Notes under the pieces: generated by a model | Told to the model about the DNA's origin: nothing | The model's database searches: none | Seen by the model: only the letters and a program-made list of their open reading frames with translations | In this document: one piece after another, positions 1-64,000 of the stretch | Layout of the letters: the number at the start of each line of letters is the position of its first letter | Position numbering within the stretch: the first letter of the stretch is position 1 | Source of the DNA: Bradyrhizobium sp. CCGB12 | GTDB taxonomy: Bacteria > Pseudomonadota > Alphaproteobacteria > Rhizobiales > Xanthobacteraceae | Direction: 5' to 3' | Length of the DNA stretch: 64,000 nt | NCBI RefSeq assembly: GCF_024199845.1 | Contig: NZ_JANADO010000001.1 | Coordinates: forward strand, 4,712,001 to 4,776,000 | Position numbers and translations under genes: made by a program

Positions 1-1
1 G

Positions 2-898
2 CTGCTCGCGCGCGGCGACACCGTGATCTTCGAGCAGGAAAGCTATCAGGGCTCGTTGACCCGCCTCGCCCGGCTTGGGGTCAACGTCGTCGGCATCCCG
101 CTCGACAAGGATGGCATGCGCATGGACGTGCTGGCGTCGACGCTCGCTGACCTCAAAGGCCGTGGCATCCGTCCCAAATACATCTACACGATCCCGACCG
201 TGCAGAACCCGACCGGCAGCATCATGCCGGAGAGCCGGCGCGCCGAGCTGCTGCGCCTGTCATCCGAATACGGCGTACCCATCTTCGAGGACGATTGCTA
301 TGCCGACCTCATCTGGTCGGGACAGCGGCCGCCGGCGATCTACGCGATGAGCCCGAATGGTGGCGTCATCCATATCGGCTCCTTCTCCAAGTCGATCGCG
401 CCGGCGCTGCGCGTCGGCTTCATCGTCGCACCCTGGGATGTGATGTCGCGCATGCTGTCGCTGAAGACGGATGCCGGCTCGGGCGCGCTGGAGCAGATGG
501 TGCTCGCCACCTATTGCAAGCCGCATTTTTCGACCCACGTGCCGGCCCTGACAAAGGTGCTGCGCACGAAGCTCGATACGCTGATGGAAGCCCTCAACGA
601 GCAGTTCGGGACGGCGGCCGAGTTCGAGGCGCCCAAGGGCGGCATCTTCCTCTGGGTGAAGCTGCCCGACCAGGTCGATACGCTGAAGCTCTATCAGGCC
701 GCGCTCGCCGCCGGCGTCTCGATCAACCCGGGGCCGGAATGGTCGACCGACAAGAGCCGTTCCAGCTCGCGGCTGAGACTGTGCTTTGCGAGCCCGACGC
801 ATCAGCAGATCCGCGAGGGGATCGCCGTGCTGGCCGAGGTCTGCCGCCGGGAGTTCGGCGTGCCGGCCCGCAGCGCCAATGTCGAGAAGCGGGCCTAG
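2..898 (+). CDS. PLP-dependent aminotransferase, class I/II (5' end outside window)
   Basis: The reading frame is already open at base 2, so the N-terminus lies upstream of the window. The visible 298 residues match the C-terminal two thirds of a fold-type I aminotransferase of the 2-aminoadipate/MocR-like group. The PLP-binding lysine sits in the typical GSFSKSIAPALRVGF context, and a YTIPTVQNPTG segment supplies the conserved Asn-Pro before it. The protein ends with the small-domain motif around RLRLCFASP. The expected role is amino-group transfer between an amino acid and a 2-oxo acid; the substrate cannot be read from sequence. No GntR-type HTH is visible, but that part would be upstream. 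It converges with the XRE regulator that ends 22 nt further on. Confidence 0.85.
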   Translation: MLARGDTVIFEQESYQGSLTRLARLGVNVVGIPLDKDGMRMDVLASTLADLKGRGIRPKYIYTIPTVQNPTGSIMPESRRAELLRLSSEYGVPIFEDDCYADLIWSGQRPPAIYAMSPNGGVIHIGSFSKSIAPALRVGFIVAPWDVMSRMLSLKTDAGSGALEQMVLATYCKPHFSTHVPALTKVLRTKLDTLMEALNEQFGTAAEFEAPKGGIFLWVKLPDQVDTLKLYQAALAAGVSINPGPEWSTDKSRSSSRLRLCFASPTHQQIREGIAVLAEVCRREFGVPARSANVEKRA

Positions 899-919
899 AC
901 TTGGCTTGAGGCCGCCTCC

Positions 920-1192
920 TCAAGCCGCCTTGGGCTGGCTGCCGTGGATCGCGGAGGCCAGCCGCAGCAGGAGGACGATCGAGACGTTGCCTTTGCCGGC
1001 CTCGATCTGGGCGATGTAGCGCTCGGAAATCCCGGAGCGGCGGGCCAGCTCGCGGCGCGACAGATCGCAGCGCGTGCGCGAGGACCTTAAGCGCTCGCCG
1101 AGCTCAGCCAGAAACGCGATCTCGGAATAAGGCGGCGCGGCGCAGCGCCCCGGGAGCACTTCGCCCGCAAAATCCACAACTTGATTCAGCAT
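920..1192 (-). CDS. XRE-family helix-turn-helix regulator
   Basis: A 90-residue protein consisting almost only of an HTH_3 (Cro/CI-type) domain at about residues 28-80. The core reads SRRELARRSGISERYIAQIE, typical of XRE proteins. The HTH resembles the N-terminal part of BoxR/BzdR-like regulators, but there is no shikimate-kinase-like C-terminal domain here. It is probably a DNA-binding repressor acting as a dimer. The start at MLNQVV was chosen because the HTH is complete from there; an in-frame ATG 11 codons upstream (position 1225) is possible. It is convergent with the aminotransferase gene and divergent from the secreted protein at 1351. The target is unknown. Confidence 0.75.
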   Translation of the reverse strand: MLNQVVDFAGEVLPGRCAAPPYSEIAFLAELGERLRSSRTRCDLSRRELARRSGISERYIAQIEAGKGNVSIVLLLRLASAIHGSQPKAA

Positions 1193-1350
1193 CGGTCTAT
1201 CCACGTTCGCCTTCGGGAAGCGCATCCTACCCCTGATGCGGCCGGCCTCATTGACGCGGATCAAATTCGCGCGCGATCGGCGGCTGGCGTGGACGGCCGC
1301 GCGCGGAATGCTACACTTTGGAAATCTTCGAGGCGGGGGCTTGCCAGGAC

Positions 1351-1803
1351 ATGACGGGTTGTTTGAGCCGCTGGAACGCGGCCATGCTGCTGTGGGTCGC
1401 ACTCGCGCCCACGGCGCGTGCCGAAACGCTTGCTGCGACGGTCGAGCAATGGGGCCTACTTGGCTCCTGGGCAGTCGACTGCGCGGCTCGGCCCGACCGC
1501 GACAAGGGCGCGCTCTTGACTTACGAGATCAGGAAGGACGGCCGGGTGATGTACCAGCGCAATTTCGGCGACGTTAGGGACGAGAACGAGGTCGTCTCCG
1601 CCATGATCAATGACGAGGGCCTGCTCGATGTGATGGTGTTCTTCCCCTCGCTGCATCAGACCCGCGAATTCGGACTCCTCTTGCAGAAGGACGGCAGCCT
1701 CCGCGCGATCTACAATCGCAGTGAGCGCGGCGAATACACGATCCGGGACGGCAAATACATTGCGACCGGCGCGCCAACACCCGCACAACAACGCTGCGAT
1801 TAA
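1351..1803 (+). CDS. Secreted hypothetical protein
   Basis: A 150-residue protein starting with a Sec signal peptide (hydrophobic core AAMLLWVALAP followed by an ARA cleavage site near residue 25). The mature part is a soluble domain with alternating charged and aromatic residues (WGLLGSWAVDC, YEIRKDGRVMYQRNF), suggesting a small periplasmic beta-rich fold. Two cysteines flank the domain, one near the N-terminus of the mature form and one two residues before the end, and could form a disulfide. The family is not recognised. An upstream in-frame ATG at 1318 would destroy the signal-peptide architecture, so 1351 is preferred. Confidence 0.7.
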   Translation: MTGCLSRWNAAMLLWVALAPTARAETLAATVEQWGLLGSWAVDCAARPDRDKGALLTYEIRKDGRVMYQRNFGDVRDENEVVSAMINDEGLLDVMVFFPSLHQTREFGLLLQKDGSLRAIYNRSERGEYTIRDGKYIATGAPTPAQQRCD

Positions 1804-1899
1804 CCACCTGAACGCCTGTTCAGAATTCTCTTCCAGTTCCTCCGGAACGTTCGCCCGCATGCGCGGTTTAGTTTGGCATTCGATTGGAGGAAGGACATC

Positions 1900-2127
1900 A
1901 TGAAGAAGCTTGGTTATGTGGTTGCCGCTCTCGGTGCGATCGTGATCGCGGCGCCGACGCTGGCAAGTGCGGAGACGGTGGTGATCAAGCGCGGTCATCA
2001 TCACGGCCCGTACGGCGCCCGCGCCGAATATCGCATGCATCATGACCACGGCTGGCATCGCGGGCATCATCGCGGCAACAAGGTCGTCGTGATCAAGCGG
2101 AGCCACCGCCACCACCACTGGGACTAA
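1900..2127 (+). CDS. Small histidine-rich periplasmic protein
   Basis: A 75-residue protein with a clear signal peptide (MKKLGYVVAALGAIVIAAP, cleavage after ASA). The mature part is very rich in His (about a third of residues) with Arg and Gly, in runs such as HHGWHRGHHRG, and two copies of VVIKR. The composition suggests metal (Ni/Cu/Zn) binding in the periplasm, but this is inference. The Shine-Dalgarno sequence GGAGG lies about 10 nt before the ATG, which decides the start over an upstream in-frame ATG at 1873. A strong terminator follows. Confidence 0.8.
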   Translation: MKKLGYVVAALGAIVIAAPTLASAETVVIKRGHHHGPYGARAEYRMHHDHGWHRGHHRGNKVVVIKRSHRHHHWD

Positions 2128-2143
2128 TGCGCGACGCAATACG

Positions 2144-2175
2144 GAAATGGCCCCTCACGGGGCCATTTCTTTGTT
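2144..2175 (+). terminator. Rho-independent terminator
   Basis: A perfect 11-bp inverted repeat (GAAATGGCCCC, loop TCAC, GGGGCCATTTC) is followed by a T-rich stretch, 17 nt after the stop of the His-rich gene. Confidence 0.9.
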
Positions 2176-2183
2176 CTTTCTTC

Positions 2184-2330
2184 CTTCTCCCCCTGCGGGA
2201 GAAGGTGGCGCGAAGCGCCGGATGAGGGGTATGTCTCCCGGAATTCAGAAGAGGCGGACTCGCGGAGAAAGACCCCTCACCCGTCTCGCCGCTATGCGGC
2301 GAGCCACCATCTCCCACAAGGGGAGAGGGA
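2184..2330. repeat. Palindromic intergenic repeat, family A
   Basis: Nested hairpins: CTTCTCCCCCTGCGGGAGAAG, a GGCGCGAAGCGCC stem, then CTCGCCGCTATGCGGCGAG and a closing CTCCC..GGGGAG pair. The same module (CTCTCCCGC..GCGGGAGAG plus GGCGCGAAGCGCC) recurs at 57035-57153. It has the form of a REP-like element typical of bradyrhizobial intergenic DNA. It fills the gap between the His-rich gene and the aldo/keto reductase and may also terminate the latter. Confidence 0.75.
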
Positions 2331-2339
2331 AAACGCAAC

Positions 2340-3158
2340 CTAGTCCCAGGTCGGCGCAAAGCCCGGATTGACACAGCGCTTGTCCTTGGCCAGCGCTGCG
2401 ATCTTCTTGCGGTCGGCATCGTCCAGCGCGATCTTCAGTGCGTCGAGATTGGCCTGTTGGCTTTCGCGACGCGACGCCTTCGGGATCGCAGCGACGCCGT
2501 CCTGGTCGAGCAGCCATTTCAGCGCGACCTGCGCTGCTGTTGCGCCGTGCCTGGCACCGATTTCAGCCAGCACCGGATCGCTCGCGAAACGTCCTTGCGC
2601 CAGCGGGCAATAGGCAACGAGCGGGATCGACTTGGCCTTGAGATAGGCCAGCACCTTCGATTGATCGAGCATGGCGTGATATTCGACCTGGTTGCAGGCG
2701 ATCGGCGCCTTGATGTCCTCGACCGCGATCTTGAGCAACGCCGTGGTGAAGTTGGCAACGCCGATCGCCCGCGTGCGTCCCTCCTCCTTGAGCTTCATCA
2801 GGGTCTCGAACACCGCGCCCCAGTTCGCGGCTGTCGACGGCCAGTGCACGAGATAGAGGTCGACATGGTCGAGCCGGAGCTTCTTCAGGCTGACATCGAA
2901 GGCACGCCGGATCGCATCCGGGGCAAGGTTCTCGTGCCAGACCTTTGTGGTGACGTGCAGCTCAGTGCGCGGCACACGCGAAGTGGCGATGGCCGAGCCG
3001 ATCGGCTCCTCGTTGGCGTACATCTCGGCGGTGTCGATGTGGCGATAGCCGAGCGCGAGCGCGCTCTCGACCGCGGTGCGGCAGGCATCGCCCTGCATGC
3101 GGAAGGTGCCGAGGCCAAGCTTGGGCACGCTGATGCCCTGTGTTTTCAGATGGTTCAT
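2340..3158 (-). CDS. Aldo/keto reductase, NAD(P)H-dependent
   Basis: A 272-residue (alpha/beta)8 barrel reductase of the aldo/keto reductase superfamily. The catalytic tetrad is intact: Asp42 and Tyr47 (GYRHIDTAEMY), Lys72 (TTKVW) and His105 (LVHWP). The signature GVANFTTALLKIA and the cofactor-binding segment AAIPKASRRESQQANLDA near the C-terminus are also present. Length and sequence resemble the 2,5-diketo-D-gluconate reductase (Dkg) group, which reduces aldehydes and ketones such as methylglyoxal; the real substrate is unknown. The start MNHLKTQG was chosen because the upstream in-frame extension has no family similarity. It is monocistronic in appearance. Confidence 0.92.
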   Translation of the reverse strand: MNHLKTQGISVPKLGLGTFRMQGDACRTAVESALALGYRHIDTAEMYANEEPIGSAIATSRVPRTELHVTTKVWHENLAPDAIRRAFDVSLKKLRLDHVDLYLVHWPSTAANWGAVFETLMKLKEEGRTRAIGVANFTTALLKIAVEDIKAPIACNQVEYHAMLDQSKVLAYLKAKSIPLVAYCPLAQGRFASDPVLAEIGARHGATAAQVALKWLLDQDGVAAIPKASRRESQQANLDALKIALDDADRKKIAALAKDKRCVNPGFAPTWD

Positions 3159-3328
3159 GGAAACAGGCTCCTGACGAGATTCATCCCGCCAGTCTCGCGG
3201 CGAAGCCGCGACGACAGATTCTTCGGTGATGGAAAGGAAGTGGCGGGAGCTGTGACTATAGCGCGGGAGGCTCGGGGCGGCCAATCAAGATTTGGGTTAG
3301 GAGCTCAGATACGGGATGCTTCCCCACC

Positions 3329-3409
3329 GTCATGCCCGGGCTTGTCCCGGGCATCTACGTTCTTCGTACCTCGAAGACGTGGATGGCCGGGTCAAGCCCG
3401 GCCATGACG
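3329..3409. repeat. Palindromic intergenic repeat, family B
   Basis: Arms of GTCATGCCCGGGCTTGTCCC and a near mirror-image copy ending GGCCATGAC fold into a long imperfect cruciform. It lies between the divergent start of the aldo/keto reductase and the end of phoD, so it could also act as a transcriptional end. Confidence 0.7.
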
Positions 3410-3429
3410 ACGAAAAGAGTGCTTGTCCT

Positions 3430-5004
3430 TCACGAATGCTGCGCCACCACGGCCGGTCGCGCCTGCTGCTGGGGCTGGATGTCGACCGACCAGAGGTCGC
3501 GGTTGTCGACGTCTTTCAGGGTCACCTTCATCACGCCGGTCGCGCCATCGATGTCGACACGGCCAAAGAACTGCAAGCCGAAGCACGGCGCCAGATTCTC
3601 GCCCTGCGCAGCGCTACAGCCGTTCTGATACATCGCAACCGGGCCAAACGTGTCATCGAGCTCGCCCGGGCTCCAGGTGCCGGCATGCAGCGGGCCGGAG
3701 ACGAACTCCCAGAACGGCTCGAACTCCTGGAATTGCGCCTTGTTCGGATCGTAGTAGTGCGCGGCAGTGTAGTGCATGTCGGCGGTGAGCCAGACGATGT
3801 TGCGGATTCCGGCGCGCTTGATCGAGGCGAGGAGATCAGCGATCTCGTGCTCGCGACGGTCGGGCGCACCGTTGCCGAGCGCAACGGCGTCCAAGCTGAT
3901 CAGTCCGATCGGCAAATCGGCCGCGATCACCTTCCAGGTCGCGCGCGAGGCGGCGAGCTCGCGCTTGAGCCAGGCGAGTTGCTCCGCGCCGAGAATCCAG
4001 CCGCGACGGTCGTTTCCCTTGTTCCAGGTCTCATCGCGATAGCTGCGCATGTCGATCATGAAGACGTCCAGCAGCGGGCCGTAAGCGATCTTGCGGTAGA
4101 TCCGGCCCCGCCGCGCGCCGATCTCGCGGATCGGCATGAAGTCGAAGAAGGCGCGGCGGGCGCGCGCGACCAGGAGCGGTGTGCCGTCGTCCTCGTAACC
4201 GGCGGCGTCGTAGCTCCCGGTCGGCGACCAATCGTTGGTGACCTCGTGATCGTCCCATTGCGCGAACATCGGCACCTCGGCATGGAAGGCGCGGAAATGT
4301 TCGTCCAAGTGGTTGTATTTGTAGCTACCGCGGAACTGCGCCAGGGTGTGCGCGGCCTCGGATTTCTCCTCGGTGACGAGGTTGCGCCATGTCTCGCCGT
4401 TCGGCAGCTTTTGTTCGGCGGGAATCGTGCAGTCGGCGTAGATATGGTCGCCGGAGTGGATGAAGAAATCCGGACGGTTCTCGAGCATGGTACGATAGCT
4501 GCGATAGCCGCCGCGCGAGACGTCGATACCCCAGCCCTGCCCTGCGACGTCACCGGACCACAGGAACGAGATCGACCGGCCCGCGGCCGGCGCGGTGCGG
4601 AAATGACCGATGCGGCTCTCGCCGGAGATGCCGGTCGCAATGTCGTCGAAGCGCACGCGGTAGAAGACGTCCTGCCCGGGCGGCAGGTCGTTCAGGAGCA
4701 GCTTTGCGGTGAAGTCGGCATCCGGCAGAGCGTCGAGCGACGCCGATGCGACAATGGTCTTGAAGCTTTCGACGGTCGAGCAATCCACCTGCATGCGCGC
4801 GGGCCGGTCGGCGCGCGCCCAGATCACCGCGGAGCCGCCCGAGACATCGCCGGACTGGATGCCGCCTGCGATCTGCGGCCGGTCGGCGGCGCGGCTGAGA
4901 TGGGGCTTTGCAAGCGTGCCTAGCGAGGCGACGACGAGACTGGAAGTCGAGCGGACCAGAAATTGCCGCCGGGTCGATGCCCGCGCGGCGCCGAGCGTTG
5001 CCAT
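3430..5004 (-). CDS. phoD: PhoD-family alkaline phosphatase / phosphodiesterase, Tat-exported
   Basis: A 524-residue protein beginning with a twin-arginine signal (STRRQFLVRS followed by a hydrophobic stretch and ARG-free AKPHLSRAA). An N-terminal PhoD_N beta domain (GGIQSGDVSGGSAVIWARAD) covers about residues 45-135. The metallophosphatase domain from about residue 150 carries the metal-ligand motifs FIHSGDHIYAD, WDDHEVTND and ADMHYTAAHYYD. PhoD enzymes hydrolyse phosphomonoesters and diesters in the periplasm with Fe and Ca and are usually induced by phosphate starvation through PhoB. No clear Pho box was recognised in the short upstream region. Length is normal for the family. Confidence 0.93.
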   Translation of the reverse strand: MATLGAARASTRRQFLVRSTSSLVVASLGTLAKPHLSRAADRPQIAGGIQSGDVSGGSAVIWARADRPARMQVDCSTVESFKTIVASASLDALPDADFTAKLLLNDLPPGQDVFYRVRFDDIATGISGESRIGHFRTAPAAGRSISFLWSGDVAGQGWGIDVSRGGYRSYRTMLENRPDFFIHSGDHIYADCTIPAEQKLPNGETWRNLVTEEKSEAAHTLAQFRGSYKYNHLDEHFRAFHAEVPMFAQWDDHEVTNDWSPTGSYDAAGYEDDGTPLLVARARRAFFDFMPIREIGARRGRIYRKIAYGPLLDVFMIDMRSYRDETWNKGNDRRGWILGAEQLAWLKRELAASRATWKVIAADLPIGLISLDAVALGNGAPDRREHEIADLLASIKRAGIRNIVWLTADMHYTAAHYYDPNKAQFQEFEPFWEFVSGPLHAGTWSPGELDDTFGPVAMYQNGCSAAQGENLAPCFGLQFFGRVDIDGATGVMKVTLKDVDNRDLWSVDIQPQQQARPAVVAQHS

Positions 5005-5117
5005 TCAGGAGACCTTCGTCGAATCGTGACGGAAGGTGCCTGCGCTCCTTGACCTCCAGCTTACGGTTTCTTGACTCCGCGCCTACGGTTTTGCGACGCG
5101 GGGATGACGCCTACGAG

Positions 5118-5537
5118 CTAGCGCTTCCAGTTGCAGATGCCGCCGGAGCGGCAGGGCCAGGTCTGAATGCGCGTGTCCATCGCCTGTGCGTCGAGCGGAT
5201 TGCCGTGGCGATGTGAGAGCCTGGTGCGCGCTGCGCCACGCGGCTGCTTGCTCTTCGTATGCGCGACCTTCGGCTCCGGCACGTGCACGCGTTCAGCGGC
5301 AACTTTCTTCGGCACGTCGAGTGGCCTGGCGTGCGCCTGCGCTTCGTTGCCGCCACGTGCCTCCAGAGCGACCGGCGCGAACTGCGTCTCCGGACCGAGC
5401 CGCTTCGGCGACAGCAGCGCCTTGGAGAGATCGAGACCCAGATATTCGTCGGGCTTGTAGCCGTCAGCGCGCGCGATGCCGGCCCCTGCGAGCACGAGGG
5501 CAAAAGCAATTGCAAAGGGAACACTTTTCAGGACCAC
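5118..5537 (-). CDS. Secreted hypothetical protein
   Basis: A 139-residue protein with an N-terminal signal peptide (hydrophobic FAIAFALVLAGAG, cleavage after ARA). The mature part is low-complexity and basic, with a conserved-looking DGYKPDEYLGLDLSKALLSP segment at the N-terminus and two cysteines near the C-terminus. The start is GTG, set by an AGGAGG Shine-Dalgarno sequence 6 nt upstream. The family was not recognised. It lies on the same strand as phoD and the nitronate monooxygenase but is separated from both by about 110 nt, so it is probably its own unit. Confidence 0.7.
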   Translation of the reverse strand: MVLKSVPFAIAFALVLAGAGIARADGYKPDEYLGLDLSKALLSPKRLGPETQFAPVALEARGGNEAQAHARPLDVPKKVAAERVHVPEPKVAHTKSKQPRGAARTRLSHRHGNPLDAQAMDTRIQTWPCRSGGICNWKR

Positions 5538-5564
5538 GCGCGCCTCCTGAAATCGATCATGAAA

Positions 5565-5577
5565 GGGTAATTTACCC
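5565..5577. promoter_or_regulatory. Candidate operator palindrome
   Basis: A perfect 6-bp dyad around a single central base (GGGTAA T TTACCC) lies 28 nt upstream of the GTG start at 5537, inside an AT-richer patch. It could be a regulator site for that gene; no regulator can be assigned. Confidence 0.35.
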
Positions 5578-5644
5578 CTATTTAGGAGGCGTCACGCGCA
5601 ATTCCAGCGGTCAATTGCCGCCGTGGTTAAGAAGTTTGGCTAGG

Positions 5645-6646
5645 TCAGGCGACCTTTCGCGTCGCCCCCGTCCCATCCAGGAATCCCATCAGGCGGCCGC
5701 GGATGATTTGTTCCGCCTCGGACACGATGCGATCGACGAGTTCCTTGCAGGTGGGGATGTCGTGGATGAGGCCTGCGACCATGCCGCAGCTCCAGGCGCC
5801 CGCGTCCATCTGCCCGTCCAGCATGATCCTGGGATAGACACCCGCGACCTGGTCGTGAATGTCGTCGATCGTGAGCTTGGCGCCCTTCTCGCGCTCGATC
5901 TCGAGCAGACGGTCGACATTGGCGTTCTTCAGGACGCGCTCGGTATTGCGCAGCGCCCGCATGATCAGGCGCGTGTCGAGCTCGGTGGCGGCGACCAGCG
6001 CGTTCTTGACGTTCTGATGCACCGGCGCTTCCTTGGTGGCGATGAATCGCGTGCCCATGTTCATGCCGGCCGCGCCGAGCGACAACGCTGCGACGAGGCT
6101 GCGCCCGTCGGCCATGCCGCCGGAGGCGACGAACGGGATCTTCAACTCCTCCGCCGCACGCGGCAGCAGGATCATGTTGGGAATGTCGTCCTCGCCGGGA
6201 TGACCGCCACATTCAAAACCGTCGACGCTGACGGCGTCGCAGCCGATCCGTTCCGCCTTCAGGGAGTGGCGGACCGAGGTGCATTTGTGGATCACCTTGA
6301 TGCCGGCGGCCTTCAGCGCCGGCATGTATTGTTCGGGACTGCGGCCCGCGGTCTCCACGGACTTGACGCCGCCTTCGACGATGGCCGCGATGTACTCCGG
6401 ATAAGGCGGCGCCGAGAAGGTCGGCAGGAAGGTGAGGTTCACACCGAACGGCTTGTCGGTCATGTCGCGGCAGCGCGCGATCTCCTTGGCCAGCAGCTCG
6501 GGCGTCTTCTGCGTGAGACCGGTGATGATGCCGAGCCCACCGGCATTGGAGACGGCGGCAGCCAGCTCCGCAAAGCCGACGAAATGCATTCCGCCCTGGA
6601 TGATCGGATGCTCGATGCCGAACAGTTCGGTGATCGCGGTCTTCAC
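5645..6646 (-). CDS. Nitronate monooxygenase (2-nitropropane dioxygenase family)
   Basis: A 333-residue FMN-dependent TIM-barrel protein. The N-terminal QGGMHFVGFAELAAAVSNAG, the FMN phosphate-binding region FVASGGMADGRSLVAALSLG followed by GTRF, and the loop with the catalytic histidine (FECGGHPGE) are all in place. Class I enzymes oxidise propionate-3-nitronate and other nitronates to aldehydes, releasing nitrite; related members act as enoyl reductases. The start is GTG with GGGAGGAAAC upstream. It lies 64 nt downstream of a short-chain dehydrogenase on the same strand and is probably co-transcribed with it, under the divergent HxlR regulator. Confidence 0.88.
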   Translation of the reverse strand: MKTAITELFGIEHPIIQGGMHFVGFAELAAAVSNAGGLGIITGLTQKTPELLAKEIARCRDMTDKPFGVNLTFLPTFSAPPYPEYIAAIVEGGVKSVETAGRSPEQYMPALKAAGIKVIHKCTSVRHSLKAERIGCDAVSVDGFECGGHPGEDDIPNMILLPRAAEELKIPFVASGGMADGRSLVAALSLGAAGMNMGTRFIATKEAPVHQNVKNALVAATELDTRLIMRALRNTERVLKNANVDRLLEIEREKGAKLTIDDIHDQVAGVYPRIMLDGQMDAGAWSCGMVAGLIHDIPTCKELVDRIVSEAEQIIRGRLMGFLDGTGATRKVA

Positions 6647-6710
6647 GTCAGTTTCCTCCCGAAGCTCTGCTTGATGTCAGGTTCAGTCTAGCCGCAGTCT
6701 CGTGCCGCGG

Positions 6711-7448
6711 TCACCATTTCTCTCCGAACGGACGGATCTCCATCTCGAAGGTCCAGGCGCTCTTGGGCTGCTGGTAGAGCTGCCAATAGGCATCAGCGAC
6801 CGAGGACGGCGGCATCAGGAGATCGGGATTGTCGAGCGCATTCGGCCCAAGCGCTTCGAGCCGACGCTGGCGCACCCATTCGGTGTCGACGCCGGAATCG
6901 ATGATGAGATGAGCGACGTGGATGTTCTTCGGCCCGAGCTCGCGCGCCATCGCTTGCGCCACCGCGCGCAGGCCGAACTTGGCGCTGGCAAAGGCCGCAA
7001 AGCCGCTGCCGCCGCGCAAGGACGCAGTTGCACCGGTGAAGAAGATGTTGCCGCCGCCGCGCGGCAGCATCAGCCGCGCCGCTTCGCGCCCCGCCAGGAA
7101 ACCTGAATAGCAGGCCATCTCCCACACCTTGCGGAACACGCGCTCGGTGGTGTCGAGGATCGGGAAATTGACGTTGGCACCGACATTGAAGATGCAGACG
7201 TCCAGCGGCGCGTGCTTGTCGGCATCGTCGAAGAAGGCGATGACCTCTTCTTCCTTTCGCGCATCGAGCGAACGCGCGTGGATTTCCCCGCCGGCAGCCT
7301 CGATATCTTTCACCAGCGGCGCGAGCTTGTCGCCGTTGCGGCGGCCGGCGAAGACCGTGAAACCTTCGGCGGCGAATTTCTTGGCGATCTCGGAGCCGAT
7401 GAAATTGCCGGCCCCGATCACGGCGGCAGTCGCGTTTCGCTTGGGCAA
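6711..7448 (-). CDS. SDR-family protein with Phe in the catalytic Tyr position
   Basis: A 245-residue Rossmann-fold protein of the short-chain dehydrogenase/reductase superfamily. A GAGNFIGSEIAKKFA dinucleotide-binding motif lies at residues 12-26 and NVGAN replaces the usual NNAG. The active-site region reads GATASLRGGSGFAAFASAKFG, so the normal Y-x-x-x-K becomes F-x-x-x-K (codon TTT). The lysine is kept and the upstream serine is probably kept. A Tyr-to-Phe change usually abolishes standard dehydrogenase chemistry, so this may be a non-classical reductase, a binding protein or a different reaction. The start is TTG, supported by GGAGGAGG 8 nt upstream. It is followed by the nitronate monooxygenase. 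Confidence 0.85.
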   Translation of the reverse strand: MPKRNATAAVIGAGNFIGSEIAKKFAAEGFTVFAGRRNGDKLAPLVKDIEAAGGEIHARSLDARKEEEVIAFFDDADKHAPLDVCIFNVGANVNFPILDTTERVFRKVWEMACYSGFLAGREAARLMLPRGGGNIFFTGATASLRGGSGFAAFASAKFGLRAVAQAMARELGPKNIHVAHLIIDSGVDTEWVRQRRLEALGPNALDNPDLLMPPSSVADAYWQLYQQPKSAWTFEMEIRPFGEKW

Positions 7449-7490
7449 GGTCGCCTCCTCCGGTGAGCGTATAGCTGAGACGAAGGCTAT

Positions 7491-7507
7491 AGTTCTAAAA
7501 TAGAACT
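7491..7507. promoter_or_regulatory. Perfect palindrome, probable HxlR operator
   Basis: AGTTCTA-AAA-TAGAACT is a perfect 7-bp dyad with a 3-nt spacer. It sits 43 nt upstream of the SDR start and between it and the divergent HxlR gene. Size and AT-rich dyad fit a dimeric winged-helix regulator. Assignment to the adjacent HxlR protein is inference. Confidence 0.6.
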
Positions 7508-7610
7508 GTCAAACTTCCAGGCTGGATGCTAGCTTACACTGGAAATTGCGCTGATCATTCAAGTCAGTTCCTTTTTCTGACTGACTGGACTTCAGGCCGG
7601 AGACCGCATC

Positions 7611-8075
7611 ATGAAGTGGGATACGCTGGACGAAGAGCCCTGCTCGCTCTCCCGCACCATCGCCGTCATCGGAGACCGCTGGACGCTGCTGATCCTGCGC
7701 GAGTGCTTCTTGCGTGTGCGACGGTTCGAGGCGTTCCAGTCCTCGCTCCAAATCACGCGGCACCTGCTGTCGGAGCGACTGAAGAAGTTGGTCCGTTTCG
7801 GCATCCTGCGCCGCGTCCCCTATTCCGAGGCGCCGAAGCGCTACGAATACATCCTCACTCAGAAAGGCCTCGACCTCTATCCGATCATCATGGCGATGGT
7901 GCATTGGGGCGACGCCCACATGGGCGACGAGCGCGGCCGTCCCCTGCTGCACGAGCACAAGCCTTGCGGCAAGCTGTTCGATCCCGTGATGGTGTGCTCG
8001 GAATGCGGCGAGCCGCTGCATGCCAAGCAGGTCCATGTGCATGCGGGGCCGGGGCGGAAGGAGGCGGTCGGGTGA
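7611..8075 (+). CDS. HxlR-family winged-helix transcriptional regulator
   Basis: A 154-residue MarR-like winged-helix regulator of the HxlR family. The family hallmark Cys (PCSLSRTIAVIGDRWTLLIL) is at residue 11, the recognition helix region is ITRHLLSERLKKLVRFGIL, and the wing is PKRYEYILTQKG. An extra C-terminal segment of about 45 residues contains three cysteines (PCGKLF, CSECGEP) and histidines, suggesting metal or redox sensing; this resembles the zinc-ribbon-like tails seen in some HxlR proteins. It is divergently transcribed from the SDR/nitronate monooxygenase pair and probably controls that pair and itself. Confidence 0.9.
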   Translation: MKWDTLDEEPCSLSRTIAVIGDRWTLLILRECFLRVRRFEAFQSSLQITRHLLSERLKKLVRFGILRRVPYSEAPKRYEYILTQKGLDLYPIIMAMVHWGDAHMGDERGRPLLHEHKPCGKLFDPVMVCSECGEPLHAKQVHVHAGPGRKEAVG

Positions 8076-8100
8076 GAGAGGCAGGCGAAGCTCACTAACC

Positions 8101-8184
8101 GTCATTGCGAGGAGCCCTGCGACGAAGCAATTCAGAGTCCTTCCGCAGAGGCAGCCTGGATTGCTTCGCTGCGCTCGCAATGAC
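8101..8184. repeat. Palindromic intergenic repeat, family C
   Basis: Begins GTCATTGCGAGGAGC and ends GCGCTCGCAATGAC, forming a long stem with an internal GAAGCAAT..ATTGCTTC pair. A second copy lies at 54121-54198. It lies between the converging hxlR-type and efflux genes. Confidence 0.8.
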
Positions 8185-8202
8185 AGCGGCGGCGGTCATG
8201 CC

Positions 8203-9822
8203 TCAGTGCCCCCGCGCCGGCGCGCTCAGGTCGATCCGGCGGAGCACCGCCGCCGTGGGGATCATTAGCACCGCGACGATCGCGAGGGTCCAGAACACGT
8301 CGATATAGGCGAGGAGATCGACCTGCTGCTGCAAGGTTTTGCCGACCCAGGCAACCGCCTGCGCGGCGGCATCGCTTGCGTTCGAACCCTGCGCCTGGAA
8401 GTAGCGCGTCATCGCGTCGATGGTCTGCTGGTAGCCGAGATCGGACGGCGCGGCGTGCTCGACCAGGCGGCTCTGGTGGAATTGCTGGCGCTGCGCCAGA
8501 ATGGTCTGCGCCAGCGCGACGCCCATGGAGCCGCCGATATTGCGGGCGACGTTGATCAGCGCCGAGGCCTGGTTGGTCTTGTCCGGGGGAATGCCGTCAT
8601 AGGAGGCGGTCGTCACCGGCAGGAACAGGAAGGGAAGACCGAGCGCGAGGAAGATTCGCGAGAGCGCCGCGTAGCCGTAGGTGATGTCGCCGGTCAGCCC
8701 GGTGAGATGCCACATCGAGAAGGCGACGATGGCGGCCCCACACATGATGAGATATTTGGGCTGCACCGTGCTGACGAGGCGGCCGACCACCGGCATCAGC
8801 ACCAACGTCGCGACTCCGCCCGGCGACAGCGCAAGGCCGGCCAGCGTGGCCGTGTAATTCAGCTCGGTCTGGAGCAGTTGCGGCAAGATCTGCGTCGTCG
8901 AGATCAGCACCGCGCCGGTGCCGAGCATGACCAGGAAGCAGGCCGCGAACTGACGCCGGCCAAGCAGGCGAAGGTCGACGATGGGCTCCTCCCGCGTCAG
9001 CTCCCACGGAATCAGCGCCAGCAGCGAGACGGCCGCGAGCACCGCGAAGAACACGATCACGTTCGAGCCGAACCAGTCATTGCGCTGGCCTTCGTCGAGC
9101 ACGTATTCTAGCGAGCCGAGCCCGATCGCAACGAGCGCGAAACCGATGTAGTCGACGCGCAGGCCCTTGCGCAGCAGCTTCTCCCTCTCCTCTTCCGCGC
9201 CCGACGGCTCCTTGACCAGCGATCCCACCAGGACCAACGACAGCAATCCCATGGGAACGTTGATCAGAAACACCCAATGCCAGCTGTAGGTGTCGGTGAT
9301 CCAGCCGCCAAGCGTCGGGCCGATCACGGGCGCGACCACGACGGCCACGCCGTAGACGGCAAAGGCCTGACCGCGCTTCTCCGGCGGAAAGGAGTCGGCC
9401 AAGATCGCCTGCTCGCTGGTGGCCATGCCGCCGCCGCCGAGCCCTTGCAGGATGCGGAACAGAACGAGCGACTCCAGATTCCAGGCGAACCCGCATAACA
9501 ACGAGGAGACCGTGAAGGTCGCGACGCACATCATGTAGAAGCGCTTGCGGCCGATCACGGTCGACAACCAACCCGAGATCGACAGCACGATGGCGTTGGC
9601 AACGAGATAGCTGGTGATGACGTAGGTGCTCTCGTCGATGCCGACCGCGAGCCCGCCGGCGATGTGGCGCAATGCGACGTTGGCGATGGTGGTGTCGAGC
9701 ACCTCCATGAAGGTGGCGATCGAAACCACGAAGGCGATCAGATAGGGATTGTGCCCGCCCGCCGCTGACCGTTCCGGCGACCAGCCCCCGGCGGAGGCGC
9801 CGCCTTGCGCGACGTCCGTCAT
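8203..9822 (-). CDS. emrB: MFS drug efflux permease, EmrB/QacA (DHA2) family
   Basis: A 539-residue inner-membrane transporter with about 14 predicted helices, the normal length for DHA2 exporters. Helix 1 carries the family signature FMEVLDTTIANVAL, motif A is GWLSTVIGRKRFYM, and motif C is GVAVVVAPVIGPTLGGWI. It exports drugs or lipophilic compounds by proton antiport and works with a periplasmic adaptor. The start ATG overlaps the stop of the upstream adaptor gene by 4 nt (ATGA), so translation is coupled and the two form an operon. No outer-membrane channel gene or local regulator is adjacent. Confidence 0.93.
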   Translation of the reverse strand: MTDVAQGGASAGGWSPERSAAGGHNPYLIAFVVSIATFMEVLDTTIANVALRHIAGGLAVGIDESTYVITSYLVANAIVLSISGWLSTVIGRKRFYMMCVATFTVSSLLCGFAWNLESLVLFRILQGLGGGGMATSEQAILADSFPPEKRGQAFAVYGVAVVVAPVIGPTLGGWITDTYSWHWVFLINVPMGLLSLVLVGSLVKEPSGAEEEREKLLRKGLRVDYIGFALVAIGLGSLEYVLDEGQRNDWFGSNVIVFFAVLAAVSLLALIPWELTREEPIVDLRLLGRRQFAACFLVMLGTGAVLISTTQILPQLLQTELNYTATLAGLALSPGGVATLVLMPVVGRLVSTVQPKYLIMCGAAIVAFSMWHLTGLTGDITYGYAALSRIFLALGLPFLFLPVTTASYDGIPPDKTNQASALINVARNIGGSMGVALAQTILAQRQQFHQSRLVEHAAPSDLGYQQTIDAMTRYFQAQGSNASDAAAQAVAWVGKTLQQQVDLLAYIDVFWTLAIVAVLMIPTAAVLRRIDLSAPARGH

Positions 9823-10973
9823 CGCACCCTTGTCCAGGGCACGACCGACATGCCGGGACCAACCGGCAGATCCGGCGGCCAGCTGTCGACCACGATCTTC
9901 ACCGGCACACGCTGCACCACCTTGACGTAGTTGCCGGTGGCATTCTCCGCCGGCAGCAGGCTGAACGCGGTGCCCGAGCCCGGCTGAACGGAATCGACGT
10001 GGCCGGTCAGCTTGCGGCCGGGATAGGCATCGATGCGGATCTCGACCGGCTGGCCCGGACGCATGTCGTTGAGCTGGGTTTCCTTGTAGTTGGCGACGAT
10101 CCAAGCCTCGTCGGGCACGAACATCATCAGGCTCTGACCGGCCGTGACGAATGTGCCCTTGGCACCTGAGAGCTTGACGACACGACCGGACTGCGCCGCA
10201 ACGATGCTGGTATATTGCAGGTTCAGCTTGGCCTGATCCAGTTGCGCCTGCGATTGCTCGAGCTGCGCCTTGGCGCCTTCGAGCTGTGCTTGCAGCGATT
10301 TGATGCCGAGTTGGGCTGCCGTGACCGCGGTCCTCGCGCGCTCCGTGTTGGCCTGCTGCGCCTGAAGATCGGAACGGGTCTGCTGCTGGCGCTGCACGGT
10401 GCCGGCGCCCTTCTCGACCAGATCCTGCGCCCGCGCAAATTCTTCCCGTGAGAACTGAAGCTGCGCTTGCGCCTGCTCGAGCTGGGCCTGGGCCTGCTTG
10501 ATCTGCTCTTCCTGCGAAACGATCTGCGCCTCGACGTTGTCGATGTTCGCCTTGGAGACCGCGACCTGCGCGTTGGCCTGGTCGACCGCGATCCGGTAGT
10601 CGCGCTCGTCGATCTCAGCAAGAAGGTCGCCGGCATTGACGTGCTGGTTGTCCGTGACCGGGATATCGGTCACATAGCCGCCGACCTTCGAGGCGACCGA
10701 ATAGCTGCGCGCCGCGACGAACGCATCGTCGGTCGATTCATAGTGACGCACCTCGAGCCAATAAAGCAGACCGCCGACGAGCGCGGCGATCAGCACAATG
10801 GCGCCGACGGTCGCGAGCAGCCAATGCTCGCGAAGCCGGTTGCGCAGCGACGGCGCCGGCTTGTCCGACTGATCTTTGACGTCGCGGGCCTGATCGGGAT
10901 TCGTTCTCGGAGCTTCCTTCGCCCTCTGCGGCTGCTCCGCGGACGGCCCACGCTCCCGGGTTTGAGCATCCAC
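9819..10973 (-). CDS. emrA: EmrA/HlyD-family membrane fusion protein
   Basis: A 384-residue periplasmic adaptor. A cytoplasmic basic N-terminus is followed by one transmembrane helix (about residues 50-70, LLATVGAIVLIAALVGGLLY). A lipoyl/barrel-sandwich half comes next (VGGYVTDIPVTDNQHVNAGD), then a long alpha-hairpin coiled coil rich in Gln and Ala (about residues 130-260, several A-Q-A-Q-L-E-Q heptads), and the second lipoyl half plus beta-barrel. It links the EmrB permease to an outer-membrane channel. First gene of the pair. Confidence 0.93.
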   Translation of the reverse strand: MDAQTRERGPSAEQPQRAKEAPRTNPDQARDVKDQSDKPAPSLRNRLREHWLLATVGAIVLIAALVGGLLYWLEVRHYESTDDAFVAARSYSVASKVGGYVTDIPVTDNQHVNAGDLLAEIDERDYRIAVDQANAQVAVSKANIDNVEAQIVSQEEQIKQAQAQLEQAQAQLQFSREEFARAQDLVEKGAGTVQRQQQTRSDLQAQQANTERARTAVTAAQLGIKSLQAQLEGAKAQLEQSQAQLDQAKLNLQYTSIVAAQSGRVVKLSGAKGTFVTAGQSLMMFVPDEAWIVANYKETQLNDMRPGQPVEIRIDAYPGRKLTGHVDSVQPGSGTAFSLLPAENATGNYVKVVQRVPVKIVVDSWPPDLPVGPGMSVVPWTRVR

Positions 10974-11163
10974 GGTGAAAACCTTTTCTCGGAACTACCG
11001 ACAGCAAGCGGCTCGAGCGAAACTCGCGCACCGGGAGCCAACCGCGGGGTGGAAGCATGGTTCCGACTCGCCGAAGCACCGGGTCATTCGTGAACGCGGC
11101 GCTCAAAAAAGAAGCGCGGCACCGCGCGCCGCGCTTCAATGGTCTACGGGAAAGTGCGCACCT

Positions 11164-11322
11164 TCAGTGCGTCTTGGTCTCGTGCCAATTTTCGAGATCG
11201 GGCTTGGCCTGGTCCGATCCCTGCTCTTTCTCCGGATTGCCCTTCCAGGGCTTGTCCGTCTGCCTGTGCGAGCCCCAGTCGTTCTGATCCCGGGGATCGT
11301 CGGTCGGCCGTTCCTTGCTCAT
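11164..11322 (-). CDS. Small hydrophilic stress-type protein
   Basis: A 52-residue, highly charged protein with no predicted structure (Asp, Lys, Glu, Gln, Trp rich; DDPRDQNDWGSHRQTDKPWK). The start is fixed by an AGGGAGA Shine-Dalgarno sequence 7 nt upstream. It lies 22 nt downstream of the PRC-barrel gene on the same strand and probably shares its transcript. The composition resembles small disordered proteins of the rhizobial general stress regulon. No domain recognised. Confidence 0.65.
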   Translation of the reverse strand: MSKERPTDDPRDQNDWGSHRQTDKPWKGNPEKEQGSDQAKPDLENWHETKTH

Positions 11323-11344
11323 CGGATCTCCCTTTTCGTAAGGC

Positions 11345-11719
11345 CTATGCGAAGGGAACACCATAATAGGAGTTGATGCCGCGAACCGTGGCATCATCAC
11401 CCCAGTTCCAATCGCTCCGATCGCCATATTTCGGCGCGCCTTCCAACTCCTTGGTGGTGATGCCCGTGACATAGCCGCCAAGCTCAGTGTCATATTTCAG
11501 CGATTGCCAGGGCAGCGGATAATGGTCGTTGCCGAGACCCAGAAAACCGCCAAAGCCGAGCACCGCGTACGACACCTTGCCGCTGATCTTGTCGATCATC
11601 ACGCGTTCGATCGAACCTATGCGGTTGCGATCGGCACCGTAGACAGATGTTCCCTCGACCTTGTCGCTGCCGATCAACCGGCCCATCTCGCTGCGATCCA
11701 GCTCACCTTGATTCAACAT
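11345..11719 (-). CDS. PRC-barrel domain protein
   Basis: A 124-residue protein with one PRC-barrel domain (about residues 12-85). The pattern is LIGSDKVEGTSVYGADRNRIGSIERVMIDKISGKVSYAVL in two pieces, followed by the typical aromatic LPWQSLKYD segment. Cytoplasmic PRC-barrel proteins of this type are common members of alphaproteobacterial stress regulons; the biochemical role is unknown. A GGAAC-N17-AGTT promoter candidate lies 33-58 nt upstream. Probably the first gene of a two-gene unit with the 52-residue protein. Confidence 0.88.
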   Translation of the reverse strand: MLNQGELDRSEMGRLIGSDKVEGTSVYGADRNRIGSIERVMIDKISGKVSYAVLGFGGFLGLGNDHYPLPWQSLKYDTELGGYVTGITTKELEGAPKYGDRSDWNWGDDATVRGINSYYGVPFA

Positions 11720-11751
11720 CTCGCGTCTCCACTCAGCCAGTATGTGGGACC

Positions 11752-11777
11752 AACTTGCACGCGGGGGCGATCGTTCC
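11752..11777 (-). promoter_or_regulatory. EcfG-type promoter candidate
   Basis: On the minus strand, GGAAC (11777-11773), a 17-nt spacer and AGTT (11755-11752). The alphaproteobacterial EcfG consensus is GGAAC-N16/17-CGTT. The predicted start gives a leader of about 25 nt before the PRC-barrel gene. Confidence 0.55.
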
Positions 11778-11811
11778 CGATGGCGCGGTGCGGCATCTCG
11801 CGGCCCCGAAA

Positions 11812-11836
11812 GGAACATCGCCGGAAACGCGCTGTT
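11812..11836 (+). promoter_or_regulatory. EcfG-type promoter candidate
   Basis: GGAAC-N16-TGTT pointing toward the gene at 11959. The leader would be about 115 nt, which is long and leaves room for a short reading frame (see findings). Confidence 0.4.
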
Positions 11837-11958
11837 CTTGATGTCTCACCATTTTCACTCGCCTTGATGAAGGGCGATCCGAAGCAGAGCGGGATGATCA
11901 AGGGAGCAGCGCGGCAGGTGTTCGAATTGATCCTGCCCGGAAAGCAATGAGGTGAACC

Positions 11959-12186
11959 ATGAGCGATTTCCGCGATATCCAGCACGGCGTCAACGACCCC
12001 GTCGACGGCGTCGACGTGAGATGGCAGTTCAACGACAACCGAACGCCGCATGAGCGGGCGCAGCGCCACGCCGACGTGCGCGCCAACGCGACCGCCATAT
12101 CGGCGGAGCCGTTTCTGCCCGAGCGGCTTCGACGCAAGCCGACCGATCCCATCAATCCGCGCACGGGACGCAATCCCACGGATTAG
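11959..12186 (+). CDS. Small hypothetical hydrophilic protein
   Basis: A 75-residue, charged protein without signal peptide or membrane segment (DIQHGVNDPVDGVDVRWQF at the N-terminus, proline-rich PERLRRKPTDPINPRTG at the C-terminus). It has a good GAGGTG Shine-Dalgarno sequence 5 nt before the ATG and normal codon usage for the genome, supporting a real gene. It lies between two genes behind GGAAC-type promoters, so a stress role is likely but unproven. Confidence 0.65.
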   Translation: MSDFRDIQHGVNDPVDGVDVRWQFNDNRTPHERAQRHADVRANATAISAEPFLPERLRRKPTDPINPRTGRNPTD

Positions 12187-12192
12187 TAGTTA

Positions 12193-12217
12193 GGAACCTC
12201 GGTCTTTGCGACGTGTT
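12193..12217 (+). promoter_or_regulatory. EcfG-type promoter candidate
   Basis: GGAAC-N16-TGTT upstream of the DUF4142 gene at 12272, with an expected leader of about 48 nt. One mismatch from the -10 consensus CGTT. Confidence 0.55.
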
Positions 12218-12271
12218 GATCGGCGCAACGTGGCGGCGAGTGGCCGCGCGACCAGTTGGAGGGACCGGACC

Positions 12272-12823
12272 ATGAAACGTACCATCGTCGCCATTGCTTG
12301 CGTGCTTCTCGCAGGCCCCGCATTGGCCCAATCGCTGGGCGAGAAGACCGGCGTCAATTCGGCGCTCGGCGTCGCGCCAACCACCGCCGACTTCGTCAAG
12401 GAGGTGGCGATCAGCGACATGTTCGAGATCGAATCGAGCAAGCTCGCTGAGCAGAAGGGCAACGCGCAGGAGAAATCCTTCGCGCAACAGATGGTCACCG
12501 ATCACACCAAGACCAGCAGCGAGCTGAAGGGATTGGTCGGCAATGGCAAGGTCCAGGCAACGCTGCCGACGGCGCTCGACAGCTCGCACCAAAGCAAGCT
12601 CGACAAGCTCAAGAGCGCGACCGGCAAGGACTTCAGCTCGGACTACAATTCCTACCAGGTCAGCGCTCATGAAGACGCCGTCTCCCTGTTCGACCGCTAC
12701 GCCAAGGGCGGCGACAATGCGGCGCTGAAGGATTGGGCCGGCAAGACGCTGCCGGCGCTGAAGCACCATCTCGACATGGCCAAGGAGCTCGGCAAGGCGC
12801 CGAGCGTCGGTCAGTCCAAATAG
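12272..12823 (+). CDS. DUF4142 periplasmic protein
   Basis: A 183-residue protein with a signal peptide (KRTIVAIACVLLAGPALA, cleaved near residue 19) and a DUF4142 four-helix domain. The domain pattern is FVKEVAISDMFEIESSKLA, then FAQQMVTDHTKTSSEL and a helix pair ending LPALKHHLDMAK. DUF4142 is a ferritin-like-fold family found in the periplasm, function unknown. The start was chosen by the GGAGGG Shine-Dalgarno sequence and the signal peptide, not the upstream in-frame ATG. A paralogue lies at 17121. A GGAAC-type promoter precedes it. Confidence 0.9.
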   Translation: MKRTIVAIACVLLAGPALAQSLGEKTGVNSALGVAPTTADFVKEVAISDMFEIESSKLAEQKGNAQEKSFAQQMVTDHTKTSSELKGLVGNGKVQATLPTALDSSHQSKLDKLKSATGKDFSSDYNSYQVSAHEDAVSLFDRYAKGGDNAALKDWAGKTLPALKHHLDMAKELGKAPSVGQSK

Positions 12824-12837
12824 GTCTTCTAGACCGG

Positions 12838-12860
12838 GGACGCCGACCTCGCCGGCGTCC
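12838..12860 (+). terminator. Hairpin after the DUF4142 gene
   Basis: GGACGCCG..CGGCGTCC, an 8-bp stem with a 7-nt loop, 15 nt after the stop codon, followed by TCCTCGCCTT. The T-run is weak, so it is a possible terminator only. Confidence 0.5.
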
Positions 12861-13032
12861 TCCTCGCCTTGGCAACGATGCCTTTCTCCGCACGTTGAGA
12901 TCGCAGGCTCGCGGAGATCCTACTGGCACAGCCAGACAAGACCTCGATATCCACCGGCACGTCGTCCGGGCCGCGAGCGCAACGCGCGCGGCGGCTTCGC
13001 TGGCATCCTCAACCGCGAAAGGAGATACGTCC

Positions 13033-13923
13033 ATGGCCGAGCACGACCTGATCAATCCCGTCAGCCGCTATCCGAAGCCTCCGTTCAAGAAGCAGTCGCA
13101 GCCATGGCCGGGTCTTGCCGGCAAGATGGAGCCGCGGCCGGATCACGGCGAGACCAGCTACAAGGGCTCCGGCCGGCTCGCTGGCCGCAAGGCGTTGATC
13201 ACCGGGGGCGATTCCGGCATGGGCCGCGCCGCCGCGATCGCCTATGCGCGCGAAGGCGCCGATGTCGCCATCAACTATCTGCCGGCGGAAGAGACCGATG
13301 CGCAGGAGGTGATCGCACTGATTAAAAAGGAAGGACGCACCGGACTTGCGATCCCCGGCGACCTCAACGACGAAGCCTTTTGCAAGCAGCTGGTCGAGCG
13401 GGCCGCGCAAGGCCTCGGCGGCCTCGACATCATCGTCAACAACGCAGCGCGGCAGCAGGCGCGCGCCTCCATCCTCGAGGTCTCGTCGGAGGACTTCGAC
13501 GCGACCATGAAGACGAACGTCTACGCACCGTTCTGGATCATCAAGGCGGCACTGCCGCATCTCAAGCCTGGCTCCTGCATCATCGGCACGACCTCGGAGC
13601 AGGCTTACGACCCCTCGCCCGATCTCTACGACTACGCGCAGACCAAGGCAGCGACGATGAACTATGTGAAGTCGCTGGCGAAGCAGCTCGCCTCCAAAGG
13701 CATCCGCGTCAATGGAGTCGCGCCCGGGCCGATCTGGACGCCGCTCCAGGTCTCCGGCGGCGCCACGATGGAGAAGCTGGAAAAGTTTGGCAGCATGACG
13801 CCGCTCGGGCGTCCCGGCCAGCCAGTCGAGCTCGCTTCGATCTACGTGCAGCTTGCCGCAGCTGATGCCAGCTACGCGACCGGGCAGGTTTATGGCTCCG
13901 CCGGAGGATCCGGACAGCCATAG
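13033..13923 (+). CDS. SDR oxidoreductase (YhxC/YdaD general-stress type)
   Basis: A 296-residue short-chain dehydrogenase of the long N-terminal-extension group found in Bacillus YhxC/YdaD/YghA-type stress proteins. The first about 45 residues (PPFKKQSQPWPGL) are typical of that group. The Rossmann motif is TGGDSGMGRAAAIAYAREGA, NNAAR replaces NNAG, and the catalytic Ser and YDYAQTK (Tyr and Lys) are intact. The C-terminus has the GQVYGSAGG motif. It probably reduces an aldehyde or ketone using NADP(H). The start follows a GGAGA Shine-Dalgarno sequence. It lies among general-stress-type genes. Confidence 0.92.
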   Translation: MAEHDLINPVSRYPKPPFKKQSQPWPGLAGKMEPRPDHGETSYKGSGRLAGRKALITGGDSGMGRAAAIAYAREGADVAINYLPAEETDAQEVIALIKKEGRTGLAIPGDLNDEAFCKQLVERAAQGLGGLDIIVNNAARQQARASILEVSSEDFDATMKTNVYAPFWIIKAALPHLKPGSCIIGTTSEQAYDPSPDLYDYAQTKAATMNYVKSLAKQLASKGIRVNGVAPGPIWTPLQVSGGATMEKLEKFGSMTPLGRPGQPVELASIYVQLAAADASYATGQVYGSAGGSGQP

Positions 13924-13930
13924 TCGCGGC

Positions 13931-13953
13931 GCCGCGGGCTGATACCCCGCGGC
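13931..13953 (+). terminator. Hairpin after the SDR gene
   Basis: GCCGCGGG-CTGATAC-CCCGCGGC is a perfect 8-bp stem starting 7 nt after the SDR stop. There is no T-run, so it may be a processing or Rho-dependent end. Confidence 0.5.
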
Positions 13954-14025
13954 TAGAACTCAGGAACCTTCGCTGTCTGCGAGCTTTTACAAAACTGTCA
14001 TGGAGGAAATGTCGCCGGCAGACCG

Positions 14026-14601
14026 ATGGCACTCGTAACCGTCAAACCCACCCGGATCGATACGGCGATCGCGAACGAGATCGCAGACAACACCAACTCG
14101 GGCCTTGAGCACGCCGCCCAGGCCTTGACCTGGGGTGCCGATGAGCACGTGCTCGTCGCACTCGCCGCGGCGGGATGGCTCTACACCCGGATGCGGCGAC
14201 CGCAGAGGCGTCGCATCGCCGATCACGTCCTGATGGTATCGCTGGCGACGGCCGTGCTGCCGCATGTTCTGAAATCCCTGTTCGATCAGACGAGGCCGGA
14301 CCGGCTGACGATGAGCGGCCACCGGCACGGTATTCCCTATTCGGGGCGCCCCCGCGATGCGTTTCCCTCAGGCCACGCCGTGCACATGGGCGCCCTCGCC
14401 TCGGCCGCCGACCTGCTGCCCCCGGCCTCGCGCCGTTTGGCGCGCTCGCTTGCCGTGACGTTATCGTTGACGCGCGTGGCGCTGCTCGCGCATTGGGCCA
14501 GCGACGTGGTGGCGGGCTTCACCCTTGGCGTCATCGTCGAGCGACTTTTCAGGCCGTTCACACTGGCAAGGTCGCGGCAGCAGCGGCGGGTACGGCGATG
14601 A
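14026..14601 (+). CDS. PAP2-family lipid phosphatase-like membrane protein
   Basis: A 191-residue membrane protein with the three PAP2 phosphatase motifs: KSLFDQTRP (K-x6-RP), PSGHA, and TRVALLAHWASD (R-x5-H-x3-D). These enzymes remove phosphate from membrane lipids such as phosphatidic acid or undecaprenyl pyrophosphate, with the active site near the membrane face. It is the first gene of a compact three-gene unit: its stop overlaps the next start by 4 nt. Confidence 0.9.
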   Translation: MALVTVKPTRIDTAIANEIADNTNSGLEHAAQALTWGADEHVLVALAAAGWLYTRMRRPQRRRIADHVLMVSLATAVLPHVLKSLFDQTRPDRLTMSGHRHGIPYSGRPRDAFPSGHAVHMGALASAADLLPPASRRLARSLAVTLSLTRVALLAHWASDVVAGFTLGVIVERLFRPFTLARSRQQRRVRR

Positions 14602-14945
14602 CGGAGTATCTCGTGCGATTCGTCGCTGGCGGCCTGATCGTCTCCTTGTTCGCGATCGTCGGCGACATGCTGAAGCCCAAGAGCTTTGGCGGGCTCCTCG
14701 GTGCCGCGCCGTCGGTCGCTCTCGCTACGCTTGGCATCGCGGTCGCTCAGCACGGCCCGCACTATGCCGCGGCCGAGAGCTGGACCATGATCTACGGCGC
14801 GGTCGCCCTCGCGTGCTACAGCGTCGCCGTCTGCCATCTCCTGATGAGATTTCGTCTCGGGGCGCTGCCGGCTACCATCCTTGCGTTTATCGTATGGCTT
14901 GCGGTCGCCTTCGGCCTGCTCGCGGGCTTCGGAGGCGCTGCCTGA
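14598..14945 (+). CDS. DUF3147-family membrane protein
   Basis: A 115-residue protein with four predicted helices and almost no loops. The N-terminus EYLVRFVAGGLIVSLFAIVG and the segment KPKSFGGLLGAAPSVAL are typical of DUF3147. The ATG overlaps the PAP2 stop (ATGA), and its own stop overlaps the next start (TGATG), so the three genes are translationally coupled. Function unknown; a paralogue follows directly. Confidence 0.82.
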   Translation: MTEYLVRFVAGGLIVSLFAIVGDMLKPKSFGGLLGAAPSVALATLGIAVAQHGPHYAAAESWTMIYGAVALACYSVAVCHLLMRFRLGALPATILAFIVWLAVAFGLLAGFGGAA

Positions 14946-15430
14946 TGCTAGTCAAGCTGTCATCATCCGCGCTCCAGCAGACGCATTGGCACGAATACGC
15001 CGTGCGCTTCGTGCTTGGCGGCCTGGCGACGGTCGCGACAGGCCTCATCGCCAGCCATTTCGGCGTCGCGATCGGAGGGCTCTTTCTCGCGCTTCCCGCC
15101 ATCTTCTGCGCCAGCGCGACGCTGATCGAAAGCCATGAACGCCGCACGAAGGAAAAGGCCGGCCTCAGCGGACGAAGACGCGGGCAGCAGGCCGCAGCGT
15201 TGGACGCAGCGGGCGCCAGTCTCGGAAGTATCGGCCTCGCAGCATTCGCGGCGACCTTCTACGTCGTGGTATCGGCAAGCATCATCGGGGCATTCGGCGC
15301 CGCCATCCTGGCCTGGGCCCTGGTGTCCGTGTCCGCATGGTGGGTGAGGCGGAAGCTTCGCATCACCTCGGGCCGCGCGCAGGCCGAACGCGGGGCGCGA
15401 TCAGCGAGGGGCTGGAGCTTCTTGCCGTAG
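14945..15430 (+). CDS. DUF3147-like membrane protein, extended paralogue
   Basis: A 161-residue membrane protein related to its neighbour: EYAVRFVLGGLATVATGLIA and GVAIGGLFLALPAIF mirror the preceding DUF3147 protein. After two helices comes a charged cytoplasmic loop (HERRTKEKAGLSGRRRGQQ), then two more helices and a basic tail. It starts one base inside the previous stop. The two paralogues may form a heteromer (inference). Its 3' end overlaps the convergent small gene at 15401 by 30 nt. Confidence 0.78.
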   Translation: MLVKLSSSALQQTHWHEYAVRFVLGGLATVATGLIASHFGVAIGGLFLALPAIFCASATLIESHERRTKEKAGLSGRRRGQQAAALDAAGASLGSIGLAAFAATFYVVVSASIIGAFGAAILAWALVSVSAWWVRRKLRITSGRAQAERGARSARGWSFLP

Positions 15431-15595
15431 CATCAGGAAATCGTACATCTCGGCGGCAGTCTGAAGCTGGTCGAGGCGCGCAACAACGGAATCGCGTTGC
15501 TGCCCGTCTGGAAGCCCCGCGATCTCGTGCTCGAGCCGCTGCCTCTGGGCGTCGAGGCGTTGCTCAAATGTGTGTGGCTCAGAGCGTCTTCGCAT
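15401..15595 (-). CDS. Small conserved helical protein
   Basis: A 64-residue charged protein beginning MRRRSEPHTFEQRLDAQRQR, with one long amphipathic helix region (QRLEHEIAGLPDGQQRDSVVARLDQLQTAAEMYDFL). The N-terminus matches a short protein type I recall as widespread in Bradyrhizobium genomes (memory, not searched). Function unknown. Its start lies 17 nt inside the end of another short gene (15579-15737), so the two are probably translated together; its end overlaps the convergent DUF3147-like gene. Confidence 0.72.
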   Translation of the reverse strand: MRRRSEPHTFEQRLDAQRQRLEHEIAGLPDGQQRDSVVARLDQLQTAAEMYDFLMLRQEAPAPR

Positions 15596-15737
15596 CGTCC
15601 GTCCTCGGTGGTTGCAGGCCCGGGCTGTTCACCCAGCGCTCGACTTCCTCGATGACCTTCTGATGGCTCGGACGCACAGGCCTCGGTGCACCTGCCTCCT
15701 CGGAAAGCTTGCGGGGTAACCTGACTTCATCCGTCAC
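15579..15737 (-). CDS. Short GTG-start protein upstream of and overlapping the MRRRSEP gene
   Basis: A 52-residue reading frame starting with GTG, preceded by a strong AGGGAGAGAGG Shine-Dalgarno sequence. The product ends WVNSPGLQPPRTDDAKTL. From memory, the W-x-x-SPGLQPP segment resembles the usual C-terminus of relatives of the neighbouring MRRRSEP protein, suggesting the two frames derive from one gene family. The C-terminal codons overlap the start of the next gene by 17 nt in another frame. Function unknown. Confidence 0.55.
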   Translation of the reverse strand: MTDEVRLPRKLSEEAGAPRPVRPSHQKVIEEVERWVNSPGLQPPRTDDAKTL

Positions 15738-15868
15738 GGCCTCTCTCCCTTTACAGGGAAATGCGGGAGCGTGCGACTAGTTCAATAATAACTTGTTGAT
15801 TTTGCTTGGTATTTTTACTCACTTGGGGATTTTTCCGACTCTTGTGGAACTCCGGTCAATGTCGTACA

Positions 15869-15885
15869 TTGAGTAAACTACTCAA
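15869..15885. promoter_or_regulatory. Perfect palindrome, probable RHH autoregulatory operator
   Basis: TTGAGTA-AAC-TACTCAA, a 7-bp perfect dyad, lies 25 nt before the ATG of the ribbon-helix-helix gene. A further CTCAA half-site follows immediately (15890-15894) and an ACTCA lies upstream, inside an unusually AT-rich 150-nt promoter region. Clustered half-sites are typical of RHH dimers binding cooperatively. Confidence 0.6.
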
Positions 15886-15909
15886 CTTGCTCAATTTGCG
15901 TGATTGACC

Positions 15910-16158
15910 ATGAACGACCTTCGCGCCGAGCGCCTCCAGGTCATGCTTTCGCCGGAAGAGTTGGCCGCCGTTGATGATTTCCGGTTTAGACACCGCATGC
16001 CGACGCGCGCGGCAGCTGTCCGCGAACTCCTCAAATTCGGGCTAGCCGCAGCAGGCGTCGATGCGGCAGCCGGCGTGAAGTCGAGCAGTTTTGGCGTATT
16101 CGGCCGCGGACCAGACGGACATACTCAGGGCGATCCCGACGGCGAGGCCGAGAAGTAA
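15910..16158 (+). CDS. Ribbon-helix-helix DNA-binding protein
   Basis: An 82-residue protein. Residues 5-50 form a MetJ/Arc-type ribbon-helix-helix: the strand RLQVMLSPEELAAVDDFRF, then RMPTRAAAVRELLKFGL as the second helix. The C-terminal 30 residues are Gly/Asp-rich and probably flexible. It likely binds the palindrome in its own promoter as a dimer or tetramer. There is no toxin-like partner next to it, so a toxin-antitoxin role is not supported. The ATG was chosen; an in-frame TTG two codons upstream also exists. Confidence 0.8.
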   Translation: MNDLRAERLQVMLSPEELAAVDDFRFRHRMPTRAAAVRELLKFGLAAAGVDAAAGVKSSSFGVFGRGPDGHTQGDPDGEAEK

Positions 16159-16181
16159 CCGATAGAGCGGCTCACAAACAA

Positions 16182-16211
16182 ACGGCCCCGGCACGGGGGT
16201 GCCGGGGCCGT
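16182..16211 (+). terminator. Strong GC hairpin after the RHH gene
   Basis: A 13-bp perfect stem (ACGGCCCCGGCAC / GTGCCGGGGCCGT) with a GGGG loop, 23 nt after the stop. There is no clear T-run, but the stem is long enough to end or protect the transcript. Confidence 0.65.
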
Positions 16212-16301
16212 CCTTGGAGATTGCTTCCGGCGCACCGGGGGCATGACAGCCGGAAGCATCCCATCGACTCTTCGCGCCGAGATTCGTTCCTCGTAGGCGC
16301 G

Positions 16302-16505
16302 CTAGCCCGTCGCGTCGTTTGAACCGTCCGGCATCGCGCCGGAGCCTGGCGTCTTACTGTCGTCGTTCAGCTTGGGATCGCGTGTCGCCTCGCGCGAGGG
16401 CGAGCCTTTGGGATCCGTCTTGTGAACGGACTGCGCACGCTCTTTGTCCCGCGGCTGCTCCTCTGCCCGCTTGTCCTTGACGATGCCGTGGTCGGAATGG
16501 GCCAT
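16302..16505 (-). CDS. Small disordered hydrophilic protein
   Basis: A 67-residue, Asp/Lys/Ser-rich protein with no hydrophobic segment (MAHSDHGIVKDKRAEEQ at the N-terminus, GSGAMPDGSNDATG at the end). It resembles small stress-induced disordered proteins. A GGGAG Shine-Dalgarno sequence and a GGAAC-N16-CGTA promoter giving a leader of about 28 nt support expression in the general stress response. No domain recognised. Confidence 0.65.
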   Translation of the reverse strand: MAHSDHGIVKDKRAEEQPRDKERAQSVHKTDPKGSPSREATRDPKLNDDSKTPGSGAMPDGSNDATG

Positions 16506-16539
16506 GATCTGCTCCCGCCTCTTTGATGTTCGAAGCGGT

Positions 16540-16564
16540 TACGCGCTGGCGCGTCGATTGTTCC
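16540..16564 (-). promoter_or_regulatory. EcfG-type promoter candidate
   Basis: On the minus strand, GGAAC (16564-16560), a 16-nt spacer and CGTA (16543-16540), correctly placed for the gene starting at 16505. Confidence 0.6.
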
Positions 16565-16582
16565 GGGCGAGAGGGCCTGGCA

Positions 16583-16714
16583 CTAACTATGTGCCGCATG
16601 GATCGCAGCCGATGCATTTTCCAGATGCACCTGCCGCACCGTCGTCACCGTCGCGAACGCGACCGAGACGCCAAAAGCGAGAATCAGTGAAAGAAGAGCC
16701 AGACGTGGAGCCAT
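16583..16714 (-). CDS. 43-residue exported or membrane microprotein
   Basis: A short frame with an ideal AAGGAGG Shine-Dalgarno sequence 6 nt before its ATG. The product starts MAPRLALLSLILAFGVSVAF, a hydrophobic segment able to act as signal anchor or signal peptide, followed by a short polar tail with His and Val. Too short for family recognition. Its promoter-distal end abuts the GGAAC promoter of the next gene on the same strand. Confidence 0.5.
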   Translation of the reverse strand: MAPRLALLSLILAFGVSVAFATVTTVRQVHLENASAAIHAAHS

Positions 16715-16830
16715 TGCAACCTCCTTCTGGAATCGAAAATCAACGCGATCGACTGTTCACGGATTATCCTGGATTTGTCTCTTGCATTCCGTGCGCGGTC
16801 TCACACACGGCGTCACGACGGCGAGAGCGT

Positions 16831-17025
16831 CTAGCTGTCCTGCTTTAAGGAGATATGGACCCTCACCGGCGGGATCTCTCCGTCGAGCCAATCCTGTTCG
16901 GTCGCAAGCGCCGTCCAGGCGTCCGCCATGCGCGAATAGCGCCTATAGGCGGGTTTCCCTTCGGCCCGCTCGGCGAGCTGAAGACAATTATCGGCGTTAT
17001 CTCTGAAGATGTCAGACTGTTTCAT
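16831..17025 (-). CDS. Small conserved helical protein
   Basis: A 64-residue protein with a pattern common in short rhizobial proteins: a helix with spaced Asn/Cys/Leu/Ala (DNADNCLQLAERAEGKPAYR), then YSRMADAWTALATEQDWLDG. It is similar in size and style to the ENVRRYR proteins at 34665 and 51117. Function unknown. It is divergent from the DUF4142 gene at 17121. No strong Shine-Dalgarno sequence was seen. Confidence 0.65.
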   Translation of the reverse strand: MKQSDIFRDNADNCLQLAERAEGKPAYRRYSRMADAWTALATEQDWLDGEIPPVRVHISLKQDS

Positions 17026-17120
17026 GCGGAAGACGTGGGGGCGGAACTCCCGGGTCGCAATGCCCCTTACCGGATCGTAACGTTCGGGGAACTTCGCAGG
17101 TCATCCGTCATTAGGTAACG

Positions 17121-17633
17121 ATGCGAGTTCTCGTCGCCATAGTCCTGGCATTCATCAGCACCGCCGCGCTTGCCGACAGCACCGGCGAGCGACAGCTTGG
17201 CCACGGCGCGCCGAGCGCAACCGACGTCATCAGCGGCCTCTATACCTTCAGTCGATTCCAGCAGGGTCTGCTGGAGAGTACCGACCTGAAGGGCAACGCG
17301 GAGGTCAAGAACCTTGCCGCCCTGCGCGCCGAAGAAGCGGCCAAGCGCGACAAGACGTTGAAACAGATTCAAGAGAGGATCGGTGCGGAGCCGCGCGCCA
17401 GCAAGACGAATTCGGTAAGCGCGGGCCTCGTCGAACCCGACACTTCGGATGGACCGGCTTACGTCAGAAGCTTTTATGCCTCGCAGATTCCCGAATATGA
17501 CACGGCGATCGATCTGCTCGAACGCTATCTGAAGGCGCCCGACAATGCTGCGCTTGCGGCGTTCGCACGCGAGCAGCTCCCGATGCTGCGTGCGCAGGTC
17601 AAGGCTGCCGAACGCACCATGGCGGACAAGTAG
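17121..17633 (+). CDS. DUF4142 periplasmic protein, paralogue
   Basis: A 170-residue protein with a signal peptide (RVLVAIVLAFISTAALA, cleavage near residue 18) and a DUF4142 helical domain. Weak helix 1 is followed by EVKNLAALRAEEAAKRDKTL and the closing helices YDTAIDLLERYLKAPDNAAL and QLPMLRAQVKAAERTM. It is more divergent than the paralogue at 12272. The start codon lies only about 9 nt after a possible -10, so the promoter is unresolved. Confidence 0.82.
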   Translation: MRVLVAIVLAFISTAALADSTGERQLGHGAPSATDVISGLYTFSRFQQGLLESTDLKGNAEVKNLAALRAEEAAKRDKTLKQIQERIGAEPRASKTNSVSAGLVEPDTSDGPAYVRSFYASQIPEYDTAIDLLERYLKAPDNAALAAFAREQLPMLRAQVKAAERTMADK

Positions 17634-17639
17634 CCGCCT

Positions 17640-17924
17640 TTACTTCGGACGTTGCTGGCTCTCCGGCCGCACCGTCCGGTTGCTCTCGGGCATCCTGTCC
17701 CGGCCTCCATCCCCGTTGTCATCCTTGCCGCCCGAGGTCGAGGTGCCACTGCCGCTCGGGTTCGATCGGTTGGCCGTCCCCGTGGTCGGGGTATCCGCAC
17801 GGGGCGTCGCCGAGCTTGCGGCGGGATCGCCGGTCACGGCCCCGCGGCCGCTGGGCTCGCCGCCCTGTGCAAGGGCCGATCCGGCAAACAACATGGCGAT
17901 GATCGCAGCCAATCCAGCTTTCAT
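17640..17924 (-). CDS. Secreted Ser/Gly/Pro-rich small protein
   Basis: A 94-residue protein: a signal peptide (KAGLAAIIAMLFAGSALA, cleavage near residue 19) and a disordered mature part with low-complexity Thr/Ser/Gly/Asn/Arg. A strong AGGAG Shine-Dalgarno sequence and an ideally placed GGAAC-N16-TGTT promoter (leader about 20 nt) mark it as stress-induced. It is convergent with the DUF4142 gene, 6 nt away. Confidence 0.75.
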   Translation of the reverse strand: MKAGLAAIIAMLFAGSALAQGGEPSGRGAVTGDPAASSATPRADTPTTGTANRSNPSGSGTSTSGGKDDNGDGGRDRMPESNRTVRPESQQRPK

Positions 17925-17949
17925 TTGCGCACTCCTGTCTGTGCTGGCT

Positions 17950-17974
17950 AACAGCAGGGCTGCTGCTCCGTTCC
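17950..17974 (-). promoter_or_regulatory. EcfG-type promoter candidate
   Basis: On the minus strand, GGAAC (17974-17970), a 16-nt spacer and TGTT (17953-17950), 26 nt before the start codon at 17924. Confidence 0.6.
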
Positions 17975-18022
17975 GAAAGGAGTCTGCCCGAGGGGAGCTC
18001 CGAATCTCTTTTGAACCGGTGT

Positions 18023-18047
18023 GGAACCAATCCGGGGGATCGAAGTT
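18023..18047 (+). promoter_or_regulatory. EcfG-type promoter candidate upstream of the poly-HAMP kinase
   Basis: GGAAC-N16-AGTT, about 138 nt before the kinase ATG. A sigma-70-like TTGACA lies at 18049-18054, so the kinase may have two promoters. The long leader makes this one of the weaker candidates. Confidence 0.35.
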
Positions 18048-18184
18048 GTTGACACCGGGCTGAGCAAAGCAGGTTCCAACTTCTCGCGCCGCACCTTGGC
18101 GCTTGATTTCGAATTAGGCTGACGCTCTATTTTGACCAAACGCGTCACGCCAGGATACGGCCGACGCCTGCGCGGGGAATCAGT

Positions 18185-24481
<6,297 letters not shown>

Positions 24482-24494
24482 GTTGGATTTGCGA

Positions 24495-25985
24495 ATGGAC
24501 CACGAAAAGGTCAACATCCTGCTCGTCGACGATCAGCCCGCCAAGCTGCTCGCTTATGAGGTGATATTGAAGGATCTCGGCGAGAACCTCGTGATCGCCT
24601 CGTCTGGACGCGAGGCGCTGGAGGTTCTGCTCAAGACCGAGATCGCCGTAATCCTGGTCGACGTCTGCATGCCCGAGCTCGACGGCTTCGAGCTCGCCGC
24701 GATGATCCGCGAGCATCCGCGCTTCCAGAAGACCGCGATGATCTTCATCTCGGCCATTCAGGTGAGCGACATCGACCGGTTGCGCGGCTACGAGATGGGC
24801 GCGGTCGACTACGTTCCGGTGCCCGTCGTGCCGGAAGTGCTGCGCGCCAAGATCAAGGTGTTCTCCGAACTCTATCGCAAGACCCGGGAGCTCGAGCGGC
24901 TGAACCAGGAGCTCGAGGACCGCGTCCGCGCGCGCACCGCCGAGCTGGAAAGCTCCACCGCCAAGCTGCGCGAGAGCGAGCAGCGGCGCAGCATGGCGAT
25001 CGCCGCCGGCAAGATGGGCTCTTGGGATTGGGACTGGATCACCGGCGACTGGATGTGGGACGAGGGGCAATATCGCATCTTCGGGGTCAGCCCGGAGATC
25101 TTCGAGGTCAACCCGGCCAACGTTCAGGCGCTGTTGCATCCCGATGACGTCGATCAGTTGCGCAAGGCGATCGCCGAGTTCAACAGCGGCACGCGCGCCT
25201 ATGAAACGGAGTTCCGCATTGTGCGGCCCGACGGCGAGATACGCTGGTGCGTCGGCACGGCGGCCGCAACTGTGGATCATAGCAGCCGCGTGGTGCGGGT
25301 GAGCGGCGTCACGGTGGACATCACCGAACGCAAGCGCGCGGAGGAGCGGCAGAACCTGCTCGCGCGGGAAGTCGATCATCGCGCCAAGAATGCGCTAGCG
25401 CTGGCGCAGTCGATCGTGCGCCTCACCCGTGCCGACGAGGTCAAGGCCTATGTCAATGCCGTCGAGGGACGCATCAATGCGCTCGCGCGCGTGCACACCA
25501 TCCTGTCGCTGTCGAGCTGGCAGGGCGCCGAGCTCTCCAAGCTGATCGACGAGGAGCTTGCACCCTATTCGCTGGGTGGCCAGATCAGGTTGTCGGGCCC
25601 CGAGGTTCAATTGCTGCCGGCGACCGCCCAGACGCTGGCGCTCGCTATGCACGAGCTTTTCACCAACTCGGCCAAGTATGGCGCGCTTTCGACGCGATCC
25701 GGGCGGCTCATGATCGGGTGGCAGGTCGAGGACGAGCTCCTCACGCTGACCTGGGAGGAATCCGGCGGCCCGCTCGTCAGGACGCCGAAAGCCCGCGGCT
25801 TCGGAACGCGGAGCCTGCTAGCGAGCGTCGAGTCCCAGCTCGGCGGGCGGGCGCAATTCGATTGGCGCACCGAGGGCCTGTTGTGCCGTCTGGAGGTGCC
25901 GTTGAAACGCAAGCCGGCGGCAACGACCGCACCCGGCAAATTCGATGCCGCCGACGCGACCGAATTGCAGCGCGCGTCCGGCTAG
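24495..25985 (+). CDS. Receiver-PAS-HWE histidine kinase
   Basis: A 496-residue cytoplasmic protein: an N-terminal REC domain (phospho-Asp56 in VILVDVCMPELDG), a coiled coil (about 125-165), a PAS domain (about 170-285, MGSWDWDWITGDWMWDEGQ), and an HWE-type kinase core with phospho-His295 (EVDHRAKN) and an ATP-binding region (HELFTNSAKYGALS, GFGTRSLL). The REC lysine normally found in the K-P motif is Val109 (DYVPVPVVPE), as in a recognised subgroup. HWE/HisKA2 kinases often phosphorylate PhyR to start the general stress response. The close link to the poly-HAMP kinase suggests a phosphorelay between the two (inference). The stop overlaps the convergent small gene's stop. Confidence 0.93.
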   Translation: MDHEKVNILLVDDQPAKLLAYEVILKDLGENLVIASSGREALEVLLKTEIAVILVDVCMPELDGFELAAMIREHPRFQKTAMIFISAIQVSDIDRLRGYEMGAVDYVPVPVVPEVLRAKIKVFSELYRKTRELERLNQELEDRVRARTAELESSTAKLRESEQRRSMAIAAGKMGSWDWDWITGDWMWDEGQYRIFGVSPEIFEVNPANVQALLHPDDVDQLRKAIAEFNSGTRAYETEFRIVRPDGEIRWCVGTAAATVDHSSRVVRVSGVTVDITERKRAEERQNLLAREVDHRAKNALALAQSIVRLTRADEVKAYVNAVEGRINALARVHTILSLSSWQGAELSKLIDEELAPYSLGGQIRLSGPEVQLLPATAQTLALAMHELFTNSAKYGALSTRSGRLMIGWQVEDELLTLTWEESGGPLVRTPKARGFGTRSLLASVESQLGGRAQFDWRTEGLLCRLEVPLKRKPAATTAPGKFDAADATELQRASG

Positions 25986-26233
25986 CCGGAGGCCGCGCTC
26001 GTCATGCGCTGCTCCGTCCGTGGCTCGCGCGGGACTCGTCCTTCGAGCCAGGCTTCCGTTCGGGCGAGATCGCGTAGTGCCTTCGCATAGCGCCGAGCCG
26101 CGCTTCTTTCCGCGCCGCGCGGCAGCTTGCGCGCCTTGCGCAGGATGTCTGCGGCCGCGTTGCGATAGGCCAGCGAGCGGTACAGAAAGACTACCTTGCC
26201 CATATCGAATGTTCCCGTGTTGATGCCGCTCAT
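25982..26233 (-). CDS. Small basic helical protein
   Basis: An 83-residue basic protein with a helical core (VVFLYRSLAYRNAAADILRKARKLPRGAER in two stretches, then RRYAKALRDLARTEAWLEG). The codon usage is normal. Starts at MSGINTG (26233) or MGKVVFLY (26203) are both possible. Its stop TAG shares the CTAG palindrome with the stop of the HWE kinase. Function unknown; similar short proteins occur in bradyrhizobia to my memory. Confidence 0.65.
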   Translation of the reverse strand: MSGINTGTFDMGKVVFLYRSLAYRNAAADILRKARKLPRGAERSAARRYAKALRDLARTEAWLEGRVPREPRTEQRMTSAASG

Positions 26234-26291
26234 CTTCGCAAGCCCGGCATGAACGTCGGATGAAGCAGGCGATGACAATTCCTTCATCCAG

Positions 26292-26316
26292 ATGGAACCA
26301 GAGAATGTCGCGCGCG
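26292..26316 (+). promoter_or_regulatory. EcfG-type promoter, perfect consensus
   Basis: GGAAC-N16-CGTT matches the EcfG consensus exactly. The predicted start near 26323 leaves a 21-nt leader before the ATG at 26344. Confidence 0.75.
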
Positions 26317-26343
26317 TTTGCATGCCAGATCGGGACATCGTCC

Positions 26344-26601
26344 ATGCGCACGAAGAAGTCGTCGGACCTGATCTCTCCCACCGGCCTCATCAAGCTGATG
26401 ACACACGCGATGATGGGCGCAGCCCTCGGCCTCGCTTTCAGCCTCGTACTCATTCTGTTCAATCCGGCCGTGGCCAACCTGCTGAGTCACGGCGGAAGCC
26501 AGGCCGTCATTGTCTTCGCCCTCACCTTGGTGACGACCTTCGCGATCGGCACGACGCTGACCGGCCTCGTGTTCATCCTGGAAGAGAACAAGCAATCTTG
26601 A
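26344..26601 (+). CDS. Small two-helix membrane protein
   Basis: An 85-residue protein with two predicted membrane helices (about residues 20-42, MGAALGLAFSLVLILF; and 54-78, AVIVFALTLVTTFAIGTTLTG) joined by a short Gly/Ser loop, a basic N-terminus and an acidic tail. The start was chosen because it follows a perfect EcfG promoter by 21 nt. Function unknown; expected in the inner membrane during stress. Confidence 0.75.
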   Translation: MRTKKSSDLISPTGLIKLMTHAMMGAALGLAFSLVLILFNPAVANLLSHGGSQAVIVFALTLVTTFAIGTTLTGLVFILEENKQS

Positions 26602-26685
26602 AGCGTGCGTGACGCGTGGAGTCGAACTCCTGCGACGAACCGCAGTTGGCCGCCTGCGTCAATTTAACTCAGGGAGTTCCCTCGC

Positions 26686-26919
26686 ATGAAGACGACCAAG
26701 CTCGCTCTCACCGTCATGCTGGCAACCGGCCTCGCCGCCGCGCCGTTCGCCGTGCAGGCGAAGTCGCACAAGGCAAAACATGGATCCTCGACATCATCGT
26801 CGCAGACCACAGGCGCCAACACGAAATCCAGCGGTGCTGCTAATCCCTCCAGCCAAGGCAATGTCGGCCCAGGTACCGACCAGGCCGGCAGCATGAGCAA
26901 GCCGAGCAGCTCGAAATAA
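26686..26919 (+). CDS. Secreted Ser/Gly/Thr-rich small protein
   Basis: A 77-residue protein: a signal peptide (KLALTVMLATGLAAAPFAVQA, cleavage near residue 25) and a low-complexity mature part of Ser, Lys, Gly, Asn and Thr. It is similar in style to the secreted protein at 17640. A CAGGGAG Shine-Dalgarno sequence precedes the ATG. It ends at a strong terminator. Confidence 0.72.
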   Translation: MKTTKLALTVMLATGLAAAPFAVQAKSHKAKHGSSTSSSQTTGANTKSSGAANPSSQGNVGPGTDQAGSMSKPSSSK

Positions 26920-26935
26920 GAGCATTCGCAACCGA

Positions 26936-26961
26936 GAAAGCCCCGCCGCGGCGGGGCTTTC
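26936..26961. terminator. Perfect palindromic terminator
   Basis: GAAAGCCCCGCCG / CGGCGGGGCTTTC, a 26-nt perfect palindrome 16 nt after the secreted protein's stop. With the A and T runs on either side it can work in both directions. Confidence 0.85.
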
Positions 26962-27098
26962 GTCATTGACAGTCATGTGGCGGCGCCGCGCTACTCATGG
27001 CACGCACCTGTCGGCATCCGATTTCGATGATCCCTCCCAGGAGTCGGGTGCCAGGAGTCGGGTGCGCGTACGCTTTGGCTGCGCCGGATGTCAGGATG

Positions 27099-27281
27099 TT
27101 AAGGCGCGCCCGAGAAACTTGTCTTGACGAGATGCTCGAGCTGCGCCCGCTTGCGTGCGATCAGGAGTTGGGCCGCAGCATCGTCGAGGCCTTCGCGCCG
27201 CAATTGTCGGATGGCGGAGCCCAGTTCGAGAATCTCGGCACGCAATTTCAGGATCCGGTAATTCTCCGGCTCTTCCTCCAC
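27099..27281 (-). CDS. Small helical protein, GTG start
   Basis: A 60-residue charged protein with a coiled-coil-like helix (RAEILELGSAIRQLRREG, then AAAQLLIARKRAQLEHLV). The GTG at 27281 is preferred because a GGAGG Shine-Dalgarno sequence lies 6 nt upstream and it falls 14 nt after the stop of the gene before it. An ATG at 27347 would overlap that gene by 52 nt. It forms a two-gene unit with 27296-27571. Function unknown. Confidence 0.55.
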   Translation of the reverse strand: MEEEPENYRILKLRAEILELGSAIRQLRREGLDDAAAQLLIARKRAQLEHLVKTSFSGAP

Positions 27282-27295
27282 CGCGGCCTCCGTTC

Positions 27296-27571
27296 TCAGC
27301 GGCGTGCCAAGACACGCGCTGGCTGGTCGACTTTCTTCAAGGAACAAAGACGCATCCGGTCGCGAACGTCAGGCAGGACGTCGCCGCCGCCGGCCGCCTT
27401 CCATTCGTCGATCAGCAGGTTGATTTTCCGGCGCAGATTGATCTGGGCCAGAGCCTGTTCGGTGCAGTCGCAATCGCCGTTGACGAGCTCGCGCACGGAT
27501 GCCTCGACGTCGGCCATTTCCAGCCTCAAGGCGCTGATCTTGCGTCGAATTTCATTAATTCTGTTGTCCAT
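27296..27571 (-). CDS. Small coiled-coil protein next to a LexA-like box
   Basis: A 91-residue charged protein; residues 1-65 form helices with heptad-like spacing (EIRRKISALRLEMADVEAS, then ALAQINLRRKINLLIDEWKA) and a CDC motif near residue 35. From memory it resembles short bradyrhizobial proteins of unknown function. A GAAC-N7-GAAC SOS-type box sits only 10 nt upstream of the ATG, so DNA-damage control is likely. First gene of a two-gene unit. Confidence 0.65.
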   Translation of the reverse strand: MDNRINEIRRKISALRLEMADVEASVRELVNGDCDCTEQALAQINLRRKINLLIDEWKAAGGGDVLPDVRDRMRLCSLKKVDQPARVLARR

Positions 27572-27580
27572 GGCTTGTTA

Positions 27581-27595
27581 GAACAAAATAAGAAC
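27581..27595. promoter_or_regulatory. LexA (SOS) box candidate, alphaproteobacterial type
   Basis: GAAC-AAAATAA-GAAC (reverse strand GTTC-N7-GTTC) matches the alphaproteobacterial LexA consensus GTTC-N7-GTTC exactly. It lies in a short AT-rich divergent promoter between the genes at 27571 (minus) and 27634 (plus). Confidence 0.6.
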
Positions 27596-27633
27596 ATATA
27601 GTCAAGTCAGGATTTCAGGACGGGAGCAACGAC

Positions 27634-27828
27634 ATGCAGGTTCAGGCAAAATACGACGCCAGGGTTTTTCTTAGCGAGCAGATGACCCGGGCGCAGGGAT
27701 TGAGGTTGAAGCGGCTGAGCGAAGAGGCGTATCAGCCGGCGCAATATGCGCGGGATCTGTCCTTCGCCGAGGCTGCGCGGCGCATCGGGGTGCTGGAGGC
27801 GGAGATCGAGCTGGCGAATTCGTTCTAG
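27634..27828 (+). CDS. DUF3072-like small protein
   Basis: A 64-residue protein. The C-terminal 45 residues match the short DUF3072 pattern: M-T-x-x-Q in MTRAQGLRLKRLSEEAY, then the helix LSFAEAARRIGVLEAEIEL. A GGGAG Shine-Dalgarno sequence precedes the ATG. It is divergent from the coiled-coil gene across the LexA-like box and might be co-regulated. Function of the family unknown. Confidence 0.7.
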   Translation: MQVQAKYDARVFLSEQMTRAQGLRLKRLSEEAYQPAQYARDLSFAEAARRIGVLEAEIELANSF

Positions 27829-27829
27829 G

Positions 27830-27930
27830 GCATGATCCGGAAAAGTGTGCAGCGGTTTTCCGAAAAAGATCATGCTCAAACAATAACCGAAAGCGCGATG
27901 ATGATTCATCCTAATCTCATCGCGCTTTAG
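27830..27930. repeat. Palindromic intergenic repeat, family D
   Basis: Begins CATGATCCGGAAAAGTG and contains its inverted partner TTTTCCGAAAAAGATCATG, followed by a second hairpin AAAGCGCGATGA..TCATCGCGCTTT. This is a recognisable rhizobial intergenic element. Confidence 0.75.
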
Positions 27931-27968
27931 GCTGCCCTCACCCGCCCCGAGCTCGCACGCCTGCTTTC

Positions 27969-27993
27969 GGAACCATGCCAGTGTCGAACGGTT
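27969..27993 (+). promoter_or_regulatory. EcfG-type promoter candidate
   Basis: GGAAC-N16-GGTT, one mismatch from consensus, giving a leader of about 19 nt before the histone-like gene at 28019. Confidence 0.55.
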
Positions 27994-28018
27994 CTCTCTC
28001 GGCCAAGGGAGATTAGGC

Positions 28019-28303
28019 ATGGCACGCAAGGCAAAGAAGCGCCGCTACTCACGCAGCTCCGGGAGCGATGTCGAAAGCGAGATGCGGCGCTACAAGAAGG
28101 GTACCGCGAAGAGCGGACGTGGCGGTCGCGGCGGACGCGTGAAGAGCCGTAAGCAGGCCATCGCGATCGGGCTGTCGAAGGCCCGCAAGAAGGGCAAGAA
28201 GGTCCCGAAGAAGGCGTCGAAGCGGAAGACGTCCAAGAAGACCTCAAAGAAGAAAACTTCAAAGAAGTCGTCGACGCGCAGATCCACCAAACGGTCGCGC
28301 TGA
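28019..28303 (+). CDS. Lysine-rich DUF6496/histone H1-like protein
   Basis: A 94-residue, extremely basic protein. The N-terminal half (SDVESEMRRYKKGTAKSGRG, then KSRKQAIAIGLSKARKKGKK) matches the DUF6496 pattern found in stress-linked proteins. The C-terminal half is a histone-H1-like Lys/Ser/Thr tail of repeated K-K-T-S-K. It likely binds DNA or RNA and may compact the nucleoid under stress (inference). A GGAAC-type promoter precedes it. Confidence 0.82.
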   Translation: MARKAKKRRYSRSSGSDVESEMRRYKKGTAKSGRGGRGGRVKSRKQAIAIGLSKARKKGKKVPKKASKRKTSKKTSKKKTSKKSSTRRSTKRSR

Positions 28304-28309
28304 CCTCGG

Positions 28310-28672
28310 TCAGATCATGCTGCCCGGCATGAAGCAGCGGATCGAAATCCCGAACGCAGTCTTCACTGGCCACACCATGGTGCGGCCGGCGCGGTTCGGT
28401 TCGGTGATGACGGCTTCATCCGGCACCTCGACCCACTGCCCGTCCAGCCGGACACGGTAATGCCCGTTGTGCGATTCCCAATCGGGATCGGCGACGGCAA
28501 AACCGTCCGCATCCGAGCAGCACGGACCGAGGTTGCTGCGCAGGCTATCGAACCAGGGTTTCAGGGGCGAGTTCGCATAGCGGCCGTCGTCGCGCCCGAG
28601 CGCGCTTTCAGTCGGCAGCACGAACGACACCACGAATACTGCAATCACTAGCGAGAGCTTCAATCGATCCAT
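28310..28672 (-). CDS. Secreted hypothetical protein
   Basis: A 120-residue protein with an N-terminal hydrophobic signal (LKLSLVIAVFVVSFVLP). The mature part contains PWFDSLRSNLGPCCSDADG, a vicinal cysteine pair, and a third Cys near the C-terminus (ISIRCFMPG). The pattern (PWFDSL..CCSDADG..VRLDGQWVEVPDEAV) recurs in rhizobial periplasmic proteins of unknown function, to my memory. The ATG at 28672 was preferred over 28687 because the signal peptide fits better. Confidence 0.72.
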   Translation of the reverse strand: MDRLKLSLVIAVFVVSFVLPTESALGRDDGRYANSPLKPWFDSLRSNLGPCCSDADGFAVADPDWESHNGHYRVRLDGQWVEVPDEAVITEPNRAGRTMVWPVKTAFGISIRCFMPGSMI

Positions 28673-28897
28673 GTCGGCACCGATCAAATGCGAACCACCG
28701 GCCAGTTTTCAAAAAGCGGCGGGAGGGTTCGAAGTTCCACGCTTGCAACTCGACTCCGCGGCTACATTGCCGCAGAGCCCATAATGCTGGGAACTGTGAT
28801 CGGTGAACACGGCTTTTTCGGACGAACCGCGTCACCCACGCTGCCGTTAACGAGAATGTTATCGACGAGCTGTGGGAATCTCGAAGGCAAACAGGAA

Positions 28898-28921
28898 AGG
28901 CGGCCCTAGGGCCGCCTTTTT
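28898..28921. terminator. Rho-independent terminator downstream of degP
   Basis: AGGCGGCCC-TA-GGGCCGCCT followed by TTTT on the plus strand; on the minus strand the stem is followed by TTTCCTGTTT. It lies 26 nt beyond the end of degP. Confidence 0.8.
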
Positions 28922-28946
28922 GGATTCGCACCAATCGAGGTTCGCC

Positions 28947-30482
28947 TTACGCGAGTGGCACCGCGACGAACCGGGTCGCATCCGCGCTTTTGACCTGCAA
29001 CAACACGCTGCGCTTGCCGGACGATTTGGCCTGCGCCAGCTCCGAGCGGACCTCGCCGATATTGCTGACAGCCTTGCCGCCGACATTGAGGATGACGTCG
29101 CCGGTCTGGATGCCGCGCTGCGCCGCCGGCCCTTGCGGATCGACTTCGGTGACGACGACGCCCTTCTGACCCGCGCCCTGAACGTCGCCAGCCGGCGCCA
29201 GGCTGAGGCCCAGGCGCGGCGTGCCGGCGTTCGGCTGCGCCTTGCCCTCGTCAGCCTTGGCCTGCCGCTCATTCGGCAACTCGCCAAGCGCCAGCGTCAC
29301 CGTCTTGCTTGTGCCCTTGTGGAAGACATCGAGCTTGACCGAGCTGCCTGGCGCCAGCGTGGCGATGGTACGGGCGAGATCGCGGGAATCCTTGATTGCG
29401 GTGCCGTTGACTGCGGTGATGACGTCGCCAGCCTCGATGCCGGCCTTCGCCGCCGGGCTACCGTCCTGCGGATTGTCGACGATCGCGCCGCGCGCCTCCT
29501 TCAGGCCAAGGCTGTCGGCGATGTCAGCGGTCACCGGCTGCACCTGCACACCGAGCCAGCCGCGGGTGACCGCGCCCTTGTCCTTCAACTGCGCGACGAC
29601 GAGCTTGGCCGTCGAGGCCGGAATATCGAAGCCGATGCCGACCGAGCCGCCGGACGGCGAGAAGATCGCGGTGTTCACGCCGATCACATTGCCGTTCATG
29701 TCGAAAGCCGGACCGCCGGAATTGCCCTTGTTGATCGGCGCATCGATCTGGATGAAGTCGTCATAGGGACCATTGCCGATATCGCGGCCGCTGGCCGAGA
29801 CGATGCCGGCAGTCACGGTGCCGCCGAGGCCGAAAGGATTGCCGACCGCGACCACCCAGTCGCCGATCCGCGGCTTCTGCTCGGCGAACTTGACGAAGGG
29901 AAAATCCCTCTTGCCATCAACCTTGATCAGCGCGAGATCGGTCTTCGGATCGGTGCCGACCACCTTCGCGGTGTAGGTCGTCCCGTCGTCCATGGTGACT
30001 TGCACGGATTCGGCGTGGTCGACGACGTGGTTGTTGGTCACGGCATAGCCGTCGGCGGAGATGAAGAAGCCCGAGCCTTCGCCCGTGATTATCTGATGGC
30101 GCTGACGCGGCATGCCGTTCATGCCACCCGGGAAGCGGAAGCCGAACTGCCGCGAAAACTGGTCGAACGGCGAGCCCTCGTCCGAATCCATCCGGTTCTG
30201 TTGCAGCATCGCGCTCTTGTCGTTGTCCTGGTCGATTTTGACCCGCACCGAGATGACGGCGGGTTTCACCCTGGCCACGAGATCGCCGAAGCCCGGCGGG
30301 GTTCCGGCCGTCTCGGCGGCATGGGCCGGCGAGACGAAGGAGGTCAGGCCGAATGGCGATGAACCAGGAGCAGTCGCCAGCACGGCCACGCCAAGCGCGG
30401 CCACGGTGCCGAGCAACGCCAGCCGGCGCGGCCTCAATATCTTGCGGGAGGTGGGGATGTCGAAATTGACGCGATCGTTCAT
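28947..30482 (-). CDS. degP: Do-family periplasmic serine protease DegP/HtrA
   Basis: A 511-residue protein: a signal peptide or anchor (about residues 19-55), a trypsin-like protease domain with catalytic His152 (TNNHVVD), Asp182 (KTDLALIK) and Ser255 (GNSGGP), and two PDZ domains (about 285-380 and 410-505). It degrades or refolds misfolded proteins in the periplasm and assembles into cage-like oligomers. The start MNDRVNF was chosen; an upstream in-frame ATG adds 13 residues without a better signal. It is not adjacent to a two-component system, unlike many degP genes. Confidence 0.95.
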   Translation of the reverse strand: MNDRVNFDIPTSRKILRPRRLALLGTVAALGVAVLATAPGSSPFGLTSFVSPAHAAETAGTPPGFGDLVARVKPAVISVRVKIDQDNDKSAMLQQNRMDSDEGSPFDQFSRQFGFRFPGGMNGMPRQRHQIITGEGSGFFISADGYAVTNNHVVDHAESVQVTMDDGTTYTAKVVGTDPKTDLALIKVDGKRDFPFVKFAEQKPRIGDWVVAVGNPFGLGGTVTAGIVSASGRDIGNGPYDDFIQIDAPINKGNSGGPAFDMNGNVIGVNTAIFSPSGGSVGIGFDIPASTAKLVVAQLKDKGAVTRGWLGVQVQPVTADIADSLGLKEARGAIVDNPQDGSPAAKAGIEAGDVITAVNGTAIKDSRDLARTIATLAPGSSVKLDVFHKGTSKTVTLALGELPNERQAKADEGKAQPNAGTPRLGLSLAPAGDVQGAGQKGVVVTEVDPQGPAAQRGIQTGDVILNVGGKAVSNIGEVRSELAQAKSSGKRSVLLQVKSADATRFVAVPLA

Positions 30483-30619
30483 GTCGAAATGTCCATGTTT
30501 GAGCAGGGTGTCGCCTTGCACGCAACATGGGCGTTGCCACCTTACGGCGTCCCGTCCACGCGATTAAATCTTGGCAAAGAATTGGGGACCGGGCGCCGCG
30601 AAAAACTCGTCGCTGCACA

Positions 30620-30633
30620 TTGATTCAGCTCAA
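30620..30633 (+). promoter_or_regulatory. FixK2/FNR-type box candidate
   Basis: TTGA-TTCAGC-TCAA matches the B. japonicum FixK2 consensus TTG(A/C)-N6-(T/G)CAA. The centre lies 67 nt before the usp start; a class II start 41.5 nt downstream would give a 26-nt leader. Confidence 0.6.
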
Positions 30634-30693
30634 CGCGGGTCTCCTATGCCGTGAAAAACTGCGCCACCGGATGATGTTCATCGGAGAGGCGCC

Positions 30694-31530
30694 ATGTACA
30701 AAGATATTCTCGTCCACATTCCGACCGAACGGCCGATGCGCTCCGCAATCGACGGCTCCGTTTCGCTCGCGGCGCACCTCAACGCCCATCTCGACGCGGT
30801 CGCGGTCGGCTATGTCGCAACCAGTGCCGCCTACGTCATGGAGGGCGGCGCCGCCGTGGCAGCCGTGTTCGAGCTGGAGCGTGAGCGCGCAATGGAGCGG
30901 GCCGAGGCTGCACTCGCCGTATTCAGAAGCGAAGCGGTGAACGCGGGCATCTCCCACACCTGCCACCCGCTCGGCGGGATCCCCGTGGATGCAGCCGGAA
31001 CGCTCGGCGAGATGGCGCGGCTGCACGACCTCAGCATCGTGCTCCAACCCGATCCGGCCGTAAGCTCGTTCGACAACGACGTGCCCGGCGAAATCCTGTT
31101 CCAGGCGGGCGGCCCGGTGCTGTTCCTGCCCTATACCTTCAGCGGGGCATTCAAGGCGAACCGGATCGGCATCTGCTGGGACGGCAGCCGCCTCGCTGCC
31201 CGCGCGATGCGCGACGCAGCCCCGTTCCTGGCCCGCGCCAGGGAGATCGTGATCATCACGATCAACGAAGCCGATTCCGCGTGCGGCGAAGCCTCAGCGA
31301 CCAATCTGGCCAGACATCTCGGCCGGCGCGGGCTCTCGACCCGCGCAGTCGGCCTGTCGGCCGCACGCGCCGACATCCAGCCCACCATCCTGTCGCTGAC
31401 GGCCGATGAGCGCCTCGATCTTCTGGTGATGGGCGGCTACGGCCATTCCCGATTGCAGGAGCGTTTTCTCGGCGGCGTCACCCGCTCCATGCTGGACGCC
31501 ATGACGGTTCCGACGCTGATGTCGCATTGA
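30694..31530 (+). CDS. Universal stress protein, tandem-domain
   Basis: A 278-residue cytoplasmic protein with two Usp-type alpha/beta domains. The N-terminal half (MYKDILVHIPTERPM) is degenerate, with no ATP loop. The C-terminal half has the ATP-binding signature GGYGHSRLQERFLGG and VTRSMLDAMTVP. A FixK2-like box upstream suggests induction under low oxygen, a known behaviour of rhizobial usp genes. The GAGAGG Shine-Dalgarno sequence supports the start. Confidence 0.9.
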   Translation: MYKDILVHIPTERPMRSAIDGSVSLAAHLNAHLDAVAVGYVATSAAYVMEGGAAVAAVFELERERAMERAEAALAVFRSEAVNAGISHTCHPLGGIPVDAAGTLGEMARLHDLSIVLQPDPAVSSFDNDVPGEILFQAGGPVLFLPYTFSGAFKANRIGICWDGSRLAARAMRDAAPFLARAREIVIITINEADSACGEASATNLARHLGRRGLSTRAVGLSAARADIQPTILSLTADERLDLLVMGGYGHSRLQERFLGGVTRSMLDAMTVPTLMSH

Positions 31531-31551
31531 GCGAGATGATCGGCGGAGCGA

Positions 31552-32437
31552 TCAAACTCCCTTGTCGTTCGGATTGGCGACCGCGTCCTTGAGCGGCACC
31601 GGCATCGGAAAGTTCAGGTTCACGTTCTTGGGCGGAACGGGTTTTGTGAACCATTTCGCATAGAGCTCCGCAAATTCGCCGCTCTTCATCATCGTAACCA
31701 GCGTCTTGTCGACCAATGCCTTGAACTCCGGATCGCCCTTGCGGATGATCAGCCCATAAGGCTCGGTGCGCAGGCTATCGTCGATGATCCGCCAGTTGTC
31801 CGGCGTCGGACTGCCCGCGATGAGCCCCGCGAGCAGGATGTCGTCCATGACGAAGGCGTCGCTGCGACCGGTCGTGAGCGCGAGAAACGATGCGGCGTGG
31901 TGGGGACAGCACCTGCTTCACCTCAAACTTCTTCTCCTGGCTGCGTGCCAGCAGTAGGGCAATCGACGTCGAGCCTGTGGTCAGCGCGACTGCCTTGTCC
32001 TTCAGGTCCTCGAATGACTTGATCGGCGCGTCCTTCCGGACCACTGCGCGAATGCTCGAGACGAAAATGGTGTTGCTGAAGGCCACCACCTTCTGACGCT
32101 CCAGCGTGTTGGTAGCGGGACCACAGACGATGTCGATGGTCCCGTTCTCGATCAGCGGAATCTGCGTGCTGAGCTGGATCGGCTGCAGCTTGGTCTGCAG
32201 CGCCGGGAGCTTCAGCTCCTCCTTCACTGCGTCGACGATGCGCGCGCAGAGGTCCATCGCGAAACCAACCGGCCTCTGGTTGCCGTCGAGATAGGAGAAC
32301 GGGACCGAAACATCGCGATGCCCGAGGCGAATCTCGCCGACCTCCTTGATCTTGGCCAGCGTCCCACCCGGCGTTTGAGCCTCCGCTGGCGCCACGACCG
32401 CAGCCAAAACCATCAGCGAAAACAACGACCCTTTCAT
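31552..32437 (-). pseudogene. Amino-acid ABC transporter substrate-binding protein (GltI-like), frameshifted
   Basis: Two pieces of one SBP_bac_3 protein lie in different frames. The N-terminal part (from 32437) has a signal peptide and residues VRLGHRDVSVPFSYLDG-like up to KKFEVKQVLS. The C-terminal part (SFLALTTGRSDAFVMDDILL onward to KDAVANPNDKGV) continues in another frame. The break falls at a run of four G (plus strand 31902-31905); dropping one base restores a continuous protein of about 294 residues. Either a real recent inactivation or a sequencing error. No permease or ATPase genes are adjacent. Confidence 0.8.
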
Positions 32438-32456
32438 GGCCCTACTCCTGCAATGG

Positions 32457-32518
32457 ATACAATCACTCGATATTTTATACACACTATTGCATAATCTACA
32501 AAGTGATTTTATACAATC
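32457..32518. promoter_or_regulatory. AT-rich divergent promoter with repeated operator half-sites
   Basis: Between the binding-protein gene and the GntR gene lie two ATACAATC (32457-32464, 32511-32518), two TTTTATACA (32473-32481, 32507-32515) and an AATCACT/AGTGATT inverted pair (32461-32467, 32502-32508). Spacing and symmetry suit a dimeric GntR/FCD regulator. Confidence 0.5.
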
Positions 32519-32546
32519 TGGCCAGCCAACTGCGACGGGATGCCGG

Positions 32547-33236
32547 ATGAAATCGGAAGCCGCGACAAAACAACGGAGTGGCGGCAGTCACGGCTCCGCA
32601 CCTGACGCCGTGCGCGAGGCGCTGCGGCGTGCGATCAGCGCGGGCGAGCTGGCGCCCGGCCTTCAGCTCCGGCAAGACGAGCTTGCCGAAAAATTCGGCA
32701 CCAGCCGCATCCCCGTCAGGGAAGCATTGCGGCAGCTTGAGGCGGAAGGCTTCGTGACGTTCCTGCCCAACCGGGGAGCGGTCGTCTCCGATCTCTCCGT
32801 CGACGAAGTCGTGGAGTTGCTTGAGATCCGCATTGCGCTCGAATGCCACGCATTGCGCCTTGCCATCCCCGCGATGAGCGACATCGATCACGACGACGCA
32901 AAAATGATCCTGCGCTCCTACGACGACGAGCCCGATCCGGAAAAATGGGGCGCGTTCAACTGGCGTTTCCACAAGGCGCTCTACGCGCCCTGCAATCGCC
33001 CTCGCTTGCTTGCGATGATCGAGGCCAATTACGGCCACGTGAGCCGCTTCACGCGCACCCTCGTGTCGCGGGCGACCGGAAAGGATCGACCGCAACGCGA
33101 GCATTATCAACTGCTCGAATATTGCCGCGACGGCGAAGTCGAGAAGGCCGTGCGCCTGTTGCGCGAGCACGTCGTGCAGACGCAGAAGACGCTGCGATCG
33201 GCACAACGTCATGCGTCGCGGGACGAGACCGACTGA
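32547..33236 (+). CDS. GntR-family regulator, FadR/FCD subgroup
   Basis: A 229-residue protein: an N-terminal winged helix (about 20-85; REALRRAISAGELAPG and FGTSRIPVREALRQLEAEG are classic GntR) and a C-terminal FCD ligand-binding domain (about 95-215) with metal-type ligands His and Asp in the helical bundle. It probably represses or activates the adjacent transporter gene and the FAD oxidoreductase in response to a small carboxylic or amino acid. It is divergent from the broken binding-protein gene and 39 nt before the oxidoreductase. Confidence 0.9.
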   Translation: MKSEAATKQRSGGSHGSAPDAVREALRRAISAGELAPGLQLRQDELAEKFGTSRIPVREALRQLEAEGFVTFLPNRGAVVSDLSVDEVVELLEIRIALECHALRLAIPAMSDIDHDDAKMILRSYDDEPDPEKWGAFNWRFHKALYAPCNRPRLLAMIEANYGHVSRFTRTLVSRATGKDRPQREHYQLLEYCRDGEVEKAVRLLREHVVQTQKTLRSAQRHASRDETD

Positions 33237-33275
33237 TCGGGAAACCGATCACGCCACCGATTGAGGAGACTACTC

Positions 33276-34643
33276 TTGAAGACGAACGACGTCGAAATCC
33301 TGGTGATCGGCGCGGGCATGGCGGGCCTTGCCACAGCCTATTACCTCGCCGTCGAGCACAAGCGCTCGCGCCTCCTGATCGTGGATGAAGGTCAACCGAT
33401 GGCGCTGACGTCGGCGCAGTCCGGCGAGAACTATCGCAACTGGTGGCCGCATCCGACGATGGCGGCGTTTACCGACCACAGCACGGACCTGATGGAGGAC
33501 ATCGCGCGCCGTACCGATAACCGCATCCACATGACGCGGCGCGGCTATCTGCTCGTGACGCGCGATGAAAAGCCGGACGAGCTTCTCCGTCAATTGGATG
33601 CCGGCTACGGCGCCTCGTCCGCAAGACTGATCCGCCAGCACGAGGGCTCCAGCCAGACCTATTCGCCGCCGCTGTCCGCGGACTGGCAGACCGCGCCCGA
33701 CGGTGTCGATGTGCTGCGCGGCCGCGATTTCATCCGGCGCTATTATCCGGCCTTCGACAACCAGATCGCGACCGCGCTTCACATCCGCCGGGCCGGCGAC
33801 ATCAGCGGTCAGCAGCTCGGCCAGTACATGCTCGAGACGATGCGCCCGCTGGGCGCCCAGTTTCAGCAGGCGCGCGTGGTCGGCATCGCCAGGACGGACC
33901 GGTTTCTGGTGGATGTCGTCGCCGACGGCGAGCGCCAGGGCATCAAGGCCGATATCATCGTCAATGCGGCGGGACCATTTGCCTCGCATATCTCGGCGAT
34001 GCATGGCGAGAAGCTGCCGATGCACAATGTCCTTCAGCAGAAGATCGCTTTCGTCGATCGCGATCGCGCCGTCGATCGCAAGATGCCGTTTGCGATTGAT
34101 CTCGACGGCCAGACGCTCGCCTGGTCACCCGAGGAACGCGAGGCGCTGGCAGCTGCGCCCGAGTTGGCCCGGTTGCTGGCGCCTATGCCCGGCAGCATTC
34201 ACTGCCGCCCGGACGGCGGGGATCACGGCCAATGGATCAAGCTTGGCTGGGCGTTCAATTCGGAACCGTCCGAACCCACCCGCGAGCCAGAACTCAATCC
34301 GTACTTCCCGGAAATCGTGTTGCGCGCCGCCAGCCGCCTCCAGCCCGCACTCAGGCAATATCTCGGTGCCCTGCCACGCGACCGGATCCATTACGGCGGC
34401 TTTTATCCAATGACGAAGGAAAACTGGCCGCTGATCGGTCCGGCCAGGACGCCGGGCGTGTTCCTGACAGCTGCGCTGTCCGGTTATGGAACGATGTCAG
34501 CCTGCGCGGCCGGCGATCTCTGCGCGCGGGCCGTGGTGGGTGCTGCCTCACCGTCCTTCGCAAGTGTTCTCTCGCTCGCGCGTTACGAGAACAAGGTGCT
34601 GATGGACGAGCTCAAAAGCGCCGAAAGCCGCGGCCTGCTTTGA
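33276..34643 (+). CDS. FAD-dependent oxidoreductase (DAO family)
   Basis: A 455-residue flavoprotein: an N-terminal FAD-binding GxGxxG motif (EILVIGAGMAGLATAYYLA), DEG at the ribose position, a central substrate domain and a C-terminal FAD motif (IGPARTPGVFLTAALSGYG). It resembles amine or amino-acid oxidases such as sarcosine or glycine oxidase. The start is TTG at 33276, chosen by a GAGGAG Shine-Dalgarno sequence 6 nt upstream; an upstream TTG is less likely. It follows the GntR gene closely and probably catabolises the amino compound the transporter once took up (inference). Confidence 0.88.
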   Translation: MKTNDVEILVIGAGMAGLATAYYLAVEHKRSRLLIVDEGQPMALTSAQSGENYRNWWPHPTMAAFTDHSTDLMEDIARRTDNRIHMTRRGYLLVTRDEKPDELLRQLDAGYGASSARLIRQHEGSSQTYSPPLSADWQTAPDGVDVLRGRDFIRRYYPAFDNQIATALHIRRAGDISGQQLGQYMLETMRPLGAQFQQARVVGIARTDRFLVDVVADGERQGIKADIIVNAAGPFASHISAMHGEKLPMHNVLQQKIAFVDRDRAVDRKMPFAIDLDGQTLAWSPEEREALAAAPELARLLAPMPGSIHCRPDGGDHGQWIKLGWAFNSEPSEPTREPELNPYFPEIVLRAASRLQPALRQYLGALPRDRIHYGGFYPMTKENWPLIGPARTPGVFLTAALSGYGTMSACAAGDLCARAVVGAASPSFASVLSLARYENKVLMDELKSAESRGLL

Positions 34644-34664
34644 TCATCCAGGATCTCTACGCCC

Positions 34665-34877
34665 TCACGCCGCGGCAGGCGTCTTCCATGCCACGGCTTC
34701 GGCGACGTCCTCGTCGCCTTGTGCATTGCACGCGTCAAAGTGCGCCTTGAGCTCGACTTCCGCGAGATATTCGAAATGTTCGGCCTGGCCGAGGAGCTGC
34801 CAGTTCTGGAGCGGCCGGTAAGCGGCCTGCTGGCGACAGAGGGACGCCAGCGCGCGGTAGCGACGTACGTTCTCCAT
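34665..34877 (-). CDS. ENVRRYR-type small helical protein
   Basis: A 70-residue protein with the pattern MENVRRYRALASLCRQQAAY and QNWQLLGQAEHFEYLAEVEL. It is a paralogue of the gene at 51117 (ENVRRYR, RQxAAxRP, WxLLxQA and ELxAxF are shared). A GGGAGGG Shine-Dalgarno sequence precedes the ATG and a TATACT -10-like element lies about 30 nt upstream. Unknown function. Confidence 0.72.
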   Translation of the reverse strand: MENVRRYRALASLCRQQAAYRPLQNWQLLGQAEHFEYLAEVELKAHFDACNAQGDEDVAEAVAWKTPAAA

Positions 34878-35056
34878 GAGACCCTCCCTCGCATTCACAC
34901 AGTATATTGCCTCGATTTGCGTCAGGGCGATGGCGGTCATGCAAAAGTTTTGCTGCGCGCACCCTAACCTCAGCCAATTCTAGGAAATGCGTGGGGCAGC
35001 CAAAGTTCCATCGGCGCGGCCCCGCGCTCCGAATTTCCGCCGCGACACCGCCAAGG

Positions 35057-36913
35057 CTAGGCGTAGAGGCGGCGCTCGACGGTCACGCCGACGAGGTCGA
35101 GATAGCGCTCGATCAGATCGGGCTGGCCGACCAGATAGCCCTGCATCTCCTCGCAGGCCTCGCGCGCCAGGAAGGCGCGCTGCGCTTCCGTCTCCACACC
35201 TTCGGCGATGACCGGGATATTCAAGGCGTGCGCGAGACTCAGGACCGCACGAACGATCTCGCCCGATTGCGGCGTCGCCTCGAGATTGGAGATGAAGCTG
35301 CGATCGATCTTGATCTTGTCGAATGGAAACGACTGCAGATAGGACAGCGAAGAATAGCCGGTGCCGAAATCGTCCATCGCGATGCGGATGCCGAGCGCCT
35401 TGAGCCGCCGCAGCAGATCGAGTGCGCGGTTGAAATCACCGATCAGCACGCCCTCGGTGATCTCGACCTCGAGCCGCGTCGGCGCGAGCCCCGTTTCCTG
35501 CAGGATCTGGTGGATCGACCGTTCGAGATCGCCCGCCTGGAATTGGACCGGAGACAGATTGACCGCGACCTGCAACGACCTCGGCCATGAGGCCGCCTCG
35601 CGACATGCTTCGCGCAAGACCCACTCGCCGATCTGGATGATCAATCCATTCTCCTCGGCGAGCGGAATGAACTGGTCCGGCGGCACGAAGCCCCGCGTCG
35701 GATGATTCCAGCGCAGCAGCGCCTCGAAGCCGATGACTTCGCCCTCCATGCGCGCCTGCGGCTGGAAATAGACCAGGAGCTCGTGCTGCTCCAGCGCCCG
35801 TCGCAGATCGTGCTGCAACAGCCTGCGGTCGCGCAGCTCCTGGTCCATCACGGTTTCGAAGCATCGGACCCTGCCCCTGCCCTCCCGTTTGGCGCGATAG
35901 AGCGCGGAATCGGCGTTGGCAAGCAGCGTGGCGGCATTCACGCCGTCATCCGGATAGAACGCGATGCCGACGCTGAGGCCCACATGGGAGAGATAGTCGT
36001 CGACCTCGAGCTCGCTGCCGATGGTCTCGACCAGCCGCTCAGCGAGCGCCAGCACGTCCTCGCGGCTGATATCGGCGGGCATCAGGATCATGAACTCGTC
36101 GCCGCCGATGCGGGCGACGAAAGCGCCGTCGGCTTCGGCGGCAAGTCGATCGGCTGCCGCCCGCATCAGCATGTCGCCGACGGGGTGACCGAACACGTCG
36201 TTGACTTCCTTGAAGCGGTCGAGATCGAGGCTGAGCACGGCAAAGCTGGTCGACGCCTCCTGCGCCCGCTCCAATCGCTCGTCCAGCGCGACGTTGAAGG
36301 CACTGCGGTTCGGCAGATCGGTCAGCACGTCATGATGCGCAAGGTGGCTGATCCGTTCCTGGGTGGTGATACGCTCCGTGACGTCCTCGATCACGCCAAC
36401 CAGATATTGCGGTTCCCCGTCGGTATCCTTGATCAGCATCTTGCGTGAATTGACGACACGGCCGCGGCCTTTGACGCCCACTTCGAGCAGATGCTCCTCG
36501 AGGAACATCGGCATGCCGCTGGCAACCACGCGTCGATCCTGCTCATAGACCACGCGGGCGACGTCGGCCGGGAAAATCTCTTCGGGTGTTCGGCCCAGCA
36601 TCTGTTCGCGCGGCATGCCGTAATAGTCTTCCCCGGCGCGGTTGAGCAGGATGTAGCGCGAACTCTTCGCGCATTTCGCGAAGACGGCAATCGGAATGTT
36701 TTCGACGATGCTATCGAGGAATTCCTGGGTCCGCAGCAGATCTTGCTCGACCTCATCCTGCGTGTGCGCGCGTGCCTCGATCATCCGCTGGCGGTCGCGA
36801 TCGCTGGTCTCATAGGCAGCGCTGACGAGTTCACCCAGCCTCACGACGTCGACCTGTCCGGCCGCATCGGTGGCGCAGCGAAGCTGCTCGGCGAACAAGC
36901 GATGCATGCTCAT
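35057..36913 (-). CDS. PAS-GGDEF-EAL bifunctional c-di-GMP protein
   Basis: A 618-residue cytoplasmic protein. After an N-terminal helical part, a PAS domain (about 60-190, FLDSIVENIPIAVFAK) is followed by GGDEF (about 195-355) with an intact active site RIGGDEF and an EAL domain (about 370-610) with FEALLRWNHP and DDFGTGYSSLSYLQSFPFDK. Both domains have catalytic motifs, so it may make and degrade c-di-GMP, controlling motility or biofilm. No transmembrane helices or output gene nearby. An alternate start two codons downstream is possible. Confidence 0.95.
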   Translation of the reverse strand: MSMHRLFAEQLRCATDAAGQVDVVRLGELVSAAYETSDRDRQRMIEARAHTQDEVEQDLLRTQEFLDSIVENIPIAVFAKCAKSSRYILLNRAGEDYYGMPREQMLGRTPEEIFPADVARVVYEQDRRVVASGMPMFLEEHLLEVGVKGRGRVVNSRKMLIKDTDGEPQYLVGVIEDVTERITTQERISHLAHHDVLTDLPNRSAFNVALDERLERAQEASTSFAVLSLDLDRFKEVNDVFGHPVGDMLMRAAADRLAAEADGAFVARIGGDEFMILMPADISREDVLALAERLVETIGSELEVDDYLSHVGLSVGIAFYPDDGVNAATLLANADSALYRAKREGRGRVRCFETVMDQELRDRRLLQHDLRRALEQHELLVYFQPQARMEGEVIGFEALLRWNHPTRGFVPPDQFIPLAEENGLIIQIGEWVLREACREAASWPRSLQVAVNLSPVQFQAGDLERSIHQILQETGLAPTRLEVEITEGVLIGDFNRALDLLRRLKALGIRIAMDDFGTGYSSLSYLQSFPFDKIKIDRSFISNLEATPQSGEIVRAVLSLAHALNIPVIAEGVETEAQRAFLAREACEEMQGYLVGQPDLIERYLDLVGVTVERRLYA

Positions 36914-37174
36914 GGCATCGCCTCGCGCCGCGCGCGGGCCTCATGCCCGCCAATGTGCTGGATCCGCATCCCCGCGCTCTCTCGCGTTCCTCGACCGCAA
37001 ACTGCGACGCCCAGCATTGCGCGGGGGTTAACCGAATCTTCGTGTCAAACCTGTTGGTTACTCAGGCCTGAAAAGCTTGATAACTTTTATCGCGCTAACT
37101 CCGTAGATCCCCGGAGAAAGTGCCGCGCCTTGGGACAGGCGCGTCGTTCTTCCGATGCTCACGCCTCCCGTAGT

Positions 37175-37912
37175 CTATCGGATACGGCCTCCGTCGCTTA
37201 CGCGCATCCGCTGCGCAGAACTGTCCTGCAACTTGGGAACTCGGCCGGCCTCAGCGGCGGTGCGAATGGCCGCAATATTGACTGCGTATTCGGCCGCGCT
37301 CTTGCCGCGAAACACGGCGGAACCGGCCACAAGCGTGTCGGCGCCCGCCGCAGCCACGGCTGCAGCATTATCGCGCGTGACACCGCCGTCGACCTCGAGC
37401 CGGATCGGCCGGCCGCCGATCATGGCCTTGATCCGAGCGATCTTCTCCAGCTGGGAGTCGAGAAAGGACTGGCCGCCAAAGCCGGGATTGACCGTCATCA
37501 CCAGCACGAGGTCGAGACGATCGAGCACATATTCGATGGCGCTCTCCGGCGTCGCGGGACACAGGCTCACACCGGCCTTCTTGCCGAGCGCGCGGATCGC
37601 CTGGAGCGAGCGGTCGAGATGCGGGCCAGCTTCGGCATGAACAGTTATGACATCGGCGCCGGCTTTCGCAAACGTCTCGAGATAGGCGTCGGCCGGCGCG
37701 ATCATGAGATGCACGTCGAAGACCTTCTTCGTCATCGGTCGGATTGCCTTGATGACATCGGCACCGAAACTGATGTTCGGCACGAAATGCCCGTCCATGA
37801 CGTCGCAATGGATCCAGTCGGCCCCGGCCGCATCGATCGCCGCAACCTCCTCGCCGAGGTGCGCGAAATCCGCAGCCAGGATCGAAGGAGCGATAATGAT
37901 CTCTCTGATCAT
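37175..37912 (-). CDS. cbbE: Ribulose-phosphate 3-epimerase
   Basis: A 245-residue TIM barrel. The signature residues are intact: [15 protein letters not shown], the phosphate-binding loop [12 protein letters not shown], and EVDGG. It interconverts ribulose 5-phosphate and xylulose 5-phosphate for the Calvin cycle. It is the last gene of the cbb operon and overlaps cbbX by 4 nt (ATGA). A weak hairpin, GCGCCT/AGGCGC, at 37125-37142 follows the stop. Confidence 0.95.
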
Positions 37913-38841
37913 GGCTTTGCACTCCGCGCGTCGGCGCCGCCGCTGAAGACGCGGCTTGCCAGGACGTCGATGGGATCGATGGTTTCGAGATCGGCGATGT
38001 CGAGCATGCGGTCGAGATCGGACACCAGGCGATCGGCCTGCCGCAGGCGGATGCGGTCGACGGCGTTGCGGATCGAGCGCGCATTGGAAAAGAACGGTTG
38101 GGTCCGGCGCAGCGCAATGTACTTCTCGAACGCCTCGCGCGCTGCCACCGAGAAGCGATAGCCCCGCTCCTTCAGCATCAGCTCGGCGATGACGAGCAGC
38201 TCGGCTTCGGCATAGTCCGGAAATTCGATGTGGTGCGCGATACGCGAGCGGAAGCCGGGATTGGAGGCGAAGAAGCTCGTCATGCGCTCGCCATAGCCGG
38301 CGAGGATCACGACCAGGTCCTCGCGCTGGTTCTCCATCACCTGGAGCAGGATCTCGATCGCCTCCTGGCCATAGTCACGCTCGTTGTCGGGGCGATGGAG
38401 ATAATAGGCCTCGTCGATGAACAGCACGCCGCCCATCGCCTTCTTCAATATCTCCTTGGTCTTCGGCGCGGTGTGACCGATATACTGGCCGACGAGATCG
38501 TCGCGCGTCACCGAGATCACCTGCCCGCGCCGCACGAAGCCAAGGCCGTGCAGGATTTTTGCCATGCGCAACGCGACAGTCGTCTTGCCGGTGCCGGGAT
38601 TGCCGGTGAACGACATGTGCAGCGTCGGCGGCGCTGATGCCAGTCCCGCACGCTGGCGCATACGTTCGATCAGCAGCAGCGATGCAATCTGGCGCACGCG
38701 GTTCTTCACCGGCTTGAGCCCGATCAGCTCCTGCTCGAGCTGCTGCAGTGTATCGGTGATCCCGGCCGCTTCGGCCTCCTTGCGGAGATCGAAGCTGGTC
38801 TCGTTGGGATCGGCGGTCGTTGCGTGCGGAACATCCAGCAT
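37909..38841 (-). CDS. cbbX: RuBisCO activase CbbX (AAA+)
   Basis: A 310-residue AAA+ ATPase. Walker A is GNPGTGKT (residues 80-87), Walker B is [11 protein letters not shown], and sensor motif [12 protein letters not shown] follows. CbbX remodels inhibited red-type (form IC/ID) RuBisCO using ATP and RuBP, so its presence agrees with the form IC large subunit. The start MLDVPHA was chosen; an upstream in-frame ATG is less likely. It lies between cbbS and cbbE. Confidence 0.95.
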
Positions 38842-38940
38842 GACTACCCTCGAAGAAAAGAGCTTCGCCGCGGGGGGAGCGGCGAAGCAGTGGTCCGCCA
38901 AGGAAACGGAGCAGGGAGTGCTCCGCGCGGAGGAGAACGG

Positions 38941-39348
38941 TTAGTGAGAGGCGTGCGCGGCCGGCTTTCGCACCGTGGTGTAGCGGATCGCGCGTCCCCC
39001 CACCTCCTGCCGCACCAGCTCGAACTCAGCTTCCTGCGGCGGCCGGTTGACGATGAACGAGATCCGCACCGACTCCCAGCCATGGTTGGAATCGAAGCCG
39101 CTGATACGGATGTAGCGATCGCCGTACACCCTACGGCACTCGGCGAGCTCCATCATCACGCCGGCGGCATCCTGGAGATCGAACATCGGCAGGCCCCACA
39201 TCTCCCAATAGGTGCTGCGGGGATGCGGATCGTCGGTGAACTCGATGTTCACCGCCCAGCCGTTGGCGAGGCAGTATTGCACCTGCTTGTAGATCTGGTC
39301 GTCGGTGAGATCAGGCAGGAACGAGAAGCAGCCCTGGGTCAGTTTCAT
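38941..39348 (-). CDS. cbbS: RuBisCO small subunit (form IC)
   Basis: A 135-residue small subunit with the red-type N-terminus MKLTQGCFSFLPDLTDDQI and a C-terminal beta extension typical of form IC (RPPQEAEFELVRQEVGG). Eight copies cap the L8S8 enzyme. It lies 11 nt after cbbL, followed by 99 nt to cbbX. Confidence 0.96.
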   Translation of the reverse strand: MKLTQGCFSFLPDLTDDQIYKQVQYCLANGWAVNIEFTDDPHPRSTYWEMWGLPMFDLQDAAGVMMELAECRRVYGDRYIRISGFDSNHGWESVRISFIVNRPPQEAEFELVRQEVGGRAIRYTTVRKPAAHASH

Positions 39349-39359
39349 GTCAAATCTCC

Positions 39360-41944
<2,585 letters not shown>

Positions 41945-41975
41945 GGCGGTTCTCCGTTTCTCGTCTTGCGTCAGC

Positions 41976-42979
41976 TCAGATCAGCCGGCCCATCGCAACG
42001 GCGGTATCGGCCATGCGGTTGGAAAAGCCCCACTCGTTGTCGTACCAGCTCATCACCCGCACCAGATCTCCGTCCATGACCTTGGTCTGGTCGAGATGGA
42101 CGATGCTGGACCGCGGATCGTGGTTGAAGTCGGTAGACACGTTGGGCGCGTCCGTGGCTCCGAGGATGCCCTTCAGCCGTCCACCGGCGGCAGCCTGGAC
42201 CGCGTCATTGATTTCCTTCGCGCTCGTTGGGCGCCTGGCGACGAACTTGAAGTCGACCACCGAGACATTCGGCGTCGGCACGCGGATCGCGACACCGTCG
42301 AGCCTGCCCTTCAGCTCCGGCAGCACCAGCCCGACGGCCTTGGCCGCGCCCGTCGAGGTGGGGATCATCGACAGCGCCGCGGCGCGGGCGCGATAGAGAT
42401 CCTTGTGGAAGGTATCGAGCGTCGGCTGATCGCCGGTGTAGGAATGGATCGTAGTCATGAAACCTTTCTCGATGCCGACGGCCTCGTCCAGGACCTGCGC
42501 GAGCGGTGCGAGGCAGTTGGTCGAGCACGAGGCGTTGGAAACCACGATGTGGCCATCGGTCAGCTTGAGATGGTTGACGCCGAACACGACGGTGAGGTCG
42601 ACCTCGCTTGCCGGCGCCGAAACCAGCACGCGCTTCGCGCCGGCCTCGAGATGCGCAGCGGCCTTCTCGCGCGAGGTGAACAATCCGGTGCACTCCAATG
42701 CGATATCGACGCCGAGCGCGCGGTGCGGCAGTTGCGCGGGATCCCGGATCGCCGTGACCTTGATTGGACCGCCGCCGACGTCGATCGTATCGCCGTCGAC
42801 CTTGACCTCTCCGGGAAACCGGCCGTGGACCGAGTCAAATCGCAGCAGATGCGCATTGGTCTCGACTGAACCGAGATCATTGATCGCGACCACTTCGACG
42901 TCGTTGCGGCGGGACTCTGCGATCGCGCGCAGCACGTTGCGACCGATCCGGCCAAATCCGTTGATGGCGACACGCAGGC

Positions 42980-42983
<4 letters not shown>
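41976..42983 (-). CDS. cbbG: Glyceraldehyde-3-phosphate dehydrogenase
   Basis: A 335-residue dehydrogenase: Rossmann motif NGFGRIG (residues 8-14) and catalytic Cys153 ([12 protein letters not shown]) with its His partner further on. It reduces 1,3-bisphosphoglycerate in the Calvin cycle. The nicotinamide-site residue after the second strand (INDLGS) suggests NAD preference, but this is inference. Its start overlaps the cbbT stop by 4 nt. Confidence 0.96.
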
Positions 42984-45010
<2,027 letters not shown>

Positions 45011-45038
45011 CAGGTCCTCCCGTTGTTGGAAATGCGGA

Positions 45039-45914
45039 TCATTTCAGGCTCCGCTTACGTTCGATCAGCTGCATGATCAGCGGCGTCAGGATCAGCTGCA
45101 TGGCGAGATCGAGCTTCGCGCCCGGACACACGATCGAATTCGCACGCGACATCCAGCTGTGCGGCAGCATCGAGAGCAGATAGGGGAAGTCGATACCGCG
45201 CGGATTCTTGAAGCGGATCACGACCATCGATTCGTCCGGCGTCGGGATCCAGCGCGCGATGAAGGGATTGGAGGTATCCACCGTCGGCACGCGCTGGAAG
45301 TTGATGTCGGTCTCGGTGAACTGCGGGCAGATGTAGTGGATGTAGTCGGGCATCCGCCGCAGGATGGTGTCGGTGACGGCCTCGGTCGAATAGCCGCGCG
45401 CGCTGCGGTCGCGGTGCAGCTTCTGGATCCATTCGAGATTGATGACGGGCACGACGCCGATCTTGAGATCGGCATAGCGCGCGACATTCACCTTATCCGT
45501 GACCACGGCGCCGTGCAGCCCTTCGTAGAACAGCAAGTCGGAGTTCTCCGGCAGCCGTTCCCAGTCGGTGAAGGTGCCGGGCGCTGCACCATGCAGCGCG
45601 GATTCCTCGGCGTCGTGGACGTAATGCCGCGTCACCGCCGTGCCGGTCTCGCCATAGTCGCGAAAGGCGCGCTCCAGCTCCTCGAACAAATTGGTCTCGG
45701 GGCTGAAATGGCTGAAATGCTTATTGCCGCGCTCGGCCTCCCTGGCCATCTGCTCGCGCATCTCAGCGCGGTCGTAGCGATGGAAGGCGTCGCCCTCGAT
45801 GTAGACGGCGTTAACCTTCTCGCGGAAGAATATCTGCTCGAAGGTCTTCTTGACCGAGGTGGTGCCGGCGCCGGAGGAGCCGGTGATGGAGATGATCGGG
45901 TGCTTCCTGGACAT
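45039..45914 (-). CDS. cbbP: Phosphoribulokinase
   Basis: A 291-residue bacterial (class I) phosphoribulokinase. Walker A-like GSSGAGTTS (residues 12-20), then DAFHRYDR and the substrate-binding YEGLHGAV are intact. It phosphorylates ribulose 5-phosphate to RuBP with ATP; the bacterial octameric form is usually stimulated by NADH. It lies 12 nt after cbbF. Confidence 0.96.
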
Positions 45915-45926
45915 GCGTCACCTCGC

Positions 45927-46997
45927 TCAGAGTCGGAAGAATCCGCGCCGCGCGAACAGTGGCGCGGAGACGCTGGCGACCAGCAGCGGATCGCAATGTA
46001 ATTCCTCGACGCGCCGCACCTCGTTGCTCGAACCCATGATCAGCGGCACGCGCTGGTGCAGGCTTTGCGCCGACAGCTCGAGGATGCGCTCGTGCCCGGT
46101 CGAGGCCGAGCCGCCGGCCTGCTCGATGATGTAAGCCATCGGGTGCGCCTCGTAGGTCAGGCGCAGACGGCCGTCGCCATAGCCGGGACGCGCGTCCGAG
46201 GGATAGAGGAACACGCCGCCGCGGGTGAGGATGCGATAGGCCTCCGCGACCAGCGAGCCGATCCAGCGCATGTTGAAATCGTGGTTGGCGGGCCCTTCGA
46301 CACCGGCGAGGCATTCGTCGATGAAGGCGCGCACTGGCGGATCCCAGTGCCGGCGATTGGATGCGTTGATCGCGAACTCCTCGCCGGCCTCGGAGATCTG
46401 CACGCTGCTGCGCGCGAGGCGGAAGCAGCCCGCCTTACGGTCAAGCGTGAAGATGTCGACACCCTCGCCGAGCGTCAGCACCAGCGAGGTCTGCGGGCCG
46501 TAGGTGACAAAGCCCGCCGCAAGCTGCGCCGAGCCGCGCTGGTGGAAGGCGAGTGAAATATCGTCCGGCGCCGGCAGGATCGAGAAAATCGTGCCGACGG
46601 TCATGTTGATGTCGATGTTGGAGGAGCCGTCGAGCGGATCGATCGCGATGCAGATGCGGCCGTCGCGGTCGATGATCTGCGCCTCACGCATCTCCTCCGA
46701 CGCCAGCGCCGCGATCGACAGCCTGCCAAGGCAGCGGCGCAGGATCGCGTCCGCCTGGACGTCAAGATTGCGCTGGAGATCGCCGTCGCTGTTGCGGCCC
46801 GTCGTCAGGCCCGAGGCGTCGGCGAGATCACCGGAGGCAATGAGATCGGCGATCTCGATCGCCGCCGTCGCGATGGCATCGACTGCGGCCGCCACGGCGA
46901 GCGCATGGGGTGCGGTTTCCGAATACCGCTGAAGGTGGTCGTCCAGCCTGAGTTGCCCGGTCATCTGCGTCCATCCCCTTGCTGGCGCCGCATCCAT
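45927..46997 (-). CDS. cbbF: Fructose-1,6-bisphosphatase, class I
   Basis: A 356-residue enzyme. The metal site [19 protein letters not shown] and the substrate region ([16 protein letters not shown]) are intact. It removes the C1 phosphate of fructose 1,6-bisphosphate and in autotrophs also of sedoheptulose 1,7-bisphosphate. First gene of the cbb operon. The start at 46997 was chosen for its GGGGAGGAAA Shine-Dalgarno sequence; a shorter start at MTGQLRL (46964) is also common in relatives. Confidence 0.93.
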
Positions 46998-47043
46998 TTT
47001 CCTCCCCGTGGAGGTCGATGCGGTCAGTCCCAGCACAACGAGA

Positions 47044-47082
47044 TTGACAGGGCCGGCTTAATAAGGAAAATTTCTATTCATA
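47044..47082. promoter_or_regulatory. cbb control region, CbbR-type binding site candidate
   Basis: The 85-nt cbbF-cbbR gap has an AT-rich core with ATA-N11-TAT (47061-47077) and a TTGACA (47044-47049). This spacing fits a LysR T-N11-A box for CbbR, which activates cbbFPTGALSXE and represses itself. Assignment from position. Confidence 0.55.
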
Positions 47083-48060
47083 ATGAGCGCCAAAGAATTT
47101 TCTTATAATGGCCCTGGCCATGCAGCGGCCCAGCTCCGGCATCTGACGATCCGGCAGCTTCGCTCTCTCGCGGCGCTTTCGGCCAAGGGCAGCGTCACGG
47201 CGGCCTCGGGCCAACTCGGGCTGACGCAGCCCGCCGTGACCCAGCAGCTCCGGCAGCTTCAGGATCTCGCCGGCCTGCCGCTGGTACAGCGGACCGGCGA
47301 CGGCATGCTGCTGACGGAGGCGGGCAAGGAGGTGCTGGCGCTCGCCGAGCGCGTCGAGGCCGCCATCATGGACTGCCAGGGCGCGCTCGACCTGCTTGCG
47401 GGACGGACCGGTGGCACGGTGCATCTCGGGGCTGTTTCGACTGCAAAATATTTCGTGCCGCATGCGATCGCGGCGTTCTCCAAGCGGCATCCCAAGATCG
47501 AGATCAAGCTCACCATCGGCAATCGCGAGGAGATCCGCGAGGCCATGCACGGCTACGACCTCGATTTCGCCGTGATGGGTCGGCCACCGGCCGACGTCAC
47601 GGTCGACGTCCGTCAGCTCGGACGCAATCCGCACATCATCGTCGCGCGCAAGGGACACTGGCTGGAGAAGGATTCCGGCCTCAACCTGACCGATCTCGTG
47701 CACGAGACCTTCCTCACCCGCGAGCCCGGCTCGGGCACGCGGACGCTGATGGAAGGCATGTTCCAGAAATCCGATCTCGAGCCGATCATCGGCATGGAGA
47801 TGAGCAGCAACGAGACCATCAAGCAGGCCGTGATCGCCGGGCTCGGCATCGCCTTCATCTCGGCCCACACCGTGGCGCACGAGCTTGCCGAGGGCCGGCT
47901 CATCGTGCTCGACGTCGCCGGCCTGCCGATCGTCCGGCAATGGTACGTGATCCGCCGCAGCGACAAGGTGCTGCTGCCGCCGGCGCAGGCGATGTTCGAT
48001 TTTCTGGGGTCCGAGGGCTCGAATTATCTGCCTGACGTGCCCGACTTCGGTGAGCGATAG
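47083..48060 (+). CDS. cbbR: LysR-type regulator CbbR
   Basis: A 325-residue protein: an N-terminal LysR winged helix (about 15-80; LRSLAALSAKGSVTAASGQL and LGLTQPAVTQQLRQLQDLAG) and a C-terminal periplasmic-binding-protein-like effector domain. Divergent from cbbF, which is the standard arrangement for CbbR. In relatives it responds to RuBP and other Calvin metabolites. It begins 85 nt from cbbF with the operator in between. Confidence 0.95.
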   Translation: MSAKEFSYNGPGHAAAQLRHLTIRQLRSLAALSAKGSVTAASGQLGLTQPAVTQQLRQLQDLAGLPLVQRTGDGMLLTEAGKEVLALAERVEAAIMDCQGALDLLAGRTGGTVHLGAVSTAKYFVPHAIAAFSKRHPKIEIKLTIGNREEIREAMHGYDLDFAVMGRPPADVTVDVRQLGRNPHIIVARKGHWLEKDSGLNLTDLVHETFLTREPGSGTRTLMEGMFQKSDLEPIIGMEMSSNETIKQAVIAGLGIAFISAHTVAHELAEGRLIVLDVAGLPIVRQWYVIRRSDKVLLPPAQAMFDFLGSEGSNYLPDVPDFGER

Positions 48061-48071
48061 CCGGCCGACGT

Positions 48072-48164
48072 TCAGGCCATCAGCTTCATCGCGACCGTCG
48101 CCGCCAGAATGACGATGATCTGGAGCAGACGCTCCGTCGTGAAGATGCGGTTGAAGGTGGTCAT
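48072..48164 (-). CDS. 30-residue membrane microprotein
   Basis: A short frame, MTTFNRIFTTERLLQIIVIL followed by AATVAMKLMA, with one hydrophobic helix and a short polar N-terminus. Codon choice and the amphipathic start look genuine, but the Shine-Dalgarno sequence is weak. It ends 11 nt from the cbbR stop on the opposite strand. Similar one-helix peptides are common in rhizobia. Function unknown. Confidence 0.4.
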   Translation of the reverse strand: MTTFNRIFTTERLLQIIVILAATVAMKLMA

Positions 48165-48290
48165 CGCTTGCCCCGGCCGGCGTGAAGGAGATCTGGACGG
48201 ACGCGTTGCTAGCACAGGCGGGCCGCGACGCAACTCCGTAGTCGCCAGGGGTCCTGATTGCCGTCAGTTTCGCTGCGAGGGGACCACACG

Positions 48291-49187
48291 TCACGCCTTT
48301 CCCGACATACGATCGATCCACCATGCAAGATCGCGCGCTGCACCCTGCTCGAATCCGATCACCGGCACGTCCACAGTCACACTGCGCAGGCGGCGGACGT
48401 CGGCGGCGATGATCGGCTCCGCGTCGACACCGGTTGCGGCGATGGCGCCGAACCGGATCAGATGCCGTGCCTCGAGGCGATCGGCGACATGCTCGATCAC
48501 GCTGCGCAGGCTGCGCGGCTCGCCACTGCCGAGATTGACCGCGCCGGTCAGATCGCTGTCAAGCACGGCGACGATCATCTGCGCGAGGTCCTCGACATAG
48601 ACGAAGTCGCGCAGCTGCCCGCCATGCGAACAGTCGAAGCTTTGTCCTGCGCGAAGATGCCGGATCAGCGAAGGGATGAGACGCGCCTCCGGCTCATGCG
48701 GGCCGAACGGAAAGAACACACGGCCCCAGGCAGCGCCGGCGGCGATGTAGGCTTCGGCCGCGCTGAGCTTTGCCTGTCCATACAGTGTGGTCGGGCGACA
48801 TTGGCTCGTGCGCTCATCGCACAAGCCGGTCTGCGGTCCGTATTCGAGACAGCTTCCGATCCCGAGGATCCGGCTGGTCCCGCAAGCTCGGGCGCGCGCG
48901 AGGAGCTCGATGCTCGCCTGCGCCCAGAGCCGGTTGACGGGATCCTCACGATAGCGGCCCGGCCGCGCTTCCCAGGCGAGATGAACAAGATGCGTCGGGC
49001 GCAACGCGGACAGCGCCTGCACACGGCCGGCTTCGGTGAGGAGGTCGGCTGCGTGCCACGTCACGTCGGCGATTGCCGGCCGAGCCGAGCGCGCGACGCC
49101 ATGAACCTCGAAGCCGCGACCGGCCAGTGCAGGCACGAGCGCACGGCCGAGGAATCCAGACGCGCCCGTGACCAGCACCCGCTTCAT
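48291..49187 (-). CDS. NAD-dependent epimerase/dehydratase (extended SDR)
   Basis: A 298-residue extended SDR with GASGFLGRALVPALAG at the N-terminus and catalytic TTLYGQAKLSAAEAY (Tyr and Lys). It resembles dTDP-sugar 4-reductases and 4-epimerases in length and in the substrate loop (ADRLEARHLIRFGAI). It follows a 3,5-epimerase and overlaps it by 4 nt, so it probably completes a deoxysugar, as the last step before transfer (inference). Confidence 0.88.
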   Translation of the reverse strand: MKRVLVTGASGFLGRALVPALAGRGFEVHGVARSARPAIADVTWHAADLLTEAGRVQALSALRPTHLVHLAWEARPGRYREDPVNRLWAQASIELLARARACGTSRILGIGSCLEYGPQTGLCDERTSQCRPTTLYGQAKLSAAEAYIAAGAAWGRVFFPFGPHEPEARLIPSLIRHLRAGQSFDCSHGGQLRDFVYVEDLAQMIVAVLDSDLTGAVNLGSGEPRSLRSVIEHVADRLEARHLIRFGAIAATGVDAEPIIAADVRRLRSVTVDVPVIGFEQGAARDLAWWIDRMSGKA

Positions 49188-49708
49188 GCGAGGTAAGGCA
49201 GCGCGCGATCGCGCGCGGACAGGATTGGGTCGGGGAGCGGCCAGGCGATTGCCAGCGACGGATCATCCCAGCGAATGCCGGCCGCGCCCTGCGCCTCGTA
49301 AGGCACATCGATGAAATACATCAGCTCGGTCCGATCGACGAGCGTCTGGAAGCCATGCGCGCATCCGGCGGGAATGAACACGGCATTGTGCCGATCGGCG
49401 GCGAGCTCGACCGAACACCATTGCCCATAGGTCGGCAGCGACCGGCGCAGATCGACGATCACGTCGAAGGCGCGGCCGGCAACGCAACGCACCAGCTTGG
49501 CCTCCGGCCGGCCCGCCTGGTAGTGCAGGCCGCGCAGGGTGCCGGCGCGCTCGTTGCGGGACAGGCTATGTTGCGCGAAATGCGTCGGCAGGCCCTGTGC
49601 CGCGAAGGCCTCGGCGTCGAACAGCCGCGCGAAGAATCCGCGCGCGTCGGTCTCCGCCTCGATCTCGATTGCAATGGCGCCAGGCAGGGCCAATGGCGTG
49701 AACTTCAT
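49184..49708 (-). CDS. dTDP-4-dehydrorhamnose 3,5-epimerase-like protein
   Basis: A 174-residue cupin of the RfbC/RmlC family. The residues of the active site (GTLRGLHYQ with the catalytic His, then FIPAGCAHGFQTL) and the closing AGIRWDDPSLAI are as in the family. It epimerises a nucleotide 4-keto-6-deoxy sugar. The overlap with the SDR downstream (ATGA) shows a two-gene unit. The catalytic Tyr segment LMYFIDVPY is slightly changed from the usual form. Confidence 0.9.
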   Translation of the reverse strand: MKFTPLALPGAIAIEIEAETDARGFFARLFDAEAFAAQGLPTHFAQHSLSRNERAGTLRGLHYQAGRPEAKLVRCVAGRAFDVIVDLRRSLPTYGQWCSVELAADRHNAVFIPAGCAHGFQTLVDRTELMYFIDVPYEAQGAAGIRWDDPSLAIAWPLPDPILSARDRALPYLA

Positions 49709-49845
49709 CTCGGACCTCCGCGCGGCAATGCTGCGCACGCCGCCATTGCGAACGTCCGTTCACCAAAATGCCTTTTCGGTTGCATCATGCGCAACGTTAA
49801 CGGAATTTGCGGGGCTTGAGGGAATTCACTAACAGCCGTGGCACG

Positions 49846-51102
49846 ATGGTACAACGGGACGATCCGTTCATGGACAGGCATCGATGCCGCTTCTGCGCGG
49901 AGGAGCTCGACGAGACCTTCGTCGATCTCGGCCTGTCGCCTTTGGCGAATTCCTTCGTGCCCAAGGAGCGGGAAGACGCCACCGAGCCGACTTATCCGCT
50001 GCATGCACGTGTCTGCCGGGCCTGCGGGCTGGTCCAGCTGCCGCAATTCGAGCCTGCGGCCAACATCTTCGATCAGTATCTCTACTACTCGTCCTATTCC
50101 GAGAGCTGGCTGCGCCATTCGGAGCGCTATGCCGCGGAGATGATCGCGCGTGCGAAGCTCGGAGCAACATCCGAGGTGATCGAGATCGCCAGCAATGACG
50201 GATATCTCCTGCAATTTTTTCGGCGCGCCGGCATCGGCGCGCTGGGTATCGAGCCGGCCAGCGGCCCCGCAGCGGTCGCAATCGCCAAGGGCATCCCGAC
50301 CCGGACCTGCTATTTCGGCCGCGACGTGGCGACCGCACTGCGGGCCGAAGGTCACAGGCCCGACCTGATCGTCGCCAACAACGTGCTGCCGCACGTCGCC
50401 GACATCAACGATTTCGTCGCGGGATTGCGCATTCTCTTGCCCGACAGCGGGCGCGTTACGCTGGAGCTGCCGCATCTTCTGCATCTGATCGAAGGCATCC
50501 AGTTCGATACGATCTATCACGAGCATCTGTCGTACTTCTCGCTCGCGACCCTCGAGACGGTTTTTCGTGCACACGGCTTGCGCGTCTTCGATGTGGATGA
50601 ATTGCCGACGCATGGCGGCTCGCTGCGTCTGCACGTCTGCACCGAAGCTGCGCCTCGGAGCCCCTCGCCCGCGCTCGAGAGATTGCGCCGGCGTGAGGCG
50701 GTGGCGGGCATCGACCAACCTGCGACCTATCGTGATTTTCGGCGTAAGGTAACGGCGAAGCGCGAGATGGTCCGCGACTTTCTCGAAGCGGCGCGGCGCG
50801 CGGGCAAGACTGTGCTGGCCTATGGCGCGCCCGCGAAGGGCAACACGCTGCTCAATTATTGCGACGTCACGCGCGAGCTGATCCCGTTCACCGTGGACCG
50901 CAATCCGCACAAGCAGGGCATGCTGCTTCCGGGAACGCATCTCCCGATCCGCGATCCCGCCGCTCTGATGGCGGCCAGGCCCGACTACGTCTTCATCCTG
51001 CCCTGGAATCTGAAGGACGAGATCATCGCCCAGCTGTCGGAGGTTCGTAGCTGGGGCGGGCAGTTCGTGGCACCAGCGCCGGATCTGACGATCGTGTCGT
51101 GA
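49846..51102 (+). CDS. Zinc-containing sugar C-methyltransferase (class I SAM)
   Basis: A 418-residue methyltransferase of the TylCIII/NovU-type C-methyltransferase family. N-terminal zinc ligands CRFC and CRAC (about residues 13 and 60) are followed by a SAM-binding Rossmann domain (VIEIASNDGYLLQFFRRAG) and the C-terminal Methyltransf_14 domain (VLAYGAPAKGNTLLNYC). These enzymes add a methyl group to the C-3 of nucleotide 4-keto deoxysugars. It faces the two deoxysugar genes across a shared promoter region. Start at 49846 or 49870. Confidence 0.88.
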   Translation: MVQRDDPFMDRHRCRFCAEELDETFVDLGLSPLANSFVPKEREDATEPTYPLHARVCRACGLVQLPQFEPAANIFDQYLYYSSYSESWLRHSERYAAEMIARAKLGATSEVIEIASNDGYLLQFFRRAGIGALGIEPASGPAAVAIAKGIPTRTCYFGRDVATALRAEGHRPDLIVANNVLPHVADINDFVAGLRILLPDSGRVTLELPHLLHLIEGIQFDTIYHEHLSYFSLATLETVFRAHGLRVFDVDELPTHGGSLRLHVCTEAAPRSPSPALERLRRREAVAGIDQPATYRDFRRKVTAKREMVRDFLEAARRAGKTVLAYGAPAKGNTLLNYCDVTRELIPFTVDRNPHKQGMLLPGTHLPIRDPAALMAARPDYVFILPWNLKDEIIAQLSEVRSWGGQFVAPAPDLTIVS

Positions 51103-51116
51103 TCGATGGTTAGCGA

Positions 51117-51326
51117 TCAGGCAGCGAGCGGCGCCGAGTAGTCCACGCGCGCCGCGAAATAGGCTTCCAGCTCCGACAGCGCCCGCGCTTCCCAATCCCT
51201 CGCCTGCTCCAGCAGCGACCAGCTCTGGCCCGGGCGGAATGCGGCGGTCTGGCGATAGAGCGATGCAATGCCGCGGTAGCGGCGCACGTTCTCCAAGATG
51301 GCGTGACCAGTGATTTGGCCGTTCAT
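51117..51326 (-). CDS. ENVRRYR-type small helical protein, paralogue
   Basis: A 69-residue protein, LENVRRYRGIASLYRQTAAF and WSLLEQARDWEARALSELEA. It shares the ENVRRYR, RQxAAxRP, WxLLxQA and ELxAxF pattern with the gene at 34665. A GAGGGAG Shine-Dalgarno sequence precedes the chosen start MNGQITG. It is convergent with the methyltransferase. Function unknown. Confidence 0.72.
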   Translation of the reverse strand: MNGQITGHAILENVRRYRGIASLYRQTAAFRPGQSWSLLEQARDWEARALSELEAYFAARVDYSAPLAA

Positions 51327-51464
51327 GTCCGAAAACTCCCTCGTCATTCCCGGGGGAGAAACTGCGGCCAAATCTTTTTCGAAAAGTTAGCGGCGCGCGG
51401 CAAGCTCGCGGATGGTTGCCGAACTGTTGCGCGCGCGCAACGCGCATGGTCGTGCACGGCCGAT

Positions 51465-51884
51465 CTATTGCGGATTTGCTGCCGCACTCTCGTCCGAGCG
51501 CTTCAGCCCGCCGCGGCTGACGATCGCCATCGTCTCGCGACAGAGATCGGCAAGGCCGATCACCAGCACGGCCAGAAGGCAGAACAGGTTGATGGAATCG
51601 GCGTTTGCGCCGGTCAGCGAATTGAACTGGAAGAAGGGCGGCATGAACGCCCACCACACCAGCGGAACGGTGAACAGCGCGGCGAACGACGCTGCCGGCA
51701 CGCCCGCGACAAGCCCAAGCACGAAGAGGCCGGGCAGGAACGCCGCGAAATAGAGTTTTGCGCCGAGCGCGACACAGATCCCCTGAAGCACCGCCGACAT
51801 CGCGACAACGACGAATCCGAGCAGAAACGCCTGCCACGACCATGGCCGTACCCGCGGTACGCCAAACAGCCCCGCACGTCTCAT
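51465..51884 (-). CDS. DUF4118-like membrane protein
   Basis: A 139-residue protein with about four membrane helices. The segment YFAAFLPGLFVLGLVAGVPAA resembles the DUF4118 sensor module usually found as the N-terminus of histidine kinases (KdpD type). Here it stands alone, without kinase, which is unusual. It is flanked by a small gene and the MFS exporter. Function unknown. Confidence 0.68.
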   Translation of the reverse strand: MRRAGLFGVPRVRPWSWQAFLLGFVVVAMSAVLQGICVALGAKLYFAAFLPGLFVLGLVAGVPAASFAALFTVPLVWWAFMPPFFQFNSLTGANADSINLFCLLAVLVIGLADLCRETMAIVSRGGLKRSDESAAANPQ

Positions 51885-52022
51885 CAGCCTCCCCCTGCCG
51901 CCCGTTAACCAGGTCCGCTTGCGACCAAAGTACTACAGCGGCGCCCGGATCGCGAGGCGGAAATTGCGTCCTCGCGCGGTTGGTAAATGGGCCGTATCGC
52001 GCAATTCCGGCGATGCCGACGG

Positions 52023-53216
52023 TTACTCGGTCGCCGCATGGATCAAGCCGGCGACCGGCAGGGCAAGGCCAATGGCCGATGCCAGCGTCCACCCGCCTTG
52101 CGCGAAGGCGAAGGCGCCGAGTGCGGAGCCGGCGGCGCCGGCGGTGAAGAACGTCGCCATATAGAGCCCGTTGAGGCGGCTGCGGTGCTCGTGCCCGAGC
52201 ACGAAGATGGCGCGGAAGCCGAGCACCACGTTCCCTTGAACGCCGATATCGATCGCGATCGCGGCCGCGACCAGGCAGGCTAGGTTCAGCACCGATCCGG
52301 GCGCGCCGATATGTGTGATCAGGAAACCGACGGCCGCGAGCAGCATCGCGACCAGCGTCGCGATACGGCTATGGCCGCGATCGGCGAGCCGTCCCGCGAT
52401 CGGGGCCGCGAACACCCCGGCAACGCCGGCGAGCGCGAACAGCGCGATGCCGCGCTGGGTGAAGCCGAACTCGCTCGCGAGCAGCAGCGGCGCCACCGTC
52501 CAGAACAGCGTGAAGCAGCCGAACAGGCTTGCCTGGTAGAGCGCGCGGCGTCGCAGCAGCGGCGTCGTGCGCACCAACTCCGGCATCGACAGCAGCAGTT
52601 CGCCATAATGCATGCGCGCGACGGGCTTGCGCTTCGGCAACGTCATCCAGAGCACGGCTGCGAGCATGATCATCAGCGCGGCCGAGCAGAAGAACACCGC
52701 ATGCCACGACAACGCCGCGGTGACGAAGCTCGACACCGGGCGCGCCAGCATGATGCCGAGCATCAGGCCCGTCGAGACATTGCCGACGACGCGGCCGCGG
52801 ATGGCCTCCGGCGCCAGATGTGCGGCATAGGGAATGATGATCTGTACTGCGACCGAGCCCAACCCGATGAACAGCGCGGCGATCAGGAACGGCAGCGCAT
52901 GGGTCGCGAATGCAGCGGCAAGCAATGCCGCGGCGCCGAGCGTGATGACCGAGCAGATCAGCGTGCGGTTCTCGACGAGATCGCCGAGCGGCACGATCAG
53001 CAGGAGCCCGATGCCGTAGCCGATCTGCGTCATGGTGACGATCAAGCCTGCCGCTGCGTCGGAGAGGCCGAGCGCTGCGCTGATCGGGGCGATCAGCGGC
53101 TGGGCATAATAGATGTTGGCGGCGACCATGCCACAGGCCGCGGCAAGCACGAAGGTGAGGCGATGCGACACCGCGTCCGGCCCGGGCGCGGTCTCGATCG
53201 TGGCATTCATCGTCAT
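52023..53216 (-). CDS. MFS exporter (DHA1-type)
   Basis: A 397-residue transporter with 12 predicted helices and motif A-like segments GDLVENR and GRLADRGHS. N-terminal AANIYYAQPLIAPISAALGL is typical of the YnfM/arabinose-efflux-like group. It exports an unknown compound by proton antiport. Immediately downstream of a TetR gene on the same strand, 51 nt, with an operator candidate between. Start at M1 or M3. Confidence 0.9.
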   Translation of the reverse strand: MTMNATIETAPGPDAVSHRLTFVLAAACGMVAANIYYAQPLIAPISAALGLSDAAAGLIVTMTQIGYGIGLLLIVPLGDLVENRTLICSVITLGAAALLAAAFATHALPFLIAALFIGLGSVAVQIIIPYAAHLAPEAIRGRVVGNVSTGLMLGIMLARPVSSFVTAALSWHAVFFCSAALMIMLAAVLWMTLPKRKPVARMHYGELLLSMPELVRTTPLLRRRALYQASLFGCFTLFWTVAPLLLASEFGFTQRGIALFALAGVAGVFAAPIAGRLADRGHSRIATLVAMLLAAVGFLITHIGAPGSVLNLACLVAAAIAIDIGVQGNVVLGFRAIFVLGHEHRSRLNGLYMATFFTAGAAGSALGAFAFAQGGWTLASAIGLALPVAGLIHAATE

Positions 53217-53236
53217 TCGTAGAGACTCCGTGGATA

Positions 53237-53259
53237 GGAAATGACTATTCCCTAATATG
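53237..53259. promoter_or_regulatory. TetR operator candidate, copy 1 (exporter promoter)
   Basis: GGAAATGACTATTCCCTAATATG on the plus strand, written here in two parts: GGAAATGACTAT and TCCCTAATATG. It matches 53894-53916 (reverse strand) at 19 of 23 positions and lies 21-43 nt before the exporter start. Confidence 0.65.
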
Positions 53260-53267
53260 ACAAAAAT

Positions 53268-53888
53268 TCAGGCCAGCAGCTTCATCGCGACGCCGACGAG
53301 GCGGGTCCCGTCGAGCGGCAGGCGCGACTTGCCGACCACGCGCAGGCCCTGCGTGATGCAGATCATCAGCCGCGCGGTGTCGTCGGCCGCGACATGGCCG
53401 GGAATCGAGCCATCGGCCTGCCCCTCGCGAATGAGGCCGGCGATGAAGCTTTCGTTGGCCTTGAGTTGCGCATTGACGCGGGCGCCGACGACCGGATCGA
53501 GTGCGGACAGCTCGACCGCGCTGCCGACGACGAGGCAACCGCGCCGCCCTTCGCTGCCCTGAGAGTGCTCGACATAGGACAGCAGCACGTTGCGCAGACG
53601 CTCGCGGCCGTTTGCGCCCCGCGCCGCAGCGCTGCGCGTCTGCTCCTGGCGCAGGGTGGTGTAGCGCTCGAAGGCGGCGAGAAACACGGCATGCTTGTCG
53701 GCAAACGCCTTGTAGATGCTTCCCGTAGCCAGCCGCATCGCCACGGTGAGGTCGCCGATTGAGGTGGCATGATAACCGCGCTCGCGAAACACGCGTACCG
53801 CCCTGTCGAGCGTGGTGTCCATGTCGAACTCCCGGGGACGGCCGGGCGGGCGGACGGCGGGTTGCGGTCGGCGGACGGCTTTTTGCAT
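53268..53888 (-). CDS. TetR/AcrR-family transcriptional regulator
   Basis: A 206-residue regulator. The N-terminal HTH begins at GRPREFD (about residue 16) with recognition helix ATGSIYKAFADKHAVFLAAF; the C-terminal ligand-binding domain is helical. It probably represses itself and the MFS exporter via the shared 23-nt motif. The operator comes within 6 nt of the first ATG, leaving no room for a Shine-Dalgarno sequence, so a downstream start at MDTTLDR (53822, with GGGAG) is possible, but GRPREFD belongs to the family. Confidence 0.9.
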   Translation of the reverse strand: MQKAVRRPQPAVRPPGRPREFDMDTTLDRAVRVFRERGYHATSIGDLTVAMRLATGSIYKAFADKHAVFLAAFERYTTLRQEQTRSAAARGANGRERLRNVLLSYVEHSQGSEGRRGCLVVGSAVELSALDPVVGARVNAQLKANESFIAGLIREGQADGSIPGHVAADDTARLMICITQGLRVVGKSRLPLDGTRLVGVAMKLLA

Positions 53889-53893
53889 TGCGG

Positions 53894-53916
53894 CATAATA
53901 GGGAATGGACGTTTCC
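53894..53916. promoter_or_regulatory. TetR operator candidate, copy 2 (own promoter)
   Basis: CATAATAGGGAATGGACG then TTTCC on the plus strand, the inverted counterpart of 53237-53259. It lies directly upstream of the TetR gene. The two copies share GGAAA-Y-G-N-C-Y-ATTCCCTA-N-TATG. Confidence 0.65.
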
Positions 53917-53962
53917 GAATGAAGACACGTGGTTGTGATTGCTAGGGACGGCTGCCAAACCC

Positions 53963-54089
53963 GTCATCCTGAGGCGCGAGTGATGGGGCGCTGAGCGCCT
54001 CATCAGGAGCCTCGAAGGATGAGCGGCCGAGATGCAGTCGGGCCGCCGCCCTTCGAGGCTCGCCGAAGGGGCGAGCGCCTCAGGGTGAC
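53963..54089. repeat. Palindromic intergenic repeat, family E
   Basis: Arms GTCATCCTGAGG and CCTCAGGGTGAC enclose inner inverted stems (GGGGCGCTGAGCGCC-like and CCCTTCGAGGCTCGCCGAAGGG). It is the first of several repeats in a 1.1-kb region without genes. Confidence 0.75.
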
Positions 54090-54120
54090 GGTGATGGATT
54101 GTCACTCGCTGCTTCCACTC

Positions 54121-54198
54121 GTCATTGCGAGCGCAGCGAAGCAATCCAGCATCCCTCCGCGGTAAGGCTCTGGATTGCTTCGCTACGCTCGCAATGAC
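54121..54198. repeat. Palindromic intergenic repeat, family C (second copy)
   Basis: GTCATTGCGAGCG and CGCTCGCAATGAC arms with GAAGCAATCCAG..CTGGATTGCTTC inside; the same family as 8101-8184. Confidence 0.85.
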
Positions 54199-54239
54199 GG
54201 AGGACGGGCCGACAGCGCCACTCTTTCGGCTTGCATTTT

Positions 54240-54800
54240 GAATCGTAGACACAGTTTCACATCCTCGCGGCGCAATTCGCCCGAGCTTTTCCTGGTCACT
54301 CCACCCTCATATCCAAGAGGGCGCAGGGAAGACCGGGTGCCAGCTTGCACCCGCGATCCGCTGCGCGAAAAATGTAGCGCGAGGAGACCGCACAGCAGCA
54401 TACAGGTGTAGCCAATCACTCGGCCTTCCCTGCGCGATGGTTGGACGGCTTATGCCGTGCTCTCCCGGGAGCCGAATTCCTTCTGGCCTCCCTCACCCCC
54501 GCCGAAGTCGCCGGCACCGCGCCGGTTGACGCGCATGCCGCATCCGCAAGAGTTTGACCGTAGCAACGACGGCCAGGACCACACGGTTTTGCCGTACGCA
54601 CGGCTCGCCTATCGCCACAGGGTCCGACGGCGTTGTGCACGTTGCCATCGAAATACTGGCGCGACGACCCTGACAGCGCCGTTCGTCCACGCGAAGCCTC
54701 GGGCTCACGGAGAGCAATCCGCCCTGCCCTTAACTTCTCGCGCCCGACGCTGCCGCGTCCACCGCAAGCCCGGCTCCGCGATCACCACGACAATGACCGC
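54240..54800. other. Gene-free conserved-looking intergenic segment
   Basis: About 560 nt without a credible gene: no frame has a good start, Shine-Dalgarno sequence and family pattern. Phrases such as CACTCCACCCTCATATCCAAG and ACCACACGGTTTTGCCGTACG are, to my memory, common in intergenic DNA of Bradyrhizobium and Rhodopseudomonas, so this may be a degenerate long repeat or remnant element. Not verified. Confidence 0.45.
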
Positions 54801-54907
54801 CCCTCAAGGGTGAGCCGGGATAAAGCGACACATACGCCATTTCCGAATTTCGGTAAAGTGGAATATTTTTGTAGGGTGCGATTGACAGACGTCGACACAG
54901 GCACGCC

Positions 54908-54995
54908 GTAGCCCGGATGGAGCGGAAGCGTAATCCGGGAGCGGTGCCCCCGCGCAACAGCGCCCCCGGATTACGCTGCGCTCCATCCGGGCTAC
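54908..54995. repeat. Palindromic intergenic repeat, family F
   Basis: GTAGCCCGGATGGAGCG..AAGCGTAATCCGGG and its inverse CCCGGATTACGCTGCGCTCC..CCGGGCTAC form an almost perfect long hairpin just before the end of the carbamoylase gene. Confidence 0.85.
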
Positions 54996-55012
54996 TGGAG
55001 AAAGAGAGCGCC

Positions 55013-55972
55013 TCACACCTTCGGCCGCACCGACGTTCCGTCCGCCATGGTGGCCACACCCTTGCGTTCGACGATCATCCCATAGGCCCGTGGCTGGCGG
55101 TGAATGTCGAAATTGAATGTCGTGCGCTTGTAGGAATTGCAGAGATCGAGATCGCAGCGGGCGAGCGCGATCTCGTCGCCCTTCGTCGTGCATCTCGCAA
55201 CGATTTCGCCAGAGGGCGCGATGATGCAGCTGCCGCCGATGTGGTCCACACCCTCCTCGATTCCGGCCTTGGCGACGCCGACCACGAAGGTGCCGTTCTG
55301 ATAGGCGCCGGCCTGCATCACCAGATGGTTGTGAAACAGCGAGAGATCGTCGTGCTCCGGTGCGGGCGGATTGTGCACCGGCGTGTTGTAGCCGATCATC
55401 ACCATCTCGACGCCCTGGAGGCCCATCACCCGGTAGGTCTCGCTCCAGCGGCGGTCGTTGCAGATCGCCATGCCCATCACGCCGCCGAAGGCGCTGGTCA
55501 CATCGAAACCTGCTCCGGGCTCGAAATAGCGCTTTTCCAGATGCTGAAATTTGCGCCACGGCTCGTGCTCGGCATGGCCGGGCAAATGAACCTTGCGATA
55601 TTTCAGGACGATCGCGCCGCTGCGGTCGACCAGGATGGAGGTGTTGTAGCGCCTGACAGTCCCGGCTTCGACCGTCAGCTCGGCATAGCCGAGATAGAAC
55701 CCGATGCCGAGCTCGCGCGCGAGGTCGAACAGGCCTTGCGTCTCCGCTCCCGGCATCTCGCGCTCGAAGAATTCGTCGATTTCGGCCTGATCCTCAAAAT
55801 ACCAGCGCGGAAAGAACGTGGTCAGCGCAAGCTCGGGATAGACGATCAGGTCGCAGCCGCTCGCGTGCGCCTGGCGCATCAAGGCCTTGAGTCGCGCCAC
55901 GATCTCGGTCCTCGTCTCGCTTCTGGCGATCGGGCCAAGCTGGCCGGCCGCAACATTCACAAATCTTGCCAC
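55013..55972 (-). CDS. N-carbamoyl-D-amino acid hydrolase-like nitrilase
   Basis: A 319-residue nitrilase-superfamily protein of the D-carbamoylase branch. The catalytic triad is visible: Glu in YPELALTTFF, Lys in YRKVHLPG, Cys in AICNDRRW. It hydrolyses N-carbamoyl-D-amino acids to D-amino acids, CO2 and ammonia. The start is GTG at 55972, chosen for the AAGGA Shine-Dalgarno sequence and the family N-terminus (ARFVNVAAGQLGPI). No hydantoinase gene is adjacent. Preceded by an AT-rich promoter region. Confidence 0.88.
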   Translation of the reverse strand: MARFVNVAAGQLGPIARSETRTEIVARLKALMRQAHASGCDLIVYPELALTTFFPRWYFEDQAEIDEFFEREMPGAETQGLFDLARELGIGFYLGYAELTVEAGTVRRYNTSILVDRSGAIVLKYRKVHLPGHAEHEPWRKFQHLEKRYFEPGAGFDVTSAFGGVMGMAICNDRRWSETYRVMGLQGVEMVMIGYNTPVHNPPAPEHDDLSLFHNHLVMQAGAYQNGTFVVGVAKAGIEEGVDHIGGSCIIAPSGEIVARCTTKGDEIALARCDLDLCNSYKRTTFNFDIHRQPRAYGMIVERKGVATMADGTSVRPKV

Positions 55973-56231
55973 ACGTTTTTCCTTCGTCGCCGAACTGTCC
56001 CAGCAGAGCCTATCGGGCGCAGCACTGCCCGCACAGCGCAACGCGCTGGCGCATACTCAAATTCCGTACCTGCCGGGTATCATCATGTATCGTCGGCCCC
56101 GCTGCAGGCCGAAAGCCGGAATTAGTTGCCAATCTGCAACGGTTCCTCGCGATCTGAAGCCGGACAAAAGAAACTCCCAATCCGGCCACGAACCGCTCTC
56201 ACAACGCCGTGAGACAGCCAAGGGAACTACG

Positions 56232-56459
56232 ATGCGTGCACAGCGCGTTTGGAAAGTGAATGGGACGACCGCCAGCGTCTCGCAGCTCCAATCAAGACTG
56301 GACGACCTGAACAAGCGGCTCGGCCAACTCGAAAGCCAGCATCCCGAGAGCAGAAAGGTGGAAGAGTTGAAGTCGAGCGCGCTCAGCCTGTCACGCGAGA
56401 TCGACGACATCCGCTGCGCCGAGGCGACGGCGGCCCTGAGCGAGTTGCTGCGGAAGTAA
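56232..56459 (+). CDS. Small coiled-coil protein
   Basis: A 75-residue protein; residues 15-70 form a helical coiled coil (SQLQSRLDDLNKRLGQLES, then ELKSSALSLSREIDDI). One Cys near the end (IRCAEA). An AAGGGAA Shine-Dalgarno sequence precedes the ATG. Function unknown. Confidence 0.6.
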   Translation: MRAQRVWKVNGTTASVSQLQSRLDDLNKRLGQLESQHPESRKVEELKSSALSLSREIDDIRCAEATAALSELLRK

Positions 56460-56661
56460 TCAGGCCTCGCTGATTCGCTCACCCCGCAAGGAACCAACGT
56501 CGCGCAGCACCATTTCCATGCTGAGCGTGGAACAAAATCGTGGCCAGGCACCTGACGCGAGCCCATCTTGCGCGCGGCGTCACCGGCGCGATTTCCACGC
56601 TGGTCCTGTGCGCGACGGACAATGACCATCGCGTGCCATTTCATGATGTGAAGGATTTCGC

Positions 56662-56988
56662 ATGACGTCCGACCCCGAGGAGTCGGTAAGGCTGCAAGGC
56701 TATGGCGAGATGACGTTGCGCACCGCGATCGCGACGCTGATGGCGCTGGCGCCGAGCGACCGGTCCGACGCCACCATCTTCCGCGTCCGCGACGGCTCGC
56801 GCCTGGCCACGCGCGAGATCACCGACCTCGCGTCGGAATGGGGCATGGCGCCGCTGGCCGACGTCAGGTCTCCAGGACTCGTCCCGGATCAGCACTGGCC
56901 GGACATCGTCCGCGGCATGGTGCGCGAGGCGCCGCTGCCCTCGCTGATGGTGGCGTTTTTGCTCGGCGTGCTGGTGGCACGGCGGTAG
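56662..56988 (+). CDS. Hypothetical protein with C-terminal membrane helix
   Basis: A 108-residue protein: a soluble charged N-terminal part and a short C-terminal hydrophobic stretch (SLMVAFLLGVLVARR), like a tail-anchored protein. A GGAAC-N16-CATT sequence lies upstream (beginning near 56489), too weak to call. Normal codon usage. Function unknown. Confidence 0.6.
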   Translation: MTSDPEESVRLQGYGEMTLRTAIATLMALAPSDRSDATIFRVRDGSRLATREITDLASEWGMAPLADVRSPGLVPDQHWPDIVRGMVREAPLPSLMVAFLLGVLVARR

Positions 56989-57034
56989 AGCGAGATCGAA
57001 TCAGGTTGAACCACCGGCCCCCCGGGCTCGATGG

Positions 57035-57153
57035 ACCTCTCCCGCTTGCGGGAGAGGTCGGCGCGAAGCGCCGGGTGAGGGCTCTCTCCTCATCGGGAGT
57101 GTCCCATTGGGGAAACACCCTCTCCCCAGCCCTCTCCCGCAAGCGGGAGAGGG
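57035..57153. repeat. Palindromic intergenic repeat, family A (second copy)
   Basis: ACCTCTCCCGCTTGCGGGAGAGGT, given as ACCTCTCCCGC and GCGGGAGAGGT, then GGCGCGAAGCGCC and a closing CTCTCCCGCAAGCGGGAGAG stem. The same architecture as 2184-2330. Confidence 0.8.
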
Positions 57154-57183
57154 AGCGCACCCATTATGGGGCAAGATCAAGTC

Positions 57184-57429
57184 TCAAGCGGCGCGGGCCG
57201 ATTTCGCGCGTTCCTCGAGCGCATGGATCGTCGACACGAGGTTCTCGCGCCGCGCCCGAAGGGTTGCCGCAAGCAACGGATAGGACGGGTCCTTCACGTT
57301 GAACACGCCGGCCTTGGCCTCTTCTTCAAGGATGTCGGAATTCATGAGCTGAACACGCCACCACAGATCCGCGATCAGCGCGCTAAGCCGAAAGTCTCCG
57401 GTAGAACCGAAACGGGACACTTGTTTCAT
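57184..57429 (-). CDS. Small helical protein beside the integration site
   Basis: An 81-residue protein with a helical N-terminal part (RLSALIADLWWRVQLMNSDI) and an ending helix (LRARRENLVSTIHALEERAK). The start MKQVSRF was chosen. An 8-bp perfect inverted repeat, ACAGTCTC/GAGACTGT, lies about 20 nt upstream. It looks like host DNA, left of the tRNA fragment. Function unknown. Confidence 0.55.
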   Translation of the reverse strand: MKQVSRFGSTGDFRLSALIADLWWRVQLMNSDILEEEAKAGVFNVKDPSYPLLAATLRARRENLVSTIHALEERAKSARAA

Positions 57430-57447
57430 TGTTTGCCTCAACCAGAC

Positions 57448-57470
57448 ACAGTCTCTCCGCTGGAGACTGT
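57448..57470. promoter_or_regulatory. Perfect inverted repeat upstream of the 81-residue gene
   Basis: ACAGTCTC-TCCGCTG-GAGACTGT, 19 nt before the start codon. It may be an operator or a 5' hairpin. The remaining 250 nt up to the tRNA fragment hold no gene. Confidence 0.4.
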
Positions 57471-57726
57471 CTTTGGTCCTCACTGAGCAAACAGAGTGCC
57501 AAGGGACGGGCGAGCCGGCTGCGCGACCTCGCGGCCTGCACAGGATCGACCGCATCGGCGTGACCGGAAAGGCGCGTCGGTCGGCGCGAGCCATGCCGCC
57601 GGAACAAGCCGCCCTGCCGACCCAAATCGGCCGTGGACCCGTCCCGAAAATCGTTGCAAAAAGGCGCTCCCGAGGCGCCGGCGGCCGGTCTGCCAAGCCT
57701 CTGGAAAACGTCGATTTTTGGAAGAA

Positions 57727-57776
57727 TGGTCGGAGTGGCAGGATTCGAACCTGCGACCCCTGCGTCCCGAACGCAG
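57727..57776 (-). other. Attachment site: 3' fragment of tRNA-Pro(CGG)
   Basis: On the minus strand, exactly the 3' 50 nt of a proline tRNA: the anticodon arm CTGCG-TTCGGGA-CGCAG (anticodon CGG), variable loop, T arm (GCAGG-TTCGAAT-CCTGC), acceptor 3' strand CACTCCG, and ACCA. The 5' half (acceptor, D arm) is absent; AT-rich foreign-looking DNA takes its place. A tRNA 3' end ending at an abrupt composition change, with an integrase gene nearby, is the signature of an att duplication. Confidence 0.85.
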
Positions 57777-58013
57777 TGAATTTTCTCTAACTTATTGATT
57801 TTTAAGATAGAGACAGGATTTTCGCCACGTTTTGTTCACGCCCGTTAGGGCCATTTCATTGCGAATTCGTTGCGCGTTCTTGGCTCGATCTCACGGCGGA
57901 ACCGAACAAAGCAAGTTCGATACTGCGGCAAGTCGCCGGTGACGGCCAGAAGCCTTCTCCCCCGAGCTGCGACGGTAATATCTAAAGGAAGGCCGGCTCG
58001 TGCGCGCCCGCGA

Positions 58014-59756
58014 TTATCGCCGTGAGACCGGATTGGAGCCACCCCCGGCAGCGCCGATGGCGTTCTCTGGCTTACAATCGATATCAAACGCTGAGCCGGA
58101 ACTAATTGGATGAGGAAATGTCGTGCGAAAATCGTCATCAGTTGGAGGAGAGTTTTTTAAGAAGAGCGAAAGGTCTTGCGGAAGCGAGGCCTCGCCTGTT
58201 TGCGCCATATAGAAGCTCGCTCGAAGCGCGCGTTGAAAGCTATCAACAAGCTCAATTGTTTTCAGCTCATCCGGCGGCAGCTTTTCCGCACTGTTCGATG
58301 AGCCTCGCCCGTCAATCTTAAATGCGGTCTCCTTCATCCGACCCTCATAGAGAGCCACCTCGTTAAAACTAGTGGAACTGGCCGAGCTCATTAAGGTCGA
58401 GCTAAACTCGCTTACAGTCGAAACACTGAAAAAGCGCGATTGATCAAGATGAATTCCTTTCAGATTTGCTTTGAACAGCTTCGGTGGAGATACGATTACT
58501 GGCGAGAACTCCGCCTCCGAAAACTGCTCCAGCGCCGTCTGGTCGGCAGGAAAGGATTGATGCCAGGCGGGCTTTTCGCTGCTTGCTTTTGAGTATGTGC
58601 GGCGGAAAGGGATAACCCCAGGAAAAAGACCGTGGCCGTGGAAATAGGCGCCGGACAGGTTTGCGCAGCTAAAGTTGGGCATGACTACATAAATATTGGC
58701 ATTCTTTTCTAAGGTACTGGCAGAGTCACGAAGATAGCGCGTTGAGCCAAACACCAACCGACCGCTGCCGGGTAAGTTCACGGAATCTGGATCGAGGCTT
58801 CGAAACAGAGCGTTACGCAAGTCTGTCTCGATAAATCGTGTTCCCGCGAGACCTGCATTGTCGAAGATCGCAGCCGCCAATTTTGCTCCACTGAAGTTCG
58901 ATCTATCGAGCGCTGAACTCGCAAAATCCGCACCGTTGGGGAAAACGACACCACTGAAGTCACATTCAACACAATAAATTCCTCGGTAGTCTTTGTAGCC
59001 AGATAGCACACCCTTTCGTGCGTTTTGAGCGATCAGCTTACCAATCGTTCGAGCAATTCTTTCTTCTTCGTTTAAGAACGAGTCGAAAAATTGTTGCCGT
59101 CGTGAAAACGCATTATTTCGACCCATTAGCGCGCGGCTCTGAGTAACAAGCATTTCTTGAAAGTATAGCCAATCTTGCCGAGATATTGCCCCCTCCTTAG
59201 GAATGGATGCGAGCAAATTGACAACGACGGCCTGAGTTTGAGTGTCTTTCTCAGTTGCGATCAGACCTGCAAGCGTAAACAATATCTGGCGGTGGGCTTC
59301 CTTGTTTGAAGCATCCAGATAGCCGCTAAGTACAGAGACGCCCACCAACTTCGAGATCGTGTTGGTTGATTCAAGTCGCTTTATGGCATCCTCGAAGCGA
59401 GTATGCTGTTCAGCAGTGCGGGTGCGCTCCCGTTCCTGACGCGTACGCTCTCTATCAACAATCGTTTTGTCGTAAGAATCCCAAATACCATAGATGCTGG
59501 CGGCAACCGCTACCGCTCCGCCAAGCGTCACAATGTTCTTAACTAGTTTTGCCCACCACTTTTCTGGTTTCAAACCATTCCTAAGGGTAGTGGTTTCGAT
59601 CCTTAGTTTTTCATTCTCAAGATAGAGATGTTCGCGTTCAAGCACCTCCTTAGTTGGCAATTGAAGCTCGGGGACATCGCCGGGAGGAAAAGCGTCAGCA
59701 ACGCCAGAACGAACCGGCGCACTATTTTCCGGACTGGCAGATGAGCCATCGATCAT
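58014..59756 (-). CDS. Membrane-anchored pentapeptide-repeat protein
   Basis: A 580-residue protein: an N-terminal acidic/proline region with a coiled coil (about 36-60, EREHLYLENEKLRIETTTLR), one transmembrane helix (about 70-88, NIVTLGGAVAVAASIYGIW), a second coiled coil rich in Arg/Glu (about 93-130), a helical part, and pentapeptide-repeat segments (about 265-325, CDFSG, ADFAS, SNFSG, AKLAA, TDLRN; further copies near CANLSGAYF and ANLKGIHL). The layout (TM helix, then helical domain and pentapeptides on the cytoplasmic side) is seen in proteins with signalling or defence roles, but none can be named here. AT-rich codon use unlike the host. Confidence 0.82.
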   Translation of the reverse strand: MIDGSSASPENSAPVRSGVADAFPPGDVPELQLPTKEVLEREHLYLENEKLRIETTTLRNGLKPEKWWAKLVKNIVTLGGAVAVAASIYGIWDSYDKTIVDRERTRQERERTRTAEQHTRFEDAIKRLESTNTISKLVGVSVLSGYLDASNKEAHRQILFTLAGLIATEKDTQTQAVVVNLLASIPKEGAISRQDWLYFQEMLVTQSRALMGRNNAFSRRQQFFDSFLNEEERIARTIGKLIAQNARKGVLSGYKDYRGIYCVECDFSGVVFPNGADFASSALDRSNFSGAKLAAAIFDNAGLAGTRFIETDLRNALFRSLDPDSVNLPGSGRLVFGSTRYLRDSASTLEKNANIYVVMPNFSCANLSGAYFHGHGLFPGVIPFRRTYSKASSEKPAWHQSFPADQTALEQFSEAEFSPVIVSPPKLFKANLKGIHLDQSRFFSVSTVSEFSSTLMSSASSTSFNEVALYEGRMKETAFKIDGRGSSNSAEKLPPDELKTIELVDSFQRALRASFYMAQTGEASLPQDLSLFLKNSPPTDDDFRTTFPHPISSGSAFDIDCKPENAIGAAGGGSNPVSRR

Positions 59757-59917
59757 TCGCGTAGCCCCCCGCGAGCAGGCCTAGCGTTATTCGCTGCAGC
59801 TTTTGCTTACGGGATAGATCTTCTTCGAAATTCGACAAATTGCAACCGGAGAAATTGTTTTCGCCCGAACTCGCCTATAGCATGTCGTTAGTGTGCGAAC
59901 TTTGAAGGAGGGCTGCA

Positions 59918-60298
59918 ATGAAAGCGTCGTTCGCGTTCATAGTCGCTTGCGTGCTACTCGTCACTCCCGCTGCAGGGGCAGACGTCGCCAGGGTTGTGAT
60001 TGAAGGGCCCGAAGTGGAGGTCGGCTCCGGAGGCCAATATGATGGCGGTAGAAATCCCGGCTGCCAGGCTCGCTACCAGGAGGTCTGCGTGAAGCCCCAA
60101 CACGGGGGTAAGCTGGTTGCAGGTACCGGCAAGGCAAGAATCAAAATCCAAAACGGCCGAACCGGTACACAGAAATCCAAGACGGATACGCCCGATGAAT
60201 TTTGCTTGGTGTTCTGGGCAAACACGGGCGCTTGCGAGATTCCTGCTTTTGTACGGGGGACTGTAGTTGCAACCGAAGAATACCAAAAGGCTCAGTAG
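59918..60298 (+). CDS. Secreted hypothetical protein of the island
   Basis: A 126-residue protein: a signal peptide (KASFAFIVACVLLVTPAAG, cleavage near residue 21) and a small Gly/Lys-rich mature domain with four cysteines (CQARYQEVC, then FC and AC), able to form two disulfides. A strong GAAGGAGGG Shine-Dalgarno sequence precedes the ATG. It is divergent from the pentapeptide gene with a 161-nt gap. No family recognised. Confidence 0.68.
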   Translation: MKASFAFIVACVLLVTPAAGADVARVVIEGPEVEVGSGGQYDGGRNPGCQARYQEVCVKPQHGGKLVAGTGKARIKIQNGRTGTQKSKTDTPDEFCLVFWANTGACEIPAFVRGTVVATEEYQKAQ

Positions 60299-60458
60299 GA
60301 GCTGCAAAGGTCACGAGCGAGGCTCAGCATATCGGAAGGAGTATTGCTGACTAAGATCCACGGTGCACTGGTCTTCCTTTGGAACGCCAGCTGAGAGCAG
60401 TTCTCGGTTTATGCCGGCGCGCTCCCCCAGGAAAGTCGGTTTTACTCCCTTTGGGTCA

Positions 60459-60767
60459 TCAAAGCCCGGCTGCGCTGAGCAAGCTCGATGCTGAAGAGGC
60501 GAGCACAGCGCCTATCGACCATGCGGCAGCCTTCCAGTTGAGGTCGCCGCTCTCGCCAGCATATCGGCCCAAGCCGCCCAGCGAAATTGCCTTCTGGTTT
60601 GGATTGATTGGTGGCAAGCCTAGCGGAGGGGCTGGCACTCCGGGCGGAGGTATCGGCGGGGAGATGTTGGGCTCGTCGATAGGAACGAGCGCGGCCCGTA
60701 TCCAGTAGCTGCCGGATATCACGCCGGTCACCAGTCCTACGCACGCCAATAGCACAGAAAATTTCAT
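60459..60767 (-). CDS. Small proline-rich membrane protein of the island
   Basis: A 102-residue protein: an N-terminal hydrophobic helix (KFSVLLACVGLVTGVISGSY), a Pro-rich segment (ISPPIPPPGVPAPPLGLPPI) and a C-terminal hydrophobic stretch (AAWSIGAVLASSASSLLSAAG). The ATG at 60767 is chosen over a TTG three bases upstream. Function unknown. Confidence 0.58.
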   Translation of the reverse strand: MKFSVLLACVGLVTGVISGSYWIRAALVPIDEPNISPPIPPPGVPAPPLGLPPINPNQKAISLGGLGRYAGESGDLNWKAAAWSIGAVLASSASSLLSAAGL

Positions 60768-60857
60768 CAAGACCGCCCCTCCTCAATGGGACAATCTAAG
60801 CATGCGCCACGCAGCGCCGCAACCGTCCACTCCCTCAGGGATGCCGGCTCGTTGCTT

Positions 60858-61022
60858 TCAGGACCGCCCTAATTCGGGTTCTGGCGGAGCTTCCGGAATC
60901 GTCTCGCGAAGATCAGCAATATGGTCCTCGATAATGCTCCGAAGGTCATTCTGGCCTCGCCTCATTGTTTGCGCGGGGCGCGCCGGCTCTCCTCGGGATT
61001 GTCTGGCTTGGCCTCGGCCCAT
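60858..61022 (-). CDS. Possible short ORF (54 residues)
   Basis: Between 60771 and 61105 only this frame looks plausible: from MGRGQARQSR to a helical, acidic end (LRSIIEDHIADLRETIPEAPP). No clear Shine-Dalgarno sequence. An internal ATG (MRRGQND) would leave 35 residues. Listed to cover the gap; low confidence. Confidence 0.3.
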   Translation of the reverse strand: MGRGQARQSRGEPARPAQTMRRGQNDLRSIIEDHIADLRETIPEAPPEPELGRS

Positions 61023-61105
61023 GGATAGCAGAGAATGCAGCCGCGGCCGGACGTCCTGTGATCTAACTCAATGGTGTTGAGAAGCGGCGGTCACTGTCCA
61101 CCCCC

Positions 61106-61438
61106 TCAGGACAAGGGCTGGGTCACCCAGAACCATTTGATCATCGAGGCGATGGCTACGAAGCAGAGGAGCCAAAGAATTACTTCTCCGGATGCTCCCT
61201 GAAATTCCAGTCCGAGCCCCTTGAATGCCATCGGAGCATCGCTTTGTCGAAATAGCGCGACCACAATAAAGGATGCGATGAATGCGAATGGCAATCCGAT
61301 GATGGTTGGGAAATTGCGAAGTACCAGATCCGTCACTACGGGGTCGAACCGATTGCGCCATAGGGCAAATACCAAAATGCCGACGTTCGCGATCAGCAGA
61401 ACTGCAATGCCGATGTTTAGTTTCTGTCTCCAGTCCAT
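61106..61438 (-). CDS. Small three-helix membrane protein of the island
   Basis: A 110-residue protein with three predicted helices (GIAVLLIANVGILVFALW, then IIGLPFAFIASFIVVALF and VILWLLCFVAIASMIKWF). The N-terminus MDWRQKLNI looks genuine. No family recognised. Island codon use. Confidence 0.6.
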   Translation of the reverse strand: MDWRQKLNIGIAVLLIANVGILVFALWRNRFDPVVTDLVLRNFPTIIGLPFAFIASFIVVALFRQSDAPMAFKGLGLEFQGASGEVILWLLCFVAIASMIKWFWVTQPLS

Positions 61439-61603
61439 AGGCGCGCCCTCCAGTTGTATCGGAGCAGCCTAGACACTCGAAGATTTCCGATCAAGGCGAG
61501 TCCAGTCCGTCAGGGATGGCGGGGCTGCCGCTTTGCCAAACTCGTCCGAAGCCGCATTGCGGAATTTCATCGGGGTTGATCCATTGCTTGCAGAACTTAA
61601 CGA

Positions 61604-61930
61604 TCAGACCCAGCCAGTGCCGTCGTCGAGCGGCAGGAGATCTATCGAGCCGCCGTTGGACTCGATGACGAATTTGGCTTGTCCCATGATGGTGTCGGTG
61701 CCCATCTTGTGAACGCCGGATTGCGATCCGGTCGTGTTGATCGCGACGCCGCCCGGCGTTGCGCATACTGTGAAGGTGTCGGCGGTCGGAATGGTCCTGA
61801 CGTAATATTGCGTGTCGGCGGCAAGGCCTGACGGCAACACGCCCGACGTCTCGAAGCTCACCGGATCCCCGGCGGCCCGGCCGTGCGCGGCCTTGGTAAC
61901 GACGGCAGGCGAAGCGATCGTCACCGTCAC
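61604..61930 (-). CDS. FCCH-like phage-type domain fragment
   Basis: A 108-residue frame starting at GTG. The sequence VTIASPAVVTKAAHGRAAGD, then SGLAADTQYYVRTIPTADTF, resembles the small FCCH-like domain often found in phage structural proteins. The frame is open upstream without a start (…RRRTVDRKYDAAANNITIV precedes), and a neighbouring frame contains a likely N-terminus (MTHQKNVSRGNDLAPAQ), so this is probably a degraded or frameshifted phage gene. The end (DDGTGWV) looks natural. Confidence 0.5.
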   Translation of the reverse strand: MTVTIASPAVVTKAAHGRAAGDPVSFETSGVLPSGLAADTQYYVRTIPTADTFTVCATPGGVAINTTGSQSGVHKMGTDTIMGQAKFVIESNGGSIDLLPLDDGTGWV

Positions 61931-62114
61931 GATGTCGGGCCGCGTCGGGACGATAGTGATGTTGTTCGCCGCCGCATCGTATTTGCGGTCGACAGTGCGC
62001 CGCCTCTTGGTGGCGGCGCCCGATTGCGGGTACTCTCCTCGTTACGCTTACGCCCGACACGGTTTGTGCGGGGGCCAGATCATTGCCCCGCGATACGTTC
62101 TTCTGATGTGTCAT

Positions 62115-62645
62115 TGGTGGGCTCTCGATGGCTTTCTAGGGCCTTGCCGGTGGCAGACCGGCAGCCGGGAGCTAGAAACCTGCCGAGAGACAGGCGGCGG
62201 CGCTTTTAAGGTTGCCCTCTGGACATGGCGCGGCCCTCCCGGCCATAATGGCCAGGTCGAGGGCGCACGCCAATGCGCCGCAGCGTTCAGCCGCAATCCT
62301 CCCGACGCCAATCGGGAAGCATGCTGACCAGGCATGAAGCGGCTATATCTCGGTCCGGGTTTCTAGGCCCGCGGACAGATTCCCACTGATTTGCCGAGTT
62401 GCCAAGTCCCCCGCTGGGGGTAATTGGCGTTCGCCCGAAAGGGGGCTTTTTGACCCTTTTGGTTCGGCGTCCGGACGGAATCGCGCCTATCCATGCGGCA
62501 TGCCCCATTCAAGCTGTATGGCCCCAGAGGACAGTTCGTCGCAGCGCTCGCGGCCGCCAGGCGCGGCGCTGGCAATGGCAGCAACCAGAGCCAGTGTGCG
62601 GTTCAGCCGCCCCAGCGGCGGCCGCTGGCCCGCGGAGCCGCCCAA
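62115..62645. other. Region without a supported gene
   Basis: About 530 nt between the phage-like fragment and the excisionase-like gene. It contains hairpins (CCCCC-GCT-GGGGG at 62408-62420; GCCCGAAAGGGGGC followed by TTTTT) that could be terminators. A weak frame, 62106-62327, has no Shine-Dalgarno sequence and no family match. Confidence 0.5.
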
Positions 62646-63074
62646 ATGACCAGGGACAAGCTTGTTCGGATCCGTGCGCGCCCAAATCCCGCCGAATGGG
62701 GCGACGACGAGGTCCTGACCTTGACCGAGGCCGCCGCCTTGTTTTTCCCGGACGGACCGCTGACCCTATCCTCATTGCGGACCGCGGCGGCAGCCGGAAT
62801 CCTTGAAATCGCACGCGTGGCGGGCAAGGATTTGACCACCCCTCGCGCCATCCGAAAGCTGGTTAAACCCACATGCCGGGCCGCAAAGCCAAACCACCCC
62901 GCCTTTGGTTCAGAGATGACGACGGCGTCTGGGTCATCCTCGATCGCGGCAAACAAATCCGCACAGGCTGCGGCCGAAGCGACACTGATGGCGCAGCGAA
63001 AGCGCTCGAGGCTTACATCGGCACGAAGCACACGACCACCGTCGGGGCAACCGACCCTCGTGTTCTCGCGATAA
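62646..63074 (+). CDS. Small excisionase-like/HTH protein
   Basis: A 142-residue frame; residues 1-70 (MTRDKLVRIRARPNPAEWGD, then LTLTEAAALFFPDGPLTLSSL) resemble the small DNA-binding proteins that precede rhizobial integrases. The C-terminal half, in overlap with the integrase start for 202 nt, has a random Ala/Ser/Arg composition and may be a non-conserved tail. It likely controls direction of recombination (inference). Confidence 0.6.
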   Translation: MTRDKLVRIRARPNPAEWGDDEVLTLTEAAALFFPDGPLTLSSLRTAAAAGILEIARVAGKDLTTPRAIRKLVKPTCRAAKPNHPAFGSEMTTASGSSSIAANKSAQAAAEATLMAQRKRSRLTSARSTRPPSGQPTLVFSR

Positions 63075-64000
63075 GCGACGTTCTCACCCTCTACGAAATT
63101 CTGAAGCGGCCGAAGGGCACCGATCAACGCAGCGTCGACCAGCACGAGCTACTAGTCATCCGGCTGCTCGATCTCAATGCTTTCTTCGGCACCAAGGTCG
63201 TCGGCGATATCAAGGCGCAACTCTGCCGCGATTTTGTCGACTGGTCGACCGGCACGACGAGTGAAAACAACGTGCGCGCGGGCATCGCTCCGAGAGCATC
63301 GACCGTCTCAGATCAGACGGCGCGCCGGCGGCTCGAGGATTTGCGCGCCGCGATCAACGCGTATCACGCCGAGCACGTTCTCAACTTCGTCCCCAAGATC
63401 GTCCTGCCGGAAAAGACCGAAGGCCGCCAGCGCTGGCTCACGCGCAACGAGGCCGCGCGGTTGCTTGGCGCGGCGTTGGGTTACATCTGGGACGCAGAAA
63501 GGGGAACGTGGAAGCGCGAGAACGGGCGCCTGGCGCGTCGACCGCGCTGGATCATTGCTCGGCGCCGGCCAGCCGCGCGCTTCATCCTGGTCGGCCTGTA
63601 TTCGGCCCGGCGCGAGGAAACGATCCGGCGCACTCAATGGCTCGCGACCACGACGCATCCATGGATGAACCTGGGCGCGATGATCTATCAGGGCCGGGGC
63701 GCCGAGGAGCGGGCTACTAAGAAGCGGCGGCCGCCGGCCAAGATCGCGAACCGGCTGCGGCCGCACCTGGTGCGCTGGTGCAAGATCGATGCACAGCGTT
63801 CCGCCGAGCTGCGCGCCGCTGGCATATTCAAAGCAGGTGAGGAGATCCGCTTCGTCATCAACCGCACGCATGATGGCAAGCCGCTCGCTGGCAAGATCCG
63901 CTCTGCGTGGGACGGCATCCTTGAGGACGCCGGCCTAGGTGAAGACGTCGTCCGCCATTCGCTGCGTCACACTGCTGCGACCTGGCTGATGCAGCAGGGC
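62873..64000 (+). CDS. Tyrosine recombinase/phage integrase (3' end outside window)
   Basis: 376 residues in an unbroken frame to the last base. Catalytic Arg of box I in LVGLYSARREETIRR; box II HSLRHTAATWLMQQG supplies the H-x-x-R. The final His/Trp and nucleophilic Tyr should lie in the missing part, about 50 residues. An N-terminal arm-type domain (RLWFRDDDGVWVILDRGKQI) and SAM-like core-binding domain (about 110-195) are present. It catalyses island integration and excision at tRNA-Pro. Confidence 0.88.
   Translation, partial: MPGRKAKPPRLWFRDDDGVWVILDRGKQIRTGCGRSDTDGAAKALEAYIGTKHTTTVGATDPRVLAISDVLTLYEILKRPKGTDQRSVDQHELLVIRLLDLNAFFGTKVVGDIKAQLCRDFVDWSTGTTSENNVRAGIAPRASTVSDQTARRRLEDLRAAINAYHAEHVLNFVPKIVLPEKTEGRQRWLTRNEAARLLGAALGYIWDAERGTWKRENGRLARRPRWIIARRRPAARFILVGLYSARREETIRRTQWLATTTHPWMNLGAMIYQGRGAEERATKKRRPPAKIANRLRPHLVRWCKIDAQRSAELRAAGIFKAGEEIRFVINRTHDGKPLAGKIRSAWDGILEDAGLGEDVVRHSLRHTAATWLMQQG

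Follow-up and report, generated by a model that had tools for sequence, protein, structure and literature searches.

A conserved gene pair encoding a soluble poly-HAMP hybrid kinase and a REC-PAS-HWE kinase lies within a cluster of EcfG-type promoter sites in Bradyrhizobium sp. CCGB12. The pair is probably an EcfG-controlled, AskB/AskC-like sensor module that feeds PhyR via its HWE kinase, in a general stress response (GSR) locus with feedback. Several components of this model are directly visible at the sequence level in the window (the whole 64,000-nucleotide stretch of DNA that was analysed) and its relatives: conserved promoter-like sites, the gene pair with its domain makeup, a conserved REC whose output domain is swappable, and linkage to the phyR/nepR-ecfG core in one genus of another family. 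A broader model, put forward tentatively, is that soluble poly-HAMP hybrid kinases are dedicated GSR sensors, with a Lys-less REC fused to HWE (for PhyR) or HisKA (for other pathways) and with EcfG feedback. The features are collected in Table 1.

Table 1. EcfG-type sites and associated genes in the window. Counts are of relatives with the site; for sites 11040 to 13963 they exclude orthologues below 55% identity or with less than 100 nt upstream, for the remaining genes a first pass excluded orthologues below 40% identity, and the larger counts (e.g. 60/69) include only loci with the full 260 nt upstream, with identical upstream regions removed.
Feature	Position (strand)	Gene concerned	Relatives
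Exact site	1844 (+)		
EcfG-type promoter, exact	11040..11064 (-)	66 nt ahead of HlyD-family gene (9819-10973, -)	Perfect in 5/5
Exact motif	11384..11409 (-)	Within end of PRC-barrel gene, 61 nt ahead of 52-aa ORF	Perfect in 1/8
EcfG-type promoter, exact	11752..11777 (-)	PRC-barrel gene (11345-11719, -)	Perfect in 12/12
EcfG-type site, exact	11812..11836 (+)	Tiny ORF and 75-aa gene (11959-12186)	Perfect site <=260 nt from 11959-12186 gene in 4/13
EcfG-type promoter, exact	12193..12217 (+)	54 nt ahead of DUF4142 gene (12272-12823)	Perfect in 11/12
SDR gene	13033-13923	Downstream of DUF4142 gene 12272-12823	
Weaker site, GGAAC-N16-CTTT	13963..13987 (+)	PAP2 gene (14026-14601)	Of 15: one-mismatch site in 11, perfect site at a different place in 3, weaker in 1
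GGAAC-N16-CATT	15846..15870 (+)	82-aa gene (15910-16158)	NGTT in 57/64
GGAAC-N16-CGTA	16540..16564 (-)	67-aa protein gene (16302-16505, -)	NGTA in 65/66
GGAAC-N16-CATT	17088..17112 (+)	8 nt ahead of second DUF4142 gene (17121-17633)	N[GA]TT in 62/63, NGTT in 10/63
EcfG-type promoter, exact	17950..17974 (-)	94-aa protein gene (17640-17924, -)	NGTT in 41/44
EcfG-type promoter, GGAAC-N16-AGTT	18023..18047 (+)	137 nt ahead of poly-HAMP ATG	See text
Terminator-like hairpin	18086-18102	Poly-HAMP leader	
Poly-HAMP hybrid histidine kinase, 2098 aa	18185..24481 (+)		
REC-PAS-HWE histidine kinase, 496 aa	24495..25985 (+)	13 nt past poly-HAMP stop	
EcfG-type promoter, perfect (CGTT)	26294..26318 (+)	85-aa gene (26344-26601)	NGTT in 71/72
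CGAAC-N16-AGTT, -35 altered in this strain	26623..26647 (+)	77-aa gene (26686-26919)	GGAAC-N16/17-NGTT in 63/63
EcfG-type promoter, exact	27969..27993 (+)	DUF6496 gene (28019-28303)	NGTT in 71/71
Weaker site, GGAAC-N17-CTTT	28713..28738 (-)	Gene 28310-28674 (-)	GGAAC-N16/17-NNTT in 47/68, NGTT in 0/68

The first kinase of the pair contains HAMP repeats (11 stretches), a GAF domain, HisKA, HATPase_c and three REC domains. No transmembrane segment was detected in it (the best 19-residue hydropathy is 1.6, versus 2.7 for a membrane-protein control), and this combination of many HAMP domains, HisKA, RECs and no membrane segment is that of a group III-like hybrid kinase. A search of the same protein for an HWE core found none. 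The second kinase has an HWE_HK domain (81.5 bits) with an HRAKN motif and belongs to the HWE/HRxxN class, members of which are reported to phosphorylate PhyR in Sphingomonas (PMC5898713). Its N-terminal REC is strongly conserved and is not a canonical receiver: the acid pair, the phospho-Asp and the Ser are kept, and the usual Lys is replaced by Val in 32/32 cases. With the Lys replaced, phosphorylation may play no part in switching this REC. The first-pass annotation had proposed both kinases as sensors feeding PhyR, a role for which the sequences provide support short of proof. The support lies in the class of the second kinase, its conserved operon promoter and the adjacency of the pair to phyR/nepR-ecfG in one genus of another family. 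The poly-HAMP kinase has a HisKA rather than an HWE core, and is therefore more likely to act via its partner than directly on PhyR.

The organization of the pair is stable, with the poly-HAMP start 6.3 kb ahead of the HWE start in all of the first 20 relatives, as in the window. The motif is absent directly upstream of the HWE kinase gene (0/80 relatives), and the candidate operon promoter is the site at 18023. Although previously described as a weaker one, this is among the better conserved sites, with NGTT in 60/69 distinct upstream regions of relatives and GGAAC-N16/17-NNTT in 69/69; control patterns occur in 0 to 1 of the 69. The spacer drifts among relatives while the -35 and -10 elements stay. 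In 10 further, more distant members of the genus (excluding the poor match G030 and the cut loci G016 and G035, which lack a match), GGAAC is kept and the -10 is NGTT in none and NATT in seven. Control of kinase genes by a stress sigma factor has a precedent in SigT, reported to act on phyK and lovK (PMC5964349). The 5' leader of the poly-HAMP gene is also conserved. It contains one terminator-like hairpin; a sigma-70 promoter suspected there by eye was not found in a consensus scan.

Outside the genus, the poly-HAMP and REC-kinase genes are adjacent in all 31 loci fetched (10/10 first REC hits, G058, 13/14 of the next, with the cut G687 omitted, and 7/30 further hits), separated by 8-36 nt and once by 221 nt, as estimated from alignment ends. 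The upstream parts of 13 more REC hits were also fetched. Judged against Pfam-labelled references, the REC protein has an HWE output in 21 loci and a HisKA output in the other 10. The poly-HAMP gene has the motif upstream in 8/18 HWE-type and 1/8 HisKA-type loci, a count that omits five contig-cut loci (G146, G237, G305, G613 and G724). These proportions do not differ significantly (Fisher P 0.13), and EcfG sites are thus not cleanly tied to HWE output; in family f92 the motif is mostly missing (1/7 HWE-type loci). In family f2, the order phyR/nepR-ecfG, EcfG-type site, poly-HAMP gene occurs in 12/19 loci examined, with Pfam checks made on two of the 12. All 12 belong to one genus, g279 (12/14 g279 loci examined), and the core genes are absent from beside the pair in five f2 loci of other genera; the linkage may thus reflect a single evolutionary event. 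Such adjacency in a related group makes the pair a strong candidate for a GSR input switch. NepR was found in 28 of the 31 genomes with the pair and not in the other three, and in 3/21 HWE-type loci the gene next after the kinase encodes a single-domain regulator with a PF[VI]FATGYG (FATGUY-type) motif.

As the first-pass annotation had stated, phyR, nepR and ecfG are absent from the window itself; one such locus is located about 3.4 Mb away (stretch L002), with NepR and a PhyR with adjacent ECF sigma domains. It may be asked whether the pair is only an EcfG target and not an input, a stress-induced system with its output on another regulator (for example, of motility or the envelope). Some kinases are regulon members with no demonstrated part in feeding PhyR, and for Sphingomonas an orphan hybrid kinase that depends on EcfG has been reported (PMC6599016). 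An action on PhyR cannot be taken for granted in pairs with HisKA output, and 13 HWE_HK matches in the strain's own genome indicate that other kinases could serve PhyR. A search for FATGUY receivers in the window and own-genome stretches L002-L081, L135-L138 and L273-L279 gave one match, in the same 950-aa open frame as the HWE kinase at 4856667 (L049). However, the HWE/HRxxN class of the window's kinase, the f2 loci that adjoin the core (all in one genus) and the FATGUY-type regulators next to the pair make a target-only role rather unlikely.

The sites elsewhere in the cluster are consistent with a shared regulon. Seven of the eight sites originally named are exact GGAAC-N16/17-NGTT matches, including the perfect promoter then given as 26292 (correctly 26294), but the eighth, at 16540, ends in CGTA; its spacer is well conserved as well. 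Three more exact sites (1844, 11040 and 11384) lie beyond the interval covered by that annotation, and the weaker sites at 13963, 15846, 17088, 26623 and 28713, within or just past it, are wholly or partly conserved. The named relatives keep most of the window's sites. If used, the site at 17088 would give a leaderless transcript. The site at 11384 was rejected as a promoter on its poor conservation and is probably due to chance, and the motif does not occur ahead of gene 27634 in any of 71 relatives. Distances from site to start, read earlier as 19-50 nt, are mostly 25-54 nt; the exceptions are 18023 and 11812, of which the latter lies 122 nt from the gene at 11959 or, as judged by eye, some 30 nt from the tiny ORF.

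GGAAC-like -35 boxes are common to several ECF groups, and the strain's own phyR locus lacks an NGTT site and has just two GGAAC-N-AATT sites. Both points would suit a different sigma factor of the ECF type that also uses a GGAAC -35, in which case the cluster would not be a PhyR/EcfG regulon. This explanation is quite improbable. In f2 the same motif follows ecfG and precedes the poly-HAMP gene, GGAAC-N16-CGTT is given as the motif of R. etli EcfG1 (PMC3892343), and in Sphingomonas the reported motif is GGAAC-N17-20-GTT, with a PRC-barrel gene under EcfG control (PMC6599016). For EcfF of B. japonicum a different motif, GTAAC-N14-15, has been published (PMC3420878).

A genome-wide scan, proposed in the first-pass annotation as a check on its suggested regulon cluster, places the motif density here above background. 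The window contains 10 exact matches to GGAAC-N16/17-NGTT, versus a mean of 2.11 in shuffled versions, and at least 10 were reached in 0/100 shuffles. Between positions 11000 and 28303 (17.3 kb, an interval picked after the fact) there are nine, versus 0.86 expected from the genome average. The whole genome (9.43 Mb) has 468 matches and 545 to the reversed pattern, and there is thus no genome-wide excess. One automatic gene caller was applied to the window and to 79 stretches from elsewhere in the genome, and intergenic sites were counted if a called gene started no more than 250 nt downstream; they numbered 7 per 64 kb and 23 per 1.58 Mb, respectively (109 and 14.6 per Mb, about sevenfold; Poisson P 5e-5); the sites at 17950 and 18023 are not among the seven because the caller missed the gene starts. 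None of three control patterns (the motif reversed, or given a spacer of 10/11 or of 22/23) occurs in the window; their background densities are 1.9 to 3.8 per Mb. That the sites arose by chance, in a region with many short intergenic stretches, is an idea to which the lack of genome-wide excess and the poor conservation of 11384 and 11812 lend something. It can be dismissed as extremely improbable on the shuffles, the background density, the empty controls and the fact that nearly all relatives keep most of the sites, while the spacer of the poly-HAMP site drifts. How dense the sites are, where they lie and how well they are kept across species together argue for the proposed regulon cluster around the two kinases.

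In the EcfG-controlled sensor model, EcfG would transcribe a group of small stress genes as well as the two-gene sensor operon, the latter from the 18023 promoter. The poly-HAMP kinase would be the cytoplasmic stress sensor; the analogy with group III kinases suggests that its signal may be osmotic. Its REC domains might bind or phosphorylate the atypical REC of its dedicated partner, a receiver fused to a PAS-HWE kinase, and this engagement would switch the HWE kinase. Phosphate would then pass to PhyR, directly or via a single-domain regulator, and PhyR~P would take NepR off EcfG, allowing EcfG to make more sensor and closing a feedback loop. We infer that EcfG is the sigma factor and that the pair is co-transcribed, and likewise infer the signal, each phosphotransfer step and the sign of the feedback.

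In nitrogen-fixing bacteria, the GSR is reported to be needed for efficient symbiosis (PMC8092242), and the stress sensors upstream of PhyR, with their signals, are a largely open part of the pathway. The analysis adds a conserved two-gene candidate sensor with its promoter, shows that another genus has it linked to the core genes, and points to a family of receivers that lack the usual Lys. Poly-HAMP kinases are described from fungal osmotic signalling and fungicide action. Among the titles and abstract openings listed, no paper connects them with NepR or PhyR; a paper that combines HAMP domains and NepR concerns another kinase (PMC11481889). If correct, the model would tie poly-HAMP kinases to a bacterial stress sigma factor.

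Each part of the locus has known counterparts. Like the alphaproteobacterial PhyR-NepR-EcfG systems (Sphingomonas Paks, Caulobacter PhyK/LovK), it combines an HRxxN kinase, EcfG-type promoters and small stress-type genes, but its HWE kinase has a giant poly-HAMP hybrid kinase as partner and carries an atypical, Lys-less N-terminal REC that is kept across families. Fungal group III hybrid kinases (Nik1/TcsC/Bos1, in osmotic signalling) share the soluble poly-HAMP hybrid layout; these have one REC, signal through the HOG pathway and lack an HWE partner.

The MrrA/SdrG single-domain regulators, marked by PFXFATG(G/Y), are reported to act as receivers that connect upstream kinases with the kinase or phosphotransferase that activates PhyR (PMC5964349). 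A similar step is plausible here, and an MrrA/SdrG-like regulator is encoded beside the pair in three loci, but the window's receiver is fused to its HWE kinase and lacks both the FATGUY motif and the Lys. In gene layout, the pair parallels the ambruticin-sensing kinases AskA and AskB-AskC of Myxococcus xanthus, as described in PMC7643160. There, the poly-HAMP hybrid kinase gene askB has the hybrid kinase gene askC immediately downstream, as the REC-kinase gene follows the poly-HAMP gene here, and a two-hybrid test showed binding of AskA Rec3 to the receiver of AskC. The Ask proteins influence development via MrpC/FruA, whereas the partner in the window has an HWE output and an operon promoter of the EcfG type.

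The first-pass annotation had proposed that EcfG-type promoter candidates (GGAAC-N16/17-NGTT) crowd around two kinase genes, and comparison with the genome background bears out the regional enrichment. The window (G000:C1:4712001-4776000) holds 10 exact motifs, against 2.11 in dinucleotide shuffles, and positions 11000-28303, an interval picked after the sites had been seen, hold 9 against 0.86 expected. Raw counts over the 9.43-Mb genome show no excess over the reversed pattern (468 vs 545), and site position therefore had to be used. Intergenic motifs with a called gene start at most 250 nt downstream number 7 in the window and 23 in 1.58 Mb of background (79 other 20-kb stretches of the same genome, six adjoining the window, with genes called by a single script); of three control patterns put through the same positional test, none matched in the window, and their background densities were 1.9 to 3.8 per Mb. 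This background is uneven: one of the 79 stretches, L038 (2.85-2.87 Mb), carries 10 motifs, four of them upstream of genes, so the window's cluster has at least one counterpart in its own genome. L038 and the stretch L136 (G000:C1:2864001-2884000, on the window's contig) form this second dense cluster, around small genes. Near the start of the window, an exact EcfG-type site at 1844-1868 precedes a 75-aa gene (1900-2127) by 31 nt.

Conservation was assessed in the best 80 of 242 confirmed HWE-kinase relatives, nearly all Bradyrhizobium, with a few filed under Bradyrhizobiaceae, Alphaproteobacteria bacterium or Frankia sp. RB7; identical upstream regions were counted once. For sites between 11040 and 13963 the figures come from the 20 first relatives, the 80-locus test covering other genes. 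Control patterns, three in number, matched 0 to 3 times per gene in the 80-locus test. Two sites, at 11384 (1/8) and 11812 (4/13), are kept poorly among the first relatives.

Genes of the window and conservation of upstream EcfG-type sites (matches/loci; perfect motif in the last column; "no site" marks genes lacking one in the window)
Gene	Position (strand)	80-locus test	20 first relatives
HlyD	9819-10973 (-)		5/5
PRC-barrel	11345-11719 (-)		12/12
DUF4142	12272-12823		11/12
SDR, no site	13033-13923		1/12
PAP2	14026-14601		3/15
14598, no site			0/14
14945, no site			0/14
15910	start 15910 (+)	NGTT 57/64	
16302	16302-16505 (-)	NGTT 0, NGTA 65/66	
Second DUF4142	17121-17633	NGTT 10/63, N[GA]TT 62/63	5/13
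17640	17640-17924 (-)	NGTT 41/44	9/10
Poly-HAMP kinase	18185-24481 (+)	NGTT 60/69, any NNTT 69/69	16/20
HWE kinase, no site	24495-25985 (+)	motif 0/80	0/20
26344	start 26344 (+)	NGTT 71/72	14/15
26686	start 26686 (+)	GGAAC-N16/17-NGTT 63/63	13/13
27634, no site		motif 0/71	0/15
DUF6496	28019-28303	NGTT 71/71	15/15
28310	28310-28674 (-)	NGTT 0, NNTT 47/68	

Among the four upstream regions aligned, that of the poly-HAMP gene has its GGAAC columns at 100%, the two final T of its -10 at 99-100% and spacer columns at 32-81%; upstream of gene 16302, some of the spacer reaches the same level of conservation as the motif itself. Ten more distant genus members retain the -35 of the poly-HAMP site, with NGTT in none and NATT in 7/10. 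NATT may be a working -10 form, since two GGAAC-N-AATT sites also occur on the genome's own nepR-ecfG side. Strong conservation also marks the stretch from site to poly-HAMP ATG (18048-18184), with a conserved GGTTCCA block in it, and this stretch has neither an Rfam nor a sigma-70 consensus match; a terminator-like hairpin lies in this leader at 18086-18102. Before gene 26686, the window's strain has CGAAC at 26623-26647 where the relatives have GGAAC, possibly a recent loss of one promoter. At the second DUF4142 gene (17088-17121) the gap between the end of the EcfG-type -10 and the ATG is 8 nt, and 7-8 nt in 13 first relatives, which is compatible with a leaderless stress transcript.

The poly-HAMP kinase (2098 aa) comprises HAMP repeats, GAF, HisKA, HATPase_c and three REC domains, with no transmembrane stretch found; the second kinase comprises REC, PAS_3 and HWE_HK with VDHRAKN. 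Because only 13 nt separate the genes and no motif precedes the second, the two probably share one transcript. At 75% identity or more, the second kinase has an orthologue in 34/35 same-genus relatives (absent from G026), and its REC in 14 of the 15 genus members listed in another sample, window's included (absent from G706).

Searches with the 162-aa REC part (E <= 1e-40) found relatives in 11/289 genomes of the class and 29/397 of the order, the window's included in both, and in 32/76, 19/43, 1/18 and 32/103 genomes of four chosen orders or families. All 31 REC loci fetched from outside the genus have a poly-HAMP C-terminus directly upstream. Of their output domains, 21 are HWE and 10 HisKA (Pfam labels decided 11, which served as references for the remaining 20), and a single family, f92, holds both types (G245 and G339). 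Across pairs the REC retains the acid pair, phospho-acceptor Asp and Ser, and the canonical receiver Lys is Val in 32/32 RECs from several families, the window's (24495-24980) included. With REC constant and output variable, the receiver seems to be the poly-HAMP kinase's own, its output being swapped in evolution.

As the annotation had said, phyR, nepR and ecfG lie outside the window: a NepR search, with domains by Pfam, located one phyR-nepR-ecfG locus near 8.13 Mb on the same contig, ~3.4 Mb away. NepR is present in 28/31 pair-bearing genomes (not found in G289, G750 and G772) and beside the pair in two, G496 and G650, both of family f2. Both loci run phyR (divergent), nepR, ecfG, poly-HAMP kinase, REC-HWE kinase; Pfam gives PhyR_sigma2, PhyR_sigma-like, NepR and Sigma70_r2/r4_2 in both, and HWE_HK for G496. 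The upstream part of 13 further f2 loci, searched by tblastn with G496 proteins, shows an identically ordered core in 10. Altogether, 12 of 19 f2 loci examined carry the core and 15 an EcfG-type site, which in all 12 core-bearing loci is exact and lies 31-39 nt upstream of where the poly-HAMP gene is estimated to begin. In 10 of these 12 the REC gene was placed by REC search only, the output type being assigned for the other two, G496 and G650. All 12 belong to genus g279 (12/14 examined there), so that the linkage is strong and perhaps reflects a single event. Neither NepR nor EcfG was found beside the pair in 20 loci of other families. In three other HWE-type f2 loci (G410, G636, G471) the pair is directly followed by a gene for a single-domain receiver carrying PF[VI]FATGYG, a motif type described in PMC5964349 as a hallmark of MrrA/SdrG.

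Elsewhere in the window's genome, L135 (G000:C1:1162001-1182000, 20 kb) contains four EcfG-type motifs and another HWE kinase gene (5892-7325), with no motif within 1.5 kb upstream of it. L137 (G000:C1:4510001-4526000) has two divergent EcfG-type sites, one before a small gene; the HWE kinase gene at 6753 comes after this small gene and may be a further one that EcfG controls. On the second contig (L274, G000:C2), the HWE kinase gene at 396844 (-) has an EcfG-type site 88 nt upstream. In L049, a PFxFATG-type receiver motif shares a 950-aa open frame with the HWE kinase at G000:C1:4856667 (-).

Taken one by one, the parts are known: EcfG promoters, HWE kinases, stress-sigma control of kinases, and poly-HAMP kinases that have a REC kinase encoded downstream; the poly-HAMP module as part of the PhyR pathway was not found in the open-licence literature searched. 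The kinases that Wulser et al. reportedly studied in 2022 may include this HWE kinase. Probably EcfG raises the levels of the sensor pair, and the poly-HAMP kinase detects stress inside the cell, an osmotic signal being a guess from group III kinases. Its REC domains would meet the partner's REC, and the HWE kinase would then charge PhyR. Such REC-REC contact would resemble that of Rec3 of AskA with the AskC receiver in Myxococcus xanthus, as described in PMC7643160. The resulting loop between EcfG and the sensor pair could be of either sign; in Caulobacter, SigT control of lovK/lovR is regarded as a likely negative loop (PMC5964349).
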